Assembly: GCA_009829735.1 (NCBI GenBank)
Contig: CM020618.1
Span: 19,453,346 to 19,517,345 of the forward strand
Source: Pyropia yezoensis
Taxonomy: Eukaryota > Rhodophyta > Bangiophyceae > Bangiales > Bangiaceae
Length of the DNA stretch: 64,000 nucleotides
Direction of reading: 5' to 3'
Positions within the stretch are counted from its first letter, which is position 1, and every line of letters starts with the position of its first letter. Of the stretch, positions 1-64,000 are shown piece after piece. A program made the translations under genes and the position numbers. Under the pieces are notes generated by a model. It was not told the origin of the DNA, searched no databases, and was given only the letters and a program-made list of their open reading frames with translations.

Positions 1-64
1 CCGTTTTGTGTGTGCAGCTGCCGTGGCCGACCGGCTGGCCCCGCCGTGGCCATCGCAGGCACGT

Positions 65-206
65 TGGGGGGGGGGGGGGGGGGGGGGGGTGGGGTGGGTG
101 TGCTCGACATCGATGCCGCCCGGCCCGCCGCTCGAGGGGGGGGTGTGGTGGGTACACGCCACCGAGAGGGTTGGGGGGGGGGGGTGGGGGGGGGGGGGGG
201 GGGGGG
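65..206. repeat. Long G homopolymer tracts
   Basis: Two nearly pure G runs (about 66-90 and 173-206) lie at the left edge of the window. They are typical of the low-complexity, G-quadruplex-capable tracts that recur across the first 13.5 kb. No coding or element assignment is possible here, and run lengths in such tracts are often unreliable in assemblies. Confidence 0.9.
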
Positions 207-589
207 CCGAGGGGGGCCGAGGCGGAGGGGCGCCGCGGGACGCGGGCGCTCCCACGCGGCACCCGCGCGACGCGACGGCGGGCGGCGGGCGCGTCTCGCC
301 CCCGCGGGGCCACACTGGCCGACCGGCTGCCGGGCGGGCCCGTCGCCTCTGTTTACCGCCGTCGCCCTTTCACGGCCAACCCCCCCCCCCCCTCCCCTGT
401 ACTGTACTACATACCGTTCCTTCCCCCCACTCCCCCCCCGTACCGCTGGCAGAAACCGCCCTTTCTTCCCCCCTGTTTCCCCTCCCGCCCCGGCCACCAC
501 CGCCGTTGGCGCGTCGCCCCGACGCCCCCCCCGCGCCCCTGCTCTCCCCCCCCACCCCCCCCCCCACCCCCCCCCCCCCCCCCCCCACC

Positions 590-2563
590 ATGCCCCCCTC
601 CCCGGGCTCTTCCGTCGCCCCCGCCGCCGCCGCCGCCGCCGCCTCCGCCGCCGCCACGGCGGCGGCGCCGTCGTCGGCGCTGTCCCTCTTTGCCTTTGAC
701 GCCAAAACCCCATCGGCGGGGCGGCTGCTGTTTGTGGTGGGCCCCGCCGCGGCCGACGCGGCAGCGTCTGCCGACGCGGCGGCGACGCTGTTTGTGGCCG
801 CCGAGGCGCTCGCGGCGGGCGTCTTTGGGGAGGACGACGACGACGACGACGAGGAGGGGGAGGGCGACGACGACGACGGGCGGGGGGACGGTGAGGGGGG
901 GGGGAGGGGGAGGTGGGGGCGGTGGCGGGTGGAGGGACAGGGGGGGGCGACGCTGCTCGGGGGGGGGGGGGGGACGCGGGGGGCACCACCGCCGCCGCCG
1001 CCGCCGCCGCACGGGGGGGGGGGGCAGCAGCACGGGTGCAGCGGTGGGAAGAGGGGGGGGGGATGGCGCCCCCCCCCGCGCCGCCGCCCCCGCCGCGGTC
1101 GCCGCCGCCGCGGCCGCCGCCGCCGCCGCTGCGCCCGCGGGGCTGTCGCTGCCGCCGCCGTCCCCGCCGCCGACGCCGCCGCCGCCGCCCGCAGCGGCGG
1201 CGGCGCGCCCGTCGTCTGGCCCGCCGTCCCCCTCGTCGGTGGCGAGCGCCGCGTCCAGCCGGTCGTGCTCCTCCTCCCCCTCCTCGTCGGGGGGCACCAC
1301 GTCCACGGCGACGCGGTCCATCCCGCCGCCCCCGCTCTTCCCGCCCCCCCCCCGGCTGCCGTCTGCGTCCTCGTCACCGTCTGCGGGGGGCAACCCCCCT
1401 TCGCCCCCCCCCGCCGCCGCCACTACCACCACCACCACCGCCGCCGCCGCCACTACCGCCACCACCACCGCCGCCGCCGCCGCTTACCCGCCCCCCCCGC
1501 CGTGGCTCCGCCCCCCGGCCGCCACCCCCCCGGCGGTAGCGTCGCTGGTGACGACCACCACCGGCGCGGCGGTGGCGGCGATGGAGGTCACCCGCGGCGG
1601 GCAGGTGTACGTGGGGATTGCGGCGGCGCCCGCGTGGGCGGCCGCCCACCCGGCCGGCGGCGCCGCCTTCCTCCGCGCCGTCCCGCCGGCGCTCGCCGCC
1701 GCCGCGCGCCTCCACACGGGCGGCCGCCTGTGCGCCGCCGACGCGCCCGCCCTCCGCGCCGCCGTACTGGGGCTGTGTGTGGGGGTGCCGCCGCCGCCGC
1801 CGCCGCCGCCACGGACGTCCCCGCAGCTGCCGCTGCTGCCGCCAGACGACCGTGGGGGGGGGGGGGGGGCGGCGGCGGCGGCGTGGATGGCGGGGGGGGG
1901 GACGCGCCCGCCCCCGTTGACGGGTGGGCGGCGCACGGGGGGGTGGTGGGCCTGCCGCCGGCGGGCCGCGGCCGGGGCCCGTCCCTCGCAGCCGCGCTCG
2001 CGCGGGTGGTGGCGCCGCTGCCCCCCCCCGGGGCGGCGCACCCCGCGGTGGCGCGGGCGGTGACGCGGATCGTGGGCGGCCTGGACGGGGTGGTGGGGTG
2101 GGTGGTGGTGCGCGTCGCCGACGGGCCGGACCGGGGGGTGGGGGGGGAGGGGGGGGAGGTGGTTGGCTGGGCGGGCCTCGCCCCGCCCACCGCCGCCGCG
2201 CTCGTCCGGTACCTCCGGGTGGGCATGTGGGGGTGGGCGGCCCGCGACGGCGGCGGCGGCGGCGGCGGCGGTGCCGCCGCCGACGGCGGCAACGGCGCGT
2301 ACGGTGCCAATGACGATGGCGGTGACGCCGAGCCGCCGCGGCGGCCGCCGCCGCCACCGCCGCCGCCGCCCCACCCGCTGCTCGCCGCAAACGCTGCCGC
2401 GGGCCGCGGGGCGGTGCAGCTGGGCATCTGCTGTGCGGCAACGCCGTCGTCGCGGCTGCGGGTGGGGGTGGAGGCGGCGGGCCCACTGGCGCTGGCCGTT
2501 GCGTACGTGCGCACCCCCGCGGAGGAGGAGGCGTACGCGGCGGGGCCGGCGCGGCGGCGGTGG

Positions 2564-2595
<32 letters not shown>

Positions 2596-3079
2596 GCAGG
2601 GGCGCCACGGCCAGCAGCAGGGGGGGGGGGGGGAGGGGGGTGGCGGCGCCACCTGCAGCAGCGACGCGGGCAGCAGCAGCACCGCCAGCGGGTGGCGGTG
2701 GGCGGTGGGCGGGGGGGACGACGGCACGGACGAGGACGGGTGGGCGGCGGGGGCGGGGGGCGGGGGGCGGTGGGGGGGGGGGGGGGCGGCGGACCTCGAC
2801 TCGGATGGCTGCGGCGGCGGCGGCGGCGGCGGCAGCGACGGGGTGGAGCTGCCGACGGTCGGCCGCGGCGGCGGCGGCGGCAGGGGCCCCCCGCGGGCGC
2901 CCCCCCTGCGCGGGGGCGAGCCCGAGGCGGACCGCCTGCTGCACCTGCCGCCGGGGTGTGACGCCGCGGCGGTGGCGGCGGTGGTGGCCGCGCGCGCCGC
3001 CGTGGAGCTGCCGTCCCTGGCGGCCGCGCTGGGCAGGGGGGGGGGGGCGGGGGGCAAGGCCGCCGGCTGGGGGTGGTGA
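590..3079 (+). CDS. Uncharacterised low-complexity gene, frame interrupted
   Basis: I do not recognise this gene. An ATG at 590 sits in an ACC-ATG context after a C-rich leader and opens the same frame that ends with TGA at 3077-3079. Protein-like stretches lie in more than one frame. From 590 to about 880 the product contains LFAFDAKTPSAGRLLFVVGP followed by an acidic Asp/Glu run. From about 1530 to 1790 a different frame reads better (GGQVYVGIAAAP, then LHTGGRLCAADAPALRAAVL). From about 1940 to the stop the first frame resumes (GGLDGVVGWVVVRVADGP, VQLGICCAATPSSRLRVGVE, EADRLLHLPPGCDAAAVAAV). The stretches are separated by pure G or C runs, so homopolymer length errors or unseen introns could explain the jumps. 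Poly-Ala, poly-Pro and poly-Gly encoded by GC-rich trinucleotides make much of it compositionally biased. The ATG and the final stop are plausible; the internal structure is not resolved. Function unknown. Confidence 0.35.
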
Positions 3080-5380
3080 CCCGCCCGCGCCGTGCACACG
3101 CCGTGCCGTGCCGCTGGCCGGCGGGCGTCGTGGGCGTGGACCGGTGGGGGTAGTGGTTGGGGGTGCCGCCCCGTTGCAACTAGGACCAGGGGCGGGGTGC
3201 TGGTGGCGGGGAACCCCCACACGGCGGAGCCCCCACCCGGCGGAGCCCCCACCCGGCGGCGACGGGTGCTGTGGCGGAGCGTCCTCTGCCAGCTGGCGGA
3301 CGCTGGACAACCCCGCGGTGGCCGCGGCGGGCGCCCGCGCTGGTGGCGCCCCCGCCCCAGGCGCGTGCGTTTCAGCCACGTGGACGCACGTGGGCACCCA
3401 CATCCAAACTTCCGTACGAGGCGGTCGGCAAGGGCGGCGGGCGGCGAGGCGGCGGCGGCGGCGGCGCCGCCGCGGCAGCGGACGACGACCCGCGGGCGGC
3501 GGCCCTCTTCCCCGTCCCGGGGCTGGACGTTCGCATGGTCAATGGGGCGTGGGGGGTGCACCACGCTGCTGGGCAGAGCTCCCCGTCGGCAGTTGCGGCA
3601 CCCCTGACCTGCCCTGGCGGGGCTCCCCCGCCCGCGGTGCTAGGCCTGTACCATTCGCAACGTGTGCCATGGCAACACGTTGGGCGGTGGTGGCAGCGGT
3701 GGCGGTGGCGGTGGCGGTGGCGGTGGCGGTGGCGGTGGCGGTGGCGGTGGCGGTTATGGTCGCTGCGGCCAACCCGCTGACGGTGTTTGTGGCTTTGTCG
3801 CTCTTCCCGTCAACGGGGCCGACATCCTGACGTTGGGATTCTCCCCTTCTACCCCGTCGACCCACCTGTCAAGTGTGCGGCAGTGGGCGCCGGTATCTGT
3901 GGGCTCGTGCGGGCGTGGCGACGGGTGCCACTAACGGGTGTTGCATCGGCGGGGACGATGGGGGTGGCGGCAGCGGCGGCGGCGGGCTGGCGACCACCGT
4001 AGCTGCCCCACCCGCCGCTGTTGTGCCCACGGTACAAATTGTCAACGCGCCGCCGGGCTTGGCGCCGCGGACGCGGCGCGGTCACCTAGGTGGCGGCCCC
4101 GCACGGCTGGCTGGAAGGCGGGCGGGAGGCTGGCGGGCACCCACGACACGGTGCACCGTTCCCGCCACGGGTGCACCAGCCCGTGCCGTTTGACGCCCTG
4201 CACGTGGGTGGGCTGTTTGGCAAGCAGGGGGGAGTCACCGTCTGTGCTGGGCCGGGAGGGGGATGGGGCTGGGGTGGACGCGAAGAGGGTGACGTTAAGA
4301 AAAGAGAAGGAAGGATGCAGGACACAAGTGAGGTGACTCGCTGCGCGCCAGGAGAGAGAGTCAACGGCCCCTGCCTGCTGTGGACGCGCTGTCGGCCCGG
4401 CGCCCCAGTGAGTCTGCCCATGCGTCAGGTTTCCTGCCTTCGTAGCAGAGGAAAGATGCTGTTCCTATCAGAAAGGCCATGCCCCAAGGTCGCTACCCAC
4501 TCGCACTCACGCTCTCGCAACCCCCCTCACCCCCCCACGCAACCGCAAACCCCTACCACTCACACGCCAACGACATACGCACTCAAGCTTCCCTCGACCA
4601 ACCAGAATAGCACGCACTCACGCTGCCACACAACACACCCAACACCATCACACAGCCACCCACACCCCACCGCCACGACAAGTCCCAGCCCGCCTCTCGC
4701 ACGTCATTCGCCTTGTGCCGCTCGCTCCTTTTGTGCGGCTCGCCCGCCTGGCGCTGCTCGCCCGCCTCACGCCGCCCGTCCGCCTTGACCTCGCTCTGTC
4801 CACACACCTTGTGCCGCATGCCCGCCCGCCTTGCTCCACCAACGCTGCGACAGCGCCGCCCACGCCGCGTCCCAGCAACCGCACAGTCAGCAACACCACC
4901 CCCTCGGTCACTCGCAGCGACACTACACCGCACCAGGATACCCCTCTGACGCTCCAACAGTGCAACAGGACGTCCTTCCCCTCGAATCACCCGCCCCCCG
5001 GCCACCCGCCCGGCCTCATGGCCCACCCTCTACCCCCCAGCCGGACCCCGTCCCTCCTTCCAAACAACCCCATCCCCTGGCGGTCCCTTAGCCGCGCCCC
5101 CCCAACCGGACTCTTGCCCTCCGCCCTGGCCAGTGTTATCTGCCCGCTCAGGTGGGCGCGGAGGAAATGCAAGGAAAGACGAGTGCCAAAAAAAACAGAA
5201 GAAAGAAGCCTAGCATCCCATCCTTACCACATCCGTGTTCTGTCGTCACCACGACCGTCCACCCTCTGCAGGGCTCCTGCCTCCCCCGACACCCCCACGA
5301 CACTCACCCCCCTCACACCACAACCCACGCCACTCCCCCCGCCCTCAATACCCACACGCGCGCACCAGCCAAAAGCGTGC
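3080..5380. other. No gene recognised; GC- then AC-rich spacer
   Basis: This 2.3-kb stretch lies between the uncharacterised gene and the 3' end of the OSCP gene. It contains a short tandem copy of the motif cggcggagcccccacc near 3225-3257, a GGTGGC hexamer repeat (separate entry) and, from about 4490 to 5370, an A/C-rich strand with CCAC and CACA words. Open frames here are long on several strands at once because of composition, and none shows a recognisable domain. Confidence 0.6.
3698..3754. repeat. (GGTGGC)n microsatellite
   Basis: About nine perfect copies of the hexamer GGTGGC. On the plus strand it could encode poly-Gly, but the surrounding frame shows no other protein-like character. 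Confidence 0.95.
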
Positions 5381-5953
5381 TCAACCCTCCAGCGTCTTTT
5401 GGAGGAAGGAGGTGACCTTCATCAGCTCCGCCTTGACGCTCAGGTCCACAAACTTGTCACCCACCTGGACGGTAAAACCGCCGACGAGCTCCGGGTCCAC
5501 CACAGCCGCCACGTCCACCTCCACCCCCGAGCCCGCGCCGAAAAAGCGCTTGACAATGCTCTTCTTGAGCAGCGCCAGTTCCCACTCGCTCAGCGCCGCC
5601 GCGGACGTCACAATCGCCTCGTGGGCGCCGCCCCCAACGGCGACCATGGCGTGAAAGTCGTCCAGGATCTTTTCCGCGTCGGTCGCCCGCCCATTCTCAG
5701 CGACGACGTAGAGGAAGGTGGCGAGTGTGGGATGGAAATCCCCGGCCTTCATCACCGACCCGAGCACGTCCTTCTTGGCCGACCGCGACAGCGACGGGTC
5801 ACGGAGGAAGTCGGTGAAAGGCGCCGACGCGGCAGCAAGGGAGCGAAGCTTGGCCACATCCGTCCGCACCGCGTCCAGCGCCGACGCCTTGGTCGCTGCG
5901 CCGTACAGGGCGTTGGCGTAGCGGCCAGTGAGGCCGACAGCCATGCGCGACAT
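5381..5953 (-). CDS. Mitochondrial ATP synthase OSCP (delta) subunit
   Basis: This encodes the oligomycin-sensitivity-conferring protein. OSCP sits on top of the F1 head of mitochondrial ATP synthase and ties it to the peripheral stalk. From the ATG at 5953 the product is 190 aa. It starts MSRMAVG and runs straight into the family N-terminal signature LTGRYANALYGAATK, which binds F1 alpha termini. FLYVVAENGRATDAEKILDDF matches the conserved LLAENGR region, and PELVGGFTVQVGDKFVDLSV is the diagnostic C-terminal beta-rich motif. Length and motif order fit eukaryotic OSCP (about 190-215 aa). The frame stays open upstream of the ATG, where RRVDRRYTTP looks like presequence, but no in-frame ATG is visible there. 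A short 5' exon supplying the rest of the targeting peptide is therefore possible. It is transcribed in the same direction as the KH gene to its right, about 1.4 kb away. Identification is secure; the exact start is not. Confidence 0.93.
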   Translation of the reverse strand: MSRMAVGLTGRYANALYGAATKASALDAVRTDVAKLRSLAAASAPFTDFLRDPSLSRSAKKDVLGSVMKAGDFHPTLATFLYVVAENGRATDAEKILDDFHAMVAVGGGAHEAIVTSAAALSEWELALLKKSIVKRFFGAGSGVEVDVAAVVDPELVGGFTVQVGDKFVDLSVKAELMKVTSFLQKTLEG

Positions 5954-7272
5954 GATAGGCGTCGTGTACCGCCGATCCACACGCCGCAACGACAGTGAGG
6001 CAAGAGGGGGGGGGGGGCCAAGATGGTTACCGTGCCCAACAGCGCCAAGCGATCGTGGGGGCGGGGCAGGCAGAGGGGGCCGGGTGGGGGGGACGAGGCG
6101 GGCGCAGAGGACGCGGCGGGAATGACGCCACGACGGTCGGGCCGCGGAGGGGAGAAGGTGGGCCCGGCCAACCGCCTACGTTGAGAGCGCGTGGGGAGGG
6201 GGGGGTGGGGGACATCCGTTTCCAATCGTTCTCGTGGGGTCCCTCCTAGCTAGCAGCTGTGCGCACGGTGGTCAATCGAGCAATATAATTACATTCAAGT
6301 TGTCACAAGTGTGTATTGATCGTCCATTGATTGCCGTTACCAAAGAGCTGAAATGGTGCATGGAAATTATAAAGGATCGAGCAATTCTAGGGATAACACG
6401 TAGATGTGAGGCTGACTACGCTGCACGCGTGAAGAAGCGATGTTGTTTGGAGCGAGTATTTTCGGATCAACTCTGCCATCGCCGTGGTGAGCGGGCGGTG
6501 AGCTTCTCAAACGCTGACCTATCTAGGTACTGGGCCACCACGCACCGCACTTGCAGATCGGGCTGCGGGATCGCCGGGCACGGCCACGACGCGATGACTG
6601 CTGTCTGGCGCGCGGCCGACGCACGGGGTGGCCACCTGCGCCACATCTCTCGGCGCCGCCGCTACTGCTCTTGCCCCTTACTGTGATGCCCGAGATGACG
6701 CCCGAGGCGTGCCGACGGACGACGCCCGGCGGTGCGTGATTGCCGGACCCAGCAAAGCAGGAATTCTGCCGCGCACAAGACCGGAGGTGGACTGGACGCA
6801 GGGGGCGAGGTGCCAACCACGACGAGGCTGCGTCGCGGACGACGCAGTGATGATCTGCTGTGATGCGCACTTGCTCGCGACGGCGCGAAAACTTCGCTGG
6901 CTGCTCGTCGCCCTTTGTCTCGCTTGCTACACCCCGCGCCGTACCCCCGATGGTGCGCCTCGACGGCCGCAGCTCGCGCTCCCCCTCACACCACTCTTCC
7001 TGTGCCACAACTCCCCCCCTGTGCCGCGACCACTCTTCTCCCACCCACCCCCTCACTTCCTGACGGCCTATCCCTCCACGCCGGGACGAGCCCTCCCCCT
7101 CCCTCAGACCACCCCTTCCCCGGGCAGCCGCTCTCCACATGCCTCAACTCTCTCCGTGCGCCCGCAGCCCCCATGAGCCACCACGCCCCGTTCAGGCCGT
7201 GTGATCCACACTCCCCCTCCCACCGCCGCCCTCCACTGGACGGCGGAGGACGGTGCCGACCAAGCCGACAAC
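5954..7272. other. Intergenic: OSCP 5' flank and KH-gene 3' flank
   Basis: No gene recognised. 6240-6500 is markedly lower in GC than its surroundings and is the likely promoter region of the leftward OSCP gene. 6500-7272 is GC-rich and probably contains the 3' untranslated region of the KH gene. A 26-codon duplication of the end of the KH gene begins at 7273. Confidence 0.5.
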
Positions 7273-7428
7273 CCGCCCCACCCTCCTACGCCACTGGGCT
7301 GTCGTCCACCGCCCGCCGCCCGCCGTCGGGTACCGGCTGGGGCATGCCCCCCGCCCCACCCTCCTACGCCACTGGACTGTCGTCCACCGCCCGCCGCCCG
7401 CCGTCGGGTACCGGCTGGGGCATGCCCC
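7273..7428. repeat. 78-bp tandem duplication at the 3' end of the KH gene
   Basis: Two direct copies, 7273-7350 and 7351-7428, differ at a single visible position (7297 g versus 7375 a). Seventy-eight bases equal 26 codons. The right copy contains the last codons and the TAG stop (7364-7366 on the plus strand) of the leftward KH gene. The left copy repeats the same coding tail and stop downstream of the functional stop. Confidence 0.95.
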
Positions 7429-10225
7429 CCGCCGCTGCCGGAGGCGCCGTTGGGAGCATCCCATAGCCGTACATGGCGGTCGGTGGCACTCCCGCCACCG
7501 GGAGGCCTCCTTGCCGCGGTGTGGCTGCAGCCGCTGCCGCCGCCTGGTGCTGCTGGTGCGCATAAAACTGTTGGGCCGCCGCCGCGGCGGCTGCGTAGTA
7601 CGCGCGCACGTCCATGACATTGGCCGGCACGGCGGGTGCTGGTGGCGCGCCCGCCCCCCCCGGTGGGCCGGCGTACATCATTCCGTCGTACGGGGGCGAC
7701 CCCATGACTGCCGGCGGCTGCACGTGCCCCTGAGGAGGCCCTCGGTACATGAGCTGCGGGTAGTACGAGAAGGGCTGCTGGGCAACCAGCATCGGCGACA
7801 CGGCCATGCGACCGACGGCAGGGCCTAGCGCCCCCCCTGGTCCCGGCCCGGGCAAGGCGGGAGGCGGGGAGCCAACGCCGGTTGCACCATGCGCGCCGGG
7901 GCCAACCCCCGGCGGCATCCCGCGAGGCGGGGAGGTGCCCCCGCCGGCCGACGCGGACGCGGCAGCGGCCATCGCAACGTGGTGCTGATACGCGAGTGGG
8001 CCCAGGTGCGGGGGCGCTGCTGCCAGCGGTGGCAACACCCCATGGTAGCCCCCATGTGGGTGGTACTGCCCGTGGTGCCCGTGGTGGTGGAGCCCGTGGT
8101 AGTGGTGGGGGTGAGAGGCTGGCATGGCCGTTCCGGGCGGGGCAGGGTGAATGCCCCCAACGCGGTCGGATATCAGCTTCTTTGCCAGGTCCACTGCCCA
8201 ACGGGTGCCCGTGATGGTTACCGCCCGCAGCGTGGGGGGCGCCGCTCGGGAGGGGAGCGCAGGATTGGAGGCGCCGCCAGTCGTGACGACCTGCGGCACG
8301 CCCCCTGCAGCTGCGGCAGCGGCGTTGCTAGCTGCCGTCGGCGCGCCACCTTCCGTTGCCACGGCCACTACCGCAGGGGTGACTGCGCGTCCGCCCGCTG
8401 CAATCGCTGGGATTCCGCTTGCTCCCGCCAACCCCGCCCCGTTCCCGCCGCTGTTCATGGGTGCGTTGGTATCCTTGTGCACCTGTACCGAAGCGCCCGA
8501 CCGGTCCTGGATGGTCTGCACGTGCACGCCACCACGGCCGATGAGGAGCCCCACCTTGTCGTTGCGGACGCCAATCGTTTCGCGCACGGGCGAGCCGCTG
8601 CCGCTTCCGGCGGACAGCCCGCCGCCACCGCTGGCTGTTGCCCCGTCGGCGGCCGCGTTGCTGGCACGCCGCGGCGGGCCAGACGGAGAGCGGTCGGTGA
8701 CGCCTTCGCTCCCTCCACTTCCACCACCGCGCGGCGGGGACACCCCGCCTGCAGAGACGACGCACGCGCCCGGCCGACCGCCGCTGTGACGGCCGTGGCC
8801 CTCGGTGAGCATGGACGCCGCGTTGCGGACAGCGTGCTGGCGGCCAGTAATCTGCACGTGCACCAGGGCCGGGGCGGGGGGCCGATCGGGTCCCCGCGCG
8901 GCGGACGTCCCTCGCACGTCCGCAGCGGCGCTGGTTCCAGTCGGCGCGCCCGCCGCGGCGGCGACAGCCCCGCCCGTACTAGAGCCTACAGAAGAACCGG
9001 CGGCAGGCCCCGTCACTACCAGCTTGGCGCCCGTCTGCGAGGCAATCTGACGCAGTCGGTCCGGCGCGGTCAGCGCCCCGGCGGGGGCCGAGAGGGACTG
9101 GGAGAAGGAGCCACCGCGGCCTCCACCTCCATAGCCACCACCGCCGCCGCCACCACCCCCCCCTCGGGGTCGGGCGACAACCTCATTCACGAGCGTCTTG
9201 GCCATGGTCACCGCCTCGGGTGGTCCATTGATCGTGATCATCTTGGATGAAGCCGTTGCGTCGAGCACATCGTTGTGGACAACGATGATCGCGCCCGACT
9301 TCAACTGCAGCGACTTGATCACCGTCCCGTGCGAGCCAATGACAGAGCCGACGGCGGCAAGCGGCACCCACATCTCCATCACCGTCTCACGCGGCTGGGT
9401 GCTCTCCCCGTATGCGTGCGCGTCAGCGGCAGACGCTGGGCCGCCAGCCACACGACCATGGCTGGCCGCCCCAACTCCATTGGGCAGCCCCGCCGACCTG
9501 TTCGGCGCCTCAACAACCCCATTGGGCACTCCAACGTGGCTCGGACCTAGGCCTCCAAGCTTGGCTCGGTCCGTCGCCCCCACCGGATGTGTATTGCCCA
9601 CCGCGGGCGATGCAGCAGAGCCTGCCCACGCTGCCGACGTGGGCGCCCCCGCCGTCCCCGCCGTCGCTGCTGTCCCCGTCACCACTGCCGCCTCAGGTGC
9701 CGCCGTCCCAGCCGCTGCCGTCGTCCCAGCAGCTGCCGCCAGGGGTGCCACCGCCCCTCCAGCCGGGCACGGTGCCGTCATTCCAACCTCTGCGGGCTCG
9801 CCGCCGCTTGCCGCCGCCAGAGCGCCCGTTGACACTGGCGGTAGTGACGCGGCCGCCGGCTGCGGCGGCGACAGCCGCGGCTGGCCCGGCGCGACGGCGC
9901 CCTCCATGCTGAACGAACCAAAGTCGTTGACCAGGCTGTTGACGCTGCTCAGCGGCCCATCCCCCCGGTGCTTGACCGACGGACCCGGCACCGTGGCAGC
10001 CGAAGAGCCAGTGACAGGGCCAGGGGCGGCCTCGACGGCATTGATCGGGGGGGCCGACAGCCCGCCCGCGGGGGCGTCAGCGCCCAGGTTGGCAGCAGAT
10101 CCCCGCGGGGGTGGCAGCGCGGCCACCCCCCCAGACGCCATGGCGGGGTGTGCGACCGCCGTCGGCGTGCCACCGGGGGTGGGAATCCCCACGGGGGGCA
10201 CCGGGCTGGCCACCGCCGCGTCCAT
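7364..10225 (-). CDS. KH-domain RNA-binding protein
   Basis: A single open frame of 953 aa from the ATG at 10225; the frame extends only 32 further codons upstream to a stop, without another ATG. After about 270 residues of Ala/Pro/Gly-rich linker come KH modules. KH1 (about 283-350) reads MWVPLAAVGSVIGSHGTVIK with GXXG loop GSHG at about 297-300. A degenerate KH2 (about 385-475) has RLRQIASQTGAKLVVTG but no clear GXXG, with its second half (VHVQITGRQHAVRNA) displaced by an Ala/Gly insert. KH3 (about 550-690) has VGLLIGRGGVHVQTIQ with GXXG loop GRGG at about 563-566, and again a ~75-residue insert before AVTITGTRWAVDLAKKLI. A Gly-rich linker follows KH1, and the C-terminal third is Ala/Gln/Pro/Met-rich. 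Such proteins (hnRNP K, PCBP and FUBP types) bind single-stranded RNA or DNA in mRNA processing and stability; specificity cannot be read from the sequence. Confidence 0.88.
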   Translation of the reverse strand: MDAAVASPVPPVGIPTPGGTPTAVAHPAMASGGVAALPPPRGSAANLGADAPAGGLSAPPINAVEAAPGPVTGSSAATVPGPSVKHRGDGPLSSVNSLVNDFGSFSMEGAVAPGQPRLSPPQPAAASLPPVSTGALAAASGGEPAEVGMTAPCPAGGAVAPLAAAAGTTAAAGTAAPEAAVVTGTAATAGTAGAPTSAAWAGSAASPAVGNTHPVGATDRAKLGGLGPSHVGVPNGVVEAPNRSAGLPNGVGAASHGRVAGGPASAADAHAYGESTQPRETVMEMWVPLAAVGSVIGSHGTVIKSLQLKSGAIIVVHNDVLDATASSKMITINGPPEAVTMAKTLVNEVVARPRGGGGGGGGGGYGGGGRGGSFSQSLSAPAGALTAPDRLRQIASQTGAKLVVTGPAAGSSVGSSTGGAVAAAAGAPTGTSAAADVRGTSAARGPDRPPAPALVHVQITGRQHAVRNAASMLTEGHGRHSGGRPGACVVSAGGVSPPRGGGSGGSEGVTDRSPSGPPRRASNAAADGATASGGGGLSAGSGSGSPVRETIGVRNDKVGLLIGRGGVHVQTIQDRSGASVQVHKDTNAPMNSGGNGAGLAGASGIPAIAAGGRAVTPAVVAVATEGGAPTAASNAAAAAAGGVPQVVTTGGASNPALPSRAAPPTLRAVTITGTRWAVDLAKKLISDRVGGIHPAPPGTAMPASHPHHYHGLHHHGHHGQYHPHGGYHGVLPPLAAAPPHLGPLAYQHHVAMAAAASASAGGGTSPPRGMPPGVGPGAHGATGVGSPPPALPGPGPGGALGPAVGRMAVSPMLVAQQPFSYYPQLMYRGPPQGHVQPPAVMGSPPYDGMMYAGPPGGAGAPPAPAVPANVMDVRAYYAAAAAAAQQFYAHQQHQAAAAAAATPRQGGLPVAGVPPTAMYGYGMLPTAPPAAAGGMPQPVPDGGRRAVDDSPVA

Positions 10226-11390
10226 CAACGGGTGGGCGCCGGGTGGGAGTGTCAAGCAGGGCGTCACCGGTACCTGCCGTTTGACCGCGGGCGTCTGTTT
10301 GCGGGCCAAAGGTCCGCTTCAGCTTGGCGAGATCGGGGGGGTCTCCAACAAGGGGGAGTTGTCCTCGTCCTCAAGCGAGCGGCAGCACCGGCAGCAGCAG
10401 CCCCGCTGCGAGCAGCACCCGCCTGTCGCGTGCGAGTGCACTCCGCCCCCGATCAGCGGGGGCCTGTCGACGCCGCGGGTGCCGGACGGACCGTCGCCGC
10501 GGCGAAACCAAAAAACACAAGCGTCCACAGCTGCCGGGCGTCGCCGACGCGTTCGCGTCCCAGCAACCGACGGGGCCCTCACCGGCCGCGACGACGATCA
10601 GCCGCCACGCAAACAGTCCCCGACGGGATCGCCAACAGGTGGCCGCACCTCAGCTATGGATACCACGCGTGGTTGCACGTGCCGCCCCCGTCGCCGCCGT
10701 CGCATGGCCTGCGGGACTCACCCTGCGTGCCACCACCCACAACCGGCCTCGGGGGGGGGACCGCACACGCCCGCACTTAAGAGCCACGCACCACGCGGGG
10801 GGGGAAGGGGGGGGGGGGAGGGGGAGACAAAGGCCAGACAAGCCGACGGCCCGCGATGGACGTGCACGCGCCGCCCGCCGGCGGCGGCACAAGCAGGCAG
10901 CTACCGCCGGGGAGAAAAAAACGCCAGGCAAGGAGGCCGCCACGGGATCCCTGCCACCCGATGGGGCGTCCGCGTCCGCGCCGCGGCCGCTACCAACCGC
11001 CGCGCCCCACCGGGGGTGTTCAGGGAATCGCAAAAAAAAAACGCAGCTCCACCACCGCCGTCACCGCCGTCCCAACCGCCTGCACCTCCCCGCCACCACA
11101 CACACCCAAACGCACAGAGGGTCACCACCGGCGCAAACCCCCCGCGGGTAGCCGCGAAGCACCCCCCCCCCCCGCCCCCCCTCCCACCGCCCCCGCCCCC
11201 CCCCCCCCCCCAGTCCCTCGCGCGCGCGGTGCGGAGCGGCAGCGATCCTCGACGCGTTGGCGGAACCCCGACCCGCTACCGCCGCAGGTCGGCGGCTGCG
11301 CCAAACGGCGGCGGCGGCGAGTGACCTCGCACACGCGGTCAGCAGGTGTCGACGGTGCGCAGGACGCGCGCCCCCCCCCACCTCAACAAT

Positions 11391-11450
11391 CCCCCCCCCC
11401 CCCACCCACCCCCACCCCCACCCCACCCCACCCCACCCCACCCCACCCCC
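11391..11450. repeat. C-run and (CCCCA)n tract
   Basis: A run of C followed by about ten copies of CCCCA/CCCCCA. The complementary strand is TGGGG-type and could form G-quadruplexes. It resembles telomeric G-strand composition only loosely and lies far from any chromosome-end signature. Confidence 0.9.
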
Positions 11451-12064
11451 GACCCGCGGGCGGTGCGACGCAAGCAAGCGCCCGCACAGCTGGCAACGAC
11501 GCGTCGCGCCGGCGGCGGCGCCGACTCGGCCCAGACGCTGGGAAGCAGGGGCGGGCGGGAGGGCAGGACGGGGCAGCTGCGGGAAAAAAAAAAAAAAAGA
11601 GGAGCGGGGGGCGGGTGGGTGGGCGCGCAAGGGAAGACCGGGCGGACACGGGGGGGCAGGGGGGGGAGAGGAAGGGTAGAACGGGGTGGGGGTGAGGGAG
11701 GGCGGGGGGGGGGGGGGGGGGGGGGGGGAGGCGCCGCCAGCGGACAGCGAGGGGTCGGCCGGGGTTTGCTCAGGGGTGTGTGGGGGCAGGCGGTATGGAT
11801 GTAGGTAGAGAGGTGGGGGGGGGGGGGGGGGGGGCACGGGCGGCGGGACCCCCGGTGTGCCGGTCGGGGTGGCGGCGGTCCCCCTGGGGCGCCGCCGCGC
11901 CGCGCGGCGCGGGCGCGGGCGCGCGCGGCCGCTACCTCCCCACCCGCCTGGCCGCTGCCGTTGGGCCCGCGGCCGCGCCGCTCGTGGCGGCGCGGGTGTG
12001 CGCGGCCGGGGAAAGGGGGAACGGAAGGGGGCGTGGGCGGGCGGGGGGGGAAGGGACGTAGAGG

Positions 12065-12065
<1 letters not shown>

Positions 12066-12103
<38 letters not shown>
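12066..12103. repeat. 38-nt G homopolymer
   Basis: An uninterrupted run of 38 G, one of the longest in the window. Further G runs of 18-28 nt lie at about 11704-11728, 11816-11833 and 13423-13449. Homopolymer length here is the least trustworthy part of the assembly. Confidence 0.95.
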
Positions 12104-12104
<1 letters not shown>

Positions 12105-12205
12105 GGCGTCCGTCTCAGGGCGGGTGGCCGCGGTCACGGAAAGCGAGCTGGTTGTGGGACGTGAGAGAGGGGGCGGCGGAGAGGGGGGATGGGGATGGGG
12201 GGTGA

Positions 12206-12250
12206 GGGTGGGTGGGGGTGGGGGTGGGGGTGGGGGTGGGGGGGGGGGTG
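12206..12250. repeat. (TGGGGG)n tract
   Basis: Five or six copies of TGGGGG flanked by shorter TGGG words. It is strongly G-quadruplex-prone; no gene is attached to it. Confidence 0.9.
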
Positions 12251-12373
12251 GGGCAGCCGACGCGTGTTTGCGCCCGTGGCCCACAGCACGGGAGAGAGGG
12301 GTGTGTGGGCGGCGGGCGGGGCTCGCGGGACTGGGGCGGCTGTCCGTCGGGCCCGTCACGCCGCGGCGCAGCG

Positions 12374-12374
12374 G

Positions 12375-12407
<33 letters not shown>

Positions 12408-12430
12408 CGAGAAAGAGAGAGAGAGAGAGG
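12374..12430. repeat. (GA)n microsatellite
   Basis: An AG dinucleotide repeat, slightly interrupted by GCGAGAGCGAGAAA in the middle. Confidence 0.95.
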
Positions 12431-13605
12431 TAGCGCGCCAGACCCCCCGCGGCGGCAGCGGCGGCGGTGGTGGCGGCGGCAGCGGCGACGGCAGCGGCGG
12501 TCGCGACCGCGGCGGCGGCGGCGGCGGCGGCGAGGGCGCGCGTCGACACACGAGCGCGCAGACACGCTGGGTGTGCGGGAAGGGCGTGGGAATGCGGGCC
12601 GGGGGGGGGCGGGGGGGCGGGGGGGGGGGGAGTTGCCGGCCGCCGCGGCGTCAAAGAGAGATAGACTCTGTTGTGACGATACACGAGGCGGCCGGCGGTG
12701 GGGAACGGAGGGGTGGATGGGGGGGGGGGTGGTGGCCGGCTGGGTGTCGTTCTCGACCGCGGCTGGTGGGGTGTGTGTGGGAGGGGGGGGGGCGTTGTGT
12801 GAGGCCTCGCTGCCTTCCCGCCCGCCCCCCCCCACCCACCCCCCCCCCCCACGCCCCAGCGTGTTGTGTCTCGGCGTTGCGTCGTGGGCAGCGTCGGTCG
12901 AGCGATCCCCTGGCGACCCCCCCCCCCCCCCCCCCCCGAGGCACACACACACCCATCAGGGCAAAAAAGCCCGCGGCGGCCGGGACCAGCCGTCGCCACC
13001 CCCCCCCCCCCCCCCCCCCACTTCAGCTGCCACTGGGCCACGACTGCGTTCTGGACGGGAGACACTGTGGCGTCGGCGCCGCACCCCCCCCCCCCCCGCT
13101 GTTTTCCTCCTTCCCGTTGTGGGGGGGGCGGAGGCCTGCCAAGTACTCTGGTCTTTTTGGTCGCGCCGACCGCCCCCCCCCCCCCCCTTCCTGACCGGGG
13201 GGGGGAAGGGAAGGGGTGGTGGGGGGAAAGGAAGGTGGGGGGGTGTGGTTGGTGGGCGAGGCGGCCGCGTGCCACCACTGGCTGGCGTCGCCTCAACGGC
13301 TCTCTCCAGTGATGAAAGTGGGGGGGCCGCCACACACCCTCGCCGGTTGGTGGCTGTGGCTGCCTCTCTGTGGCTTTTTTTTTTTTTTTTTCTTCACCCT
13401 CTGGACAAGCGCGCTGAAGCAGGGGGGGGGGGGGGGGGGGGGGGGGGGGTTGAATAGGAAGGGGTCGATGGCGCGCAACCCGTCCCATCCGTCTATTTTT
13501 TTTTTGGGTGTCTGGTCGGCTCCTGATTGGTGTGTTCACGCAGCAGCTGCCTCGGGGCGGCCAACCAGCGGTCTCTCCCAGGCGGGCGACGGGCGCACGG
13601 AAGCC

Positions 13606-13730
13606 TTTAGTGCGTCCCGTAAAAAGTGGACGTGCTCGTGTCGTGATCATGTCAAATATCGGCCACTGGACCAATCAAACGCACACTACACGACCCGTGC
13701 ACGTCTACTTTTTGCGGGACGCACAATAGC
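13606..13730. mobile_element. Short MITE with ~40-bp terminal inverted repeats
   Basis: The left end reads GTGCGTCCCGTAAAAAGT followed by GGACGTG. The right end, reverse-complemented, reads GTGCGTCCCGCAAAAAGT followed by AGACGTG. The two arms stay alignable for about 40 nt with a few substitutions and enclose about 45 nt containing CCACTGGACCAATCAAAC. It has no coding capacity. Flanking bases are TTTA on the left and AATA on the right, so the target duplication is at most an uncertain TA. The structure is that of a miniature inverted-repeat transposable element; the superfamily is not assignable. Confidence 0.75.
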
Positions 13731-14216
13731 AGGACACGGTGGGTGGGAAAGGGGGGGGGGTGCGGGGGGGGGGGCGGGGGGGGGCCGGTGGGGAGTGAGC
13801 CGCGTGCACACCCCGCACGCGCCATAGCTAGCTAAGCCTGGTAAAAGACCCGCGGCGGTCGCGGCCGGGGGACCGCCGCCCACCGTTGGAGGTTGACCAC
13901 ACAGCCGACGCGGGGCCTGACAGGTGGTGAGGTCACACCCACGCCAGTTGCACAGCTGGGGGGGGGGGTTCGGGTTGGGGTTGGGGGGGGGGGGGGGGGG
14001 AGGATGGGCAGGCAGCTGGACGCCACGGCAGCCGTCGAGGTTGCAACGACGAGCGCAGAGACGGCTACTGTACCTCCCAATCTCCCAGCCGAATGGATCT
14101 ACAACAGGTGTATTTAGTGTATCTAGTACGGACAATTTTATTGGAAGTGTCCAATGTCTAGCCAACTGTTGCATACTCTCGAGGGTACTTTTTTGGGCGG
14201 CTGTCAAGTAGATAGG
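13731..14216. other. Spacer, nothing recognised
   Basis: A G-rich half (to about 14010) is followed by a lower-GC half that leads into the outer inverted-repeat element at 14217. No open frame with a recognisable product is seen on either strand. Confidence 0.5.
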
Positions 14217-14460
14217 AGGCTTGGGTATCACGCCCCCAAAACCGGGGCGTGACGTTCGATCACGCTCAATCACGGGCGATCACGATGTAATCACGCCCTT
14301 TTTGTCCGCGTGTCACGTATAAAGTAGCCTACCTACTTTTGTTGTCTTAAGAGTGTCCCAAGTAGCATTGCAGAGTACCTCAGCACACTGAGACACGGTG
14401 ATAAATTCGCATCTGGGGGTGTAAAATCGCATTTTGAGACGCGAGGCCGGGAGAGAGAAC

Positions 14461-14860
14461 ACGGTCTTTCTCCATTGTTGGGCACCCTTTGTGGCGACCG
14501 TAAGCCCAAGGAATGTAACTTGATTCCGCCCTCTGATTGGTCGGTAACAACGATCGAATGCTGACACATGCGTTGATCGCACCGTAGAGGTCGGTCGACC
14601 TGCATTGGTCACTAGACACCGTGCCCAAGAAAGGATGTCACAGCAATGGAGAAAGACTGTACGGTCTTTCTCCATTGTTGGGCACCCTTTGTGGCGACCG
14701 TCAGCCCAAGGATTGTTACTTCATTCCGCCCTCTGATTGGTTGGTGAGAATGATCAAATGCTGACACATGCGTTGATAGCACCGTAGAGACCGGTCGACC
14801 TGCATTGGTTACGAGACACCGTGCCCAAGAAAGGATGTCACAGCAATGGAGAAAGACTGT
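14461..14860. repeat. Two abutting 200-bp repeats with inverted ends
   Basis: Unit 1 is 14461-14660 and unit 2 is 14661-14860. Both are exactly 200 bp and, by my count, differ at about 14 positions (about 93 % identity). Each unit begins ACGGTCTTTCTCCATTG and ends CAATGGAGAAAGACTGT, which are inverted copies with one mismatch. Just inside are TTGGGCAC and GTGCCCAA. Each unit therefore looks like a small inverted-repeat element, and two copies are joined head to tail without a spacer. Confidence 0.93.
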
Positions 14861-15121
14861 AGTACACCAGGAGAGAAACAGAGAGCGCACAAACATGCAG
14901 AAAAGTGGATGGCACAAATAAAATCAATGCATTAAATTAATACAATTAACATAGTTTAATAATATATTAATCAGTTTGTACTTTCCCATTTTTTATCTGG
15001 GATGTAAAAGATCCCCTTTTTTTCCATCCATGCCCCAATCACGCCCTTTGCGACCGGGGCGTGACGTGTGATGACGTGCTAAATCACGCATGAGATCACG
15101 CAAAATACGTGGTCTTACATA

Positions 15122-18100
15122 CAGTGCGACCCCTCACTTGCCCCAGGGTAGACCAAAGAGGTGGCCCTCCTGAAAGTGTCCGGGCCCATATTGCCAATCG
15201 GATATGGACCCACGTAAATGGGTTGAAGCAGACAGGCTGGCCGTTTCCTAGTGGTAGTCTGCCCGGACCACGAGAAAGAACTTGAGAGTAAATATGCAAT
15301 CGCCACATAACCTCGGATGTTGCCGCCCCCCCCAACACTCCCCCAACCCCGTCCGACCCCATCCCCCTCCCCCTAGCCACCGCCGCCGCCTTGCCCCACG
15401 CCTCGTCCGACCCCCTCCCCCTCACCCCCCTGCGGCCCCACCGGCACCCCCCCCACCCCAAGCCCCGGGCCACCCCTACCCGCTACCGCCCGACAAGCCC
15501 CCCGTCCCGCCGTCCCCGCCAGCACCCCCGACATGCGCTGCACTTGCGCGGGACCCGGCCAAATTCGGTCATTCGTCATTGTCATCGCTGGGCGCGATGC
15601 GCTGGACATTGCGGGTCGACCCACCTCCGCTCTCACCGAGCCCTGCCCAGCACTCACGTAGCACGGGCCCCCGATTCCGTCACCGTGAGCCACCCCACCT
15701 GCCGAGGCGAGGCGTCGCGCCGGATGCTGCCGGGCGGCCTGCCCGCATCCCCCCCGCCCGCCCCTGTGCTCCCCTGCGCCCACTCTCCCCCCTCGTCCCC
15801 CGCCCCCCTCCCCCCCGCATCAACCCCCCCCTCATACCCCCGCCGCAATCTCCACGCTTTCCCCCCCCAACCCAACACACTCAGGTGGGACCCGCGCCCG
15901 CCGGGGCCACCCAATCAGGCACGAAGCTGCGGCCGACGATGCTAGGCGCCTAGCCTCCCACCCGCCCTGCCCACAGAACAACACCTTCAGGTGTGACCCT
16001 CGCCCGGTGGAGTCACCCAGTCAGGCACGGCGCCGACGTAGATAACGCTGGGCGCTGAGCCCCCCCCCGCTGTCCGCCACACCACCCCCGCATCCCCTGC
16101 GCCGCCCCCCGACAGCCATGCGGCGGACCCCGACCCAATTTGGTCACCCATCATTGCCTTGGGGGACGCCCACCCCAACGACGCCCCGCTGGACACAGTA
16201 GCACTTTGGCGGGACGCCCCCCCGATTGCACCATCAGAATCCACCACCGCAGCGGAGCCCCCGCGAGCCGCCGCAGCGGGTACCGCCGGGCGCACTGCCG
16301 CCCACCCCCTCTCGCCCCAGCCCCCCGCCATGCCAACTTGAGAGATTCATAGCGTGTCGTCTGTGGCCTTCGTGCAGTTTTTTTCCTCCTTGCGAGAAAT
16401 ATCGAAACGAAGACATCGGATAGTTGGGCATGGATCCACGGCGGGCTGGCCCGTCTGGCCAGGTGTCAGTTTATTTCTGTATCCAGAACAGACATAATGG
16501 ATTCCGCGCTCTCTTCATCCCTAAGCCATACCTCAATAACAGAGAGCGCACTAGGATGGCTGCCAGAAATGAACCCCTCATGCGTGCTGATGCCGCCCTC
16601 GCCAGCAAGCCGACGGCCAACTGGGCGCACGCTCCTCGCGCTGCGCAGCAATGCAACAATGGCCTGCGCATCGTCGGTCGGGCGGGGCTCGCGCGTCCAC
16701 GCCACCGCCGCGTCGAGCCTCAACTGGATGAGGCGCGACACGTCGGGCGGAGTGCAGCTGGCGCGCAGCCAGCAGCGCATGATGGCAGCAGGAGATAGGC
16801 CGTCGAACGCCTCCTTGACGAGGCACATGGCGTCCAGCACATGCGGCGCCCGCCCATCCACCACCCCGAGGGACCCGGGCCTTGCCCGAGCGTCCATCCT
16901 CCGCCGCGCGTCCCGCTCGTGCGGGGTCTCCTCAAATTGCTGGTCAAACGCCACGAGCATACCTCGCATCATGCCGCGCTTATAGGTTGCCTTAACCGCA
17001 TTGATGGCGCCTTGGTCCGCCGGTTGAAAACGCGCCGTCGTATTGGGCGGCAGCCACTCGATGTCCATTCGGTCGCTTGTTTTCGACGAGTCGTGCCCAG
17101 ACGCATTGTCCATGACTAAAAAGCCGCGCTGCGCCGTGAAGGCGGCCCAATCAGTGGAGAGGTCGGCCAGCCACTTGGTGTACACAGTGGAGTCCATCCA
17201 CGCGTTCTTTTGGTTGTAGTACCGCAAGGGAAGATCCTGCACCCCACGGAAGCAAACCGGTTCGGCTGCCTTCCCAATAATGGAGAGAGACTTGAACGTG
17301 CCCGTTGCGTTGACACAAACAATAAGAGTGATGCGTGCTTTAGCCCTCTGCATAGCCGTGCCACGCGTCTCCCGGGCGTCACAGTCCAGAACGTAGGAGC
17401 GGGTGGGTGCCAGTTGGTAGAACAGCGCCGCCTCGTCCATGTTCAGAATACAGTCTGGGCCGAGGCCAACCATTTTTGCCCTTAGTTCCGCCATTCTTGC
17501 TTCCCCTTCCACAACATCCACGCCGCCACCGGAGCCGTGGAGGTGGACGCTCCGAACTCTGTGGCGCCTTGCCCAGCGGTCGACGAACCCATTCGACGCC
17601 GAGAAGTCCTGCCCTGGATAATGACGTTGCGCCAGCTCGCGGGCCTTAACAGACAAGGCCAGCCGAGAGAGGGGCATCGTCTTGCGCCCCATGTTGCGAA
17701 TGCGCATAAACCATTCGAAAAGGAGGGAGTCTACCAGCGGAAAACGACATGGTTGGACGCACCGCGCAAAGGAGGGGGCGCCCGCTGCTGCAGCGGCCCA
17801 CACCTCTCGCCGCCGCGCAGAAACGCTGTGGATGGTCCGCTTGGAGATTCCATACATCTGCGCCAAAACGGCGCGAGGGATCTTGTCGTCAACTTGCGTT
17901 ATGAGCAGCTGCTTCTGCTGGATGGTGAGGCTTGCCCTCCTCGGTCGATCTCCGCGTGGGGCGCCGTGAGCAGCAGCCCCAGGCACCTCGGGAGCTGGGG
18001 GTGCGGGTAGAGCTGGTGAGGGAGGCGGGTCTTGTATTGCTTGTCCGACGGCGTGGAGGGCGGCGCTGGTTGGTCGCTCGCCGCGTGGGGCGCCTGAAGC

Positions 18101-18680
18101 AACGACTCCAGACGTCCCGGGAGCTGGGGGTGCGGGTAGAGCTGGGGGGATGGGGTTGTCTTGCAGTGCTTGGCGAACGGCATCGAGAGCAGCGCTTGCC
18201 GCATTGTCGACCGCTTCGGCCGCCTCTGGTCGGGCCGAGAGTGCCGTTGACGCCTGTGGGATCAGGGCGGCGGCTGTCAAAAGAGCTGCAAGGAGGGTTG
18301 GTGGGGGGGAAGGACGTTCTTGAGTATCGTCCGCCTTAGCAATCAAAGACGGTTGGAGAGCGGCAGGGGTGCGGGGAGGGATGAGGTGCGTTCATAGGCG
18401 TGAGGATGGGCGATCAGTGGACAGTAGCGTGCTCCGTCGGGGGTGGGCGAGTGACGGCGAGCGACGGCGACTGGTGGTCATTCACAAAATACCACAAAAT
18501 AATGTCGCCATGAACCATTACTCCCAGAACAAGTGATACGACAAGTTTTCCAATATCGCTTCTGAGGAGAGGAAGTATATGTCGCATTCTCTGCTCCATG
18601 GAGGGCCACTTAATGCGTACCCCCCCCTCAGTTGAGCCGATCGGCAGAACTGCGGGGCGGCCAAGTGAGGGGTCGCACTG
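15122..18680. mobile_element. Complete pogo/Tigger-like DNA transposon
   Basis: Perfect 19-bp terminal inverted repeats, CAGTGCGACCCCTCACTTG at 15122-15140 and its complement at 18662-18680, are flanked on both sides by the dinucleotide TA (15120-15121 and 18681-18682). Tc1/mariner/pogo elements duplicate TA, and Tigger ends commonly start with CAGT. The only gene is a CENP-B/DDE_1-type transposase read leftward (16466-18346). The left 1.3 kb (15141-16465) is C-rich non-coding sequence, with a degenerate repeat of about 97 bp near 15886-16070. The element interrupts an older inverted-repeat element 30 bp from its right terminus, which shows it is the younger insertion. Confidence 0.93.
16466..18346 (-). 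CDS. pogo/Tigger-like transposase (CENP-B HTH, DDE_1)
   Basis: The open frame encodes about 626 residues. In order it has an Ala/Pro-rich N-terminus with an internal duplication (about residues 52-90 repeated at 95-134, sharing QALQD/QAIQD, PALPAPPAP and GAPRG), a psq/CENP-B-type helix-turn-helix (about 137-182, QQKQLLITQVDDKIPRAVLA then MYGISKRTIH), a Tc5-type second HTH (about 200-275, with NGFVDRWARRH), and a DDE_1 catalytic domain. Its three acids are visible: NMDEAALFY (D304), VMDNASGH (D413) and QPADQG (D444). The last two are 31 residues apart, as in pogo-group enzymes. The role is cut-and-paste transposition of the enclosing TIR element. One oddity is that no ATG occurs in frame before residue 164, inside the first HTH; an upstream stop lies at 18392-18394. 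The true start must be in a spliced leader exon, or the 5' end is damaged. The catalytic core is intact. Confidence 0.88.
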   Translation of the reverse strand: MIAKADDTQERPSPPPTLLAALLTAAALIPQASTALSARPEAAEAVDNAASAALDAVRQALQDNPIPPALPAPPAPGTSGVVASGAPRGERPTSAALHAVGQAIQDPPPSPALPAPPAPEVPGAAAHGAPRGDRPRRASLTIQQKQLLITQVDDKIPRAVLAQMYGISKRTIHSVSARRREVWAAAAAGAPSFARCVQPCRFPLVDSLLFEWFMRIRNMGRKTMPLSRLALSVKARELAQRHYPGQDFSASNGFVDRWARRHRVRSVHLHGSGGGVDVVEGEARMAELRAKMVGLGPDCILNMDEAALFYQLAPTRSYVLDCDARETRGTAMQRAKARITLIVCVNATGTFKSLSIIGKAAEPVCFRGVQDLPLRYYNQKNAWMDSTVYTKWLADLSTDWAAFTAQRGFLVMDNASGHDSSKTSDRMDIEWLPPNTTARFQPADQGAINAVKATYKRGMMRGMLVAFDQQFEETPHERDARRRMDARARPGSLGVVDGRAPHVLDAMCLVKEAFDGLSPAAIMRCWLRASCTPPDVSRLIQLRLDAAVAWTREPRPTDDAQAIVALLRSARSVRPVGRRLAGEGGISTHEGFISGSHPSALSVIEVWLRDEESAESIMSVLDTEIN

Positions 18681-18712
18681 TACATCACGTGCGGGGCGTG
18701 ATACCCAAGCCT

Positions 18713-19946
18713 GCTGGCAAGGCATCGATCCGACGAGCGCGGTTGCGTGGGGGGGGGAGGCGGCGGCCTTGATGGGAGGTGACATTGACGCGACCGTAGC
18801 CACCACAGGCGCCTGGCGAGCGCCGCATGCCTCCCTTCCCGCCCGCACCGCAGCGTCGGGGGGATGGACATTGGGCGTTGGCGTGATGGCCATTGCCGGC
18901 GACAGCAGAGCCGCTCTTTTTTCTTTCGTGTCTGTTTTGTTTTTCTTTCGTCCGCTCCTCCTGGTCGGCCGCCGTTGGTGCGCGCTTGGGTCATGATGTG
19001 GCCACATATGTACAGTTATGAGTGCGGGGGTCCCTCTGCCTGCTTATGTGCTCCTTTTTGGGTTGCTCCCGCTCCCTCTTACCCCCCTCCTCCGCAAAGG
19101 CTCACATATACGCGTACTGTACAGGTGTGTATACGTACACCAGAGCTGTTTTGCAAAAAACAGTGCACGTCCAGGAGCGAGCCCCGCCGCTTTCAAGTCC
19201 CCCGCCCGCCGAGGGCGGCCACGGCCGCGGCCGCGTGCTGCCAGAGCGCGGGCGATGCACGCCCAGGCATGGGCGGCCAGCCACGGCAGCGCAGCGCTCT
19301 CCACGCAGGTGTGGGCGGGGGCGGGGGAGGAGACCCCCCGCTCCGGGCAGCAGCGGCCGGCCAAACCCGCGGCCGCGACGCCCTCATCCAAAAAAAGGGG
19401 CAGCACACCCCAGCCTGCCGCCTTCTGCGACGTGGGAGGGCGGCGCGAGCCAGATCAGGACCACAGCAAGTCCCAGTCTCCAAAAACCGCGTCAACCGGT
19501 AGCGGGAGGGGGGGTCTGACGTGCCGCCGAGTACAGCGCGTGCGCTGCTGTCCGGCGTGCATCCCCCCGCACAGCCCGTCGACCGCAACGCACGACAGCC
19601 GCGCTCGCGATGACGTGCAGGGGCGCGGCGGTGCCGAGACCCCCAACGCAGCGGGGAGGGAATTACAGAGAACCAAAGCTGCGCGCCCTACCCAGCCGCG
19701 GCCGCCTGCGTACTGCGCGTCTGCCGTCAGCCATCGCTGGCCTTGGTCGCAGCCGCCGCCGCCGCCGCAGCCGCCGCTCCCCGCTGCCACACCCGCTGTC
19801 GCCGCAGCCACTGCCGACACAAAAAGCGACCGTCGTACAGAGGCATCCACTCGCAATTACGGGAGCCAACAGGGGCGCAGCGGTCGAGGCACCAACGGTG
19901 GGCTGCCCCGGGTGACTGACGCGGCGGCCAAGGAGACTCAGCCGTT
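18713..19946. other. Spacer, no gene recognised
   Basis: This lies between the outer TIR element and the stop of the repeat-protein gene. It is GC-rich apart from 18910-19160. Open frames on both strands carry no recognisable motif. The right half presumably holds the 3' UTR of the leftward repeat-protein gene. Confidence 0.5.
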
Positions 19947-22900
19947 CTAGCCGGGTAGGCGCGCCGGTGCCGGTGCAAGGGCCACAGCCACCTGCGGCTG
20001 CCCGGTCGGCGGCGGCGGTGTCGACGCCGCCGCCGCCGCCGACGCAGACCGGTGCCGCCCGGTCGGCGGTAGCGTTGCCGCAATGGTTGGCGGTGCCGCC
20101 GCCGCTGCCGTCGCCAGTGTGCGCCGCCGCTTGGCCGGCGGCATCGCCGCAACGGCCGGCGGTGCTGCTGCCGCCCGCGACAGTGACCGGCGTCGCGCGG
20201 CTGGCGGCATCGCCGCGACGGTCGCCGGTGCCGCCGGTGCCGCCAGCGTCTGGCGTCGCGTGACCGGTGCCGCCGCAGCGCCGGCCGGGAAGGTCGGCCG
20301 CGGAGTCACCTGCACGCCATGCCGGAATGGCGCCGGCGGTGGCAGCGGCCCCGCCGGCGCCAGGCGTTTTAGCCGGGAGGGGGTGCGGCCGCCGGCCATC
20401 AGGTGGTCAGCGCGAGTGAGGGCGGCCGCCGCAGCTGCCGACGCGGCGGCCATAGCACGCCCACGCGCTAGCGGCACCGCTGCCGGTGGCGCCGCGGCAG
20501 CGGGAGCGACCGGAGCACCCGCTGCGGGCGACAAGGCGGCCAAGTTCATGGGCACAATGGTCACCAAAGGGTCCTCTTCCACCAGGGGCGGAGGGCGCGG
20601 ATGCCTCGCGGCAGCCGCCGCGCCCCGGAAAGGGGGCGTGGCCGCTGAGAGGACCGGCCGGGGCCGTGAAGCTGACGCCACGGCCGTCCCCACCACCGGG
20701 GCGGTAGGGCTCGCAGGCGGCCGAGCCGCCCAGGCGGGTGCCACCGATCTCGCCACCTGCAGGGCAGCGGGGACCGCTTGCAGCCGAGCCGCTTGGGCGG
20801 GCGCCGCCGCCCTCGCCACCGGGGGGACGGCGGGGCCCGCAGGTGGCCGAGCCGGCTGAACGGCCACCGCACTCTTTGGGCGCCGCGCCGGCTTTCCGGC
20901 AGGCGGGGGCGGCGGCAGTGGTCCCGCAGGCGCCAGCGCCACCGCCCGCCGGGCGCGATACGCCGGCGCAACCGCCATAGCAGGGCCGCCTAGTGGCGGG
21001 GGGAGTGCGCCCGCCAACATCAGCTGCCCCATGGGATAGAGCACCCCAAACGGAGGCGTGGCGGGTGTGGCCGACGCGCCCAAACCCACCACCGTCAAGG
21101 AAGCCATCGCACCTGGCGCAACCCGACGTGCCCCTCCCCCAGTGAGCGGCAGTCCGCGAGGAGGCTGCGCTGGGGTGGGCGCCGCCCGACGGGCCGCTTC
21201 GGGTGCCACCACCGCCCTCATTACAGGCGGAGGGTGCGGGGAGACTGTCGGCGCGGCCGACACGAGCGGCAGCGCCGCCGTGTGGGCGGGTGGCACCGAC
21301 ACCACGCCAGCCGAGCGGTTTGGCAGCGGCTGCGGTGTGGCGCCCATTGACACCGCCACCGGGGGGGGATCTACAGGAGCGCCCCGTGGTTTGAGCGGAC
21401 GAGTAGCAGCCGCGGTCGCAGCTGCGGCCATCGGTGCCGCCCCACTGGTGGTCACGGCCCGCTTAGCTGGCCGTAACGCTGCCGCCGCCGACGAACCACG
21501 GGGTCGCCGCTTCCGGCGACCCACACAGCACTGCGAAGGTGACACAGGGGGCGGCAGCGGCCCCGACGGCGCCAGCCGTGCCAACTGAGGCTGTGGAACG
21601 GGTGGGGGGGCCAGCGGCCATGCCGGTGCCAGCCGCATTCGAGTCATCCACGGCGGCAGGGGCGCCACTGCCGACGGCGCCACCGTATTCAATCCAAAGG
21701 CGGTTGGCACAGCCATCCCCGCCCCAGCACCCGTCGCACTAGCCGGCGCCGACGGCGTCTGCAGACAAGGCGCGGCCTGCATGGCCGCCGCCACAGAATT
21801 GGCGCCGGTGAAGCCCAACGTAACGACCGCCGACGGGGCCACGGGAGTCGTGCCAGCGGCAGCACCCGGTGCGGCCACCACAGACGACGGTTCGGGAGAT
21901 GCCGCGGCCGCAGCGACAGCCGAATCAGTCGCCACCAACGGTGCGACAGGTGCCGCGGCGACGGCGGCCGCACCGCCCGCCCCAGTCGCCGCCGCCGACG
22001 GCCGTGGAGCGGAGCGGCCGCTGGCCGCGACCGGCCGGCCGCGCTCCCCCGTTCGCCCGGGAGCGGGCGGGCCGACCACCGCTGCGGTAGTGTTGAAGGA
22101 GGCGGCGGCGGCACCGCTGGCAGCCGCCCCTCCCCCCCGAGGCCGTCGCCCCGCCTTAGCGCGCTGCCCCCCCCGCCCCTTACCTCGCGTGGCGGTGAAC
22201 TTGGGACGGGCCACAGACAGCGACGGCGAGGGTAAAGGCGGCAGCGGCCCCGCCGCCGCCAGCCGCACCGCCGTGCCGCCCGCGGGTGACAGCAACAAGG
22301 TCGGCGCCGCTGGTGTGCCCGCCGGCCCGGCCGCTGGCGGCAGCGACCCGGCCGGCGCCAGCCGTACCGCAGTCTCGCTTGCTGGCGACAGCACCCGCGC
22401 GGGTGCCTGTCGTGCCGCCAGAGTGCTCGATGATGGCAACGGCCCGGACGGCGCCAGGCGCGCCGTCGCCGTTCCGGACAGTGGCGGCTGCTGCCCGGCC
22501 GGTGCCTGTCGTGCCACCGCGCCACCGGATGGCGGTAGCGACCTCCCCGCCGCCAGGCGTGCTGCCGTCCCATCCGAGGGCGACAGCTGCGCCAGGCGTC
22601 CCGGTGTCCCACCCGCGGGTGCCAGCTGCAGGGCAGGCGCCAGGCGAGCTGCCGTCCCACCTGAAGACCGCAGCGACCGGGCCGGTGCGATGCGTGCCGC
22701 TGTCCCACCCGCGGGCGGCAACAGTCCGGCCGGTGCCAGGCGAACCGCTGTCCTGCCCCCGGGCGGCAGCGGTCCGGCCGGTGCGAGGCGTGCCGCTGTC
22801 CCACCCGCGGACGGCAGCGGTCCCGCCGGTGCCAGGCGAACCGCTGTTCTACCCCTGGGCGGCAGCGGTCCGGCCGGTGCGAGGCGTGCCGCTGTCCCAC

Positions 22901-23360
22901 CCGCGGACGGCAGCGGTCCCGCCGGTGCCAGGCGAACCGCTGTTCTACCCCTGGGCGGCAGCGGTCTAGCCGGTGCCAAGCGAGCCGCCGTCTCACCCGA
23001 CGGCGGTAGCTGCCCGGCAGGTGCCAGGCGTGCTGTCATGCCGCCGGCGAGCGGCGGCAGCCCGGCTGGGGCCAGGCGAGCCGCCGTCCTACCCAACGGC
23101 GGCAGCTGCCCGGCCGGTGCCAGTCGTGCAGCAGTGCCGCCTGTCGATGGAAGCGGCCTTGCCTGGACCAGACATGCCGCCTTCCTGCCCGGTGGTGGCA
23201 GCTGCCCGGCTGGTGCCAACCGAGCAGCCGACCCGCCCGACAGCGGCGGCTGCCCTGCCGGCGCCAACCGGGCCGCCGCGCCACCAGCTGGCGGAAGCGG
23301 CCCGGCCGGCATTAGTCGTACCGCCGTGTGCACAACCGCATCAGGAGCGCCAGTGGTCAT
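19947..23360 (-). CDS. Large protein with 16-residue LAPAGPLPP repeats
   Basis: I do not recognise this family. A true ATG at 23360 opens a 1137-aa frame ending in TAG at 19947-19949. Residues about 13-385 are some 22 tandem copies of a 16-residue unit, consensus ARLAPAGPLPPxGGTA. Single motif copies recur outside the array with unrelated flanks: ARLAPSGPLPPP and RMRLAPAWPLAPPP (near 21560-21650), VALAPAGPLPPPPP (near 20890-20945) and KRLAPAGPLPPPAP (near 20330-20390). That argues that the peptide, not only the DNA minisatellite, is kept. Basic patches resembling nuclear localisation signals (GRRKRRPRG; ARRRSLSR, AKRRRTLA and GRHRSASA near the C-terminus) are present. The composition is Ala, Pro, Arg and Gly; there is no signal peptide or membrane segment and the protein is probably disordered. 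It could be a nuclear scaffold or extracellular-matrix-like protein, but neither is shown. The opposite strand is also open, as expected from GC-rich repeats. Confidence 0.6.
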   Translation of the reverse strand: MTTGAPDAVVHTAVRLMPAGPLPPAGGAAARLAPAGQPPLSGGSAARLAPAGQLPPPGRKAACLVQARPLPSTGGTAARLAPAGQLPPLGRTAARLAPAGLPPLAGGMTARLAPAGQLPPSGETAARLAPARPLPPRGRTAVRLAPAGPLPSAGGTAARLAPAGPLPPRGRTAVRLAPAGPLPSAGGTAARLAPAGPLPPGGRTAVRLAPAGLLPPAGGTAARIAPARSLRSSGGTAARLAPALQLAPAGGTPGRLAQLSPSDGTAARLAAGRSLPPSGGAVARQAPAGQQPPLSGTATARLAPSGPLPSSSTLAARQAPARVLSPASETAVRLAPAGSLPPAAGPAGTPAAPTLLLSPAGGTAVRLAAAGPLPPLPSPSLSVARPKFTATRGKGRGGQRAKAGRRPRGGGAAASGAAAASFNTTAAVVGPPAPGRTGERGRPVAASGRSAPRPSAAATGAGGAAAVAAAPVAPLVATDSAVAAAAASPEPSSVVAAPGAAAGTTPVAPSAVVTLGFTGANSVAAAMQAAPCLQTPSAPASATGAGAGMAVPTAFGLNTVAPSAVAPLPPWMTRMRLAPAWPLAPPPVPQPQLARLAPSGPLPPPVSPSQCCVGRRKRRPRGSSAAAALRPAKRAVTTSGAAPMAAAATAAATRPLKPRGAPVDPPPVAVSMGATPQPLPNRSAGVVSVPPAHTAALPLVSAAPTVSPHPPPVMRAVVAPEAARRAAPTPAQPPRGLPLTGGGARRVAPGAMASLTVVGLGASATPATPPFGVLYPMGQLMLAGALPPPLGGPAMAVAPAYRARRAVALAPAGPLPPPPPAGKPARRPKSAVAVQPARPPAGPAVPPVARAAAPAQAARLQAVPAALQVARSVAPAWAARPPASPTAPVVGTAVASASRPRPVLSAATPPFRGAAAAARHPRPPPLVEEDPLVTIVPMNLAALSPAAGAPVAPAAAAPPAAVPLARGRAMAAASAAAAAALTRADHLMAGGRTPSRLKRLAPAGPLPPPAPFRHGVQVTPRPTFPAGAAAAPVTRRQTLAAPAAPATVAAMPPAARRRSLSRAAAAPPAVAAMPPAKRRRTLATAAAAAPPTIAATLPPTGRHRSASAAAAASTPPPPTGQPQVAVALAPAPARLPG
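22190..23324. repeat. 48-bp minisatellite encoding the 16-aa repeat
   Basis: About 22 tandem 48-bp units lie in frame with the leftward gene, most of them diverged. Within 22819-23010 a 96-bp two-unit block is repeated almost perfectly, marking recent unequal exchange. Confidence 0.9.
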
Positions 23361-23910
23361 CGTGGCCTCGTGGGGGTACCCGCAGCGCCGAGGGGGGAAG
23401 GAAAGCGGCGGGGGACGAGGGGAGTGGTGGGGGGAATGTCGGCCCCCCGGGAGCAGCGAGGAAACTCAACAGCAGACGCTGGGTGAGGAGCGTGGCATGC
23501 AGTGGGTCGGAGAAGGGGGGGTCGGACGGGGAGCGCAGCGTAGCCAGCTCAGCCGCCCACATGCCTCGCCTTGCGCGGAATGGTATCTAGCGGCGGTGGC
23601 GCGACGACAGGGCGCGACGACAGGCTCAGCTCCTCGAGCGACGCACGGGCGCGCGCGCAACTGCACCAGCCAGTCAGTCAGTCGACGTTCCACGTGGCCG
23701 TACTTATCCAATTCGTAATTCACAAGTTGTGACTATGTAATCTATTGGAAACCGTTCTCGTACGGCGCGCTTCACGTCGTTTTTTCGTGGTCCGCACAGA
23801 TCCGTAGGACCTGGCGACCTGGTCACCTCGCGCAGGCGGAGGGGAATGCAGAGCGTGATGGCGGCTGTGCTTTACTGCCTCACTCCTGCGCCCCGAGGCG
23901 GCCATCCAGC
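23361..23910. other. Intergenic spacer
   Basis: This holds the promoter side of the repeat-protein gene and the 3' side of the aminotransferase gene, both transcribed leftward. A short lower-GC patch lies at 23690-23790. No RNA gene or motif is recognised. Confidence 0.5.
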
Positions 23911-25386
23911 CTACGGCGACCGCCTCCTGACGCCGTCCACTTGTGCCGCCCACTTTGCAATCCGGGCCGCCGCGTCGTCTACGTCTTCCCGGCTGCCACA
24001 AACCGACAGCCGCACGTACCCACCCCCGCGGTCCGCGTCAAAGTCATCTCCCGGCGTTACGGCCACGCCCGTATCAGCCAGCAGGCGCCCACACAGGGCG
24101 CCACTGTCGGGCTCGCCCGACGCTTCCAGCAGCCGCCCGACGCCGGCATAGACGTAAAAGGCGCCACCCGGGGGAACCAGTGGGGTACACCCCGCTGCGT
24201 CAAGCGCAGCTGTCAGAGACCGCGCATTGGCGCTGTACCGGGCCACGTGGGCGTCCAGGCCCGCCCGCACATCGGGTCGCAAAAGCGCGCCATGGGCGTG
24301 TGGTGGCCGCCGCCCGACGGGCGCGTGGAGCGTAACGGGGGCGCTACTACCCGCGGCAGCGGCGGCAGCGGTCGCAGACTCGGCAGCAGCCGTGGCGGCC
24401 GCGACCGCCGACGGGTCGTAGAGGGCGCCCGCCGCCACCTGCGCTACCGCTGGCGCGCAAATGTACAGGCTCTGCTGCAGCCGCTCAACGGCCGCCCGCA
24501 GGGTTGGGTCCCGTGCGAGGAGCCACCCTAGCCGCCAGCCCGTCATGCAGTGGTACTTGCTGTAGCTGCTAACCGCAATCGCCGACCGCGACGGGTCGAC
24601 ACCTAGCACACACGTTGCGTCACCGTCGTTGCCGCCGCGGGCGCCACCGTTGGCAAAACGCCCCTCCTTGTCCCCAAACGTAATGCCGTGATAAATCTCA
24701 TCGCTGATGAGGCGGATGCGTCGCTCCGCACAGTATGCCGCAATGTCGGCTAAAACCTCCCGCGGCAAGACCGTGCCCGTCGGGTTTGACGGGGAGGCGA
24801 CAATGACCCCCGCAAGTGGACCCGCCCGCTCTGCGGCCGCCGCAATGTGGTCCACCGTCGGCTGGTAGCCGGTGGCAGCGTCGACGGGCATGGGTACCAC
24901 CTTCACCCCCAGCGCCGAGAGGGTATGCCGGTAAGGCGGGTACCCCGGGACGGCGGTGGCCACCCGGTCGCCAGCGTCAAAAGCGGTGAGAAAAGCCAGG
25001 ACAAACGCCGCTGACGAGCCCGCTGTGACAACCACGTCCTCAGCCGAGACGTCGGCTACCCCCGTTGCGGCCGTGTACGATGCGGCAATGGCGGTGCGGA
25101 GGGCGACGTCGCCCGCGGCGGAGGTGTAGCCCAGCGGTACGCCGCCGTCGCGAAGCGCCGCCGCGGCGGCCGCACGCGCGGGCGCCGGTGCAGGGGCGGC
25201 GGGCTGACCCACCTCGAGGTGTAGCACCCGCGGGCCCCCACTGGCGGCGGCGGCGGCCTCGGCGGCCACAGCCGCGCGCATTACGTCCATCACACGAAAG
25301 GAGGGGACGGTAGAGCGGGAGGCCACGCGAAGGGCCTTGCCGGCGACACCGGCAGCGGTGCCGGCGGTCGTACCGGCTGCCACCAT
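23911..25386 (-). CDS. Class I/II PLP-dependent aminotransferase
   Basis: A fold-type I aminotransferase of 491 aa starting at the ATG at 25386. The frame runs further upstream, but into lower-GC sequence with no family similarity. The N-terminus ASRSTVPSFRVMDVM then LHLEVGQPA is the typical substrate-domain start. Catalytic and cofactor residues are visible: N201 in SPSNPTG, D229 and Y232 in ISDEIYHG, the Schiff-base lysine K277 in SSYSKYHCMTGWRLGW, and the substrate-carboxylate arginine R459 in GGYVRLSVCG. The family moves an amino group between an amino acid and a 2-oxo acid using pyridoxal phosphate. The motif set resembles bacterial-type aspartate-aminotransferase-like enzymes, but donor specificity cannot be called. 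An Ala-rich insert of about 50 residues (around 324-375) lies after LYICAPAVAQVAAGALYDP. No clear organelle-targeting peptide is seen. It is head-to-head with the Mei2-like gene. Confidence 0.92.
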   Translation of the reverse strand: MVAAGTTAGTAAGVAGKALRVASRSTVPSFRVMDVMRAAVAAEAAAAASGGPRVLHLEVGQPAAPAPAPARAAAAAALRDGGVPLGYTSAAGDVALRTAIAASYTAATGVADVSAEDVVVTAGSSAAFVLAFLTAFDAGDRVATAVPGYPPYRHTLSALGVKVVPMPVDAATGYQPTVDHIAAAAERAGPLAGVIVASPSNPTGTVLPREVLADIAAYCAERRIRLISDEIYHGITFGDKEGRFANGGARGGNDGDATCVLGVDPSRSAIAVSSYSKYHCMTGWRLGWLLARDPTLRAAVERLQQSLYICAPAVAQVAAGALYDPSAVAAATAAAESATAAAAAAGSSAPVTLHAPVGRRPPHAHGALLRPDVRAGLDAHVARYSANARSLTAALDAAGCTPLVPPGGAFYVYAGVGRLLEASGEPDSGALCGRLLADTGVAVTPGDDFDADRGGGYVRLSVCGSREDVDDAAARIAKWAAQVDGVRRRSP

Positions 25387-26835
25387 AGTGACGGCCGAAG
25401 CCAGGGAAGATGGGCGAGGAGGGTGGCCAGAGGGGGCACGCGAGCAGTGGTGGTCGGGGGGGGGATGCTGCTCTCCGCTAGCGCACCCAACCGCGATCAC
25501 GGACGAGCCAGGAAGTCGGTGCCTCAATAAGTGAAATCTCGACGCGGAGAAATATCTGGTCTGCCACGCACTTGTGTCCACGATGCCAAGACACTCCATG
25601 TGCCGAGCTGATAGACAGGAGATTGTCATCGAGATATTTTTCCACTCATCATCTCCCGCGCTCGCCCAGTGGTGTGCCGTGAAAGGGGGCACATCTGCTG
25701 CTTGTGGCGGCGCCTCGGAGGACCCCACCGTCACACAGCACGGTTGCGGGGGAGCGTGGGTTCAGCTGGGCGGTGCCCCCCCAGCCCAACTGGCCTGCAG
25801 GCGCCGCGCGCTTGGGGGACAGATCAGCAGAGGGCCGCGGCGCCCCGCCAGCCACGCCAGCGTTTTTTCTTCCCTTTTTTGCGCGCTCGCCGTGCGCCGC
25901 GGGGTGGTCAGCCTCGGGAATTTGCAGTGGGGCCTCCCTCCGACCAACCAGAGGAGAGAGAAGACGGTCCTCCTCTGTGGTTGCACTGCAGTGCCAGCTG
26001 GGTTGCACGCTTGGTGTTCTTTTTGTTCCCGTCTCTCCTGCGCATCCACCGCCTGTGCCTGCGCGTAGGGGGGGGGGAAGGGGGTCCGGTGGTGTTGGGA
26101 GAGCTCTTTCTCGGGGGGGCGCTCCTTTGCGACGGTTGTGCCAGGCACGGCATAGACCGCCCCAGCCCCTCTTTCTGCCCAGACCCCGCTTGGGAGGCGC
26201 GCGGCTGCGTGTTCCGCGCCCCTGTGGCGCGGTCGCGTGCGGTGGGGTCGCTGGGGGGCGGCTGAGGCGCAGGCTGCGTGCGCGCACCGCGTGCGTGCCC
26301 CGTCCTGCACACACGCCGCTGGGGGGGGGCGGGGGGAGCGGCGCGGAGCGCACCCAATTGATCCCCGCCGCCGGCAGCGTCTTTTTCGGCGCCCCCGGTT
26401 GGCGTTGTCGGCCGCGCTTCCCCCCCCGGAGCTGGTGTTGCCGCCCCTCGTTCCCCAGCCCTTGTTCGTGTTGTGCCCCGTGTGGCAGCTCTTGTCACCG
26501 CGTTGGGCGTTATCCTAAATAGCTCCCTGGTAGCTGGGGGCGTCGTGGTCCTCCCCCCCCACCCCCAACCCCCTCGGCTCCGCTCGTGCCTCGGCGCGGG
26601 CGCACCCAGTGGGTCTCCTTGGCGGGCGTTTTTTTCGTCGGCCGGTTGGCTCCTTCCTTCGCGGACCCTAAGGGCGCTGGCGCAGCGGCCGTTCCCCGCT
26701 CGCGTGTCCGGGCGCGCCCGGTTAGATGTGGGGCTTGTCGTGGCGCTCGGACGGCGCGTGTGGCGGCGGCGGTGGGGGTGGCGGCGGCGGCGGCGGCGGC
26801 GGCCACCGTTGCTAGGCTGTGTGGCCCGACAAGCG
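25387..26835. other. Divergent promoter region
   Basis: These 1.45 kb separate the starts of the leftward aminotransferase and the rightward Mei2-like gene. 25500-25660 is lower in GC. The Mei2 frame is open from 26473 without an ATG until 26836, so this upstream part (Arg-rich, low complexity) is taken as leader. No RNA gene was found. Confidence 0.5.
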
Positions 26836-29472
26836 ATGGAGGGGGATGGTCGGAACGGTGGCGGCGACGGGGGCTCCACGCTGCGCCCCTGCCTTTTTGC
26901 GGCGCAGCCGCCCGCTGGCGGTTGGTCCCAGTCACTCGCGCTTGGGGTTGACGTGCCGGGCGAAGCGCTCCGAGGCGATGGCGTGCTGCCGCCCCCTGGA
27001 TGGTCCCTGGATGCGGCGGCGCGGGGGGTGGCACCTTCAGGCCCGCCGTCCCCCCCCGGAGGATGCGGTTTGCGCGCCAGTATCCAGCCTGCTGGGGAGC
27101 GGGTGGCCCCCCCGCCAGCGTCTGCGCAGCGCCCTGTAGATGGCGCCGAGCCTGCCGTGCCGGCGGCGGTGTCGTCGTCAGCCATGTTTTCCGGTGCCTT
27201 TGACAGCAGCTCGGAGCTCAGCCCCGTGTCGGATGCCGACCTCGGTGCGGTGGGCGTGGACGCCCTCTCCCCAGAGTATGACTTGCCGCTCATAACCTCC
27301 CCGGGTGGCCGCGCGGTGGGGCGGTCGATGGCCCCCATTGGCACCTCCTCCCCGCCCTTGTCCGCTGCGTCTGTGCCCACTGGCTGGTATCCGGGCGTTG
27401 ATGCCCAGCGGTCGAGGTGTGGCGCCGGGGGGCGGGGGGGTATGGATGGGCGCTTTGGTGGCCGCCGACCAGGGGAAGTGGCGCCTGTCGGCGACGTGCG
27501 TTTCCCGTCATTGCGACCTGAGGAAGTGTATGGCGGCGACATGTCGGCGGCGGGGTCAGACGCGTTTTGCTTGTTGGGCTCGTCTGTGTTTGTTGGCGAC
27601 ACTGCCCAGGTGCAAGGTGCGTCAGCGCTGGGGCGGAGCCCCTATGGCCACCCACAGAGTGCGCCGCTGCTGGGGAGTTACGCCGGCAAGGCCTTGTCGG
27701 TGGACCTTTGTGGCGAGCTGGACCTGGGCCGCCAGCTGCTTGGTCGACCGAGGCTGGGTACGGAGCCTGCCCCCGATGCGGCTCTTGCGCCCGACGCGTC
27801 TGGCTTCGCCTCTCGCTCTCGCAGTGGCACTCGTGGGACTGTGCAACATTGCTCACCGCGCCCTTCCCCGCTGCGCAGCTGCTCTTTTAGTGCGTGCAGT
27901 GACAATGCGGTGTTAGGAGTGGAGAGCGCCCACCCCATGCGGAGCGTTATTCTCAAGAACCTGCCGCCGGGAGTGGATGATGACGACATTCGCACCGCAC
28001 TGTCGGTTTATGGCCCGCTGCGTGAGCTTGGCGCGCAGCTGCGTGCCCGCGGTGGACGGGGGAGCGTCACGGCCGCCTTTTATGACGTTCGGCATGCGCG
28101 TCTAGCGGTGCGTGAGCTGGACGGGCTGCCCTGGTATGACCGCAAGCTTGTTGCCCGCTTTTGGTGTCCCGCTGTTGGCGCCTCCCCTGGGGGAAGCAGC
28201 ACCTCGCGGGACGGTGTGGACCCGCTCAACCTCGGCACACTGGTTGTGTTCAACATGGACGCGTCAACGACGGCCGAGGATGTGCGCGCACTGTTCAGCT
28301 CCTACGGGGACGTCAAGGAGATTCGAGAGACGCCGACGAAGCGTCACCATCGGTTTGTAGAGTTCTTTGACGTGCGCGACGCGCAGAAGGCGTTGCGCCA
28401 GCTGAACAAGGCAGAGATCAACGGCAAGAAGATCAAAGTGGAGGTTTCTCGTCCGGGGGGTCGCGGCGTGCCGACTTCTCCGCCTGCGTCGCGGGCGGGC
28501 TCGTCTGTGTCGTTTGGTGGCAGTGTCTCTGATGCTCTTGGTCCCGCTCGGTTGGGAGGCGGTGGCGGCAGCTGCTACGACGGCAGCCGCCGCGGTAATG
28601 GCCAGAGCGACCACGGAGTGTCGGCGGACCGTACTCCGCCGTTTTCTTCGAGCGCTGAGGTCCCGGATTGGGAAATGTCCTCCCTGTGCCTGGCGTCAGG
28701 GTCGCTGTCCCCGCCGCGGCGCTCGCCGCCGTTATCTCCCCTGTCGCCGCCCTTTTCGCCAAGTCGTCCTCTTGGTGGCGTCTCGGCTGTTGGTGGCGAC
28801 CGGGTGACGCAGCTGGCCTCGTGCCGGCGTGTGCCGTCGACTATCACAGTCTCTCCTGGTCGTGGCGGCGGTATGGGTAAAGCTAACAAGTTCCAGCTGG
28901 ACCTGGAGCGCGTGGCTTCGGGGGTGGATCAGCGGACGACGCTCATGCTGCGGAACCTTCCCAACAAGTACACGCAACCCATGTTGCTGGACACGCTGCT
29001 GGAGAACCACAAGGGCGCCTTTGACTTTATCTACCTCCCTGTGGACTTTGAGCAGAACGCCAACGTTGGCTATGCGTTCATCAACCTCGTCCACCCACGG
29101 CTGATCATCAAGTTCTACGCCGAGTTTCATGGCCACAAGTGGAGCAAGTTCAACTCCTCCAAAGTGTGCGAGGTGGCGTATGCTCGGCTGCAAGGCAAGG
29201 CCAGCCTGATCACACACTTCCAGAACAGCTCGCTGATGAACGAGCAGGCCGAGTATCGTCCTGTGTTGTTCAACTCGGCCGGGGAGCTGGAGCCGTTTCC
29301 AGTCGGGCCAAACGTGCGTACCCGCAGGGGGCCGTCCGTGCGCGAGGCGCGGGCGTTGCGCGACGGGGAGACGGGCTCGCCCCATCGCTCCCATCACGGC
29401 CGCAACGGGCACATGGGCGGCCAGCGGGACACTCTGGACGGCCACTCCTCGGGTACCTCCCGTGTCCGCTAA
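26836..29472 (+). CDS. Mei2-like RNA-binding protein
   Basis: From the first in-frame ATG (26836) the product is 878 aa with the three-RRM layout of Mei2/AML/TEL proteins. RRM1 (about 369-441) has VILKNLPPGVDDDD and FYDVRHARLAVRELDG. RRM2 (about 467-542) has LVVFNMDASTTAEDVRALFS and FVEFFDVRDAQKALRQLN. The diagnostic C-terminal Mei2-type RRM3 (about 697-800) has TTLMLRNLPNKYTQPMLLD, DFIYLPVDFEQNANVGYAFI and FHGHKWSKFNSSKVCEVAYA, followed by ITHFQNSSLMNEQAEYRPVL. The Mei2 RRM binds RNA. In fission yeast the founding protein switches cells into meiosis, and plant relatives act in meiosis and meristem development; the role here is inferred only by family. The first 360 residues are Pro/Gly/Ser-rich and poorly conserved. 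A single uninterrupted frame suggests no intron. The gene converges on the NOP15-like gene. Confidence 0.95.
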   Translation: MEGDGRNGGGDGGSTLRPCLFAAQPPAGGWSQSLALGVDVPGEALRGDGVLPPPGWSLDAAARGVAPSGPPSPPGGCGLRASIQPAGERVAPPPASAQRPVDGAEPAVPAAVSSSAMFSGAFDSSSELSPVSDADLGAVGVDALSPEYDLPLITSPGGRAVGRSMAPIGTSSPPLSAASVPTGWYPGVDAQRSRCGAGGRGGMDGRFGGRRPGEVAPVGDVRFPSLRPEEVYGGDMSAAGSDAFCLLGSSVFVGDTAQVQGASALGRSPYGHPQSAPLLGSYAGKALSVDLCGELDLGRQLLGRPRLGTEPAPDAALAPDASGFASRSRSGTRGTVQHCSPRPSPLRSCSFSACSDNAVLGVESAHPMRSVILKNLPPGVDDDDIRTALSVYGPLRELGAQLRARGGRGSVTAAFYDVRHARLAVRELDGLPWYDRKLVARFWCPAVGASPGGSSTSRDGVDPLNLGTLVVFNMDASTTAEDVRALFSSYGDVKEIRETPTKRHHRFVEFFDVRDAQKALRQLNKAEINGKKIKVEVSRPGGRGVPTSPPASRAGSSVSFGGSVSDALGPARLGGGGGSCYDGSRRGNGQSDHGVSADRTPPFSSSAEVPDWEMSSLCLASGSLSPPRRSPPLSPLSPPFSPSRPLGGVSAVGGDRVTQLASCRRVPSTITVSPGRGGGMGKANKFQLDLERVASGVDQRTTLMLRNLPNKYTQPMLLDTLLENHKGAFDFIYLPVDFEQNANVGYAFINLVHPRLIIKFYAEFHGHKWSKFNSSKVCEVAYARLQGKASLITHFQNSSLMNEQAEYRPVLFNSAGELEPFPVGPNVRTRRGPSVREARALRDGETGSPHRSHHGRNGHMGGQRDTLDGHSSGTSRVR

Positions 29473-30172
29473 GTGATGCCCCCCCCTGCTCTTTGCGTTA
29501 CGACGGGTATGCTCTTTTTTTGTTCATTTGTGGCGCGTCTGAAGCCATCGGCGGCTGCATCTCGTACCGTTTGTGTTGTTATTGTTGACGTCTTGGGCTT
29601 TCTCTCTGTCCCAGTTTTTGTTCTTGGATGGTGTGCCATCCTGGGGTGTTCTACCGCCCGATATTTTTTCCGTCTGCGCTCCTTTTTTTGTTTTTTGTTT
29701 TGCACAGCCTGTGTTGATCGCAGATGGTTGTCGTGTTTTTTTTTTTGTTGTTTGTGCTTGGGACGTTGCGCTGTCCGGGCGCCCGTTTCCGATTCTTGTA
29801 GCTTGTCTCACGGCTCTCCCTGCGATGGGAATCTCTTTTGTTTTGCTGTGCCTGCCTCGGTCTGCAGCACTGCATGGAGGAGTAACCTTCTTTCTTTTTC
29901 TTATAGAAGACAAGCGACCTCCTCCACATGATGGTGGAGCTGTCAACTCCCCTTAGAGCGTGAAACCAAGATGGGGCAGAAAATTTAAGCACACGCCTGA
30001 TGCGAAGAGACGACGATATCATTGTAAAAGATGAAGGACAGTCGAGACAAAGGCCAACGAGTCTTGGCGGCATAAAACGTGCACCTACCCCGAGAGCTTT
30101 AACTGTTCTGAGTCCACGTGCACAACAGTAGCAGGATAGGCTTTGCAAATCCGCCAACGCCAGCTCTGCAGC
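29473..30172. other. Convergent 3' region, T-rich
   Basis: This lies between the stops of the Mei2-like (+) and NOP15-like (-) genes. It is T-rich on the plus strand (for example T runs at 29513-29521, 29684-29700 and 29736-29746), as expected of a 3' UTR. No AATAAA signal could be assigned with confidence. Confidence 0.55.
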
Positions 30173-31000
30173 TTACTTTGGCTGTGGCACCGGCCCAATA
30201 GGCGCAGGCACGTCGTACTGGACGCCCGCCGCGGCCAGCTTTCTACGCGCCAGCTTGGCGCGGCCAACGAGCCGGGCCGTACGGCGCGCCGCCGCCGCCA
30301 CCGGGTCCGCTCCGTTGTGGCGCTGGCGCTCAATGGCCCGCCACGGGATGCGGCGCCAGACGCGGTCCGCGCCGTGCCACATCCGCTCGTGCTGCCGCTC
30401 GGCCGGCACAAGGTGCACGTCCAGAAGGCGCCCAAAGAGAAGGTAGCCATTCATCGTCTCTGCGGCAATGAGGGCCACCGCGTCGTTGGCAAACTGTACC
30501 CAGCCGTAGCCCTTGGCACGGGCGGTCTTTTTGGACCGCGCCACCCGCACCCGCAAGACGGTCCCAAATTGGGAGAAAAAGCCGCGCAGCTCCTTCTCGT
30601 AAAAGCCGTGCGGCAGGTGCCCAATGTAGAGCACCCCACGATGGGGGCTATCCGGGCCGGCCGCGTCATCCTCAGCTGCTTCGGCAGCAGCGGCGGCGGT
30701 CCGCTTCTCACCTCGACGCTCTGCCCGACGCACCTTGCGGGCAGCCTTGAGCGCGGTGGCCGCAGCTGCCGCCTTGGCTGCCGCCGTGGCGGCCGCCCTC
30801 TTCTCTTCCGCCTCTGCAGCCTTGAGCGCGGCCTCTGCCGCCTTGATGGTGGCTTCGGCCGGGTCCACAGCCGGCTGAACCAGCTTCTTGACGGGCATGG
30901 AGCGGGGAGGGGCGATTGATGGCGAGGCCATGGCTGCATCACCAGCGTCGGCTGAGGCAGGCCCCACTACCCTCTGCTTCTTCTTGGGGGCACGCGCCAT
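30173..31000 (-). CDS. NOP15/NIFK-like nucleolar RRM protein
   Basis: 275 aa from the ATG at 31000. A basic, Ala/Lys/Arg-rich N-terminus with coiled-coil potential (MARAPKKKQR, then repeated KAAEAEEKRAA) precedes one RRM at about 122-200. RNP2 is LYIGHL (124-129) and RNP1 is KGYGWVQF (163-170). The stretches GHLPHGFYEKELRGFFSQFG, RSKKTARAKGYGWVQF and IAAETMNGYLLFGRLLDVHL are characteristic of yeast Nop15 and animal NIFK. These nucleolar proteins bind pre-rRNA near ITS2 and are needed for 60S ribosomal subunit assembly. The C-terminal basic tail (RRIPWRAIERQRHN onward) also fits. Function is by family; no neighbour is linked to ribosome assembly. The ATG lies in a good context (GCCATGGCG on the sense strand). 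Confidence 0.92.
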   Translation of the reverse strand: MARAPKKKQRVVGPASADAGDAAMASPSIAPPRSMPVKKLVQPAVDPAEATIKAAEAALKAAEAEEKRAAATAAAKAAAAATALKAARKVRRAERRGEKRTAAAAAEAAEDDAAGPDSPHRGVLYIGHLPHGFYEKELRGFFSQFGTVLRVRVARSKKTARAKGYGWVQFANDAVALIAAETMNGYLLFGRLLDVHLVPAERQHERMWHGADRVWRRIPWRAIERQRHNGADPVAAAARRTARLVGRAKLARRKLAAAGVQYDVPAPIGPVPQPK

Positions 31001-31299
31001 GGTGCCGACAGGGCGCCCTCAGGCAAGCGGCCGCAGTATTGAATTCAAGGCAAAGTAACGGGGAGGAGCAGTCGCCGAAGAAACACGGACAAGAAATAGG
31101 AAGACCCGGAATGCGGATGCGGTCTGTCCCGGGCGCTCTACCGATGGTGTCGCCGACGGGAGAAGGCCGAACGACGGGGAAAGGAGCCGACGGTGAATGT
31201 GCGACCGGATCATTACACGCACTCCTGATAAAACTGAGTAATTGATGAGAAGATAACTTGATAGAGAAGCCTCGAACACGCTGAGTGGGTGAGAATAGA
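31001..31299. other. 5' flank of the NOP15-like gene
   Basis: About 300 bp of moderate GC upstream of the ATG at 31000. It presumably includes the promoter; no motif is recognised. Confidence 0.4.
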
Positions 31300-32269
31300 A
31301 GTACTGTCCTGTACAGACAAGCGGTGCCCAAAAATAGTTCCTTTTTCTCAAAATTCGCCTCAACCGCCTGGGTTCCTTCCCCTCATATATATTGCAGTTC
31401 CCCGAATTTTGTCTCATGGAGACAAGAGCAACAGCGTGACAACAAGGCCATGAGCCAACCGCGTGCTGGGAGCTCGCAGCGGACCAATAGCGTGCTGTGG
31501 AGCTTTCCTTTTGATCAGGCCATGATTGGCTGCAGTCGCGGCGGAACTGGTACCGAACGCTGGTTGGTCAGATAGCTGTTGTTTTCTCTCATAATCTCGG
31601 CGTATTTCCCTCGATCTCGGCCCGATCCACTCAAGAGCACTGGGAGAGGTCGCCGCTGGTTCCTGGGATGCCTGTTCCCTCTTCGATTTGGGCAGAAATC
31701 TCGAGAAAGTCTCAGATCGCACTGTTTCCACACTAACGCGGAGCACTCGTTGGCCAGTGGCGCGCCATCTGAGGCATGCCATTGGCCTGTTGTGGGTCTG
31801 TTGTTGTTATTGTCGCCATGAGACGAAATTCGGGGTACTGCAATACACAGCTACAAAGCGACTTCCTTGGGGTTGCTTGAGCACGTTTTCCTCCTGAGAC
31901 AGTCCGGTACCTTTCTGAGCCATCACAACGCCGCTTCCTCAGTGTTCACGGTCGAAGACTCCCCTCTGGTTGTACGGAGTCGGGAGCAAGAAAACTGATA
32001 ACTTTACCGCCTCTACAGGCCGATGGAAGGGCTGCTCTGCACAAACGATACTTTCTCAGCAAACAGAAGGTGTGTGCGTAACAACTGTGCACTCTTTGTG
32101 TTCTGCCTGTGGCGTTTGTAGGAGGTGCACAATCTTTTTCTCAATGACCGAGACGAATCCAGAACTCTTGTTATCTCGTGGCCGCCTGCTACATATATGA
32201 GGAGAAGGAAGCAAGGCGGTTGAGTCGAACTCTTGGGGGTGGGGAACTATTTTTGATCACGGACAGTAC
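31300..32269. mobile_element. Degenerate inverted-repeat element with insertion
   Basis: Left arm 31300-31440 is matched in inverted orientation by two right-hand pieces. 31802-31844 matches 31391-31440 (shared core CAGTWCCCCGAATTT, then GTCTCATGG), and 32191-32269 matches 31300-31390 (shared AAAAATAGTTCC, CTCAACCGCC, then CCTCATATAT). The order is that of one TIR element whose right arm is split by about 340 bp. GCTACA at 31850-31855 recurs at 32188-32193 and may be the target duplication of that insert. Nothing coding is seen. GC content is much lower than in neighbouring genes. Confidence 0.65.
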
Positions 32270-34550
32270 ATGTCTACAGTCATGGTATGGTTACGGATAT
32301 GCTCCGCATGCTTGCACTACATGCTACATACCATTGTGCTTCATGCATGATGCGCTCCAAGTTCATGTGTGGCGGTTTTTTTTAGACTTCTCATTATTTG
32401 AGGCACTTGTGCTTTGTCGTTTGAGGGCAGTAGTCGATGCAGCTCGTCGAGCTCTCTCTTCTCGTGCTCTTCGTTTTCTCCCTTCTCCGCTTGTCTCTGC
32501 GTTGTACGCCTCTTTCTCTCTCTGAGAATGTCACGTATCTTCGAGGGTGAAAAAACCATTTCGGCTACTTACCCCCCCCACACCCTAAGAATCGGGGAGG
32601 TAAGATCGGCCTTGCAAACCCACCAGAGGCCGCTTTCACCGCACCCCCATGGGCAGCTTGAGGAGTTACTTCTTGGTAATGGTGTAGTTGTAGCTGCTGT
32701 CCCTAGTCCAGAGCTAGTAAGGCAGACGTGTAGCGAGGCAGTTTTGTTTTTTATATCGACCCGGCATTAGCGTGCTAATGTCGCCACCATCCTCAGCCAT
32801 TCCATCATCCTCCCCCCCCTCCTCCATGCGCAGTACAGCTCTCTGCCCCCATCCACCCTGCCCTCCCCCCCGCTGGTCCTTCCTACCGCCTGCTGTCCAT
32901 GTATTAAAGCAGCATCGGCAAACTTCGCTGTCGCCGCTATCCCCGCTTCCAACCACCCAACTCCGCCCCAAACAACCCCCACCACGCGCGAGACACATCG
33001 CCTAGCTTCGCCCCCTCCCTTGCCCGCTCCGACCTTCCCACAGCAGCCGTTACTTCCGATGCACCCCCAACTCTGCCCCTGTAGGTCTGCCTCTTCTCAA
33101 CAACCTCAAAACACGCTCGCACCATCCGACGCCCGTCCCGCCACGGACCGTCTTCCACGCACACCCCGCTCCCGCTGCCGTTGCCACAAACAAACACATC
33201 GCCGCCGCCACCGCCAGCCCACCCAGCGCCGACCTCCACCGTCCCCCGCCGTGCCCCCTCCCCCCCAACTCTACCCCAGCGCGACAGCGGCCGCGGCGGC
33301 AGCGGCGCCGGTGATGCCAGGGTGCTCTCCTGCAAGCAAAAAAGAGTCAGTGCGAAGGGCACATAAGCATCAGTCAAAAAAGAAGGGGAGGGGGAAGACC
33401 AGCAAGGGCAATGGAGACAGCAGGAGATTGGGTGTGTTGGTGAGATGAAAAGGGGCGATGAGGGGTCGAGAGGTCTCGAGCCGGCGGCTAGCCGGCGGTC
33501 AAAAAGGTGGTCCAGCAGGTGGCCGAGCCGGTGGCCTAGCCGGTGGCCGAGCCACCGCCGTCGACGCCGCCGCCGCAATCGCCGCGCGCGACCAACGCGG
33601 ACGTAGCCCTCGTCGCGCGGCCGCAAACGGCGGTGCCGGTGCCGGTGCCGGCTGCCACCACTGTCGCCGCTACCCCCTCCCCCGCGGGCGGGCGTGGCAC
33701 CAGCTGGGGGGCCTGCAGGCCGACCACGACCGGCGGGGACTGCACCGGCATCGGCGGCGGCCGCGGCGGCGGCACTGGCGGTGGATGGATTGTGCTGACT
33801 TGGCGCTTGGTGAATGCCAGCGGGCGAGCTCTTGGGGTAGGGATTGCGCTGTCCACGTGGACGTGCTCAAAAAAAGCGCGCCCTTTTTCACCCAATCATC
33901 GTTGAGACCGCCCGCAGAAGCGACACAGATCCGGCCTCGTCCAATCATAAGGCGGATTCGGTGCCAGAGAGTGACCTGGCCAATCCAGCCGCGCGCGCCA
34001 TGGTCGCCGTGTAGCCCTCTGTCTCGGAGCCCTCCCCCGTGTTCCTCCCCGTCCCCATGTACCCCCGTACACCCGTCCCCCCCTCCCCCATGTTGCCCCC
34101 CTCCCCCCTCCCCCTCCCCCCCCCTCTGGAACTCTCCGTCCCCCCCCCTCCCCCCCTTCTCCCCCGTTCCTGCCTTTGACCTCTCGTCTGCTCTTTCTCT
34201 CCCCGCCTCTCTCCACCGCGTGCTGACAATAGCGTGGATGCTTTCTCAGTCTAAGGGGCGTCCGGAAGAGCTAGTGAGATGGCGGCGGCAGCGGTTGGCG
34301 TTGGGCGGCGGGAGCGCGAGCGGATGGCACGGTTTGGTCGGCTACGTGCGGTACGGGAGGGTTGACTTTGTGGGGTGCAGGCGGGCGGATGAGCTGGCGG
34401 AGGGGGAGCCGTGGGAGACGCGGGAGGCTACGCGGGCTCGACCAGGGGGGGGGGGGGGGGGGACAGCGGAGGGGGGGTTACGGGGCCTGGGGGGTGGAGG
34501 GGGGTCTTGTCTGTTGGTGTGGCTTGATTGTTGTATTGCATAGGGGGTCA
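32270..34550. other. No gene recognised
   Basis: Open frames on both strands (for example 32937-33626 minus and 33020-33448 plus) are Pro-, Ser- or Gly-rich, with no family motif. A short repeat of GCCGGTGGCCGAGCC occurs at about 33510-33555. 34020-34200 is a C/T-rich strand with many CCCC and CCCCTCC words. A hypothetical gene cannot be excluded. Confidence 0.45.
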
Positions 34551-37316
34551 TGTACGGAAAGGCGGGCTGCTGGTAGGCTGGGATTGGGAAGGGGCGGTAG
34601 CTGTGTTTGTGAGGGTCCGAGGGGAAACAGAGGGAGGGGTGGGGGGCGCTTCAGCGACGGCCAGGCGGGATGGTCCTCCCCGCGAGGGTGCAGGGGGTCG
34701 CTCATCATGCTGCGTGCTCTGCGTGAGCGCTGGCTGTTGCTAATGAATAATCCTCGAACTAAACAACAAACTAAGCGGGTTGTGGAGACCAAACCCGGAA
34801 GAAGTTACTACGCACCTCGTCAATGAGGAGTTGCTGGGCCCCTCGACGTGGCACTGGCCACGTGGACGGGGAGCTCCCCTGAGGCACTACAGGGGGGTTA
34901 TCCGCCCCCCCTGATGGGCCCAAAATCGATGGGAAGCGGGGGGGGTTAACCGTCGATTGGTTGGTCCAGAGTGGTCAGTCGTCCAAATGGTTTTAGCATG
35001 TACGTATCTTTCAACGGACGGTCGGAGAGTGTCAGGTACTTTAGGAACTAGGCGGGCTACCTTCTCGGAACTGGCTCGATTCGCACCTGTTTCGCGCCTC
35101 CGAGCCAATGGGGACGCGTTAGAGAAGACTAATAGTCCTACGAGCGCGCGCGGACAACTGCTGTGGGCCGCTACTTTGCCTCTCGAGTACTTTAGAAGAC
35201 GCAATCTTTAGACGCCTGTATCTCCGTTCGACCGACCTCAAGTAGAATGAGAGTCCTATAGTAAGCCGCCACAGGAGCTCTTTAAACAGTGCCCTAGTAG
35301 TAGTAAAACCAACAGGGTGTTATGCATCGTTGTCGACGCAGGAGTCGCAAGTGCGTCACTAGAAATCTGCTGACTGGCAGAAAAGGATGAAAGCGGAAGT
35401 GAATTTCTGCACAGATGGCAATTGGGATGGCGACTATGGGAAGGCCGGCGATTCAACAGATCACCCATTGGAATTAATTTGGGGACACATTGGACGACTC
35501 CGGGACCGAACGTGTTGTGAACTCCTGGTGGGGTTTCGTTTTGCAAAGAGACATGGAAGGCACGCGGGTCAGCCACCCTTGTAATGCAAACACAAGACCC
35601 GCACGACGTGCACTTGAGCTCAGTAAAAGATCTTGTGCCGCGAAGGGCCGCACGGATAGTGTGGCGGTCACGATACTCGGAACGGTATTGAGAGCACGTC
35701 TAACGACGTGAGTATTCGCCCACATTCGTGCCACGTTGCAGATTGGGGGCCGGATGGCTGCAGAAGGGTCACCGCAGCAACGTCACGGCAGCCAAACGGG
35801 CTCAAACGGGCCTCATCGTCTCTGATTTGGGCAATGGAGTTACGAATCAATACGGCGGATAAAAAACGGATAAAGACGAATATTGGCGGATAATGGGGCC
35901 TTTGCGATGGGTTGAGCCATACCGTCGACCAATCTCAGTGGGTTTGGCTCGCCGCATGGCTCGAGCCATACCAGAGAGCCAGAGACCTGGCAGATGATTG
36001 GCTGTGCGCGTCCCACGTTGCACGCCAACGTGGCACAGGGTTTTCGCTGCACCGTCAAAATCTCTTCGGTGCCAAAAGATGTGCTTGCGTGAAATTTCTC
36101 CCTAACTTGGGGTTGCAGTTCCGCTAGATGTGTTGCGCCGACATTGACCCACGAAACGATGCTGCTTCACCCGAAGGGAAGAGCGACGGGCGGCGTGGGC
36201 GGCACGCGGCGCCGCTGGGGAGGAGCAATATGGCGCGCGAGTGCGGGCTGTCCAACCGCGGCACGATCCGGCGTGTTCGAGAGAAGGGTGGGATAGGGGC
36301 GAGCCTTGGCGATACTGTCCACGTATCCTGCGCATCTGCGCAGGCCCTCCATCCGAACGGCCAGGCAGCGGGGCGGTGCGGTGGTGGGGGGGGGGGGGGC
36401 GCGCGAGGCCCAATGCGCGGCGGGTGCCTGGGGCGGGGGGGGGGGGGGGGGGGGCGGAGAACGCCTCCTATTGGGGGACCGGGGTCGAGGGGGCCTGCGC
36501 GGGGAGAAAGACGGCGGCCAGGATCGCTGCGCTTATTCATTTGGGAGCCCAGCCAGGGCCCTGGAGTGACGGGGGAGGTGTCGGACACGGCCACACCGGC
36601 ACACGGCAGCCGTGAGCTGCGCGGACCAACCAGACGTACTGTACGTTCAGTGTGGAGGTGGGGGTTGCAGGGGAGCGCGGGAATGCTCTGCGTCGTCGCT
36701 GCCACCGTGGTCCTCACCGCTACCACCGTCGCCACTGTCGCTGCCGTCATCTCCGTCGCCGCCCGCTCGCCCCACTCCATGCGTGCGGCAGTCACGCGAT
36801 CCTGCGCGCGCCCGCATGGGCGTCCGCGTGTGTTCACTGTGTTCGAGACGGTGTGGCCTCTGACGTTCTGTTTTTTTTCACGTGGACTCTCTGCCCCGTT
36901 GTTTTTCTTTGCCCCATGGTGCTTCTTTATGTGTTTCTCCCTCCACCCCCGCCCCACCTTTTGCATCCCCCCGTGTCCAGTCATGTTGTCCGATTCTTCT
37001 TGAGACGCTCATTCACGCCAACGTCCACTTTGACGACGTCCGCGGCGCGCCGGCAAGCGCCGCGGCATTGCACCCAGTGTGCCTGTTGGGGAGGGCGCAC
37101 TGGGTGAGGCCCGCACGCCACATCTGGTATGCTGTTCACTCTGTGTCGGGGGTGGTGTGGCTGTACATTGCGAGGGATGGGAGGTCTTGGGATTGTCGGG
37201 GGAGGACTGGAGCGCCGTGGAAGCGGTGGACTGTGGGTTTTCATGTTCTGCTTTTGATAGTATTTGTGTTGTGCTCCCCCTGTCCACTCCCTCCTCCCCA
37301 CGTGCCCACCAACCCC
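34551..37316. other. No gene recognised; lower-GC stretch then Harbinger 5' flank
   Basis: 34730-36130 has noticeably lower GC than the window average, no long frame, and a perfect hairpin CCACGTTG/CAACGTGG at 36013-36033. This base composition resembles the transposon relics at 14 and 31 kb, but no paired termini were found. 36390-36460 carries two G runs. 36840-37316 precedes the Harbinger-like transposase and may hold its left terminus, which I could not locate. Confidence 0.45.
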
Positions 37317-38531
37317 ATGAAAGCAGGCATGGAACAGCTCGGAGGCCCTCAAAACATTGGCGGCGACGCTGAGTTTGACGACGACGCAGCCCTGGTGCTG
37401 TTACTGCAGCACCGCCTCACGCTCCTATGCCTGCGGCGCCGCCGCCGTGGCCGAAAGGGCCCGGCGCGGCACCGTGGTTCTGTGCAGGGCCGCATGCCCC
37501 ACAAGAAGCGCAACTTCGCCCTCGGCGTTGCTATGATCAGGCGCGACTACTTTGGTGTCGGCGGCGCGCCGCCAATCTATGATGAGGTGGACTTCGAGCG
37601 CCGCTTCCGCGTGCCGCGTATCCTCTTCTTGTGCATCTACTATGACATCAAGGACCTGACCTCGTGGGCGCAGCGCCCAAACGCCACGGGCCGCCTGCAG
37701 GCACACCCCCTCCAGAAGCTTGTGGCCGCCTTCCGCGTCCTCGGGTATGGGGAGTCCCCCGACCGAGTGGGCGAGTACGTGCGCCTCTCCAAGTCGACGG
37801 TGCACGAAGCCGTCAGGCGACTGGTGGCATTCATTCTGCACAAATACCAGGCCGTGTACCTGCGCGCCCCCACCATCGCGGACCTGAAGCGCATCCTGGC
37901 GCGCAACGCCGAGCGCGGACTGCTGGGTTGCATTGGGAGCCTGGATTGCAGCCACTGGGCGTGGACCAACTGCCCTTCTGCCCACGCGGGCATGTTCAAG
38001 GGCCGCCACAAGCACCCCAACATTGTGCTGGAGACCATCTGCGATGAGGACATGTGGGTGTGGCACCTGTTTGCCGGCTGTCCTGGTAGTAACAACGACG
38101 TAAACGTGCTTTCGCACAGCCCCCTTATGGTGCAGATCACGAAGGGGGAGTGGCCCCCGCCGGGGTTGACGTACAACGTGAATAGGGAGGAGATGACTCT
38201 GCCGTATTATCTTGTGGATGGCATCTACCCACGCTACTCCATTTTTGTGGCCCCTCACGCCATGCCGCAAACGCCTCAGGAGAGGGCGTTCAACAGGCTG
38301 CAAGAGGCGATGCGCAAGGACGTGGAACGTCTTTATGCAGTACTAACCGCGCGCTTTCACGTTGCTTTGCACCCCGCTCGCGCCTACTCTGTGTCAACGC
38401 TCATCGTTCCTGCCAAAGCCATCACCATACTACACAACATGGTGACCGAGATGCGCCGACATGGGTACGTCTCTCGCTTACTACCCGGATGTGGTGAGGA
38501 ACGGGGTGAGGGCAAGGCACTGGGGGTTGGA

Positions 38532-38565
<34 letters not shown>

Positions 38566-39422
38566 GAGGCGGTGGTGGTGGTGGAGGCGGTGGAGGCGGT
38601 GGAGGCCGTGGAGGCCGTGGAGACGGCGGCGGGGTTGGTGGAGTTGGTGGTGGTGGTGGCGGCAGTGTCGGGGGACGCGAAGACGCCGGCGACGCTGGGG
38701 AGGGCGGCAACGGTGAAGGAGATGGCGTGGATGACGGTAGTGGCGGCGTCAGCGGTGGCAGCGACAGTGGCGACGGCGCGGGCGCTGGCGACGGCGGAAG
38801 CAGTGCAGGCTATAATGGAGATGGCGGCCGTGGTGGAGCCGACGATGGAGCCGGTGACATGTCGATTGGTGGTGACGGCGATGGCGGAAGCGGTGATGAT
38901 GGTGGCGGCGAGGCGGGAGAGGCTGGCGGCGGGGGTGACGGTGGCGTCGGCGGTGTGGGTGAGGGGGGGGAGGGGGGGGGTCTTGACGGTGGGGCTGGTG
39001 CCGGGGGTGGCGTGGGTGAGCCGGCTGTGGGTGGCGTGGCGCCACCTCCCGTGCCCCTGACCATCCTGCTTGATTTCTTTGTGGACCAATCTCCTCACCA
39101 GAGTGGCAAGCATAGCTCGCCTGACACGATCGCTATGGTGCAACCCTGTCTCTCCGGCGCCAGGACAAGGCTGCCACTCCCTTTATCACCTGTGGCTTGC
39201 ATAGCCGGCCCACGCCGGCAATCCGCACGTCTGCGCAACCTCCCTGCACTCCGATTGCCCAACGCCTCTCTGCACGCACCCGTTTCATCCGACGCTGGCA
39301 GAGATCTGACTGATAGGCGAGCCTGCCATGTGCAGGGTCGCTTGTGCAAGTACAAGCTGTGGGGAGTAGGAGGGACGACGGAGGGAGGGGGGGGGCTCTC
39401 CCTGACCGATCCGGTACAGTAA
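37317..39422 (+). CDS. PIF/Harbinger-like transposase (DDE_4)
   Basis: From the ATG at 37317 (a second at 37329) the frame gives 701 aa. The first about 390 residues are a Harbinger-type (plant transposon protein family) DDE nuclease. FRVPRILFLCIYYDIKD and QKLVAAFRVLGYGESPDRVG precede a helix-turn-helix-like stretch (LSKSTVHEAVRRLV). The catalytic set is GSLDCSHWAWTNCP (D210), PGSNNDVNVLSHSPL (D261) and NRLQEAMRKDVERLYAVL (E330), with the family motif YYLVDGIYPRY between them and AITILHNMVTEMRRHGY at the end. The enzyme cuts and pastes TIR elements with 3-bp target duplications. An unusual Gly-rich tail of about 200 residues (38531-39050), encoded by GGC/GGT repeats, and a further about 120 residues are fused in frame; they may be fortuitous read-through. 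The partner Myb-like gene lies at 40904-42607 in convergent orientation. Confidence 0.88.
38531..38670. repeat. (GGC/GGT)n trinucleotide tract
   Basis: Imperfect GGC, GGT and GGA triplets encode an almost pure poly-Gly run within the Harbinger frame. Scattered GGC-rich triplets continue to about 39050. Confidence 0.9.
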
Positions 39423-40382
39423 AAAAAATCATCAAAGCGGCCGCCACATGATGGCATGGGAGGCGTTGTCCGCGGCGGCGGCGGCAGGTGCGCGTCTGGC
39501 GCCACCCCCGCCGCCCCCGACGCCGTCGGGCAGGGGCAGCCGTTTTCCCTGCCGCCGCCCTCCGCGCCGGCGGCCACCAGGTGCGCCTCTTCACGCCGCT
39601 GACGGCCGTGTCGCGGGTGTCGCTCCGCCGGGGGGGGGGGCGTCTGGGTGTGAGGGGGGGGGGAATTTTGTTGTCGTCGTTGGCACGAACGGGGTTGCCG
39701 TCGACCCTGACGCGGGCTGGCTTGAAGTGTGGGGGGGGGGGCTGGGTGACGGTGTTCGTGAGAGGGGGGGCGGGGGGGTGGGGACGATCCGCTCCGAGAG
39801 AGAGTGCTTCGGTGGACAGTCGCCGTCACGTCCATGCCGGGTGGGGCTGCATGCGCACAGGCTGGGAGGGACGGCCGCGCCCGGGCTCTTTGGGATGGGT
39901 GGGAAGAACTGCTTGAGGGAGGAGGCGGGGAGAGAGAGCATTGGGCGGGGGGCGGCACAGAGACGAGGTTGTCCAGAAGGAAAAAAAACAACCCGCGGCC
40001 AACTCGGGAAAAAAAAAACCTTTGCTGGCGTTGTGCATAAGCGTGCGCGGCTCCAACTGAAACAGGTACGCGAGCATGCGCGAGTCCATCTGCAGCAGGT
40101 GCACATGCGTCCGCGGGTCCGTCTACCTACAATAACGAGTACAAAAAAACAAAGCCAGAGATACAAAACAGATAAGCGGGCATGTGTGAGGGTCATGGTC
40201 GTGGCCCCGTCGGCCAGTACAGTGGACGGGGCGCCGGCGCGTATGCCCCAGATCAGCTTCTTGTGGTCTCGGCGCAGGGTGCCTTGGCGCTAATGGACGC
40301 CCTCGCGGTCATCGTCTTCGTCATTGTCGGTTGCATCGCCTTCGTTAGCTCGTGGGGCATGGACACCTGCGGCAGCCCCTGC
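39423..40382. other. Spacer between convergent Harbinger genes
   Basis: The left part has several G runs (39630-39780) and the right part A runs (39980-40017 and 40143-40160). No domain is recognised. The last about 95 bp continue, once the solo LTR is ignored, into an open minus-strand frame (see Findings). Confidence 0.5.
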
Positions 40383-40851
40383 TGTGGCAGTATTGACCCC
40401 CAGGTAGGGGGGCAACACGTGCCATGCAAGGGGCGGCAGGCCACTAGCCTGATCCGTTCCTCCCCCTGCATTTGGGTCCATATTCCCTAAGTTTGGGATA
40501 GTTAGCTTAGTAGTAAATCCAACTTGGATTTGAGGGTTTTCTGCATTTATCGTCTTGAATTTTCGTGTGGCCCGGTGGGCAGGTGCTGGGGTGGGAGATT
40601 CTGAGTGGCGAGATTCTGAGTGGACCCTGGGGGGATAAGGGGAGGGACAGCGGGGCTTGGCCCTGCGTCCCCGTCCTGACCAAGAAACTGTTGGACCACA
40701 CACCATCCTCTTGTTTGTCAGTGGGGGGTTTGCCCCACAACAGGGACAGAGTGTGTGCGACTTGCACTTCTTCCGGTTCCCCCGACACGGGAGGCAGCCC
40801 TTGTACACCGTTCCAACTTGGGTGTCGTGTGCGCAAGTGGTTTTTGCCGCA
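40383..40851 (+). mobile_element. Solo LTR of the chromovirus family
   Basis: 469 bp starting TGTGGCAG and ending TTGCCGCA. It is the same length as, and collinear with, the LTRs at 45252 and 54160. It is flanked by the perfect 5-bp direct repeat CCTGC (40378-40382 and 40852-40856), the size expected of Ty3/gypsy integration. About a dozen substitutions separate it from the two element-linked LTRs, so it is an older insertion reduced to a solo LTR by recombination between its ends. Confidence 0.95.
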
Positions 40852-40903
40852 CCTGCAACAGGGCCGCGCCTGGGGCCGCCCACGTTGGAGGGGAGGATGA
40901 GGT

Positions 40904-42607
40904 CTATGGTTGCCGCGGCGCGCAGCGCCGCGCCTGCGAGCGCCACCTTCGTCGCCATGGACTTGGTGCCGCGCGCCTTGTTGGCCGACGTGGAGCGGGG
41001 GTGCGCGGCGCTGGCGCCAGCGGCACGGCTACAATGCCGTCATCGCCCACGTCGTCCTCGCCGTCGTCGTTGCGAGACGCCGCTCCAGCGCTTGCGCTGG
41101 CCGCTGCTGCGGCAACGCGCGCACCGGGCACAACCGCGGGCTCGCCGCCAAAGGTCGCCATCGTGGCCAGCATTTGGGCCTGGAATGCCACCCCCTCGGG
41201 GGTATGCTTGTTCTCAGGCCTGTTGAAACATTCCATGGCCATCCGCTGCTTCTCCAGCTTCTGTGCCTCCTCCCCCAGAACGTTACGGCGAGAGAGTGAC
41301 TCTGCAACCACCCGCATAGACTTGTCGCAGGCGGCGAGGGACGCAGCTTCGGCGTTGTCGTCTGCCAGGCGCCGCTTCAGGGCCTTGCGTCCAATAGCGG
41401 GTCGATCCATCAGAGCCGGATCGCGCACAGGTCGGGCGCGCGGGTCCTCGGCTTTGGCTGCAGCCGCTCCGTCCATCGTGTCACCCTCCTCGTCCTCTTC
41501 GGTGTCATCAGAGTCCTCGTCGCTGAGAAAAACCTCCAGAAATGAGCGCTCAATGTCCGGGTTGGCGGCGGCGCCGCTGTACTTGTCCAGCGTGCGGAGT
41601 TCCTGCCAGCACGGCTCCCAGTTCTGGGGCACAATGCGGGACCGCCGTACAGGCACCGCCCTTCCACTCTTCTTGCGCTTGGTGTCCTTCACAGCATCCG
41701 CGTGCTCGGCCGCGTACATAGCCGCCGCAGAGTACAGCGACCGCGCCGAGCTAAGAATGCCATCCTCGTTCATATTCCCCGTCGCTGTCGTCGATGCGAC
41801 ATGGTAGAAGTGCGCAAACCGTTGGCAGCAGGGGCTGATGTTGCGTGTAAACTCCACCATCAGGGCGCTCCAGGTGCGCTGCCCCCACCGCTCCGCCATC
41901 TGGTTGGCCAACGGGTTGTTGGGCGTCTGCTCGGCCATTGTCACAAGCATCTGGCCCCAGAAGTCCTCCTTCTGCTGGTCAGCTGCGAGGATGCCGTTCA
42001 GTGTCGCCTCCCGGACAGCGTGACAGAGGGCCACCCGCTCGCCACGGGTCCACCCCTTCCCGCGCCCGGCGTGGCTGCCCCGCTTCTTGCGCTCCACAGC
42101 GGGCGCCGTCAGCCGACGCCTACGAGAGCTCGCGCCTCCCGTGGACTGCCTTGCGGAGGAGGGAGAAGCAGGGGCAGCCGCAGGGGCACCGGCAGAAGGG
42201 AAGGGCTCTCCGCCTCGGCGGGCAGGATCGTAGCGCGCGCGTCTGGCTCCGTCGAGCGCGCAAGCCCGCGCCGCCGCGATGCGCTCCTTGCGGCGCGCGG
42301 CCATACCCTCCAGCATGTCCAGCACAGCTCCAGCGCCGACCTGTGCAGTCCGCGACACCCCCTTGTGCCCGCCCAGATGGACACCCCCCGGAACGGCTGC
42401 GCCGGTCAATACTGGTCGGGGGGCGGCAACGGCGGTGGCGGGGGTGGCGGCGGCGGGGGCGGCGGCGGCGGCGGGGGCGGGGGCGGCGGCGGCGGCGGGG
42501 GCGGCGTAGGCAGCGGCGGCGGAAGCCCCAGCGGTGGCGCGAGTAGAGTTTGCGGCTGCTCCGGCCCGTGCGGCGGCTCCAACCAGGGCGGCGGCACGAG
42601 ACACCAT
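40904..42607 (-). CDS. Harbinger-associated Myb/SANT-like protein
   Basis: 567 aa from the ATG at 42607 to TAG at 40904-40906. After an Ala/Pro-rich N-terminus comes a Myb/SANT-like region (about 181-300): GRGKGWTRGERVALCHAVRE, NPLANQMAERWGQRTWSALM and CCQRFAHFYHVA. Then PQNWEPCWQELRTLDKYSG is followed by an acidic patch (SDEDSDDTEEDEEGD). A C-terminal block (about 402-490, RPAIGRKALKRRLADD with LEKQRMAMECFNRPE) resembles the NAM-associated domain. Harbinger transposons encode a Myb-like partner that carries the transposase into the nucleus and to its DNA ends. Proximity and convergence with the transposase at 37317-39422 support that role. The extreme C-terminus reads as Arg/Pro nonsense, whereas another frame from about 41039 reads more naturally and was interrupted by the solo LTR. 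The true 3' end may therefore differ. Confidence 0.75.
   Translation of the reverse strand: MVSRAAALVGAAARAGAAANSTRATAGASAAAAYAAPAAAAAPAPAAAAAPAAATPATAVAAPRPVLTGAAVPGGVHLGGHKGVSRTAQVGAGAVLDMLEGMAARRKERIAAARACALDGARRARYDPARRGGEPFPSAGAPAAAPASPSSARQSTGGASSRRRRLTAPAVERKKRGSHAGRGKGWTRGERVALCHAVREATLNGILAADQQKEDFWGQMLVTMAEQTPNNPLANQMAERWGQRTWSALMVEFTRNISPCCQRFAHFYHVASTTATGNMNEDGILSSARSLYSAAAMYAAEHADAVKDTKRKKSGRAVPVRRSRIVPQNWEPCWQELRTLDKYSGAAANPDIERSFLEVFLSDEDSDDTEEDEEGDTMDGAAAAKAEDPRARPVRDPALMDRPAIGRKALKRRLADDNAEAASLAACDKSMRVVAESLSRRNVLGEEAQKLEKQRMAMECFNRPENKHTPEGVAFQAQMLATMATFGGEPAVVPGARVAAAAASASAGAASRNDDGEDDVGDDGIVAVPLAPAPRTPAPRRPTRRAAPSPWRRRWRSQARRCAPRQP
42421..42512. repeat. (GGC/GCC)n tract in the Myb-like gene
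   Basis: GGC/GGG triplets on the plus strand encode the Ala/Pro run near the N-terminus of the leftward Myb-like protein. Length polymorphism or assembly error here could change the frame. Confidence 0.85.
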
Positions 42608-42834
42608 GTCGGGGGTGCTCCGGGCCCAGGAGGGACCTGCGTGGCCACCAATGTGGCCGCGGTGGCCGCCTGGGGCGCCGTCGTCGGCGTGAGCTGAAAC
42701 AAAGTCGGCGCCACCGCAGCCTGAGGCTGGTGCTGGTAGACCGGCGGCGATGCAACAGCCAGCGTCACCGCCGCGTGCGTCGTGGGGACAATGGTGGCTG
42801 TGCGGCGGGGTTCGTCGCCGGCCCCTGGTAGAAG

Positions 42835-44179
42835 CTATACAGCGGGTCCTGCACCTATGCGTGCGTGGCCGCCGCCTGCGGGGGCCGGATGAGCGTGGTT
42901 GGCGGGGCCGCCTGCGTCGCCACTGATGGTTGGCGCTGCGGAGTTGTGAACAGGGCCCACCTGTAGAGGGGCTGCCCTGATGCTAGCGGCCCCGCCGCTG
43001 AAAAGGCCGGAAAGGGCGGCCACGGCGTTGTCGTCGCCAGTGGTGCGGCTTGCATTGCCGCAGGGGGAGGTGCCGAGGCGTTTCACCCAGGTGCCGCCAG
43101 GTCCGTCGCTATCGCCTGGGGTGGTGTCGGCGCTGTCCGTTGGCGCGTCGGCGCCGTGGATTGTGGCGGGGGCTGCCCCGTCCAGCGCCCTGCGGCCGGC
43201 GAAGGCGTCCTCCTCCGCGTCAGCCGCCCAGGAGTCGCCCGCCGAGTCGGCGTCGGCGGCAACGCAGGACGCTGCCACTGCGCCCTCGGTTCGTTCTGCT
43301 GCTAGCGCTCGCGCCCTCTCTCGTTCGGCGGAGGCGGCGACTGCCTCGGCGGCGCGTACCCCGTACCGTCGCGTTCGCTCCGCCACGCGCCAACTCGGGG
43401 GGGAACCCCTGGCGGGCGGGGTCGCGCGGCGCCGCGCGGGCGTGTCCGCGACCCCCCGGTGGAGGTCCCGTCCAGCGGGGTGGTGATCGCGGCCGACCTA
43501 GGGGACCCGCGCCCTGCCTCAGGAAGCCGTCCCGCGATGGCCGGCTCTGCTCCCAGTAGTTATCCCGCTCCTGTCGCCACCCCGCCCCGCCCTTCTCCCG
43601 CGGTGGGGGATAGTACAGAGGCGGTGGGGGTGGCCTCTTTAGAGGCGGTCGTTCTCGCGGCTCCCACGGCGCCTGCGGCGGTGGGCCTGGTCGGGTTCCC
43701 AAGACCCTTTCCCGGTCCCGATCGCAGTCCAGCCTTGCCGTCAACGGCTCTTGGCGGCGACGAGGGGGCGACGGCCCCTCCGGGGGCGCCCTCGGCCTCG
43801 GCGACGTGTCCGTCTTCCGACCCCAGCGTGAGGTCGGGGGAGGGGGGGTGGGAATCCGTCTTGAGCCGCGTGGAGAGGTCGGCGGCGGGCCAGGGCGGCT
43901 TCCAAGCCCCTGTCGCCGCCCAAAGTTCTGTCTTGAAGGCATAGAGGAGGGAGGCCCAGCCCGGCCGCCGTCGTTGCCGTGCGGATGTGCGTTGGAGGGG
44001 GGAGGACGCGCCCGGAGGGGAAGCAGCGCGCCCTGCTCGTGTCGCGTCGGCGAGCGGCGACGCCGCCGGCGACGCGGTCGACCTTCGTCCTCCACCTCAG
44101 AGTAGAAAGGTAAGGGAGGGGGGGGTGTGGTAGGTGGCGATGAGGATGAGGGAGGGGAGCGCCGGCGACGTCGCCCCAT
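42835..44179 (-). CDS. Hypothetical Arg/Pro/Ser-rich protein, likely frameshifted
   Basis: I do not recognise this gene. From the ATG at 44179 a basic, proline-rich frame (MGRRRRRSPPSSSS, PPLYYPPPREKGGAGWRQER and NYWEQSRPSRDGFLRQGAGP) runs to about 43400. There, at a run of seven G (43397-43403), coding character switches to the next frame. That frame continues as a charged helical segment (VAERTRRYGVRAAEAVAASA, then ERERARALAAERTEG) and an acidic or neutral tail ending in TAG at 42835-42837. A one-base length error or mutation in the G run, or a small intron, would explain the switch; without it the first frame ends at 43220. The RS/RP-rich N-terminus recalls RNA-processing proteins, but no domain is identifiable. 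It has the same orientation as the Myb-like gene, 227 bp upstream of it. Confidence 0.35.
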
Positions 44180-45251
44180 CGCGCCCCCCTCACGTATTCG
44201 TCGTGGGTGGGGGTCGTCGCCGGCCGCCTCGACGCCACGGCCGCCGTACGAAGACTGGGTAGGACACACTACCCCACGCAGGCCCCGCCACGGTCTTCCG
44301 CCACAGGGGCGGGGTGGGGTAGGAGGGGACGTAGCGGAGGGGGTGGCGTGGGGGAGCAGAAACCGCAAGCCACAGCGGTACACTGTCGCGTCTGGGCAGA
44401 GCACGGCAAGGAGTGCGGGACTCTGCGTCAGGGTGGGGGAGGAGGGCGTCGGTGCGCTTGGGGCGCCAAAGTGAACCACGAGAGGCGTGGGGTAGAAGAA
44501 TATACAGGAGGGGGCATGTGCAGCACGGTGATGGAGCACGGCGACCGTCGGTTCCGGGGAGAAGAGGTGCTGCAGCCAGGTGAGGACTGGGCGCCGGGTT
44601 GACTGAAAAAAATCGTTGCTCCACCCCACCACGTTGGTGGAGGGGCGCCCAACCCTGTGGCTGCTCGAGCAACGGCGAAAGCGCACCGCACATGCACGCG
44701 CCGGGCGTGGTGCCTCCCGACGTGCGCCCACCCCCATCCTCCGCGCAGGCCCCATCCCCACCCTCCTCAAAATTGCGCCGGTGGAGTGGGGCACGCACGT
44801 GGCGACTCCTCGCAAGCGCGCCCACAGCGCACGGCGCGAGACAGTCGCTCCGCCCCGCGCCTCCTCCGCTGAGGCGCTGGCGACGTCGTTGGACGGCGTG
44901 GGGCACCCACCTGGCGGCAATGCGGAACAGGGCCCCGTGCGAGGCAATCCCGCCTGGCCACCCCGTGGAGCCCCCAAAAGAGGCAGCCAATTGGCAGCGC
45001 CTCTAGTGCGATTTGCACGTGAGCTCTGCGGGGCGCCTGGGGAGCCCCTGAGAGAGCCGCCGTCTTCCCCAGCCCCCCCCCCTCCTCTCTCCGATTCCCC
45101 CCACACCACGCACGCCCCCCCTCCGTCGAAGGACGGCGGGGGGCCCGCTCGCGGCGCCCAATGCGAGACGGTCGCCCACGCCCACCCGCCCCCCCCTCCG
45201 CTCTCCATTTCTCGCCACACCGCGCACGCCCCCGCGACGAACAGTGGACGG
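44180..45251. other. Spacer with a 114-bp tandem duplication
   Basis: No gene recognised. Near the right end a C-rich unit (CTCTCC at 45087, then CACACCACGCACGCC) is repeated with divergence about 114 bp later (45201, CACACCGCGCACGCC). The chromovirus LTR begins at 45252, immediately after the second copy. Confidence 0.5.
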
Positions 45252-45720
45252 TGTGGCATTATTGACCCCCAGGTAGGGGGGCAACACGTGCCATGCAAGG
45301 GGCGGCAGGCCACTAGCCTGATCCGTTCCTCCCCCTGCATTTGGGTCCATATTCCCTAAGTTTGGGATAGTTAGCTTAGTAGTAAATCCAACTTGGATTT
45401 GAGGGTTTTCTGCATTTATCGTCTTGAATTTTCGTGTGGCCCGGTGGGCAGGTGCTGGGGTGGGAGATTCTGAGTGGCGAGATTCTGAGTGGACCCAGGG
45501 GGGATAAGGGGAGGGACAGCGGGGCTTGGCCCTGCGTCCCCGTCCCGACCAAGAAACTGTTGGACCACACACCATCCTCTTGTTTGTCCGTGGGGGGTTT
45601 GCCCCACAACAGGGACAGAGTGTGTGCGACTTGCACTTCTTCCGGTTCCCCCGACACGGGAGGCAGCCCTACCACACCGCCCCAACTTGGGTGCCGTGTG
45701 TGCTAGTGGTTTTTGCCACA
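45252..45720 (+). repeat. 5' LTR of copy 1
   Basis: 469 bp beginning TGTGGCAT and ending TTGCCACA, so the ends form the inverted repeat TGTGGCA/TGCCACA. It contains a perfect 17-bp odd palindrome (AAATCCAACTTGGATTT, 45384-45400) and an 11-bp one (CCCAACTTGGG, 45681-45691). Confidence 0.95.
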
Positions 45721-45722
45721 TT

Positions 45723-45740
45723 TGGTGGAGCAGCAGGGGA
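45723..45740 (+). other. Putative primer-binding site
   Basis: TGGTGGAGCAGCAGGGGA begins two bases after the 5' LTR, where the minus-strand tRNA primer site of LTR elements lies. It starts with the required TGG, the complement of CCA. I could not assign the tRNA. Confidence 0.5.
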
Positions 45741-45839
45741 CAGAGGTAAACTTTACCTCCGGGTGCACCCGGGTGTAGGGAGCCCTCTGTCTCAGAGGAA
45801 CGGTGGTCTTGGACCGTGTCATACGGATCGTCAGCCAAC

Positions 45840-47786
45840 ATGGCTAGCTCGGACCCCCCGTCGTCCGGGGAGTACACGGGTGACGCACGTACTTCAGTGC
45901 CTTTGAAAACTGGTGAGACACAGGTGGGTTTACCTGGGGTCGCAGAGGGACTAGAGGTCCCTCAAGCCAGCAGGACTGGAAGTACGGGCGGGCAACAGGC
46001 CACCCCGACTCAGTCGGGAGTTCACTCGGGTGACACTTCTGATGTGGGTGGGCCGAAGTCTGGCCACCGTGTGGTATACTCAACGGGAACGTCCCAAGGG
46101 GTGAGGACTGTCCCCGCGGGTTCCACTCGGGTTGGAGCCAACTTTGGCTTGGAGTCGTCGCCAACTAGGCTTTCGGAGGACGGTGGACCTCCGTTGGTCG
46201 GCGATGGGCTCGCGCCCATGCCCCCGGTTGAGACCCCTGAGCAACGTGGTTACCCCTCAGGTGGACTCCCGGAGGCGGACCGAGACTCAACTGGAGTCGT
46301 CAATCCACTCCTCGCGGAAACTGTCCGTCGGGAGGCGACCAATGTGTTGCGGCAGACTTTGCCGGACCTGGTGGTCACGATGACGAATACTATTCTGAAT
46401 CAGATTGTGGCGAGTTTGCCAGATGGCCTTAATGTCCAAACCGGATTGGGGCTTTCGAGCCCGCAGGCGCAGGGGGAATCCCCCCTTACGCCTATCTCTG
46501 GTCGCCCCGAACTGGGGGCGACACCTGTGACTCCCAACGAGGGAGCCACACCATACTCGGTGGGGCGTACGCCCTTCACGGGGGAGTTCCCCCCGGAAAC
46601 GCCGGCGGCTACACCAAGCGCGCCGCGCCGGACTACAGGCACTGAGAGTGAACTTACCCCAGTGCCACAGCGGCTGTTCCCTCAACGTGAGGTGCCGCCC
46701 AAGATCCAGGTAGCCAACCCGGTCTACCAGAGGATCTTTGACTGTGAGACCTACGCCCTCCACAACAAGTCGGTGGCGTATGGTCCTGACCAGGCCCGAG
46801 CCATGGGCCGTGCCAAGAAGAATGCACTTCATTCTTTTGGGCACAAAGCGGAGTGGGACGGAACTCCCCCCCTCCGTGTCTTTGAGTTCCTACGTCGTTT
46901 CACAAAAGCCTGCGACGACAATGCCATAAGTGAAGGCATGGCTTTTTACATGCTACAGGAGTTTACGAAGGGCGACCTACGGACAGAACTTATGTCCGTC
47001 ATGCCCAGCTCCTCAAGTGGAGGCTCTGGTGAGGTGACGTCCTATTTGGAGCTCGTCAACTGGTTGTTGAGAGCCATGGTTGATGAGGCAGTGTTGGCTT
47101 CTCAAGTCGAGGAGTTTACGCAAGCCCATCAGGAAGAGGCGGAGGACGAGTTGTCCTTTGCGGAGCGAGTCCGTAAGCTCAACAATCTTTGTGGGTTTCT
47201 TCATCCACAAGCTGTGGTGAAGAGTCGGTTTGTGGAGGGACTCCATTGGTCAGTCCGGATGGAGACCCGGGAGCATAGCACTGCCCGGGCGACCCTGGCC
47301 GAGTTGGCCAGGTTCGCCTATCGCAGAGGCGAGGCCTACCGCAAGTTGCGGGAGGAACAACGCCAGGAGCGTCAGGCCGAGTTGGCCAAGGAACGGGAGG
47401 AGGCGCGCCAGGCCAGAGAGTTGAGAGAGGCACGCCGAATCCGCAAGGAGAGGGTGGTAGCTGCCGTGGGAACTTCCCAGGGTACCTCTTCGTCTTCCCC
47501 AGTTGGGAAGACCCCTCCGGGAACTGACCATCGGTGTTGGAACTGCAACTCCGATGGACACTGGGCATATGACTGCCCCAAGTTGAGTAAACGCATCCAA
47601 CAACTTGTTAGGAATGCGAGTAAGAAGTCGGCTACGAGCGAAGTACGTTCACGCCGCGAGGGTGGGTCTCGACCGGTCGTTGCGGTCGCCACTCCCTCGG
47701 CGGAGGAGGCGGACACGTCGTCCTCGGACTCGTCGTCTTCCTCCCCGCCCTCAGATTCGGACGCCAAGTCGGCGGGAAACGAATGA
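45840..47786 (+). CDS. gag: Gag polyprotein, chromovirus copy 1
   Basis: 648 aa from the ATG at 45840 (context ACATGGCT). The frame opens 8 codons earlier without an ATG. The N-terminal third is Pro/Thr/Ser-rich and disordered-looking. The middle carries the retrotransposon capsid region (LRVFEFLRRFTKACDD, then EFTKGDLRTELMSVMP and LNNLCGFLHPQAVVKSRFVE), followed by a highly charged helix (KLREEQRQERQAELAKEREE). A single CCHC zinc knuckle, CWNCNSDGHWAYDC, marks the nucleocapsid, which binds element RNA. The C-terminus is an acidic serine tail (DTSSSDSSSSSPPSDSD). Gag builds the cytoplasmic virus-like particle in which reverse transcription occurs. Its TGA stop (47784-47786) overlaps the pol ATG as ATGA. 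Confidence 0.95.
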   Translation: MASSDPPSSGEYTGDARTSVPLKTGETQVGLPGVAEGLEVPQASRTGSTGGQQATPTQSGVHSGDTSDVGGPKSGHRVVYSTGTSQGVRTVPAGSTRVGANFGLESSPTRLSEDGGPPLVGDGLAPMPPVETPEQRGYPSGGLPEADRDSTGVVNPLLAETVRREATNVLRQTLPDLVVTMTNTILNQIVASLPDGLNVQTGLGLSSPQAQGESPLTPISGRPELGATPVTPNEGATPYSVGRTPFTGEFPPETPAATPSAPRRTTGTESELTPVPQRLFPQREVPPKIQVANPVYQRIFDCETYALHNKSVAYGPDQARAMGRAKKNALHSFGHKAEWDGTPPLRVFEFLRRFTKACDDNAISEGMAFYMLQEFTKGDLRTELMSVMPSSSSGGSGEVTSYLELVNWLLRAMVDEAVLASQVEEFTQAHQEEAEDELSFAERVRKLNNLCGFLHPQAVVKSRFVEGLHWSVRMETREHSTARATLAELARFAYRRGEAYRKLREEQRQERQAELAKEREEARQARELREARRIRKERVVAAVGTSQGTSSSSPVGKTPPGTDHRCWNCNSDGHWAYDCPKLSKRIQQLVRNASKKSATSEVRSRREGGSRPVVAVATPSAEEADTSSSDSSSSSPPSDSDAKSAGNE

Positions 47787-50700
47787 CCGTTGGGGCTGGT
47801 CGTCCGAAGCTCACAACGGCAGCCTCGGCCAAGTGGGCCAGGAGGACGAACCAACCGTGCCGGATACTGCGGCGACCTAAGGGAGTCCGCCCACCTCGGG
47901 TAGGACTCCCCAAGAACGTAAACCCACGTCGGGTCATCGCGGTGCTGACGGGTGAGAACTTCCAGGTGGCTGGACGGGTGCAACTTGCCCCCGGCCGTGC
48001 ATGCTGTACCCGTATCGTACTTGATACCGGGTCAGGAGCCTCCTTGATACGCAAGTCGCTATTACCAAAGGAGGTGAAGCTCCAACGCTGGAGGTCCAAA
48101 GCTGACCATATGATTGACATCAATGGTGGGGTACTTCCCATCGTTGGTGCCGTGACCCTACCAACTAGGTTGGGGACCCATGAGGTCGACGTGACCTATG
48201 GCGTAGTTGAGAATATATCGGTACCCCTGCTTCTGGGTACCCCTTATGTTGTTACACAAGTGCCTTTGATTTGTGGCCCTGAGTACTGGGTCAAGTTGAT
48301 GAATGGGGAGACTATCCCCATCCTTGGTAAGGGAAAGTCTGTGGCTCCTGTGACAGTCTCACAGTCGAAGCCTGTTTGTTCGGTGAGGGAAGGGTTTACT
48401 GCTACCCTGCGTTTAGCCCGCAAAGTCACGTTGCCCCCCAACTCGGTGGCGCACGTTGATGTTGTAACTGATTTTACGGGGAACGGGTTGGTGCACCCTC
48501 ACCCCCGTCTTGCTCGCAAGCACCAAGTGCATGTTGCCCTTGGCACGATGGACTCCAAGGCCGGAGTCCCGTGGAGGATCCAGGTGATGAACCTGAGCCC
48601 GACGCCCAAGTACTTCAAGTCGGGAGCCAAGTTCGGCTATATCGACCAACACGAGGGACCGGTAGTAGCGGTCACCCTCAACGCGGGCGCAAGTAGCGAC
48701 CCGAAGTCCGGAAAGGAGAAGCATCAAGCCAAGTCGGCCGCCTCTCCTCGACCCCATGTGAACATGGAGGGTGTCCCCCCCAGGTTGAGGGTTCAAGTTG
48801 AACGCCTCTTGGACCAATATCACAAGTTGTGGGATGGTCAATTGGGACTCATGAGAGCCACCCAACACCGGATCGAGTTGAAGCCCGGTGCACCCCCTAT
48901 ACGCCAACAACCGTATAGGGGAGGACCCCGTTCAAGGGCCCTCGTTAAGGAGCAAGTTGCTCGCATGGAGGCCCTCGATGTGATCGAGGCCAGCAACGCC
49001 GAGTGGGCGAGTCCGGTGGTTATCGTCCCCAAAGTTGATGGGACCCCCCGGTTTTGTATCGACTACCGTAAGCTCAACGAGAGCACGGTGAAGGACAGTT
49101 ATCCCCTACCTAGGATGGATGACTGTCTGGACTCTCTGGGGGAGGCAAATGTGTTCTCTACCCTGGACTGTAACGCGGGGTACTGGCAAATTCCCATTGC
49201 CCCGGAGGACAGGCATAAAACTACCTTTACCTGTCACTGTGGTACCTACCAGTGCAAGCGTCTACCGTTTGATCTGTGTAACGCGCCGGCAACTTTCCAG
49301 CGCGCTATGGACATGATTCTGGCCGGAGTACGGTGGCAGATCTGTCTTGTGTACCTAGACGATATCATTGTGTTCTCCCGAAGTCCGGAGGAACACATTG
49401 GCCATCTTGGCCAGGTGTTCAAGCTACTTGCTGACGCCGGTGTGTCACTGAAGGCGAGTAAGTGCCACCTCTTTACTCAAGAGGTGGAGTACTTGGGACA
49501 TGTTGTCCATCCGGGGCGTCTCAGTGTTAACGAGAAGAACTTGAGGGCCATTCGTAAGGCTCAGTACCCCCGGACCCAGACCCAGATGAGGAGCTTCCTC
49601 GGGATGTGTAACGTGTACCGACGTTTCACCAAGGGCTTCGCCAAGGTGGCGAAGCCGTTGAATGAGCTAGTGAGCTCAACGCTACCGAAGAACCTGCCTC
49701 CCCCAAGTCGGGTGGAGCAGGAATCCTTTGAGACTCTTCGGGACCTTCTGCTGAAGCCCCCCATCTTGGCTATTCCCAGGTTGGGAGGCCACTACATCCT
49801 GGATGTGGACGCTAGCTACGAACAACTTGGTTGTGTGTTGCTTCAGCAGCAGCCGGACAAGGAGTACTTGCCGGTGGGATACTTTAGTAAGGGGCTGAAC
49901 TCGGCCGAGAAGAACTACGGAGTCACCGAGTTGGAAGGACTCGCAGTGGTGTGGGCGGTGACGTCACTTCGTCACTACCTGGAGGGTGAGAAGTTCCTCA
50001 TCCGCTGTGACCACCGCGCGTTGCAGTTCATCTTTAAGACGGACTGTACGAACACTCGTCTCAACCGGTGGAGGGTGCGACTGGCACCCTTCAACTTTGA
50101 CATTGAATACCGACCTGGCAGGCAACATGCCCTTGCCGACGGCCTCTCTCGGGTACCTACCGAGGGGCTGGACACTAACCCATTCGATGAGGACATCCCC
50201 ATCGCGGGGGTAGTCACGCGCTCGGGTCAGGCGTTGAACCCCGAGGCGCCAGGGAACAAGAAGTACTTGCCCCTGTCCCTGGACAAGGTGGTGAAGGCCC
50301 AGGCCGAGGATCCCTTCTGCAAGTTGCAGAGGGATATACTGGATACAGTGGTAGAGACGCGTTTCTTTCTGGGAGACGATGGCCTCCTCATGAGGAGGGG
50401 GGTATTCCAGGGGACCGAACAACTTGTCGTCCCCGCATCCCTCAAGGACAGTATCCTTGAGAGGGAGCACAACGCTCCCACGGGTGGACACCTGGGGTCT
50501 AGTAAACTGTACCAGACCCTGAGGACCAGGTACTACTGGCCGTCCATGGTGGTGGACATCTACAGTTGGGTGGCTGCCTGCACAAGTTGTGCACAGAACC
50601 GTCTGATGGAACGGCGGCCTACTACGGCTATGCTATTGTTCCCGGCCAAGGAGCCCTTCGCCGCGTTGGCGATGGACATCCTTGGGCCACTGCCCGTGAC

Positions 50701-51766
50701 CGAGGAGGGCAACCAGTACCTCCTGGTCGTCTGTGACCGCTTCACGAAACTTACGCGAGCGATCCCACTGGCAGAGATCACGGCCATGTCGGTCGTGTCA
50801 GCCTTCCTAGATCACTGGGTTGCCGCGTATGGCATCCCAGATAGTACACTATCGGACAATGGACCGCAATTTGCGTCTGTACTGTTTCAGGGAGTGCTGG
50901 ATATGTTGGGGGTTAAGGCAAACTATGCCACCCCCTACCACCCACAAACTAATGGGCAGGTGGAGCGCTTCAACAAAACTATTGTTAGGCAGCTGCGCCA
51001 CTATGTGAGTGAGCACGTGAAGACGTGGGACCACTACATTTCTATCCTTACTACTGCCTACAATTCGCAGGTTCACTCATCTACAGGGGAAGTACCCCTC
51101 GCTTTAGTGACCCCCCGTCGCGTGCGGTCTATTGCCGTGCGGCGGTCGCTCCCAACTAGGGAGGATGGTGGCAGTACGCCTACTCCTACTGAGAGTAAGG
51201 CGGAGTTCGCCGCTAGGCTTGAGAACCTCATCCCTAAAGTCAGGGCTGAGATGGACAAAGCACAAAAGCGCTACAAGCGTACCTTTGACAAAAAGGTGGG
51301 CAATGCTAAACATGTCGCCGAGCAGGGTGACTGGGTGCTGGTACACTCGCACACCCCAACTGGGGGTAAGCTGGTATTCCAGACGAAGGGACCGTACCAG
51401 GTCCTTCGTACTGATGGGCGGCGCTTCACCATCGAAAGTGACGATGGGGTCCGCACAGTGAACGGACAGGACGTGGTCAAAGTTGCACCACCGCCTGCAG
51501 GCGACCCAGCTTGGGCGCGTGCTTTGGAAGCGTGGCGCCTCCCCTCACTGCCTGCGGCCAAACAGGGCCCGCAGGAGTACGTGTTCGATAAGTTCATCGA
51601 CCACGGATGGGATGAAGACACTGACCGCCTCATGTTGAGGGTGCGTTGGTTTGGCTACAAAGCCAAGGATGATACGTGGGAGTATGTGGAGGACCTTCCC
51701 GCTGAGAAGGTCCGGGCGTACTGTGCCCGGAATGAGATAGACCCTAACAGCCCTCCCTCAACGTGA
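47783..51766 (+). CDS. pol: Pol polyprotein with chromodomain, copy 1
   Basis: 1327 aa from the ATG at 47783, which overlaps the gag stop by four bases. Domains in order: aspartic protease (active site LDTGSGASLI, D81, with LLLGTPYV downstream); reverse transcriptase (WASPVVIVPKVDGTPRFCID, STLDCNAGYWQIP and the catalytic YLDD at about 524-527); RNase H (YILDVDASYEQLGCVLLQQ, then ELEGLAVVWAV and IRCDHRALQF); integrase with an H2C2 zinc site (EHNAPTGGHLG, then CTSCAQNR) and the DDE core (AMDILGPLP, LSDNGPQF, NGQVERFN, about 964/1024/1060); and a C-terminal chromodomain (about 1265-1318, YVFDKFIDHG, LMLRVRWFGYKAKDDTWEYV). Chromodomains of this group guide integration toward marked chromatin. The frame is intact and every catalytic motif is present, so this copy looks capable of autonomous transposition. 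Confidence 0.97.
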   Translation: MTVGAGRPKLTTAASAKWARRTNQPCRILRRPKGVRPPRVGLPKNVNPRRVIAVLTGENFQVAGRVQLAPGRACCTRIVLDTGSGASLIRKSLLPKEVKLQRWRSKADHMIDINGGVLPIVGAVTLPTRLGTHEVDVTYGVVENISVPLLLGTPYVVTQVPLICGPEYWVKLMNGETIPILGKGKSVAPVTVSQSKPVCSVREGFTATLRLARKVTLPPNSVAHVDVVTDFTGNGLVHPHPRLARKHQVHVALGTMDSKAGVPWRIQVMNLSPTPKYFKSGAKFGYIDQHEGPVVAVTLNAGASSDPKSGKEKHQAKSAASPRPHVNMEGVPPRLRVQVERLLDQYHKLWDGQLGLMRATQHRIELKPGAPPIRQQPYRGGPRSRALVKEQVARMEALDVIEASNAEWASPVVIVPKVDGTPRFCIDYRKLNESTVKDSYPLPRMDDCLDSLGEANVFSTLDCNAGYWQIPIAPEDRHKTTFTCHCGTYQCKRLPFDLCNAPATFQRAMDMILAGVRWQICLVYLDDIIVFSRSPEEHIGHLGQVFKLLADAGVSLKASKCHLFTQEVEYLGHVVHPGRLSVNEKNLRAIRKAQYPRTQTQMRSFLGMCNVYRRFTKGFAKVAKPLNELVSSTLPKNLPPPSRVEQESFETLRDLLLKPPILAIPRLGGHYILDVDASYEQLGCVLLQQQPDKEYLPVGYFSKGLNSAEKNYGVTELEGLAVVWAVTSLRHYLEGEKFLIRCDHRALQFIFKTDCTNTRLNRWRVRLAPFNFDIEYRPGRQHALADGLSRVPTEGLDTNPFDEDIPIAGVVTRSGQALNPEAPGNKKYLPLSLDKVVKAQAEDPFCKLQRDILDTVVETRFFLGDDGLLMRRGVFQGTEQLVVPASLKDSILEREHNAPTGGHLGSSKLYQTLRTRYYWPSMVVDIYSWVAACTSCAQNRLMERRPTTAMLLFPAKEPFAALAMDILGPLPVTEEGNQYLLVVCDRFTKLTRAIPLAEITAMSVVSAFLDHWVAAYGIPDSTLSDNGPQFASVLFQGVLDMLGVKANYATPYHPQTNGQVERFNKTIVRQLRHYVSEHVKTWDHYISILTTAYNSQVHSSTGEVPLALVTPRRVRSIAVRRSLPTREDGGSTPTPTESKAEFAARLENLIPKVRAEMDKAQKRYKRTFDKKVGNAKHVAEQGDWVLVHSHTPTGGKLVFQTKGPYQVLRTDGRRFTIESDDGVRTVNGQDVVKVAPPPAGDPAWARALEAWRLPSLPAAKQGPQEYVFDKFIDHGWDEDTDRLMLRVRWFGYKAKDDTWEYVEDLPAEKVRAYCARNEIDPNSPPST

Positions 51767-51877
51767 GGGAAGGCAGAGCAACAGTGCCAAGAGAGTGCTT
51801 CAAGTCGAAGTGGTACGCAGAGTGGCTTTTAACTACAGCCCTAACCCTCACATTCTCACAACAAAGGCAGCTACCAA
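51767..51877. other. Short convergent gap between pol and the antisense ORF
   Basis: 111 bp separate the pol TGA from the antisense ORF stop. It includes a one-mismatch palindrome around 51798-51810 (CTTCAAGTCGAAG). Another, at 51754-51770, spans the pol stop codon. Confidence 0.7.
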
Positions 51878-53821
51878 CTAGGCACGCATGCTAGACTCTC
51901 CCACTCCACGGCCCTCGCCCTCACGTGGAGGCGAGCGGCGAGACCCACGCCGATAACGGTCTCCACGTGTTGGAGGGGGCGGCGGCTCCAAGTCGGAACC
52001 GTCGCGCCCCTCACGGTCGCGCAAGTGGCGCCGACCGTGGCCACTCTTCTGCCTGGTCTTGCGCGCAAGTTTGCGACGCAGACGCTGGACAGACTCCGTC
52101 TCCGACGGAGTAGAGGACTCCGAAACGGAGTAAGACAACTCGTCTTCCGATACGGAAGGAGAGCGCCGCGAGTGTCGGCGACGACGGCGAGGAGGCGAGT
52201 ATGCCCGGCTCGCGCGACGTTTGCCACGCCCAAGTGGGGCTGGCTGGGGCATAATAGCCCCAATGCGAGCCAACTCGGCTGTCATAAACTCCGCCACCGA
52301 CTCGCAACTCGCGGTCGCCACTGCAGTACGAACGCGCTCCTCAAGTTGAGGAGTCTCGGAATTCTGTAGGGTTGCGGTCGACGCGGCCAACCAGGAAATG
52401 GTGCGCACCAACGTGGTGATCATCATCTCTGAGGTTAGAGGCGTGGGCGGCAACACCAACTTGGGGTACACCGTCAGGAGGGTGGCCCCCAAGTTGGGGG
52501 ACACCGGGGTGGAAGACTCCACGGCCACGCTGATCGGGATGTTCCCGTGAGGTTGGAAAGGAACCGGAGGAAGCGGAGGGGCCCGCCGAGGTGGCGGTAC
52601 CCGGGTGTAACTGCGACCCCGACTTGGGGCTCCCGCAGTGGGTTGAGTCATGTGGTCATCATAGGACGGCACGGCCATAACTATGGGCTTGTCCGGGGGT
52701 GGCGCAGTGTGGCGATCCACCCCCGGGGCATACGGGTAGTCCCCGATGCCCAACCCCTCTCGTAGGACCACACGGCCGTCATGAAGTTCACGAGCGACCG
52801 ACACGAACTGGCGAAGTGCGCCATCGTCCTTGGGCCCACGAGTGGGGCGGCGCACCTTGTGCTCAATGCTCTCCCACTCGATAAACTTATGGAGCCGGAG
52901 CATCTCCTCAAGTAGAGTGAGTTGTCCTGATGAGCACCCCTCAGCAACTAGCTGAGGGGTGAGCTGTTCCAAACCTTGGAGGAGCCGGAGGGGGAGATGC
53001 CAGAGCATCCCCCGCCGCTGAACACAGGACACCCAGGTCGACATGACCTCGAGGAGCCACTGGGTGGCCAACATGGCCCACACCAGGTGATCAGGGGCAG
53101 CCGTCAACATGACGGAGCCGAAGTGGTCAAGCAACCGTGGCAACAACGCCGGGAACCCGTAGGGGACCTCAACTTGAGGCCACCACTCGGGCTTCTTCGG
53201 AAAGTACTGCTCCTTACTGGCAGCAGACTGTTGGGGAAACTCAAGTTGAGCCGAGGTCACCAAGTAGGGACCTCGCCGGAAGTCTTTCTCCATCCGCACA
53301 TCAAAGTGATGAGTGTGCGGATCGGCCTCGTGGAGGTACGGTGGGCGAGTTGCCACAGCGTCCCACGTGAAGGTCGGCAAGTCGCCGGGACCCGGGATAG
53401 TTCCCCCGCGGTCCACCATGGCCTTGGCACGCTGAACGTCCTCAACCTCCTCATCGTCCAGGAAGGCAAACTGGTCCGTCCTGAAGCCGGCAGGGAACCC
53501 GACCCTACGGGGATACTTCTCCCGTAGGCGGTCCCATACTCGGCCCATCGCTGCGCCAAGTCGGCCACTGCAAAGAACAGTCAGCCCCTCCTCATAGAGA
53601 GGCCAAGCGGGGTAAAACCACCGCCCCAAGGCCTCACGCGGGACAACTTGTCCCGCCTCCGGGGGAGACCCCGCCGTCAACCCAAAGCCGGGCGACGCGG
53701 GAGTCCCGTCCCCCGGAGCGATCGCGGAGCCCCCGCCGGAAGTCCCGGCGGGTGCTGCCCCGTAGGAGGCGTCCTCCATGCGCTCGTCAAGAGAGTCCGT
53801 CTCCACTCCCGGAGTCGCCAT
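51878..53821 (-). CDS. Antisense ORF between pol and the 3' LTR
   Basis: A 647-aa ORF on the strand opposite gag-pol, from the ATG at 53821 (sense context GCCATGGCG) to TAG at 51878-51880. I do not recognise the family. The N-terminus is Gly/Pro/Ala-rich. A globular-looking middle (about 75-330) has WFYPAWPLYEEGLTVLCSGR, TFTWDAVATRPPYLHEADPH, YFPKKPEWWPQVEVPYGFPA and LVWAMLATQWLLEVMSTWVS. A second folded segment (about 430-520) contains LTSEMMITTLVRTISWLAAS, and the C-terminus is an RS-like basic/serine tail (AYSPPRRRRRHSRRSPSVSE, LRRKLARKTRQKSGHGRRHL). No signal peptide or strong membrane helix suggests an envelope. Position and orientation resemble the antisense accessory ORFs known in some plant gypsy elements, where roles are unclear. 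Balanced composition, a 647-codon length and a good start context support real coding. Confidence 0.7.
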   Translation of the reverse strand: MATPGVETDSLDERMEDASYGAAPAGTSGGGSAIAPGDGTPASPGFGLTAGSPPEAGQVVPREALGRWFYPAWPLYEEGLTVLCSGRLGAAMGRVWDRLREKYPRRVGFPAGFRTDQFAFLDDEEVEDVQRAKAMVDRGGTIPGPGDLPTFTWDAVATRPPYLHEADPHTHHFDVRMEKDFRRGPYLVTSAQLEFPQQSAASKEQYFPKKPEWWPQVEVPYGFPALLPRLLDHFGSVMLTAAPDHLVWAMLATQWLLEVMSTWVSCVQRRGMLWHLPLRLLQGLEQLTPQLVAEGCSSGQLTLLEEMLRLHKFIEWESIEHKVRRPTRGPKDDGALRQFVSVARELHDGRVVLREGLGIGDYPYAPGVDRHTAPPPDKPIVMAVPSYDDHMTQPTAGAPSRGRSYTRVPPPRRAPPLPPVPFQPHGNIPISVAVESSTPVSPNLGATLLTVYPKLVLPPTPLTSEMMITTLVRTISWLAASTATLQNSETPQLEERVRTAVATASCESVAEFMTAELARIGAIMPQPAPLGRGKRRASRAYSPPRRRRRHSRRSPSVSEDELSYSVSESSTPSETESVQRLRRKLARKTRQKSGHGRRHLRDREGRDGSDLEPPPPPTRGDRYRRGSRRSPPREGEGRGVGESSMRA

Positions 53822-54146
53822 GGCTCTCCCCAAGTTGGGGAGAAAAGCTCTGGCTATCGCAGCACGAGACCCGCCTCGAGTTGAGGGGGACTCGGATCGT
53901 GGGTATACGGGTGGCCTCCCCAGCGTGGGGCGGCCCAGTGGAAGGTGAAGGGGAGGTGGTGGTGATGGTGAAATGTGAACTGAGGAGAGCAAGCTGCCGA
54001 GTTGGCAAGCTTGAGGAGAGGGGCGGTCACCGTGACCGCCTCCACATCCGTGTTACATACTCGATGGGGGACAGCAAGTCGCGCCCCCAACGCCGAGACG
54101 TGCGTTTACGCACCCCCTCACAGGGCCGACCGGGTCGGTCGGAACT

Positions 54147-54159
54147 GAGGAGAGGGGAG
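54147..54159 (+). other. Polypurine tract
   Basis: GAGGAGAGGGGAG abuts the TGTGGCAG start of the 3' LTR, the expected plus-strand primer position for LTR retrotransposons. Confidence 0.85.
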
Positions 54160-54628
54160 TGTGGCAGTATTGACCCCCAGGTAGGGGGGCAACACGTGCC
54201 ATGCAAGGGGCGGCAGGCCACTAGCCTGATCCGTTCCTCCCCCTGCATTTGGGTCCAAATTCCCTAAGTTTGGGATAGTTAGCTTAGTAGTAAATCCAAC
54301 TTGGATTTGAGGGTTTTCTGCATTTATCGTCTTGAATTTTCGTGTGGCCCGGTGGGCAGGTGCTGGGGTGGGAGATTCTGAGTGGCGAGATTCTGAGTGG
54401 ACCCTGGGGGGATAAGGGGAGGGACAGCGGGGCTTGGCCCTGCGTCCCCGTCCCGACCAAGAAACTGTTGGACCACACACCATCCTCTTGTTTGTCCGTG
54501 GGGGGTTTGCCCCACAACAGGGACAGAGTGTGTGCGACTTGCACTTCTTCCGGTTCCCCCGACACGGGAGGCAGCCCTACCACACCGCCCCAACTTGGGT
54601 GCCGTGTGTGCTAGTGGTTTTTGCCACA
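54160..54628 (+). repeat. LTR shared by copies 1 and 2
   Basis: 469 bp, TGTGGCAG to TTGCCACA. It serves as 3' LTR of copy 1 and 5' LTR of copy 2, and is followed by the same primer-binding-like site (54631-54648). It differs from the 45252 LTR at about three bases. Confidence 0.95.
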
Positions 54629-54747
54629 TTTGGTGGAGCAGCAGGGGACAGAGGTAAACTTTACCTCCGGGTGCACCCGGGTGTAGGGGGCCCTCTGTCT
54701 CAGAGGAACGGTGGTCTTGGACCGTGTCATACGGATCGTCAGCCAAC

Positions 54748-56694
54748 ATGGCTAGCTCGGACCCCCCGTCGTCCGGGGAGTACACGGGTGACGCACGTAC
54801 TTCAGTGCCTTTGAAAACTGGTGAGACACAGGTGGGTTTACCTGGGGTCGCAGAGGGACTAGAGGTCCCTCAAGCCAGCAGGACTGGAAGTACGGGCGGG
54901 CAACAGGCCACCCCGACTCAGTCGGGAGTTCACTCGGGTGACACTTCTGATGTGGGTGGGCCGAAGTCTGGCCACCGTGTGGTATACTCAACGGGAACGT
55001 CCCAAGGGGTGAGGACTGTCCCCGCGGGTTCCACTCGGGTTGGAGCCAACTTTGGCTTGGAGTCGTCGCCAACTAGGCTTTCGGAGGACGGTGGACCTCC
55101 GTTGGTCGGCGATGGGCTCGCGCCCATGCCCCCGGTTGAGACCCCTGAGCAACGTGGTTACCCCTCAGGTGGACTCCCGGAGGCGGACCGAGACTCAACT
55201 GGAGTCGTCAATCCACTCCTCGCGGAAACTGTCCGTCGGGAGGCGACCAATGTGTTGCGGCAGACTTTGCCGGACCTGGTGGTCACGATGACGAATACTA
55301 TTCTGAATCAGATTGTGGCGAGTTTGCCAGATGGCCTTAATGTCCAAACCGGATTGGGGCTTTCGAGCCCGCAGGCGCAGGGGGAATCCCCCCTTACGCC
55401 TATCTCTGGTCGCCCCGAACGGGGGGCGACACCTGTGACTCCCAACGAGGGAGCCACACCATACTCGGTGGGGCGTACGCCCTTCACGGGGGAGTTCCCC
55501 CCGGAAACGCCGGCGGCTACACCAAGCGCGCCGCGCCGGACTACAGGCACTGAGAGTGAACTTACCCCAGTGCCACAGCGGCTGTTCCCTCAACGTGAGG
55601 TGCCGCCCAAGATCCAGGTAGCCAACCCGGTCTACCAGAGGATCTTTGACTGTGAGACCTACGCCCTCCACAACAAGTCGGTGGCGTATGGTCCTGACCA
55701 GGCCCGAGCCATGGGCCGTGCCAAGAAGAATGCACTTCATTCTTTTGGGCACAAAGCGGAGTGGGACGGAACTCCCCCCCTCCGTGTCTTTGAGTTCCTA
55801 CGTCGTTTCACAAAAGCCTGCGACGACAATGCCATAAGTGAAGGCATGGCTTTTTACATGCTACAGGAGTTTACGAAGGGCGACCTACGGACAGAACTTA
55901 TGTCCGTCATGCCCAGCTCCTCAAGTGGAGGCTCTGGTGAGGTGACGTCCTATTTGGAGCTCGTCAACTGGTTGTTGAGAGCCATGGTTGATGAGGCAGC
56001 GTTGGCTTCTCAAGTCGAGGAGTTTACGCAAGCCCATCAGGAAGAGGCGGAGGACGAGTTGTCCTTTGCGGAGCGAGTCCGTAAGCTCAACAATCTTTGT
56101 GGGTTTCTTCATCCACAAGCTGTGGTGAAGAGTCGGTTTGTGGAGGGACTCCATTGGTCAGTCCGGATGGAGACCCGGGAGCATAGCACTGCCCGGGCGA
56201 CCCTGGCCGAGTTGGCCAGGTTCGCCTATCGCAGAGGCGAGGCCTACCGCAAGTTGCGGGAGGAACAACGCCAGGAGCGTCAGGCCGAGTTGGCCAAGGA
56301 ACGGGAGGAGGCGCGCCAGGCCAGAGAGTTGAGAGAGGCACGCCGAATCCGCAAGGAGAGGGTGGTAGCTGCCGTGGGAACTTCCCAGGGTACCTCTTCG
56401 TCTTCCCCAGTTGGGAAGACCCCTCCGGGAACTGACCATCGGTGTTGGAACTGCAACTCCGATGGACACTGGGCATATGACTGCCCCAAGTTGAGTAAAC
56501 GCATCCAACAACTTGTTAGGAATGCGAGTAAGAAGTCGGCTACGAGCGAAGTACGTTCACGCCGCGAGGGTGGGTCTCGACCGGTCGTTGCGGTCGCCAC
56601 TCCCTCGGCGGAGGAGGCGGACACGTCGTCCTCGGACTCGTCGTCTTCCTCCCCGCCCTCAGATTCGGACGCCAAGTCGGCGGGAAACGAATGA
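54748..56694 (+). CDS. gag: Gag polyprotein, copy 2
   Basis: Intact 648-aa gag from the ATG at 54748. Compared with copy 1 I see an L-to-R change in the GRPELGATP stretch and a V-to-A change in MVDEAVLASQ, with few or no other differences. The CCHC knuckle and acidic Ser tail are unchanged. The TGA again overlaps the pol ATG (ATGA at 56691-56694). Confidence 0.93.
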   Translation: MASSDPPSSGEYTGDARTSVPLKTGETQVGLPGVAEGLEVPQASRTGSTGGQQATPTQSGVHSGDTSDVGGPKSGHRVVYSTGTSQGVRTVPAGSTRVGANFGLESSPTRLSEDGGPPLVGDGLAPMPPVETPEQRGYPSGGLPEADRDSTGVVNPLLAETVRREATNVLRQTLPDLVVTMTNTILNQIVASLPDGLNVQTGLGLSSPQAQGESPLTPISGRPERGATPVTPNEGATPYSVGRTPFTGEFPPETPAATPSAPRRTTGTESELTPVPQRLFPQREVPPKIQVANPVYQRIFDCETYALHNKSVAYGPDQARAMGRAKKNALHSFGHKAEWDGTPPLRVFEFLRRFTKACDDNAISEGMAFYMLQEFTKGDLRTELMSVMPSSSSGGSGEVTSYLELVNWLLRAMVDEAALASQVEEFTQAHQEEAEDELSFAERVRKLNNLCGFLHPQAVVKSRFVEGLHWSVRMETREHSTARATLAELARFAYRRGEAYRKLREEQRQERQAELAKEREEARQARELREARRIRKERVVAAVGTSQGTSSSSPVGKTPPGTDHRCWNCNSDGHWAYDCPKLSKRIQQLVRNASKKSATSEVRSRREGGSRPVVAVATPSAEEADTSSSDSSSSSPPSDSDAKSAGNE

Positions 56695-59600
56695 CCGTTG
56701 GGGCTGGTCGTCCGAAGCTCACAACGGCAGCCTCGGCCAAGTGGGCCAGGAGGACGAACCAACCGTGCCGGATACTGCGGCGACCTAAGGGAGTCCGCCC
56801 ACCTCGGGTAGGACTCCCCAAGAACGTAAACCCACGTCGGGTCATCGCGGTGCTGACGGGTGAGAACTTCCAGGTGGCTGGACGGGTGCAACTTGCCCCC
56901 GGCCGTGCATGCTGTACCCGTATCGTACTTGATACCGGGTCAGGAGCCTCCTTGATACGCAAGTCGCTATTACCAAAGGAGGTGAAGCTCCAACGCTGGA
57001 GGTCCAAAGCTGACCATATGATTGACATCAATGGTGGGGTACTTCCCATCGTTGGTGCCGTGACCCTACCAACTAGGTTGGGGACCCATGAGGTCGACGT
57101 GACCTATGGCGTAGTTGAGAATATATCGGTACCCCTGCTTCTGGGTACCCCTTATGTTGTTACACAAGTGCCTTTGATTTGTGGCCCTGAGTACTGGGTC
57201 AAGTTGATGAATGGGGAGACTATCCCCATCCTTGGTAAGGGAAAGTCTGTGGCTCCTGTGACAGTCTCACAGTCGAAGCCTGTTTGTTCGGTGAGGGAAG
57301 GGTTTACTGCTACCCTGCGTTTAGCCCGCAAAGTCACGTTGCCCCCCAACTCGGTGGCGCACGTTGATGTTGTAACTGATTTTACGGGGAACGGGTTGGT
57401 GCACCCTCACCCCCGTCTTGCTCGCAAGCACCAAGTGCATGTTGCCCTTGGCACGATGGACTCCAAGGCCGGAGTCCTGTGGAGGATCCAGGTGATGAAC
57501 CTGAGCCCGACGCCCAAGTACTTCAAGTCGGGAGCCAAGTTCGGCTATATCGACCAACACGAGGGACCGGTAGTAGCGGTCACCCTCAACGCGGGCGCAA
57601 GTAGCGACCCGAAGTCCGGAAAGGAGAAGCATCAAGCCAAGTCGGCCGCCTCTCCTCGACCCCATGTGAACATGGAGGGTGTCCCCCCCAGGTTGAGGGT
57701 TCAAGTTGAACGCCTCTTGGACCAATATCACAAGTTGTGGGATGGTCAATTGGGACTCATGAGAGCCACCCAACACCGGATCGAGTTGAAGCCCGGTGCA
57801 CCCCCTATACGCCAACAACCGTATAGGGGAGGACCCCGTTCAAGGGCCCTCGTTAAGGAGCAAGTTGCTCGCATGGAGGCCCTCGATGTGATCGAGGCCA
57901 GCAACGCCGAGTGGGCGAGTCCGGTGGTTATCGTCCCCAAAGTTGATGGGACCCCCCGGTTTTGTATCGACTACCGTAAGCTCAACGAGAGCACGGTGAA
58001 GGACAGTTATCCCCTACCTAGGATGGATGACTGTCTGGACTCTCTGGGGGAGGCAAATGTGTTCTCTACCCTGGACTGTAACGCGGGGTACTGGCAAATT
58101 CCCATTGCCCGGAGGACAGGCATAAAACTACCTTTACCTGTCACTGTGGTACCTACCAGTGCAAGCGTCTACCGTTTGATCTGTGTAACGCGCCCGGCAA
58201 CTTTCCAGCGCGCTATGGACATGATTCTGGCCGGAGTACGGTGGCAGATCTGTCTTGTGTACCTAGACGATATCATTGTGTTCTCCCGAAGTCCGGAGGA
58301 ACACATTGGCCATCTTGGCCAGGTGTTCAAGCTACTTGCTGACGCCGGTGTGTCACTGAAGGCGAGTAAGTGCCACCTCTTTACTCAAGAGGTGGAGTAC
58401 TTGGGACATGTTGTCCATCCGGGGCGTCTCAGTGTTAACGAGAAGAACTTGAGGGCCATTCGTAGGCTCAGTACCCCCGGACCCAGACCCAGATGAGGAG
58501 CTTCCTCGGGATGTGTAACGTGTACCGACGTTTCACCAAGGGCTTCGCCAAGGTGGCGAAGCCGTTGAATGAGCTAGTGAGCTCAACGCTACCGAAGAAC
58601 CTGCCTCCCCCAAGTCGGGTGGAGCAGGAATCCTTTGAGACTCTTCGGGACCTTCTGCTGAAGCCCCCCATCTTGGCTATTCCCAGGTTGGGAGGCCACT
58701 ACATCCTGGATGTGGACGCTAGCTACGAACAACTTGGTTGTGTGTTGCTTCAGCAGCAGCCGGACAAGGAGTACTTGCCGGTGGGATACTTTAGTAAGGG
58801 GCTGAACTCGGCCGAGAAGAACTACGGAGTCACCGAGTTGGAAGGACTCGCAGTGGTGTGGGCGGTGACGTCACTTCGTCACTACCTGGAGGGTGAGAAG
58901 TTCCTCATCCGCTGTGACCACCGCGCGTTGCAGTTCATCTTTAAGACGGACTGTACGAACACTCGTCTCAACCGGTGGAGGGTGCGACTGGCACCCTTCA
59001 ACTTTGACATTGAATACCGACCTGGCAGGCAACATGCCCTTGCCGACGGCCTCTCTCGGGTACCTACCGAGGGGCTGGACACTAACCCATTCGATGAGGA
59101 CATCCCCATCGCGGGGGTAGTCACGCGCTCGGGTCAGGCGTTGAACCCCGAGGCGCCAGGGAACAAGAAGTACTTGCCCCTGTCCCTGGACAAGGTGGTG
59201 AAGGCCCAGGCCGAGGATCCCTTCTGCAAGTTGCAGAGGGATATACTGGATACAGTGGTAGAGACGCGTTTCTTTCTGGGAGACGATGGCCTCCTCATGA
59301 GGAGGGGGTATTCCAGGGGACCGAACAACTTGTCGTCCCCGCATCCCTCAAGGACAGTATCCTTGAGAGGGAGCACAACGCTCCCACGGGTGGACACCTG
59401 GGGTCTAGTAAACTGTACCAGACCCTGAGGACCAGGTACTACTGGCCGTCCATGGTGGTGGACATCTACAGTTGGGTGGCTGCCTGCACAAGTTGTGCAC
59501 AGAACCGTCTGATGGAACGGCGGCCTACTACGGCTATGCTATTGTTCCCGGCCAAGGAGCCCTTCGCCGCGTTGGCGATGGACATCCTTGGGCCACTGCC

Positions 59601-60604
59601 CCGTGACCGAGGAGGGCAACCAGTACCTCCTGGTCGTCTGTGACCGCTTCACGAACTTACGCGAGCGATCCCACTGGCAGAGATCACGGCCATGTCGGTC
59701 GTGTCAGCCTTCCTAGATCACTGGGTTGCCGCGTATGGCATCCCAGATAGTACACTATCGGACAATGGACCGCAATTTGCGTCTGTACTGTTTCAGGGAG
59801 TGCTGGATATGTTGGGGGTTAAGGCAAACTATGCCACCCCCTACCACCCACAACTAATGGGCAGGTGGAGCGCTTCAACAAAACTATTGTTAGGCAGCTG
59901 CGCCACTATGTGAGTGAGCACGTGAAGACGTGGGACCACTACATTTCTATCCTTACTACTGCCTACAATTCGCAGGTTCACTCATCTACAGGGAAGTACC
60001 CCTCGCTTTAGTGACCCCCCGTCGCGTGCGGTCTATTGCCGTGCGGCGGTCGCTCCCAACTAGGGAGGATGGTGGCAGTACGCCTACTCCTACTGAGAGT
60101 AAGGCGGAGTTCGCCGCTAGGCTTGAGAACCTCATCCCTAAAGTCAGGGCTGAGATGGACAAAGCACAAAAGCGCTACAAGCGTACCTTTGACAAAAAGG
60201 TGGGCAATGCTAAACATGTCGCCGAGCAGGGTGACTGGGTGCTGGTACACTCGCACACCCCAACTGGGGGTAAGCTGGTATTCCAGACGAAGGGACCGTA
60301 CCAGTCCTTCGTACTGATGGGCGGCGCTTCACCATCGAAAGTGACGATGGGGTCCGCACAGTGAACGGACAGGACGTGGTCAAAGTTGCACCACCGCCCT
60401 GCAGGCGACCCAGCTTGGGCGCGTGCTTTGGAAGCGTGGCGCCTCCCCTCACTGCCTGCGGCCAAAACAGGGCCCGCAGGAGTACGTGTTCGATAAGTTC
60501 ATCGACCACGGATGGGATGAAGACACTGACCGCCTCATGTTGAGGGTGCGTTGGTTTGGCTACAAAGCCAAGGATGATACGTGGGAGTATGTGGAGGACC
60601 TTCC
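56691..60604 (+). pseudogene. pol: Pol, copy 2: frameshifted and gap-truncated
   Basis: This starts intact (protease DTGSG, then RT) and carries a P-to-L change relative to copy 1 at KAGVPWRI. Single-base indels in short homopolymers then break it: a C lost near 58110 and one gained near 58193 put about 28 codons of RT out of frame. Losses near 58463, 59307, 59657, 59852, 59993 and 60304, and gains near 59602, 60398 and 60467, scramble RNase H and integrase. The YLDD box is still readable. Because all changes are +/-1 in homopolymers, crowd toward the gap and are matched by similar errors on its other side, sequencing error is at least as likely as true decay. Confidence 0.8.
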
Positions 60605-61104
60605 NNNNNNNNNNNNNNNNNNNNNNNNNNNNNNNNNNNNNNNNNNNNNNNNNNNNNNNNNNNNNNNNNNNNNNNNNNNNNNNNNNNNNNNNNNNNNNNN
60701 NNNNNNNNNNNNNNNNNNNNNNNNNNNNNNNNNNNNNNNNNNNNNNNNNNNNNNNNNNNNNNNNNNNNNNNNNNNNNNNNNNNNNNNNNNNNNNNNNNNN
60801 NNNNNNNNNNNNNNNNNNNNNNNNNNNNNNNNNNNNNNNNNNNNNNNNNNNNNNNNNNNNNNNNNNNNNNNNNNNNNNNNNNNNNNNNNNNNNNNNNNNN
60901 NNNNNNNNNNNNNNNNNNNNNNNNNNNNNNNNNNNNNNNNNNNNNNNNNNNNNNNNNNNNNNNNNNNNNNNNNNNNNNNNNNNNNNNNNNNNNNNNNNNN
61001 NNNNNNNNNNNNNNNNNNNNNNNNNNNNNNNNNNNNNNNNNNNNNNNNNNNNNNNNNNNNNNNNNNNNNNNNNNNNNNNNNNNNNNNNNNNNNNNNNNNN
61101 NNNN
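60605..61104. other. Assembly gap (500 N)
   Basis: Exactly 500 N, a conventional placeholder length, so the true distance is unknown. Sequence on the left is the pol chromodomain of copy 2 and on the right is gag of another copy. At least the antisense region and an LTR are expected in between if both belong to one tandem array. Confidence 1.
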
Positions 61105-62724
61105 AACTAGGCTTTCGGAGGACGGTGGACCTCCGTTGGTCGGCGATGGGCTCGCGCCATGCCCCCGGTTGAGACCCTGAGCAACGTGGTTACCCCTCAG
61201 GTGGACTCCCGGAGGCGGACCGAGACTCAACTGGAGTCGTCAATCCACTCCTCGCGGAAACTGTCCGTCGGAGGCGACCAATGTGTTGCGGCAGACTTTG
61301 CCGACCTGGTGGTCACGATGACGAATACTATTCTGAATCAGATTGTGGCGAGTTTGCCAGATGGCCTTAATGTCCAAACCGGATTGGGGCTTTCGAGCCC
61401 GCAGGCGCAGGGGGAATCCCCCCTTACGCCTATCTCTGGTCGCCCCGAACTGGGGGCGACACCTGTGACTCCCAACGAGGGAGCCACACCATACTCGGTG
61501 GGGCGTACGCCCTTCACGGGGGAGTTCCCCCCGGAAACGCCGGCGGCTACACCAAGCGCGCCGCGCCGGACTACAGGCACTGAGAGTGAACTTACCCCAG
61601 TGCCACAGCGGCTGTTCCCTCAACGTGAGGTGCCGCCCAAGATCCAGGTAGCCAACCCGGTCTACCAGAGGATCTTTGACTGTGAGACCTACGCCCTCCA
61701 CAACAAGTCGGTGGCGTATGGTCCTGACCAGGCCCGAGCCATGGGCCGTGCCAAGAAGAATGCACTTCATTCTTTTGGGCACAAAGCGGAGTGGGACGGA
61801 ACTCCCCCCCTCCGTGTCTTTGAGTTTCTACGTCGTTTCACAAAAGCCTGTGACGACAATGCCATAAGTGAAGGCATGGCTTTTTACATGCTACAGGAGT
61901 TTACGAAGGGCGACCTACGGACAGAACTTATGTCCGTCATGCCCAGCTCCTCAAGTGGAGGCGCTGGTGAGGTGACGTCCTATTTGGAGCTCGTCAACTG
62001 GTTGTTGAGAGCCATGGTTGATGAGGCAGCGTTGGCTTCTCAAGTCGAGGAGTTTACGCAAGCCCATCAGGAAGAGGCGGAGGACGAGTTGTCCTTTGCG
62101 GAGCGAGTCCGTAAGCTCAACAATCTTTGTGGGTTTCTTCATCCACAAGCTGTGGTGAAGAGTCGGTTTGTGGAGGGACTCCATTGGTCAGTCCGGATGG
62201 AGACCCGGGAGCATAGCACTGCCCGGGCGACCCTGGCCGAGTTGGCCAGGTTCGCCTATCGCAGAGGCGAGGCCTACCGCAAGTTGCGGGAGGAACAACG
62301 CCAGGAGCGTCAGGCCGAGTTGGCCAAGGAACGGGAGGAGGCGCGCCAGGCCAGAGAGTTGAGAGAGGCACGCCGAATCCGCAAGGAGAGGGTGGTAGCT
62401 GCCGTGGGAACTTCCCAGGGTACCTCTTCGTCTTCCCCAGTTGGGAAGACCCCTCCGGGAACTGACCATCGGTGTTGGAACTGCAACTCCGATGGACACT
62501 GGGCATATGACTGCCCCAAGTTGAGTAAACGCATCCAACAACTTGTTAGGAATGCGAGTAAGAAGTCGGCTACGAGCGAAGTACGTTCACGCCGCGAGGG
62601 TGGGTCTCGACCGGTCGTTGCGGTCGCCACTCCCTCGGCGGAGGAGGCGGACACGTCGTCCTCGGACTCGTCGTCTTCCTCCCCGCCCTCAGATTCGGAC
62701 GCCAAGTCGGCGGGAAACGAATGA
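61105..62724 (+). CDS. gag: Gag, copy 3, 5'-truncated
   Basis: The C-terminal about 540 codons of gag. The first about 200 bp after the gap contain one-base losses in homopolymers (near 61158, 61176, 61271 and 61302 compared with copy 1), which break the frame there. From about 61310 the frame is clean through the capsid region, CCHC knuckle and acidic tail to the TGA at 62722-62724. One substitution (S to A in SSGGSGEV) marks it as a separate copy or allele. The ATGA overlap with pol is conserved at 62721-62724. Confidence 0.88.
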
Positions 62725-64000
62725 CCGTTGGGGCTGGTCGTCCGAAGCTCACAACGGCAGCCTCGGCCAAGTGGGCCAGGAGGACGAACCAACCGTGCCG
62801 GATACTGCGGCGACCTAAGGGAGTCCGCCCACCTCGGGTAGGACTCCCCAAGAACGTAAACCCACGTCGGGTCATCGCGGTGCTGACGGGTGAGAACTTC
62901 CAGGTGGCTGGACGGGTGCAACTTGCCCCCGGCCGTGCATGCTGTACCCGTATCGTACTTGATACCGGGTCAGGAGCCTCCTTGATACGCAAGTCGCTAT
63001 TACCAAAGGAGGTGAAGCTCCAACGCTGGAGGTCCAAAGCTGACCATATGATTGACATCAATGGTGGGGTACTTCCCATCGTTGGTGCCGTGACCCTACC
63101 AACTAGGTTGGGGACCCATGAGGTCGACGTGACCTATGGCGTAGTTGAGAATATATCGGTACCCCTGCTTCTGGGTACCCCTTATGTTGTTACACAAGTG
63201 CCTTTGATTTGTGGCCCTGAGTACTGGGTCAAGTTGATGAATGGGGAGACTATCCCCATCCTTGGTAAGGGAAAGTCTGTGGCTCCTGTGACAGTCTCAC
63301 AGTCGAAGCCTGTTTGTTCGGTGAGGGAAGGGTTTACTGCTACCCTGCGTTTAGCCCGCAAAGTCACGTTGCCCCCCAACTCGGTGGCGCACGTTGATGT
63401 TGTAACTGATTTTACGGGGAACGGGTTGGTGCACCCTCACCCCCGTCTTGCTCGCAAGCACCAAGTGCATGTTGCCCTTGGCACGATGGACTCCAAGGCC
63501 GGAGTCCTGTGGAGGATCCAGGTGATGAACCTGAGCCCGACGCCCAAGTACTTCAAGTCGGGAGCCAAGTTCGGCTATATCGACCAACACGAGGGACCGG
63601 TAGTAGCGGTCACCCTCAACGCGGGCGCAAGTAGCGACCCGAAGTCCGGAAAGGAGAAGCATCAAGCCAAGTCGGCCGCCTCTCCTCGACCCCATGTGAA
63701 CATGGAGGGTGTCCCCCCCAGGTTGAGGGTTCAAGTTGAACGCCTCTTGGACCAATATCACAAGTTGTGGGATGGTCAATTGGGACTCATGAGAGCCACC
63801 CAACACCGGATCGAGTTGAAGCCCGGTGCACCCCCTATACGCCAACAACCGTATAGGGGAGGACCCCGTTCAAGGGCCCTCGTTAAGGAGCAAGTTGCTC
63901 GCATGGAGGCCCTCGATGTGATCGAGGCCAGCAACGCCGAGTGGGCGAGTCCGGTGGTTATCGTCCCCAAAGTTGATGGGACCCCCCGGTTTTGTATCGA
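62721..64000 (+). CDS. pol: Pol, copy 3, cut by the window end
   Basis: The first about 426 codons of pol: the N-terminus, protease active site DTGSG, and the start of reverse transcriptase (WASPVVIVPKVDGTPRFCI) at the window edge. It shares the P-to-L change at KAGVLWRI with copy 2. No frame break is visible. Confidence 0.92.
   Translation, partial: MTVGAGRPKLTTAASAKWARRTNQPCRILRRPKGVRPPRVGLPKNVNPRRVIAVLTGENFQVAGRVQLAPGRACCTRIVLDTGSGASLIRKSLLPKEVKLQRWRSKADHMIDINGGVLPIVGAVTLPTRLGTHEVDVTYGVVENISVPLLLGTPYVVTQVPLICGPEYWVKLMNGETIPILGKGKSVAPVTVSQSKPVCSVREGFTATLRLARKVTLPPNSVAHVDVVTDFTGNGLVHPHPRLARKHQVHVALGTMDSKAGVLWRIQVMNLSPTPKYFKSGAKFGYIDQHEGPVVAVTLNAGASSDPKSGKEKHQAKSAASPRPHVNMEGVPPRLRVQVERLLDQYHKLWDGQLGLMRATQHRIELKPGAPPIRQQPYRGGPRSRALVKEQVARMEALDVIEASNAEWASPVVIVPKVDGTPRFCI

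What the first reader, a model, noticed from the sequence alone, without database searches (positions are those of the whole stretch)
45384..54308. Retrotransposon saturated with odd-length palindromes centred on CAA(G/C)TTG
Reading the element base by base, I find at least 15 perfect palindromes of 11-19 nt with a single unpaired central G or C and core CAAGTTG/CAACTTG, plus more than 20 with one mismatch, up to 27 nt (arm CACCCCTCAGC at 52935-52945, its complement at 52951-52961). The arms differ between sites, so these are not copies of one repeat; only the core recurs. They fall in the LTR (AAATCCAACTTGGATTT), gag, RT, integrase and the antisense ORF, and in all three codon phases, for example across the integrase zinc site (TGCACAAGTTGTGCA). 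A coding sequence carrying this signal suggests selection on DNA or RNA, such as a dimeric protein site, repeated RNA hairpins or packaging signals. Alternatively, a hairpin-templated mutation process during reverse transcription may be perfecting quasi-palindromes. In other genes of the window I noticed no such density.
Basis: seen in the sequence. Interest (0 to 1): 0.87.

Follow-up and report, generated by a model that had tools for sequence, protein, structure and literature searches.

The report
Retrotransposon studded with shared-loop hairpins
A common jumping gene of the nori seaweed carries about seventy short hairpins, with different stems but nearly the same loop, spread through all its genes, which looks like a repeated signal that something reads on its RNA or its DNA copy.

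Summary
The element is one 8,908-bp period (45252-54159) of a Ty3/gypsy-type retrotransposon in a genome matching Pyropia yezoensis. It holds 77 odd-centred hairpins: at least 4 of 5 pairs around a 5-base loop N-A-(G/C)-T-N; CAASTTG is one form. The three ORFs hold 69, against a mean of 8.6 and a maximum of 17 in 1000 codon-preserving shuffles. Stems share no sequence. Loops favour A at -2 on the plus strand, also inside the antisense gene, so the feature follows one strand. Families 43-52% identical in pol, and host DNA, lack it. Between copies the loop centre changes little (4 column changes, all G<->C) and stems change at about 0.65 of background, so selection is likely, though ascertainment inflates this. 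A dimeric dsDNA-protein site is unlikely. My best reading is dispersed recognition hairpins on genomic RNA, packaging-signal-like and probably read by Gag (0.43). A cDNA-level structure or hairpin-templated mutation stays open, because G-U pairs are not favoured. Binding protein and function are untested.

The parts
45252..45720 (+). 5' LTR (TGTGGCA...TGCCACA), holds 5 of the hairpins
54160..54628 (+). 3' LTR, shared with the next tandem copy
45721..45740 (+). putative primer binding site next to the LTR (assigned by position only)
   Evidence: sequence
45816..47786 (+). gag ORF, 656 aa, CCHC zinc knuckle; 20 hairpins
47783..51766 (+). pol ORF, 1327 aa: RT, RNase H, integrase, weak chromodomain; 29 hairpins
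51878..53992 (-). antisense ORF, 704 aa, no Pfam match, evolves as coding; 20 hairpins
45252..54159 (+). whole set of 77 A(G/C)T-centred hairpins (>=4 of 5 WC pairs at +-3..7); every centre is listed, the 28 with 5/5 pairs follow (outer extents allow one mismatch)
45306..45320 (+). hairpin, loop CACTA
45384..45400 (+). LTR hairpin, loop AACTT
45741..45761 (+). hairpin, loop AACTT
46284..46298 (+). hairpin, loop AACTG
46348..46366 (+). hairpin, loop GACTT
46816..46838 (+). hairpin, loop CACTT
47143..47157 (+). hairpin, loop GAGTT
47289..47317 (+). hairpin, loop GAGTT; copy L015 has two compensated pairs here
47492..47512 (+). hairpin, loop CAGTT
48301..48323 (+). hairpin, loop GACTA
48348..48364 (+). 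hairpin, loop CAGTC
49465..49487 (+). hairpin, loop TACTC
50069..50093 (+). hairpin, loop GACTG
50313..50333 (+). hairpin, loop AAGTT
50439..50463 (+). hairpin, loop CAGTA
50579..50593 (+). hairpin over the integrase zinc site (C-T-S-C-A), loop AAGTT
50972..50986 (+). hairpin, loop AACTA
51085..51099 (+). hairpin, loop AAGTA
51149..51163 (+). hairpin, loop AACTA
51353..51367 (+). hairpin, loop AACTG
52130..52148 (+). hairpin, loop AACTC
52337..52353 (+). hairpin, loop AAGTT
52481..52505 (+). hairpin, loop AAGTT
52809..52823 (+). hairpin, loop AAGTG
52935..52961 (+). hairpin, 11-bp stem, loop AACTA; also present in subfamily B copies
53636..53658 (+). hairpin, loop AACTT; not seen in the subfamily B copies
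53728..53756 (+). hairpin, stem of 12 positions with one mismatch, loop AAGTC; also present in subfamily B copies
53825..53843 (+). hairpin, loop AAGTT

Best explanation
The element carries about 70 real stem-loops out of 77 called. Each is a stem of at least 4-5 Watson-Crick pairs with free sequence, most often closed by C-G, around a 5-base loop (A)A(G/C)TN on the plus strand. Shown: number, loop, orientation, spread over all genes, absence from the sister families sampled. Likely: they are kept by selection on the replicating lineage. Inferred: they are repeated recognition sites on the full-length genomic RNA, read by one loop-specific protein, most simply Gag, so that each RNA molecule is picked, condensed and packaged by many weak contacts, as dispersed packaging signals are thought to work in single-stranded RNA viruses.
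For: Codon-preserving shuffles: 69 hairpins in the three ORFs against a mean of 8.56 and a maximum of 17 in 1000. Loop specificity: A(G/C)T 76/321, all other triplets 204/8563; A-T-T 1/40 and A-A-T 2/36 are not clearly raised. Arms have no shared sequence. Orientation: A at -2 in 49/76, T at +2 in 30/76; A only 31, T only 12, p = 0.005; inside the antisense gene A at -2 is 16/20 on the plus strand, so orientation follows the genomic RNA and not the reading direction. Spread: gag 10.2, pol 7.3, antisense ORF 9.5 per kb. Constraint between copies, column states observed/expected: stems 72/110 (0.65), loop -1 8/15.1, 0 4/11.3, +1 5/17.7; for A(G/C)T outside hairpins the same three positions are 0.93, 0.73 and 1.10. 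All 4 loop-centre column changes are G<->C. At 4-fold sites: stems 41/915, background 717/9489. With hairpins defined in a third copy: stems 0.76, centre 0.53 over 82 overlapping triples. Subfamily B keeps the loop rule, 123/802 against 720/26595, partly at other sites. Double changes in stems k3-7: 4 of 5 keep pairing, 3 of the 4 in one copy. Gag has a CCHC knuckle.
Against: No wobble preference. In 76 sites the mismatches are 7 G-U and 11 A-C of 49; stem changes to G-U 24/36.7, A-C 22/30.4, other 26/43. RNA folding of +-60 nt gives the plus strand no advantage (0.703 against 0.753, p = 0.34). Ascertaining hairpins in the reference branch can by itself roughly halve apparent rates, so part of the constraint is not selection, and the A(G/C)T centre outside hairpins is itself at 0.73. 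Position -2, which should be held if the A is recognised, is 0.76 but 1.34. Across 28 subfamily B copies, stem and core columns vary like the background. No binding protein is known, and Gag was not tested.
Confidence: 0.43

Rival explanations
1. The selected structure is single-stranded DNA: hairpins in the first-strand cDNA (or plus-strand DNA), bound by a protein or used in strand transfer or DNA synthesis.
For: Pairs are Watson-Crick only, with no G-U excess; orientation fits either strand of the single-stranded intermediate; minus-strand folding is as good as plus-strand.
Against: No known retrotransposon step needs some 70 dispersed DNA hairpins (recalled). The wobble test rests on small numbers (49 mismatches).
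Confidence: 0.22
2. A mutation process: during reverse transcription the nascent strand folds back at A(G/C)T seeds and copies its own arm, perfecting quasi-palindromes that have no function.
For: Arms are exact complements without wobble; hairpins sit where the protein is variable (identity 0.31-0.38 against about 0.48); 3' arms vary a little more than 5' arms (40 against 27 states).
Against: The loop centre is held to G or C (4 of 4 column changes are G<->C, none an exact inversion of the loop) and stays low when hairpins are defined in a third copy (0.53). Protein conservation shows no 5'/3' arm difference (0.377 and 0.345, permutation fraction 0.69). Families with homologous RT at 43-52% identity in the same genome lack them. 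Non-coding stretches are not denser (7 in about 0.84 kb).
Confidence: 0.24
3. Sites for a symmetric dimeric DNA-binding protein of the host or the element.
For: Odd centre with G/C at the dyad and A..T beside it, as many dimer sites have (recalled).
Against: The arms share no sequence, yet are complementary within each site; orientation bias; substitution at +2 is 1.80 against 0.76 at -2 (2.82 against 1.34).
Confidence: 0.06
4. Palindromic integration targets: the 5-base loop is a preferred 5-bp target site for nested insertion.
For: The element makes 5-bp target duplications; weak palindrome preference is published for plant LTR elements (PMC6911290, abstract and section 8 read).
Against: The two target duplications readable here, CCTGC (solo LTR at 40383-40851) and GCTGC (L017), are not N-A-(G/C)-T-N. 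The published effect is tiny (5.5 against 5.4 nt).
Confidence: 0.02
5. Composition, codon usage or chance.
For: The genome is G+C rich and palindromes are common in it.
Against: Dinucleotide and codon-preserving shuffles, host DNA and sister families.
Confidence: 0.01

Closest known systems
Dispersed packaging signals of single-stranded RNA viruses (MS2 type; PMC6281560, abstract and section 5 read)
   Same: Many stem-loops spread through coding RNA, free stems, a degenerate shared loop motif (MS2: xxYA).
   Different: Here in a Ty3/gypsy-type LTR retrotransposon; the signal is visible in the sequence alone; loop A-A-S-U-N; no bulge motif noticed; no wobble tolerance seen; binding unknown.
Palindromic repeated motifs of Sireviruses (PMC2829016, passages read)
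   Same: Palindromes repeated within a plant LTR retrotransposon.
   Different: Those have a CGG-CCG core; the passages place them in the LTR and beside the env gene and compare them with transcriptional activator sites. Here the arms are free and coding regions are full of them.
Stem-loop targets of loop-reading proteins such as Smaug/Vts1 or Roquin (recalled, not searched)
   Same: Loop sequence read on an arbitrary stem.
   Different: Different loop; usually one or a few per mRNA (recalled).
HIP1 iterated palindromes of cyanobacteria (PMC4390886, search listing only)
   Same: Very many short palindromes.
   Different: HIP1 is one fixed double-stranded palindrome; here the arms differ from site to site.

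Membership tests
Ty3/gypsy LTR retrotransposon (Metaviridae type) | RT - RNase H - integrase order in one pol, CCHC gag, LTRs TG..CA | tested here: met
Ty3/gypsy LTR retrotransposon (Metaviridae type) | chromodomain at the pol C-terminus (chromovirus branch) | tested here: inconclusive
   PF00385 19.5 bits, cut-off 25.1, E 9.6e-4
Dispersed packaging signals | multiple stem-loops with a shared loop motif across the genome | tested here: met
Dispersed packaging signals | works as RNA: G-U pairs tolerated, plus-strand structure favoured | tested here: not met
   no G-U excess; no plus-strand folding advantage; small numbers, so I file it as working like, not as a member
Dispersed packaging signals | capsid or Gag protein binds the stem-loops and needs them for assembly | not testable with these tools
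   needs binding and assembly assays
Dimeric protein binding site | shared half-site sequence | tested here: not met
   pair tables
Sirevirus repeated motifs | CGG-CCG core near env or in the LTR | tested here: not met
Quasi-palindrome template switching | one arm rewritten from the other (directional) | tested here: inconclusive
   no protein-level arm difference; slight 3' excess of variants

The most novel reading that the evidence does not exclude
A whole LTR-retrotransposon genome is written over with a hairpin code: some 70 stem-loops with one common loop, laid across sense genes, an antisense gene and the LTR alike, and read on the genomic RNA or its cDNA by a single loop-specific protein. 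That would be a distributed self-recognition system of which my searches showed no example in LTR retrotransposons (listings).
Probability: 0.4. Interest if true: 0.92.

Novelty: new variant of a known kind. Interest (0 to 1): 0.8.

Why it matters
How LTR retrotransposons and retroviruses single out their own RNA is mostly explained by a few signals, many near the 5' end (recalled). An element with about 70 near-identical loop signals, countable and testable one by one and absent in sister families of the same genome, would make the idea of dispersed packaging signals directly testable. If the mutational reading is right instead, it would show a reverse transcription error process strong enough to reshape a whole genome. 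Either outcome is informative.

Tried and rejected
Rejected: chance and codon usage; dimeric dsDNA site; integration target; link to the antisense gene, because families without hairpins also carry a homologous antisense ORF (23% identity, E 1e-7); inversion of the loop as the source of the G<->C swaps (4 events, none an exact inversion of the 5-base loop). Loop scans (loops 3-9) found no comparable motif in L016 (first 5.4 kb), L021 or the second half of L015 (the best, L021 loop 7, was 5 hairpins, p 4e-4 before correction for many tests).

Led nowhere: viral-contig scan for pol relatives (none); Pfam for the antisense protein (none); antisense homologues in the protein database (one hit at 96%); literature on palindromes or hairpins in retrotransposons (nothing matching in the listings) and on retrotransposons of Pyropia and Porphyra. 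Structure prediction of the antisense protein and a search for intermediate families with P0006 and P0008 did not complete.

Mended on checking: the host control and the A(G/C)T centre control were first written too favourably, and the -2 conflict between searches was missing; for these I lowered the best reading from 0.45 to 0.43 and raised the mutation rival from 0.22 to 0.24.
Full report
WHAT IT IS. The window lies in a 107-Mb genome whose three main contigs are 43.6, 34.3 and 29.4 Mb. These are the scaffold sizes published for the red alga Pyropia yezoensis, which also has 65% G+C and mostly LTR retrotransposons among its repeats (PMC7423979, passages read). The element is one 8,908-bp period of a tandem array. 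Its LTR is 45252-45720 and the next LTR is 54160-54628. Gag is 45816-47786 with a CCHC knuckle, pol is 47783-51766 with RT, RNase H, integrase and a weak chromodomain match, and an antisense ORF of 704 aa lies at 51878-53992. A solo LTR at 40383-40851 has a 5-bp duplication CCTGC. The 15-base integrase palindrome occurs 867 times in the genome, its reversed control once.

CHECK OF THE OBSERVATION. CAASTTG occurs 21 times in 45384-54291 (mean 1.2, max 4 in 200 shuffles). Odd palindromes with arms of at least 6 occur 18 times (mean 3.1, max 9). Even palindromes are only mildly raised, 6 against a mean of 2.2 and a max of 7. Flanks of the 21 cores pair at +-4..8 in 19, 17, 13, 11 and 12 of 21. 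The true unit is broader: position +-2 is often unpaired, and the fixed part is A(G/C)T in the centre. Among 321 such triplets, 76 (24%) have at least 4 of 5 pairs at +-3..7, against 204 of 8563 (2.4%) for all other triplets; A-T-T (1/40) and A-A-T (2/36) are not clearly raised. Counted over one exact period the number is 77, 28 of them with 5/5 pairs. Codon-preserving shuffles give 8.56 (max 17 of 1000) against 69 in the three ORFs. By the background rate about 8 of the 77 are chance.

ANATOMY. The closing pair is C-G in 43 of 76; the arms beyond it show no sequence preference except G+C. A stands at -2 in 49/76, T at +2 in 30/76; A-only 31 against T-only 12, p = 0.005. The bias stays on the plus strand inside the antisense gene (A at -2 in 16/20, T at +2 in 9/20; taken alone p = 0.065). 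AGT loops 46, ACT loops 30. Codon phases are mixed, and density is 10.2, 7.3 and 9.5 per kb in gag, pol and the antisense ORF. In pol, the 29 hairpins sit at less conserved residues (identity 0.31-0.38 against about 0.48 over 18 homologues), with no difference between 5' and 3' arms.

WHERE IT OCCURS. I took 20 evenly spaced 10-kb stretches of contig C1 (1 to 20 Mb). Seven that hold internal parts of this family have 7.9-22% of A(G/C)T triplets in hairpins; the other 13, one of them with only an LTR end of the family, have 1.6-4.4%. Related families at about 43-52% pol identity in the same genome have background levels: L016 4/256, L021 4/185, L015 second half 1/166; the piece of L023 matching their antisense ORF has 1/55. 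A scan over loops of 3-9 found no comparable motif in L016, L021 and L015. At orthologous pol sites those families pair 1.47-1.65 of 5 positions, slightly above their background of 1.26-1.28. They do carry a homologous antisense ORF (L016 and L021), so that gene does not explain the hairpins. Subfamily B is 28 copies 80-100% identical to a 1-kb piece of L028 (one of them L028 itself), which is 77% identical to the window there; open frames in L029-L036 are short. It has 123/802 A(G/C)T hairpins against 720/26595 for other triplets. Some sites are shared, two (alignment columns 349, 627) are not in the window element, and two window sites (columns 588 and 854, the latter 53647) are missing from it. 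These copies share ancestry, so their counts are not independent.

SELECTION OR MUTATION. Comparing 18 of 30 aligned rows (at least 75% identity and 1000 aligned bases; two are the window's own tandem copies), column states observed/expected are 0.65 in stems (72/110), 8/15.1, 4/11.3 and 5/17.7 at loop -1, 0 and +1, 12/15.7 at -2 and 24/13.3 at +2. For A(G/C)T outside hairpins the five positions from -2 to +2 are 1.00, 0.93, 0.73, 1.10 and 0.83; stems of non-A(G/C)T palindromes are 0.81. The four centre changes are all G<->C. At four-fold sites stems change 41/915, background 717/9489, +-1 4/159, +2 22/132. Defining hairpins in the reference biases these rates down, so I defined them in a third copy: stems 0.76, +-1 0.74, centre 0.53, -2 1.34, +2 2.82, over 82 overlapping triples. 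Single triples are small, and two of the eight printed exceed 1 at +-1. Double changes in stems at +-3..7: 4 of 5 keep pairing, 3 of these in L015. In the 1-kb alignment 14 of 46 double-sided states are paired, against 7.5 in shuffles (6 of 1000 reach 14), a control that ignores ancestry. Against selection: the B copies show no constraint in stems (0.77 singletons and 0.44 shared variants per column, background 0.68 and 0.47) or cores (0.62 and 0.52). That is expected if dead copies drift, but it is no support either.

RNA OR DNA. For RNA one expects G-U pairs to be tolerated. They are not favoured: 7 G-U and 11 A-C among 49 mismatches, and changes to G-U, A-C and other mismatches are about equally depleted, 0.65, 0.72 and 0.61. 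Folding +-60 nt gives no plus-strand advantage; the same hairpins set in random element contexts pair less on both strands (0.50 and 0.57), but that control cuts stems longer than 6 pairs. So strand orientation is supported, but the molecule (genomic RNA or cDNA) is not decided.

READING. The simplest account is a distributed recognition signal on the genomic RNA, read by a loop-specific protein such as Gag, comparable in logic to the dispersed packaging signals proposed for RNA viruses (PMC6281560, abstract and section 5 read). A review of Ty1 and Ty3 encapsidation, searched for 'packaging signal', 'hairpin' and 'dispersed', held none of these terms (PMC4974528, passages read). My literature searches (listings) showed no report of such a hairpin set in a retrotransposon; most subscription papers are not covered. 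Rivals are hairpin-templated mutation (0.24) and a cDNA-level structure (0.22).

Noticed in passing
51878-53992 (-): The antisense ORF evolves as a real gene: 367 silent against 278 replacement changes in its frame, 106/539 in a shifted frame. A 23% identical antisense ORF follows pol in L016 and L021, so this gene is old in the lineage; function unknown.
   Followed up: partly
hairpin loops, position +2: The fifth loop base varies 1.8-2.8 times more than background, also at four-fold sites; unexplained, perhaps an extruded or mutable base. Across the 7 subfamily B sites it has 6 singletons but only 1 shared variant in 7 columns.
   Followed up: partly
45252-64000: Tandem copies share LTRs: a second copy starts at 54160, a further one lies beyond the 500-N gap at 60605-61104.
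   Followed up: partly
22543-23358: Array of 14 overlapping copies at 48-bp spacing in host DNA.
   Followed up: no
54031 and 50390: Strong palindromes without the A(G/C)T centre also occur in the element (GGCGGTCACCGTGACCGCC; CCTCCTCATGAGGAGG); by the criterion, 58 of 97 five-base-loop hairpins lack the A(G/C)T centre.
   Followed up: no
L013: Two copies of the element lie head to head, about 1.5 kb apart.
   Followed up: no
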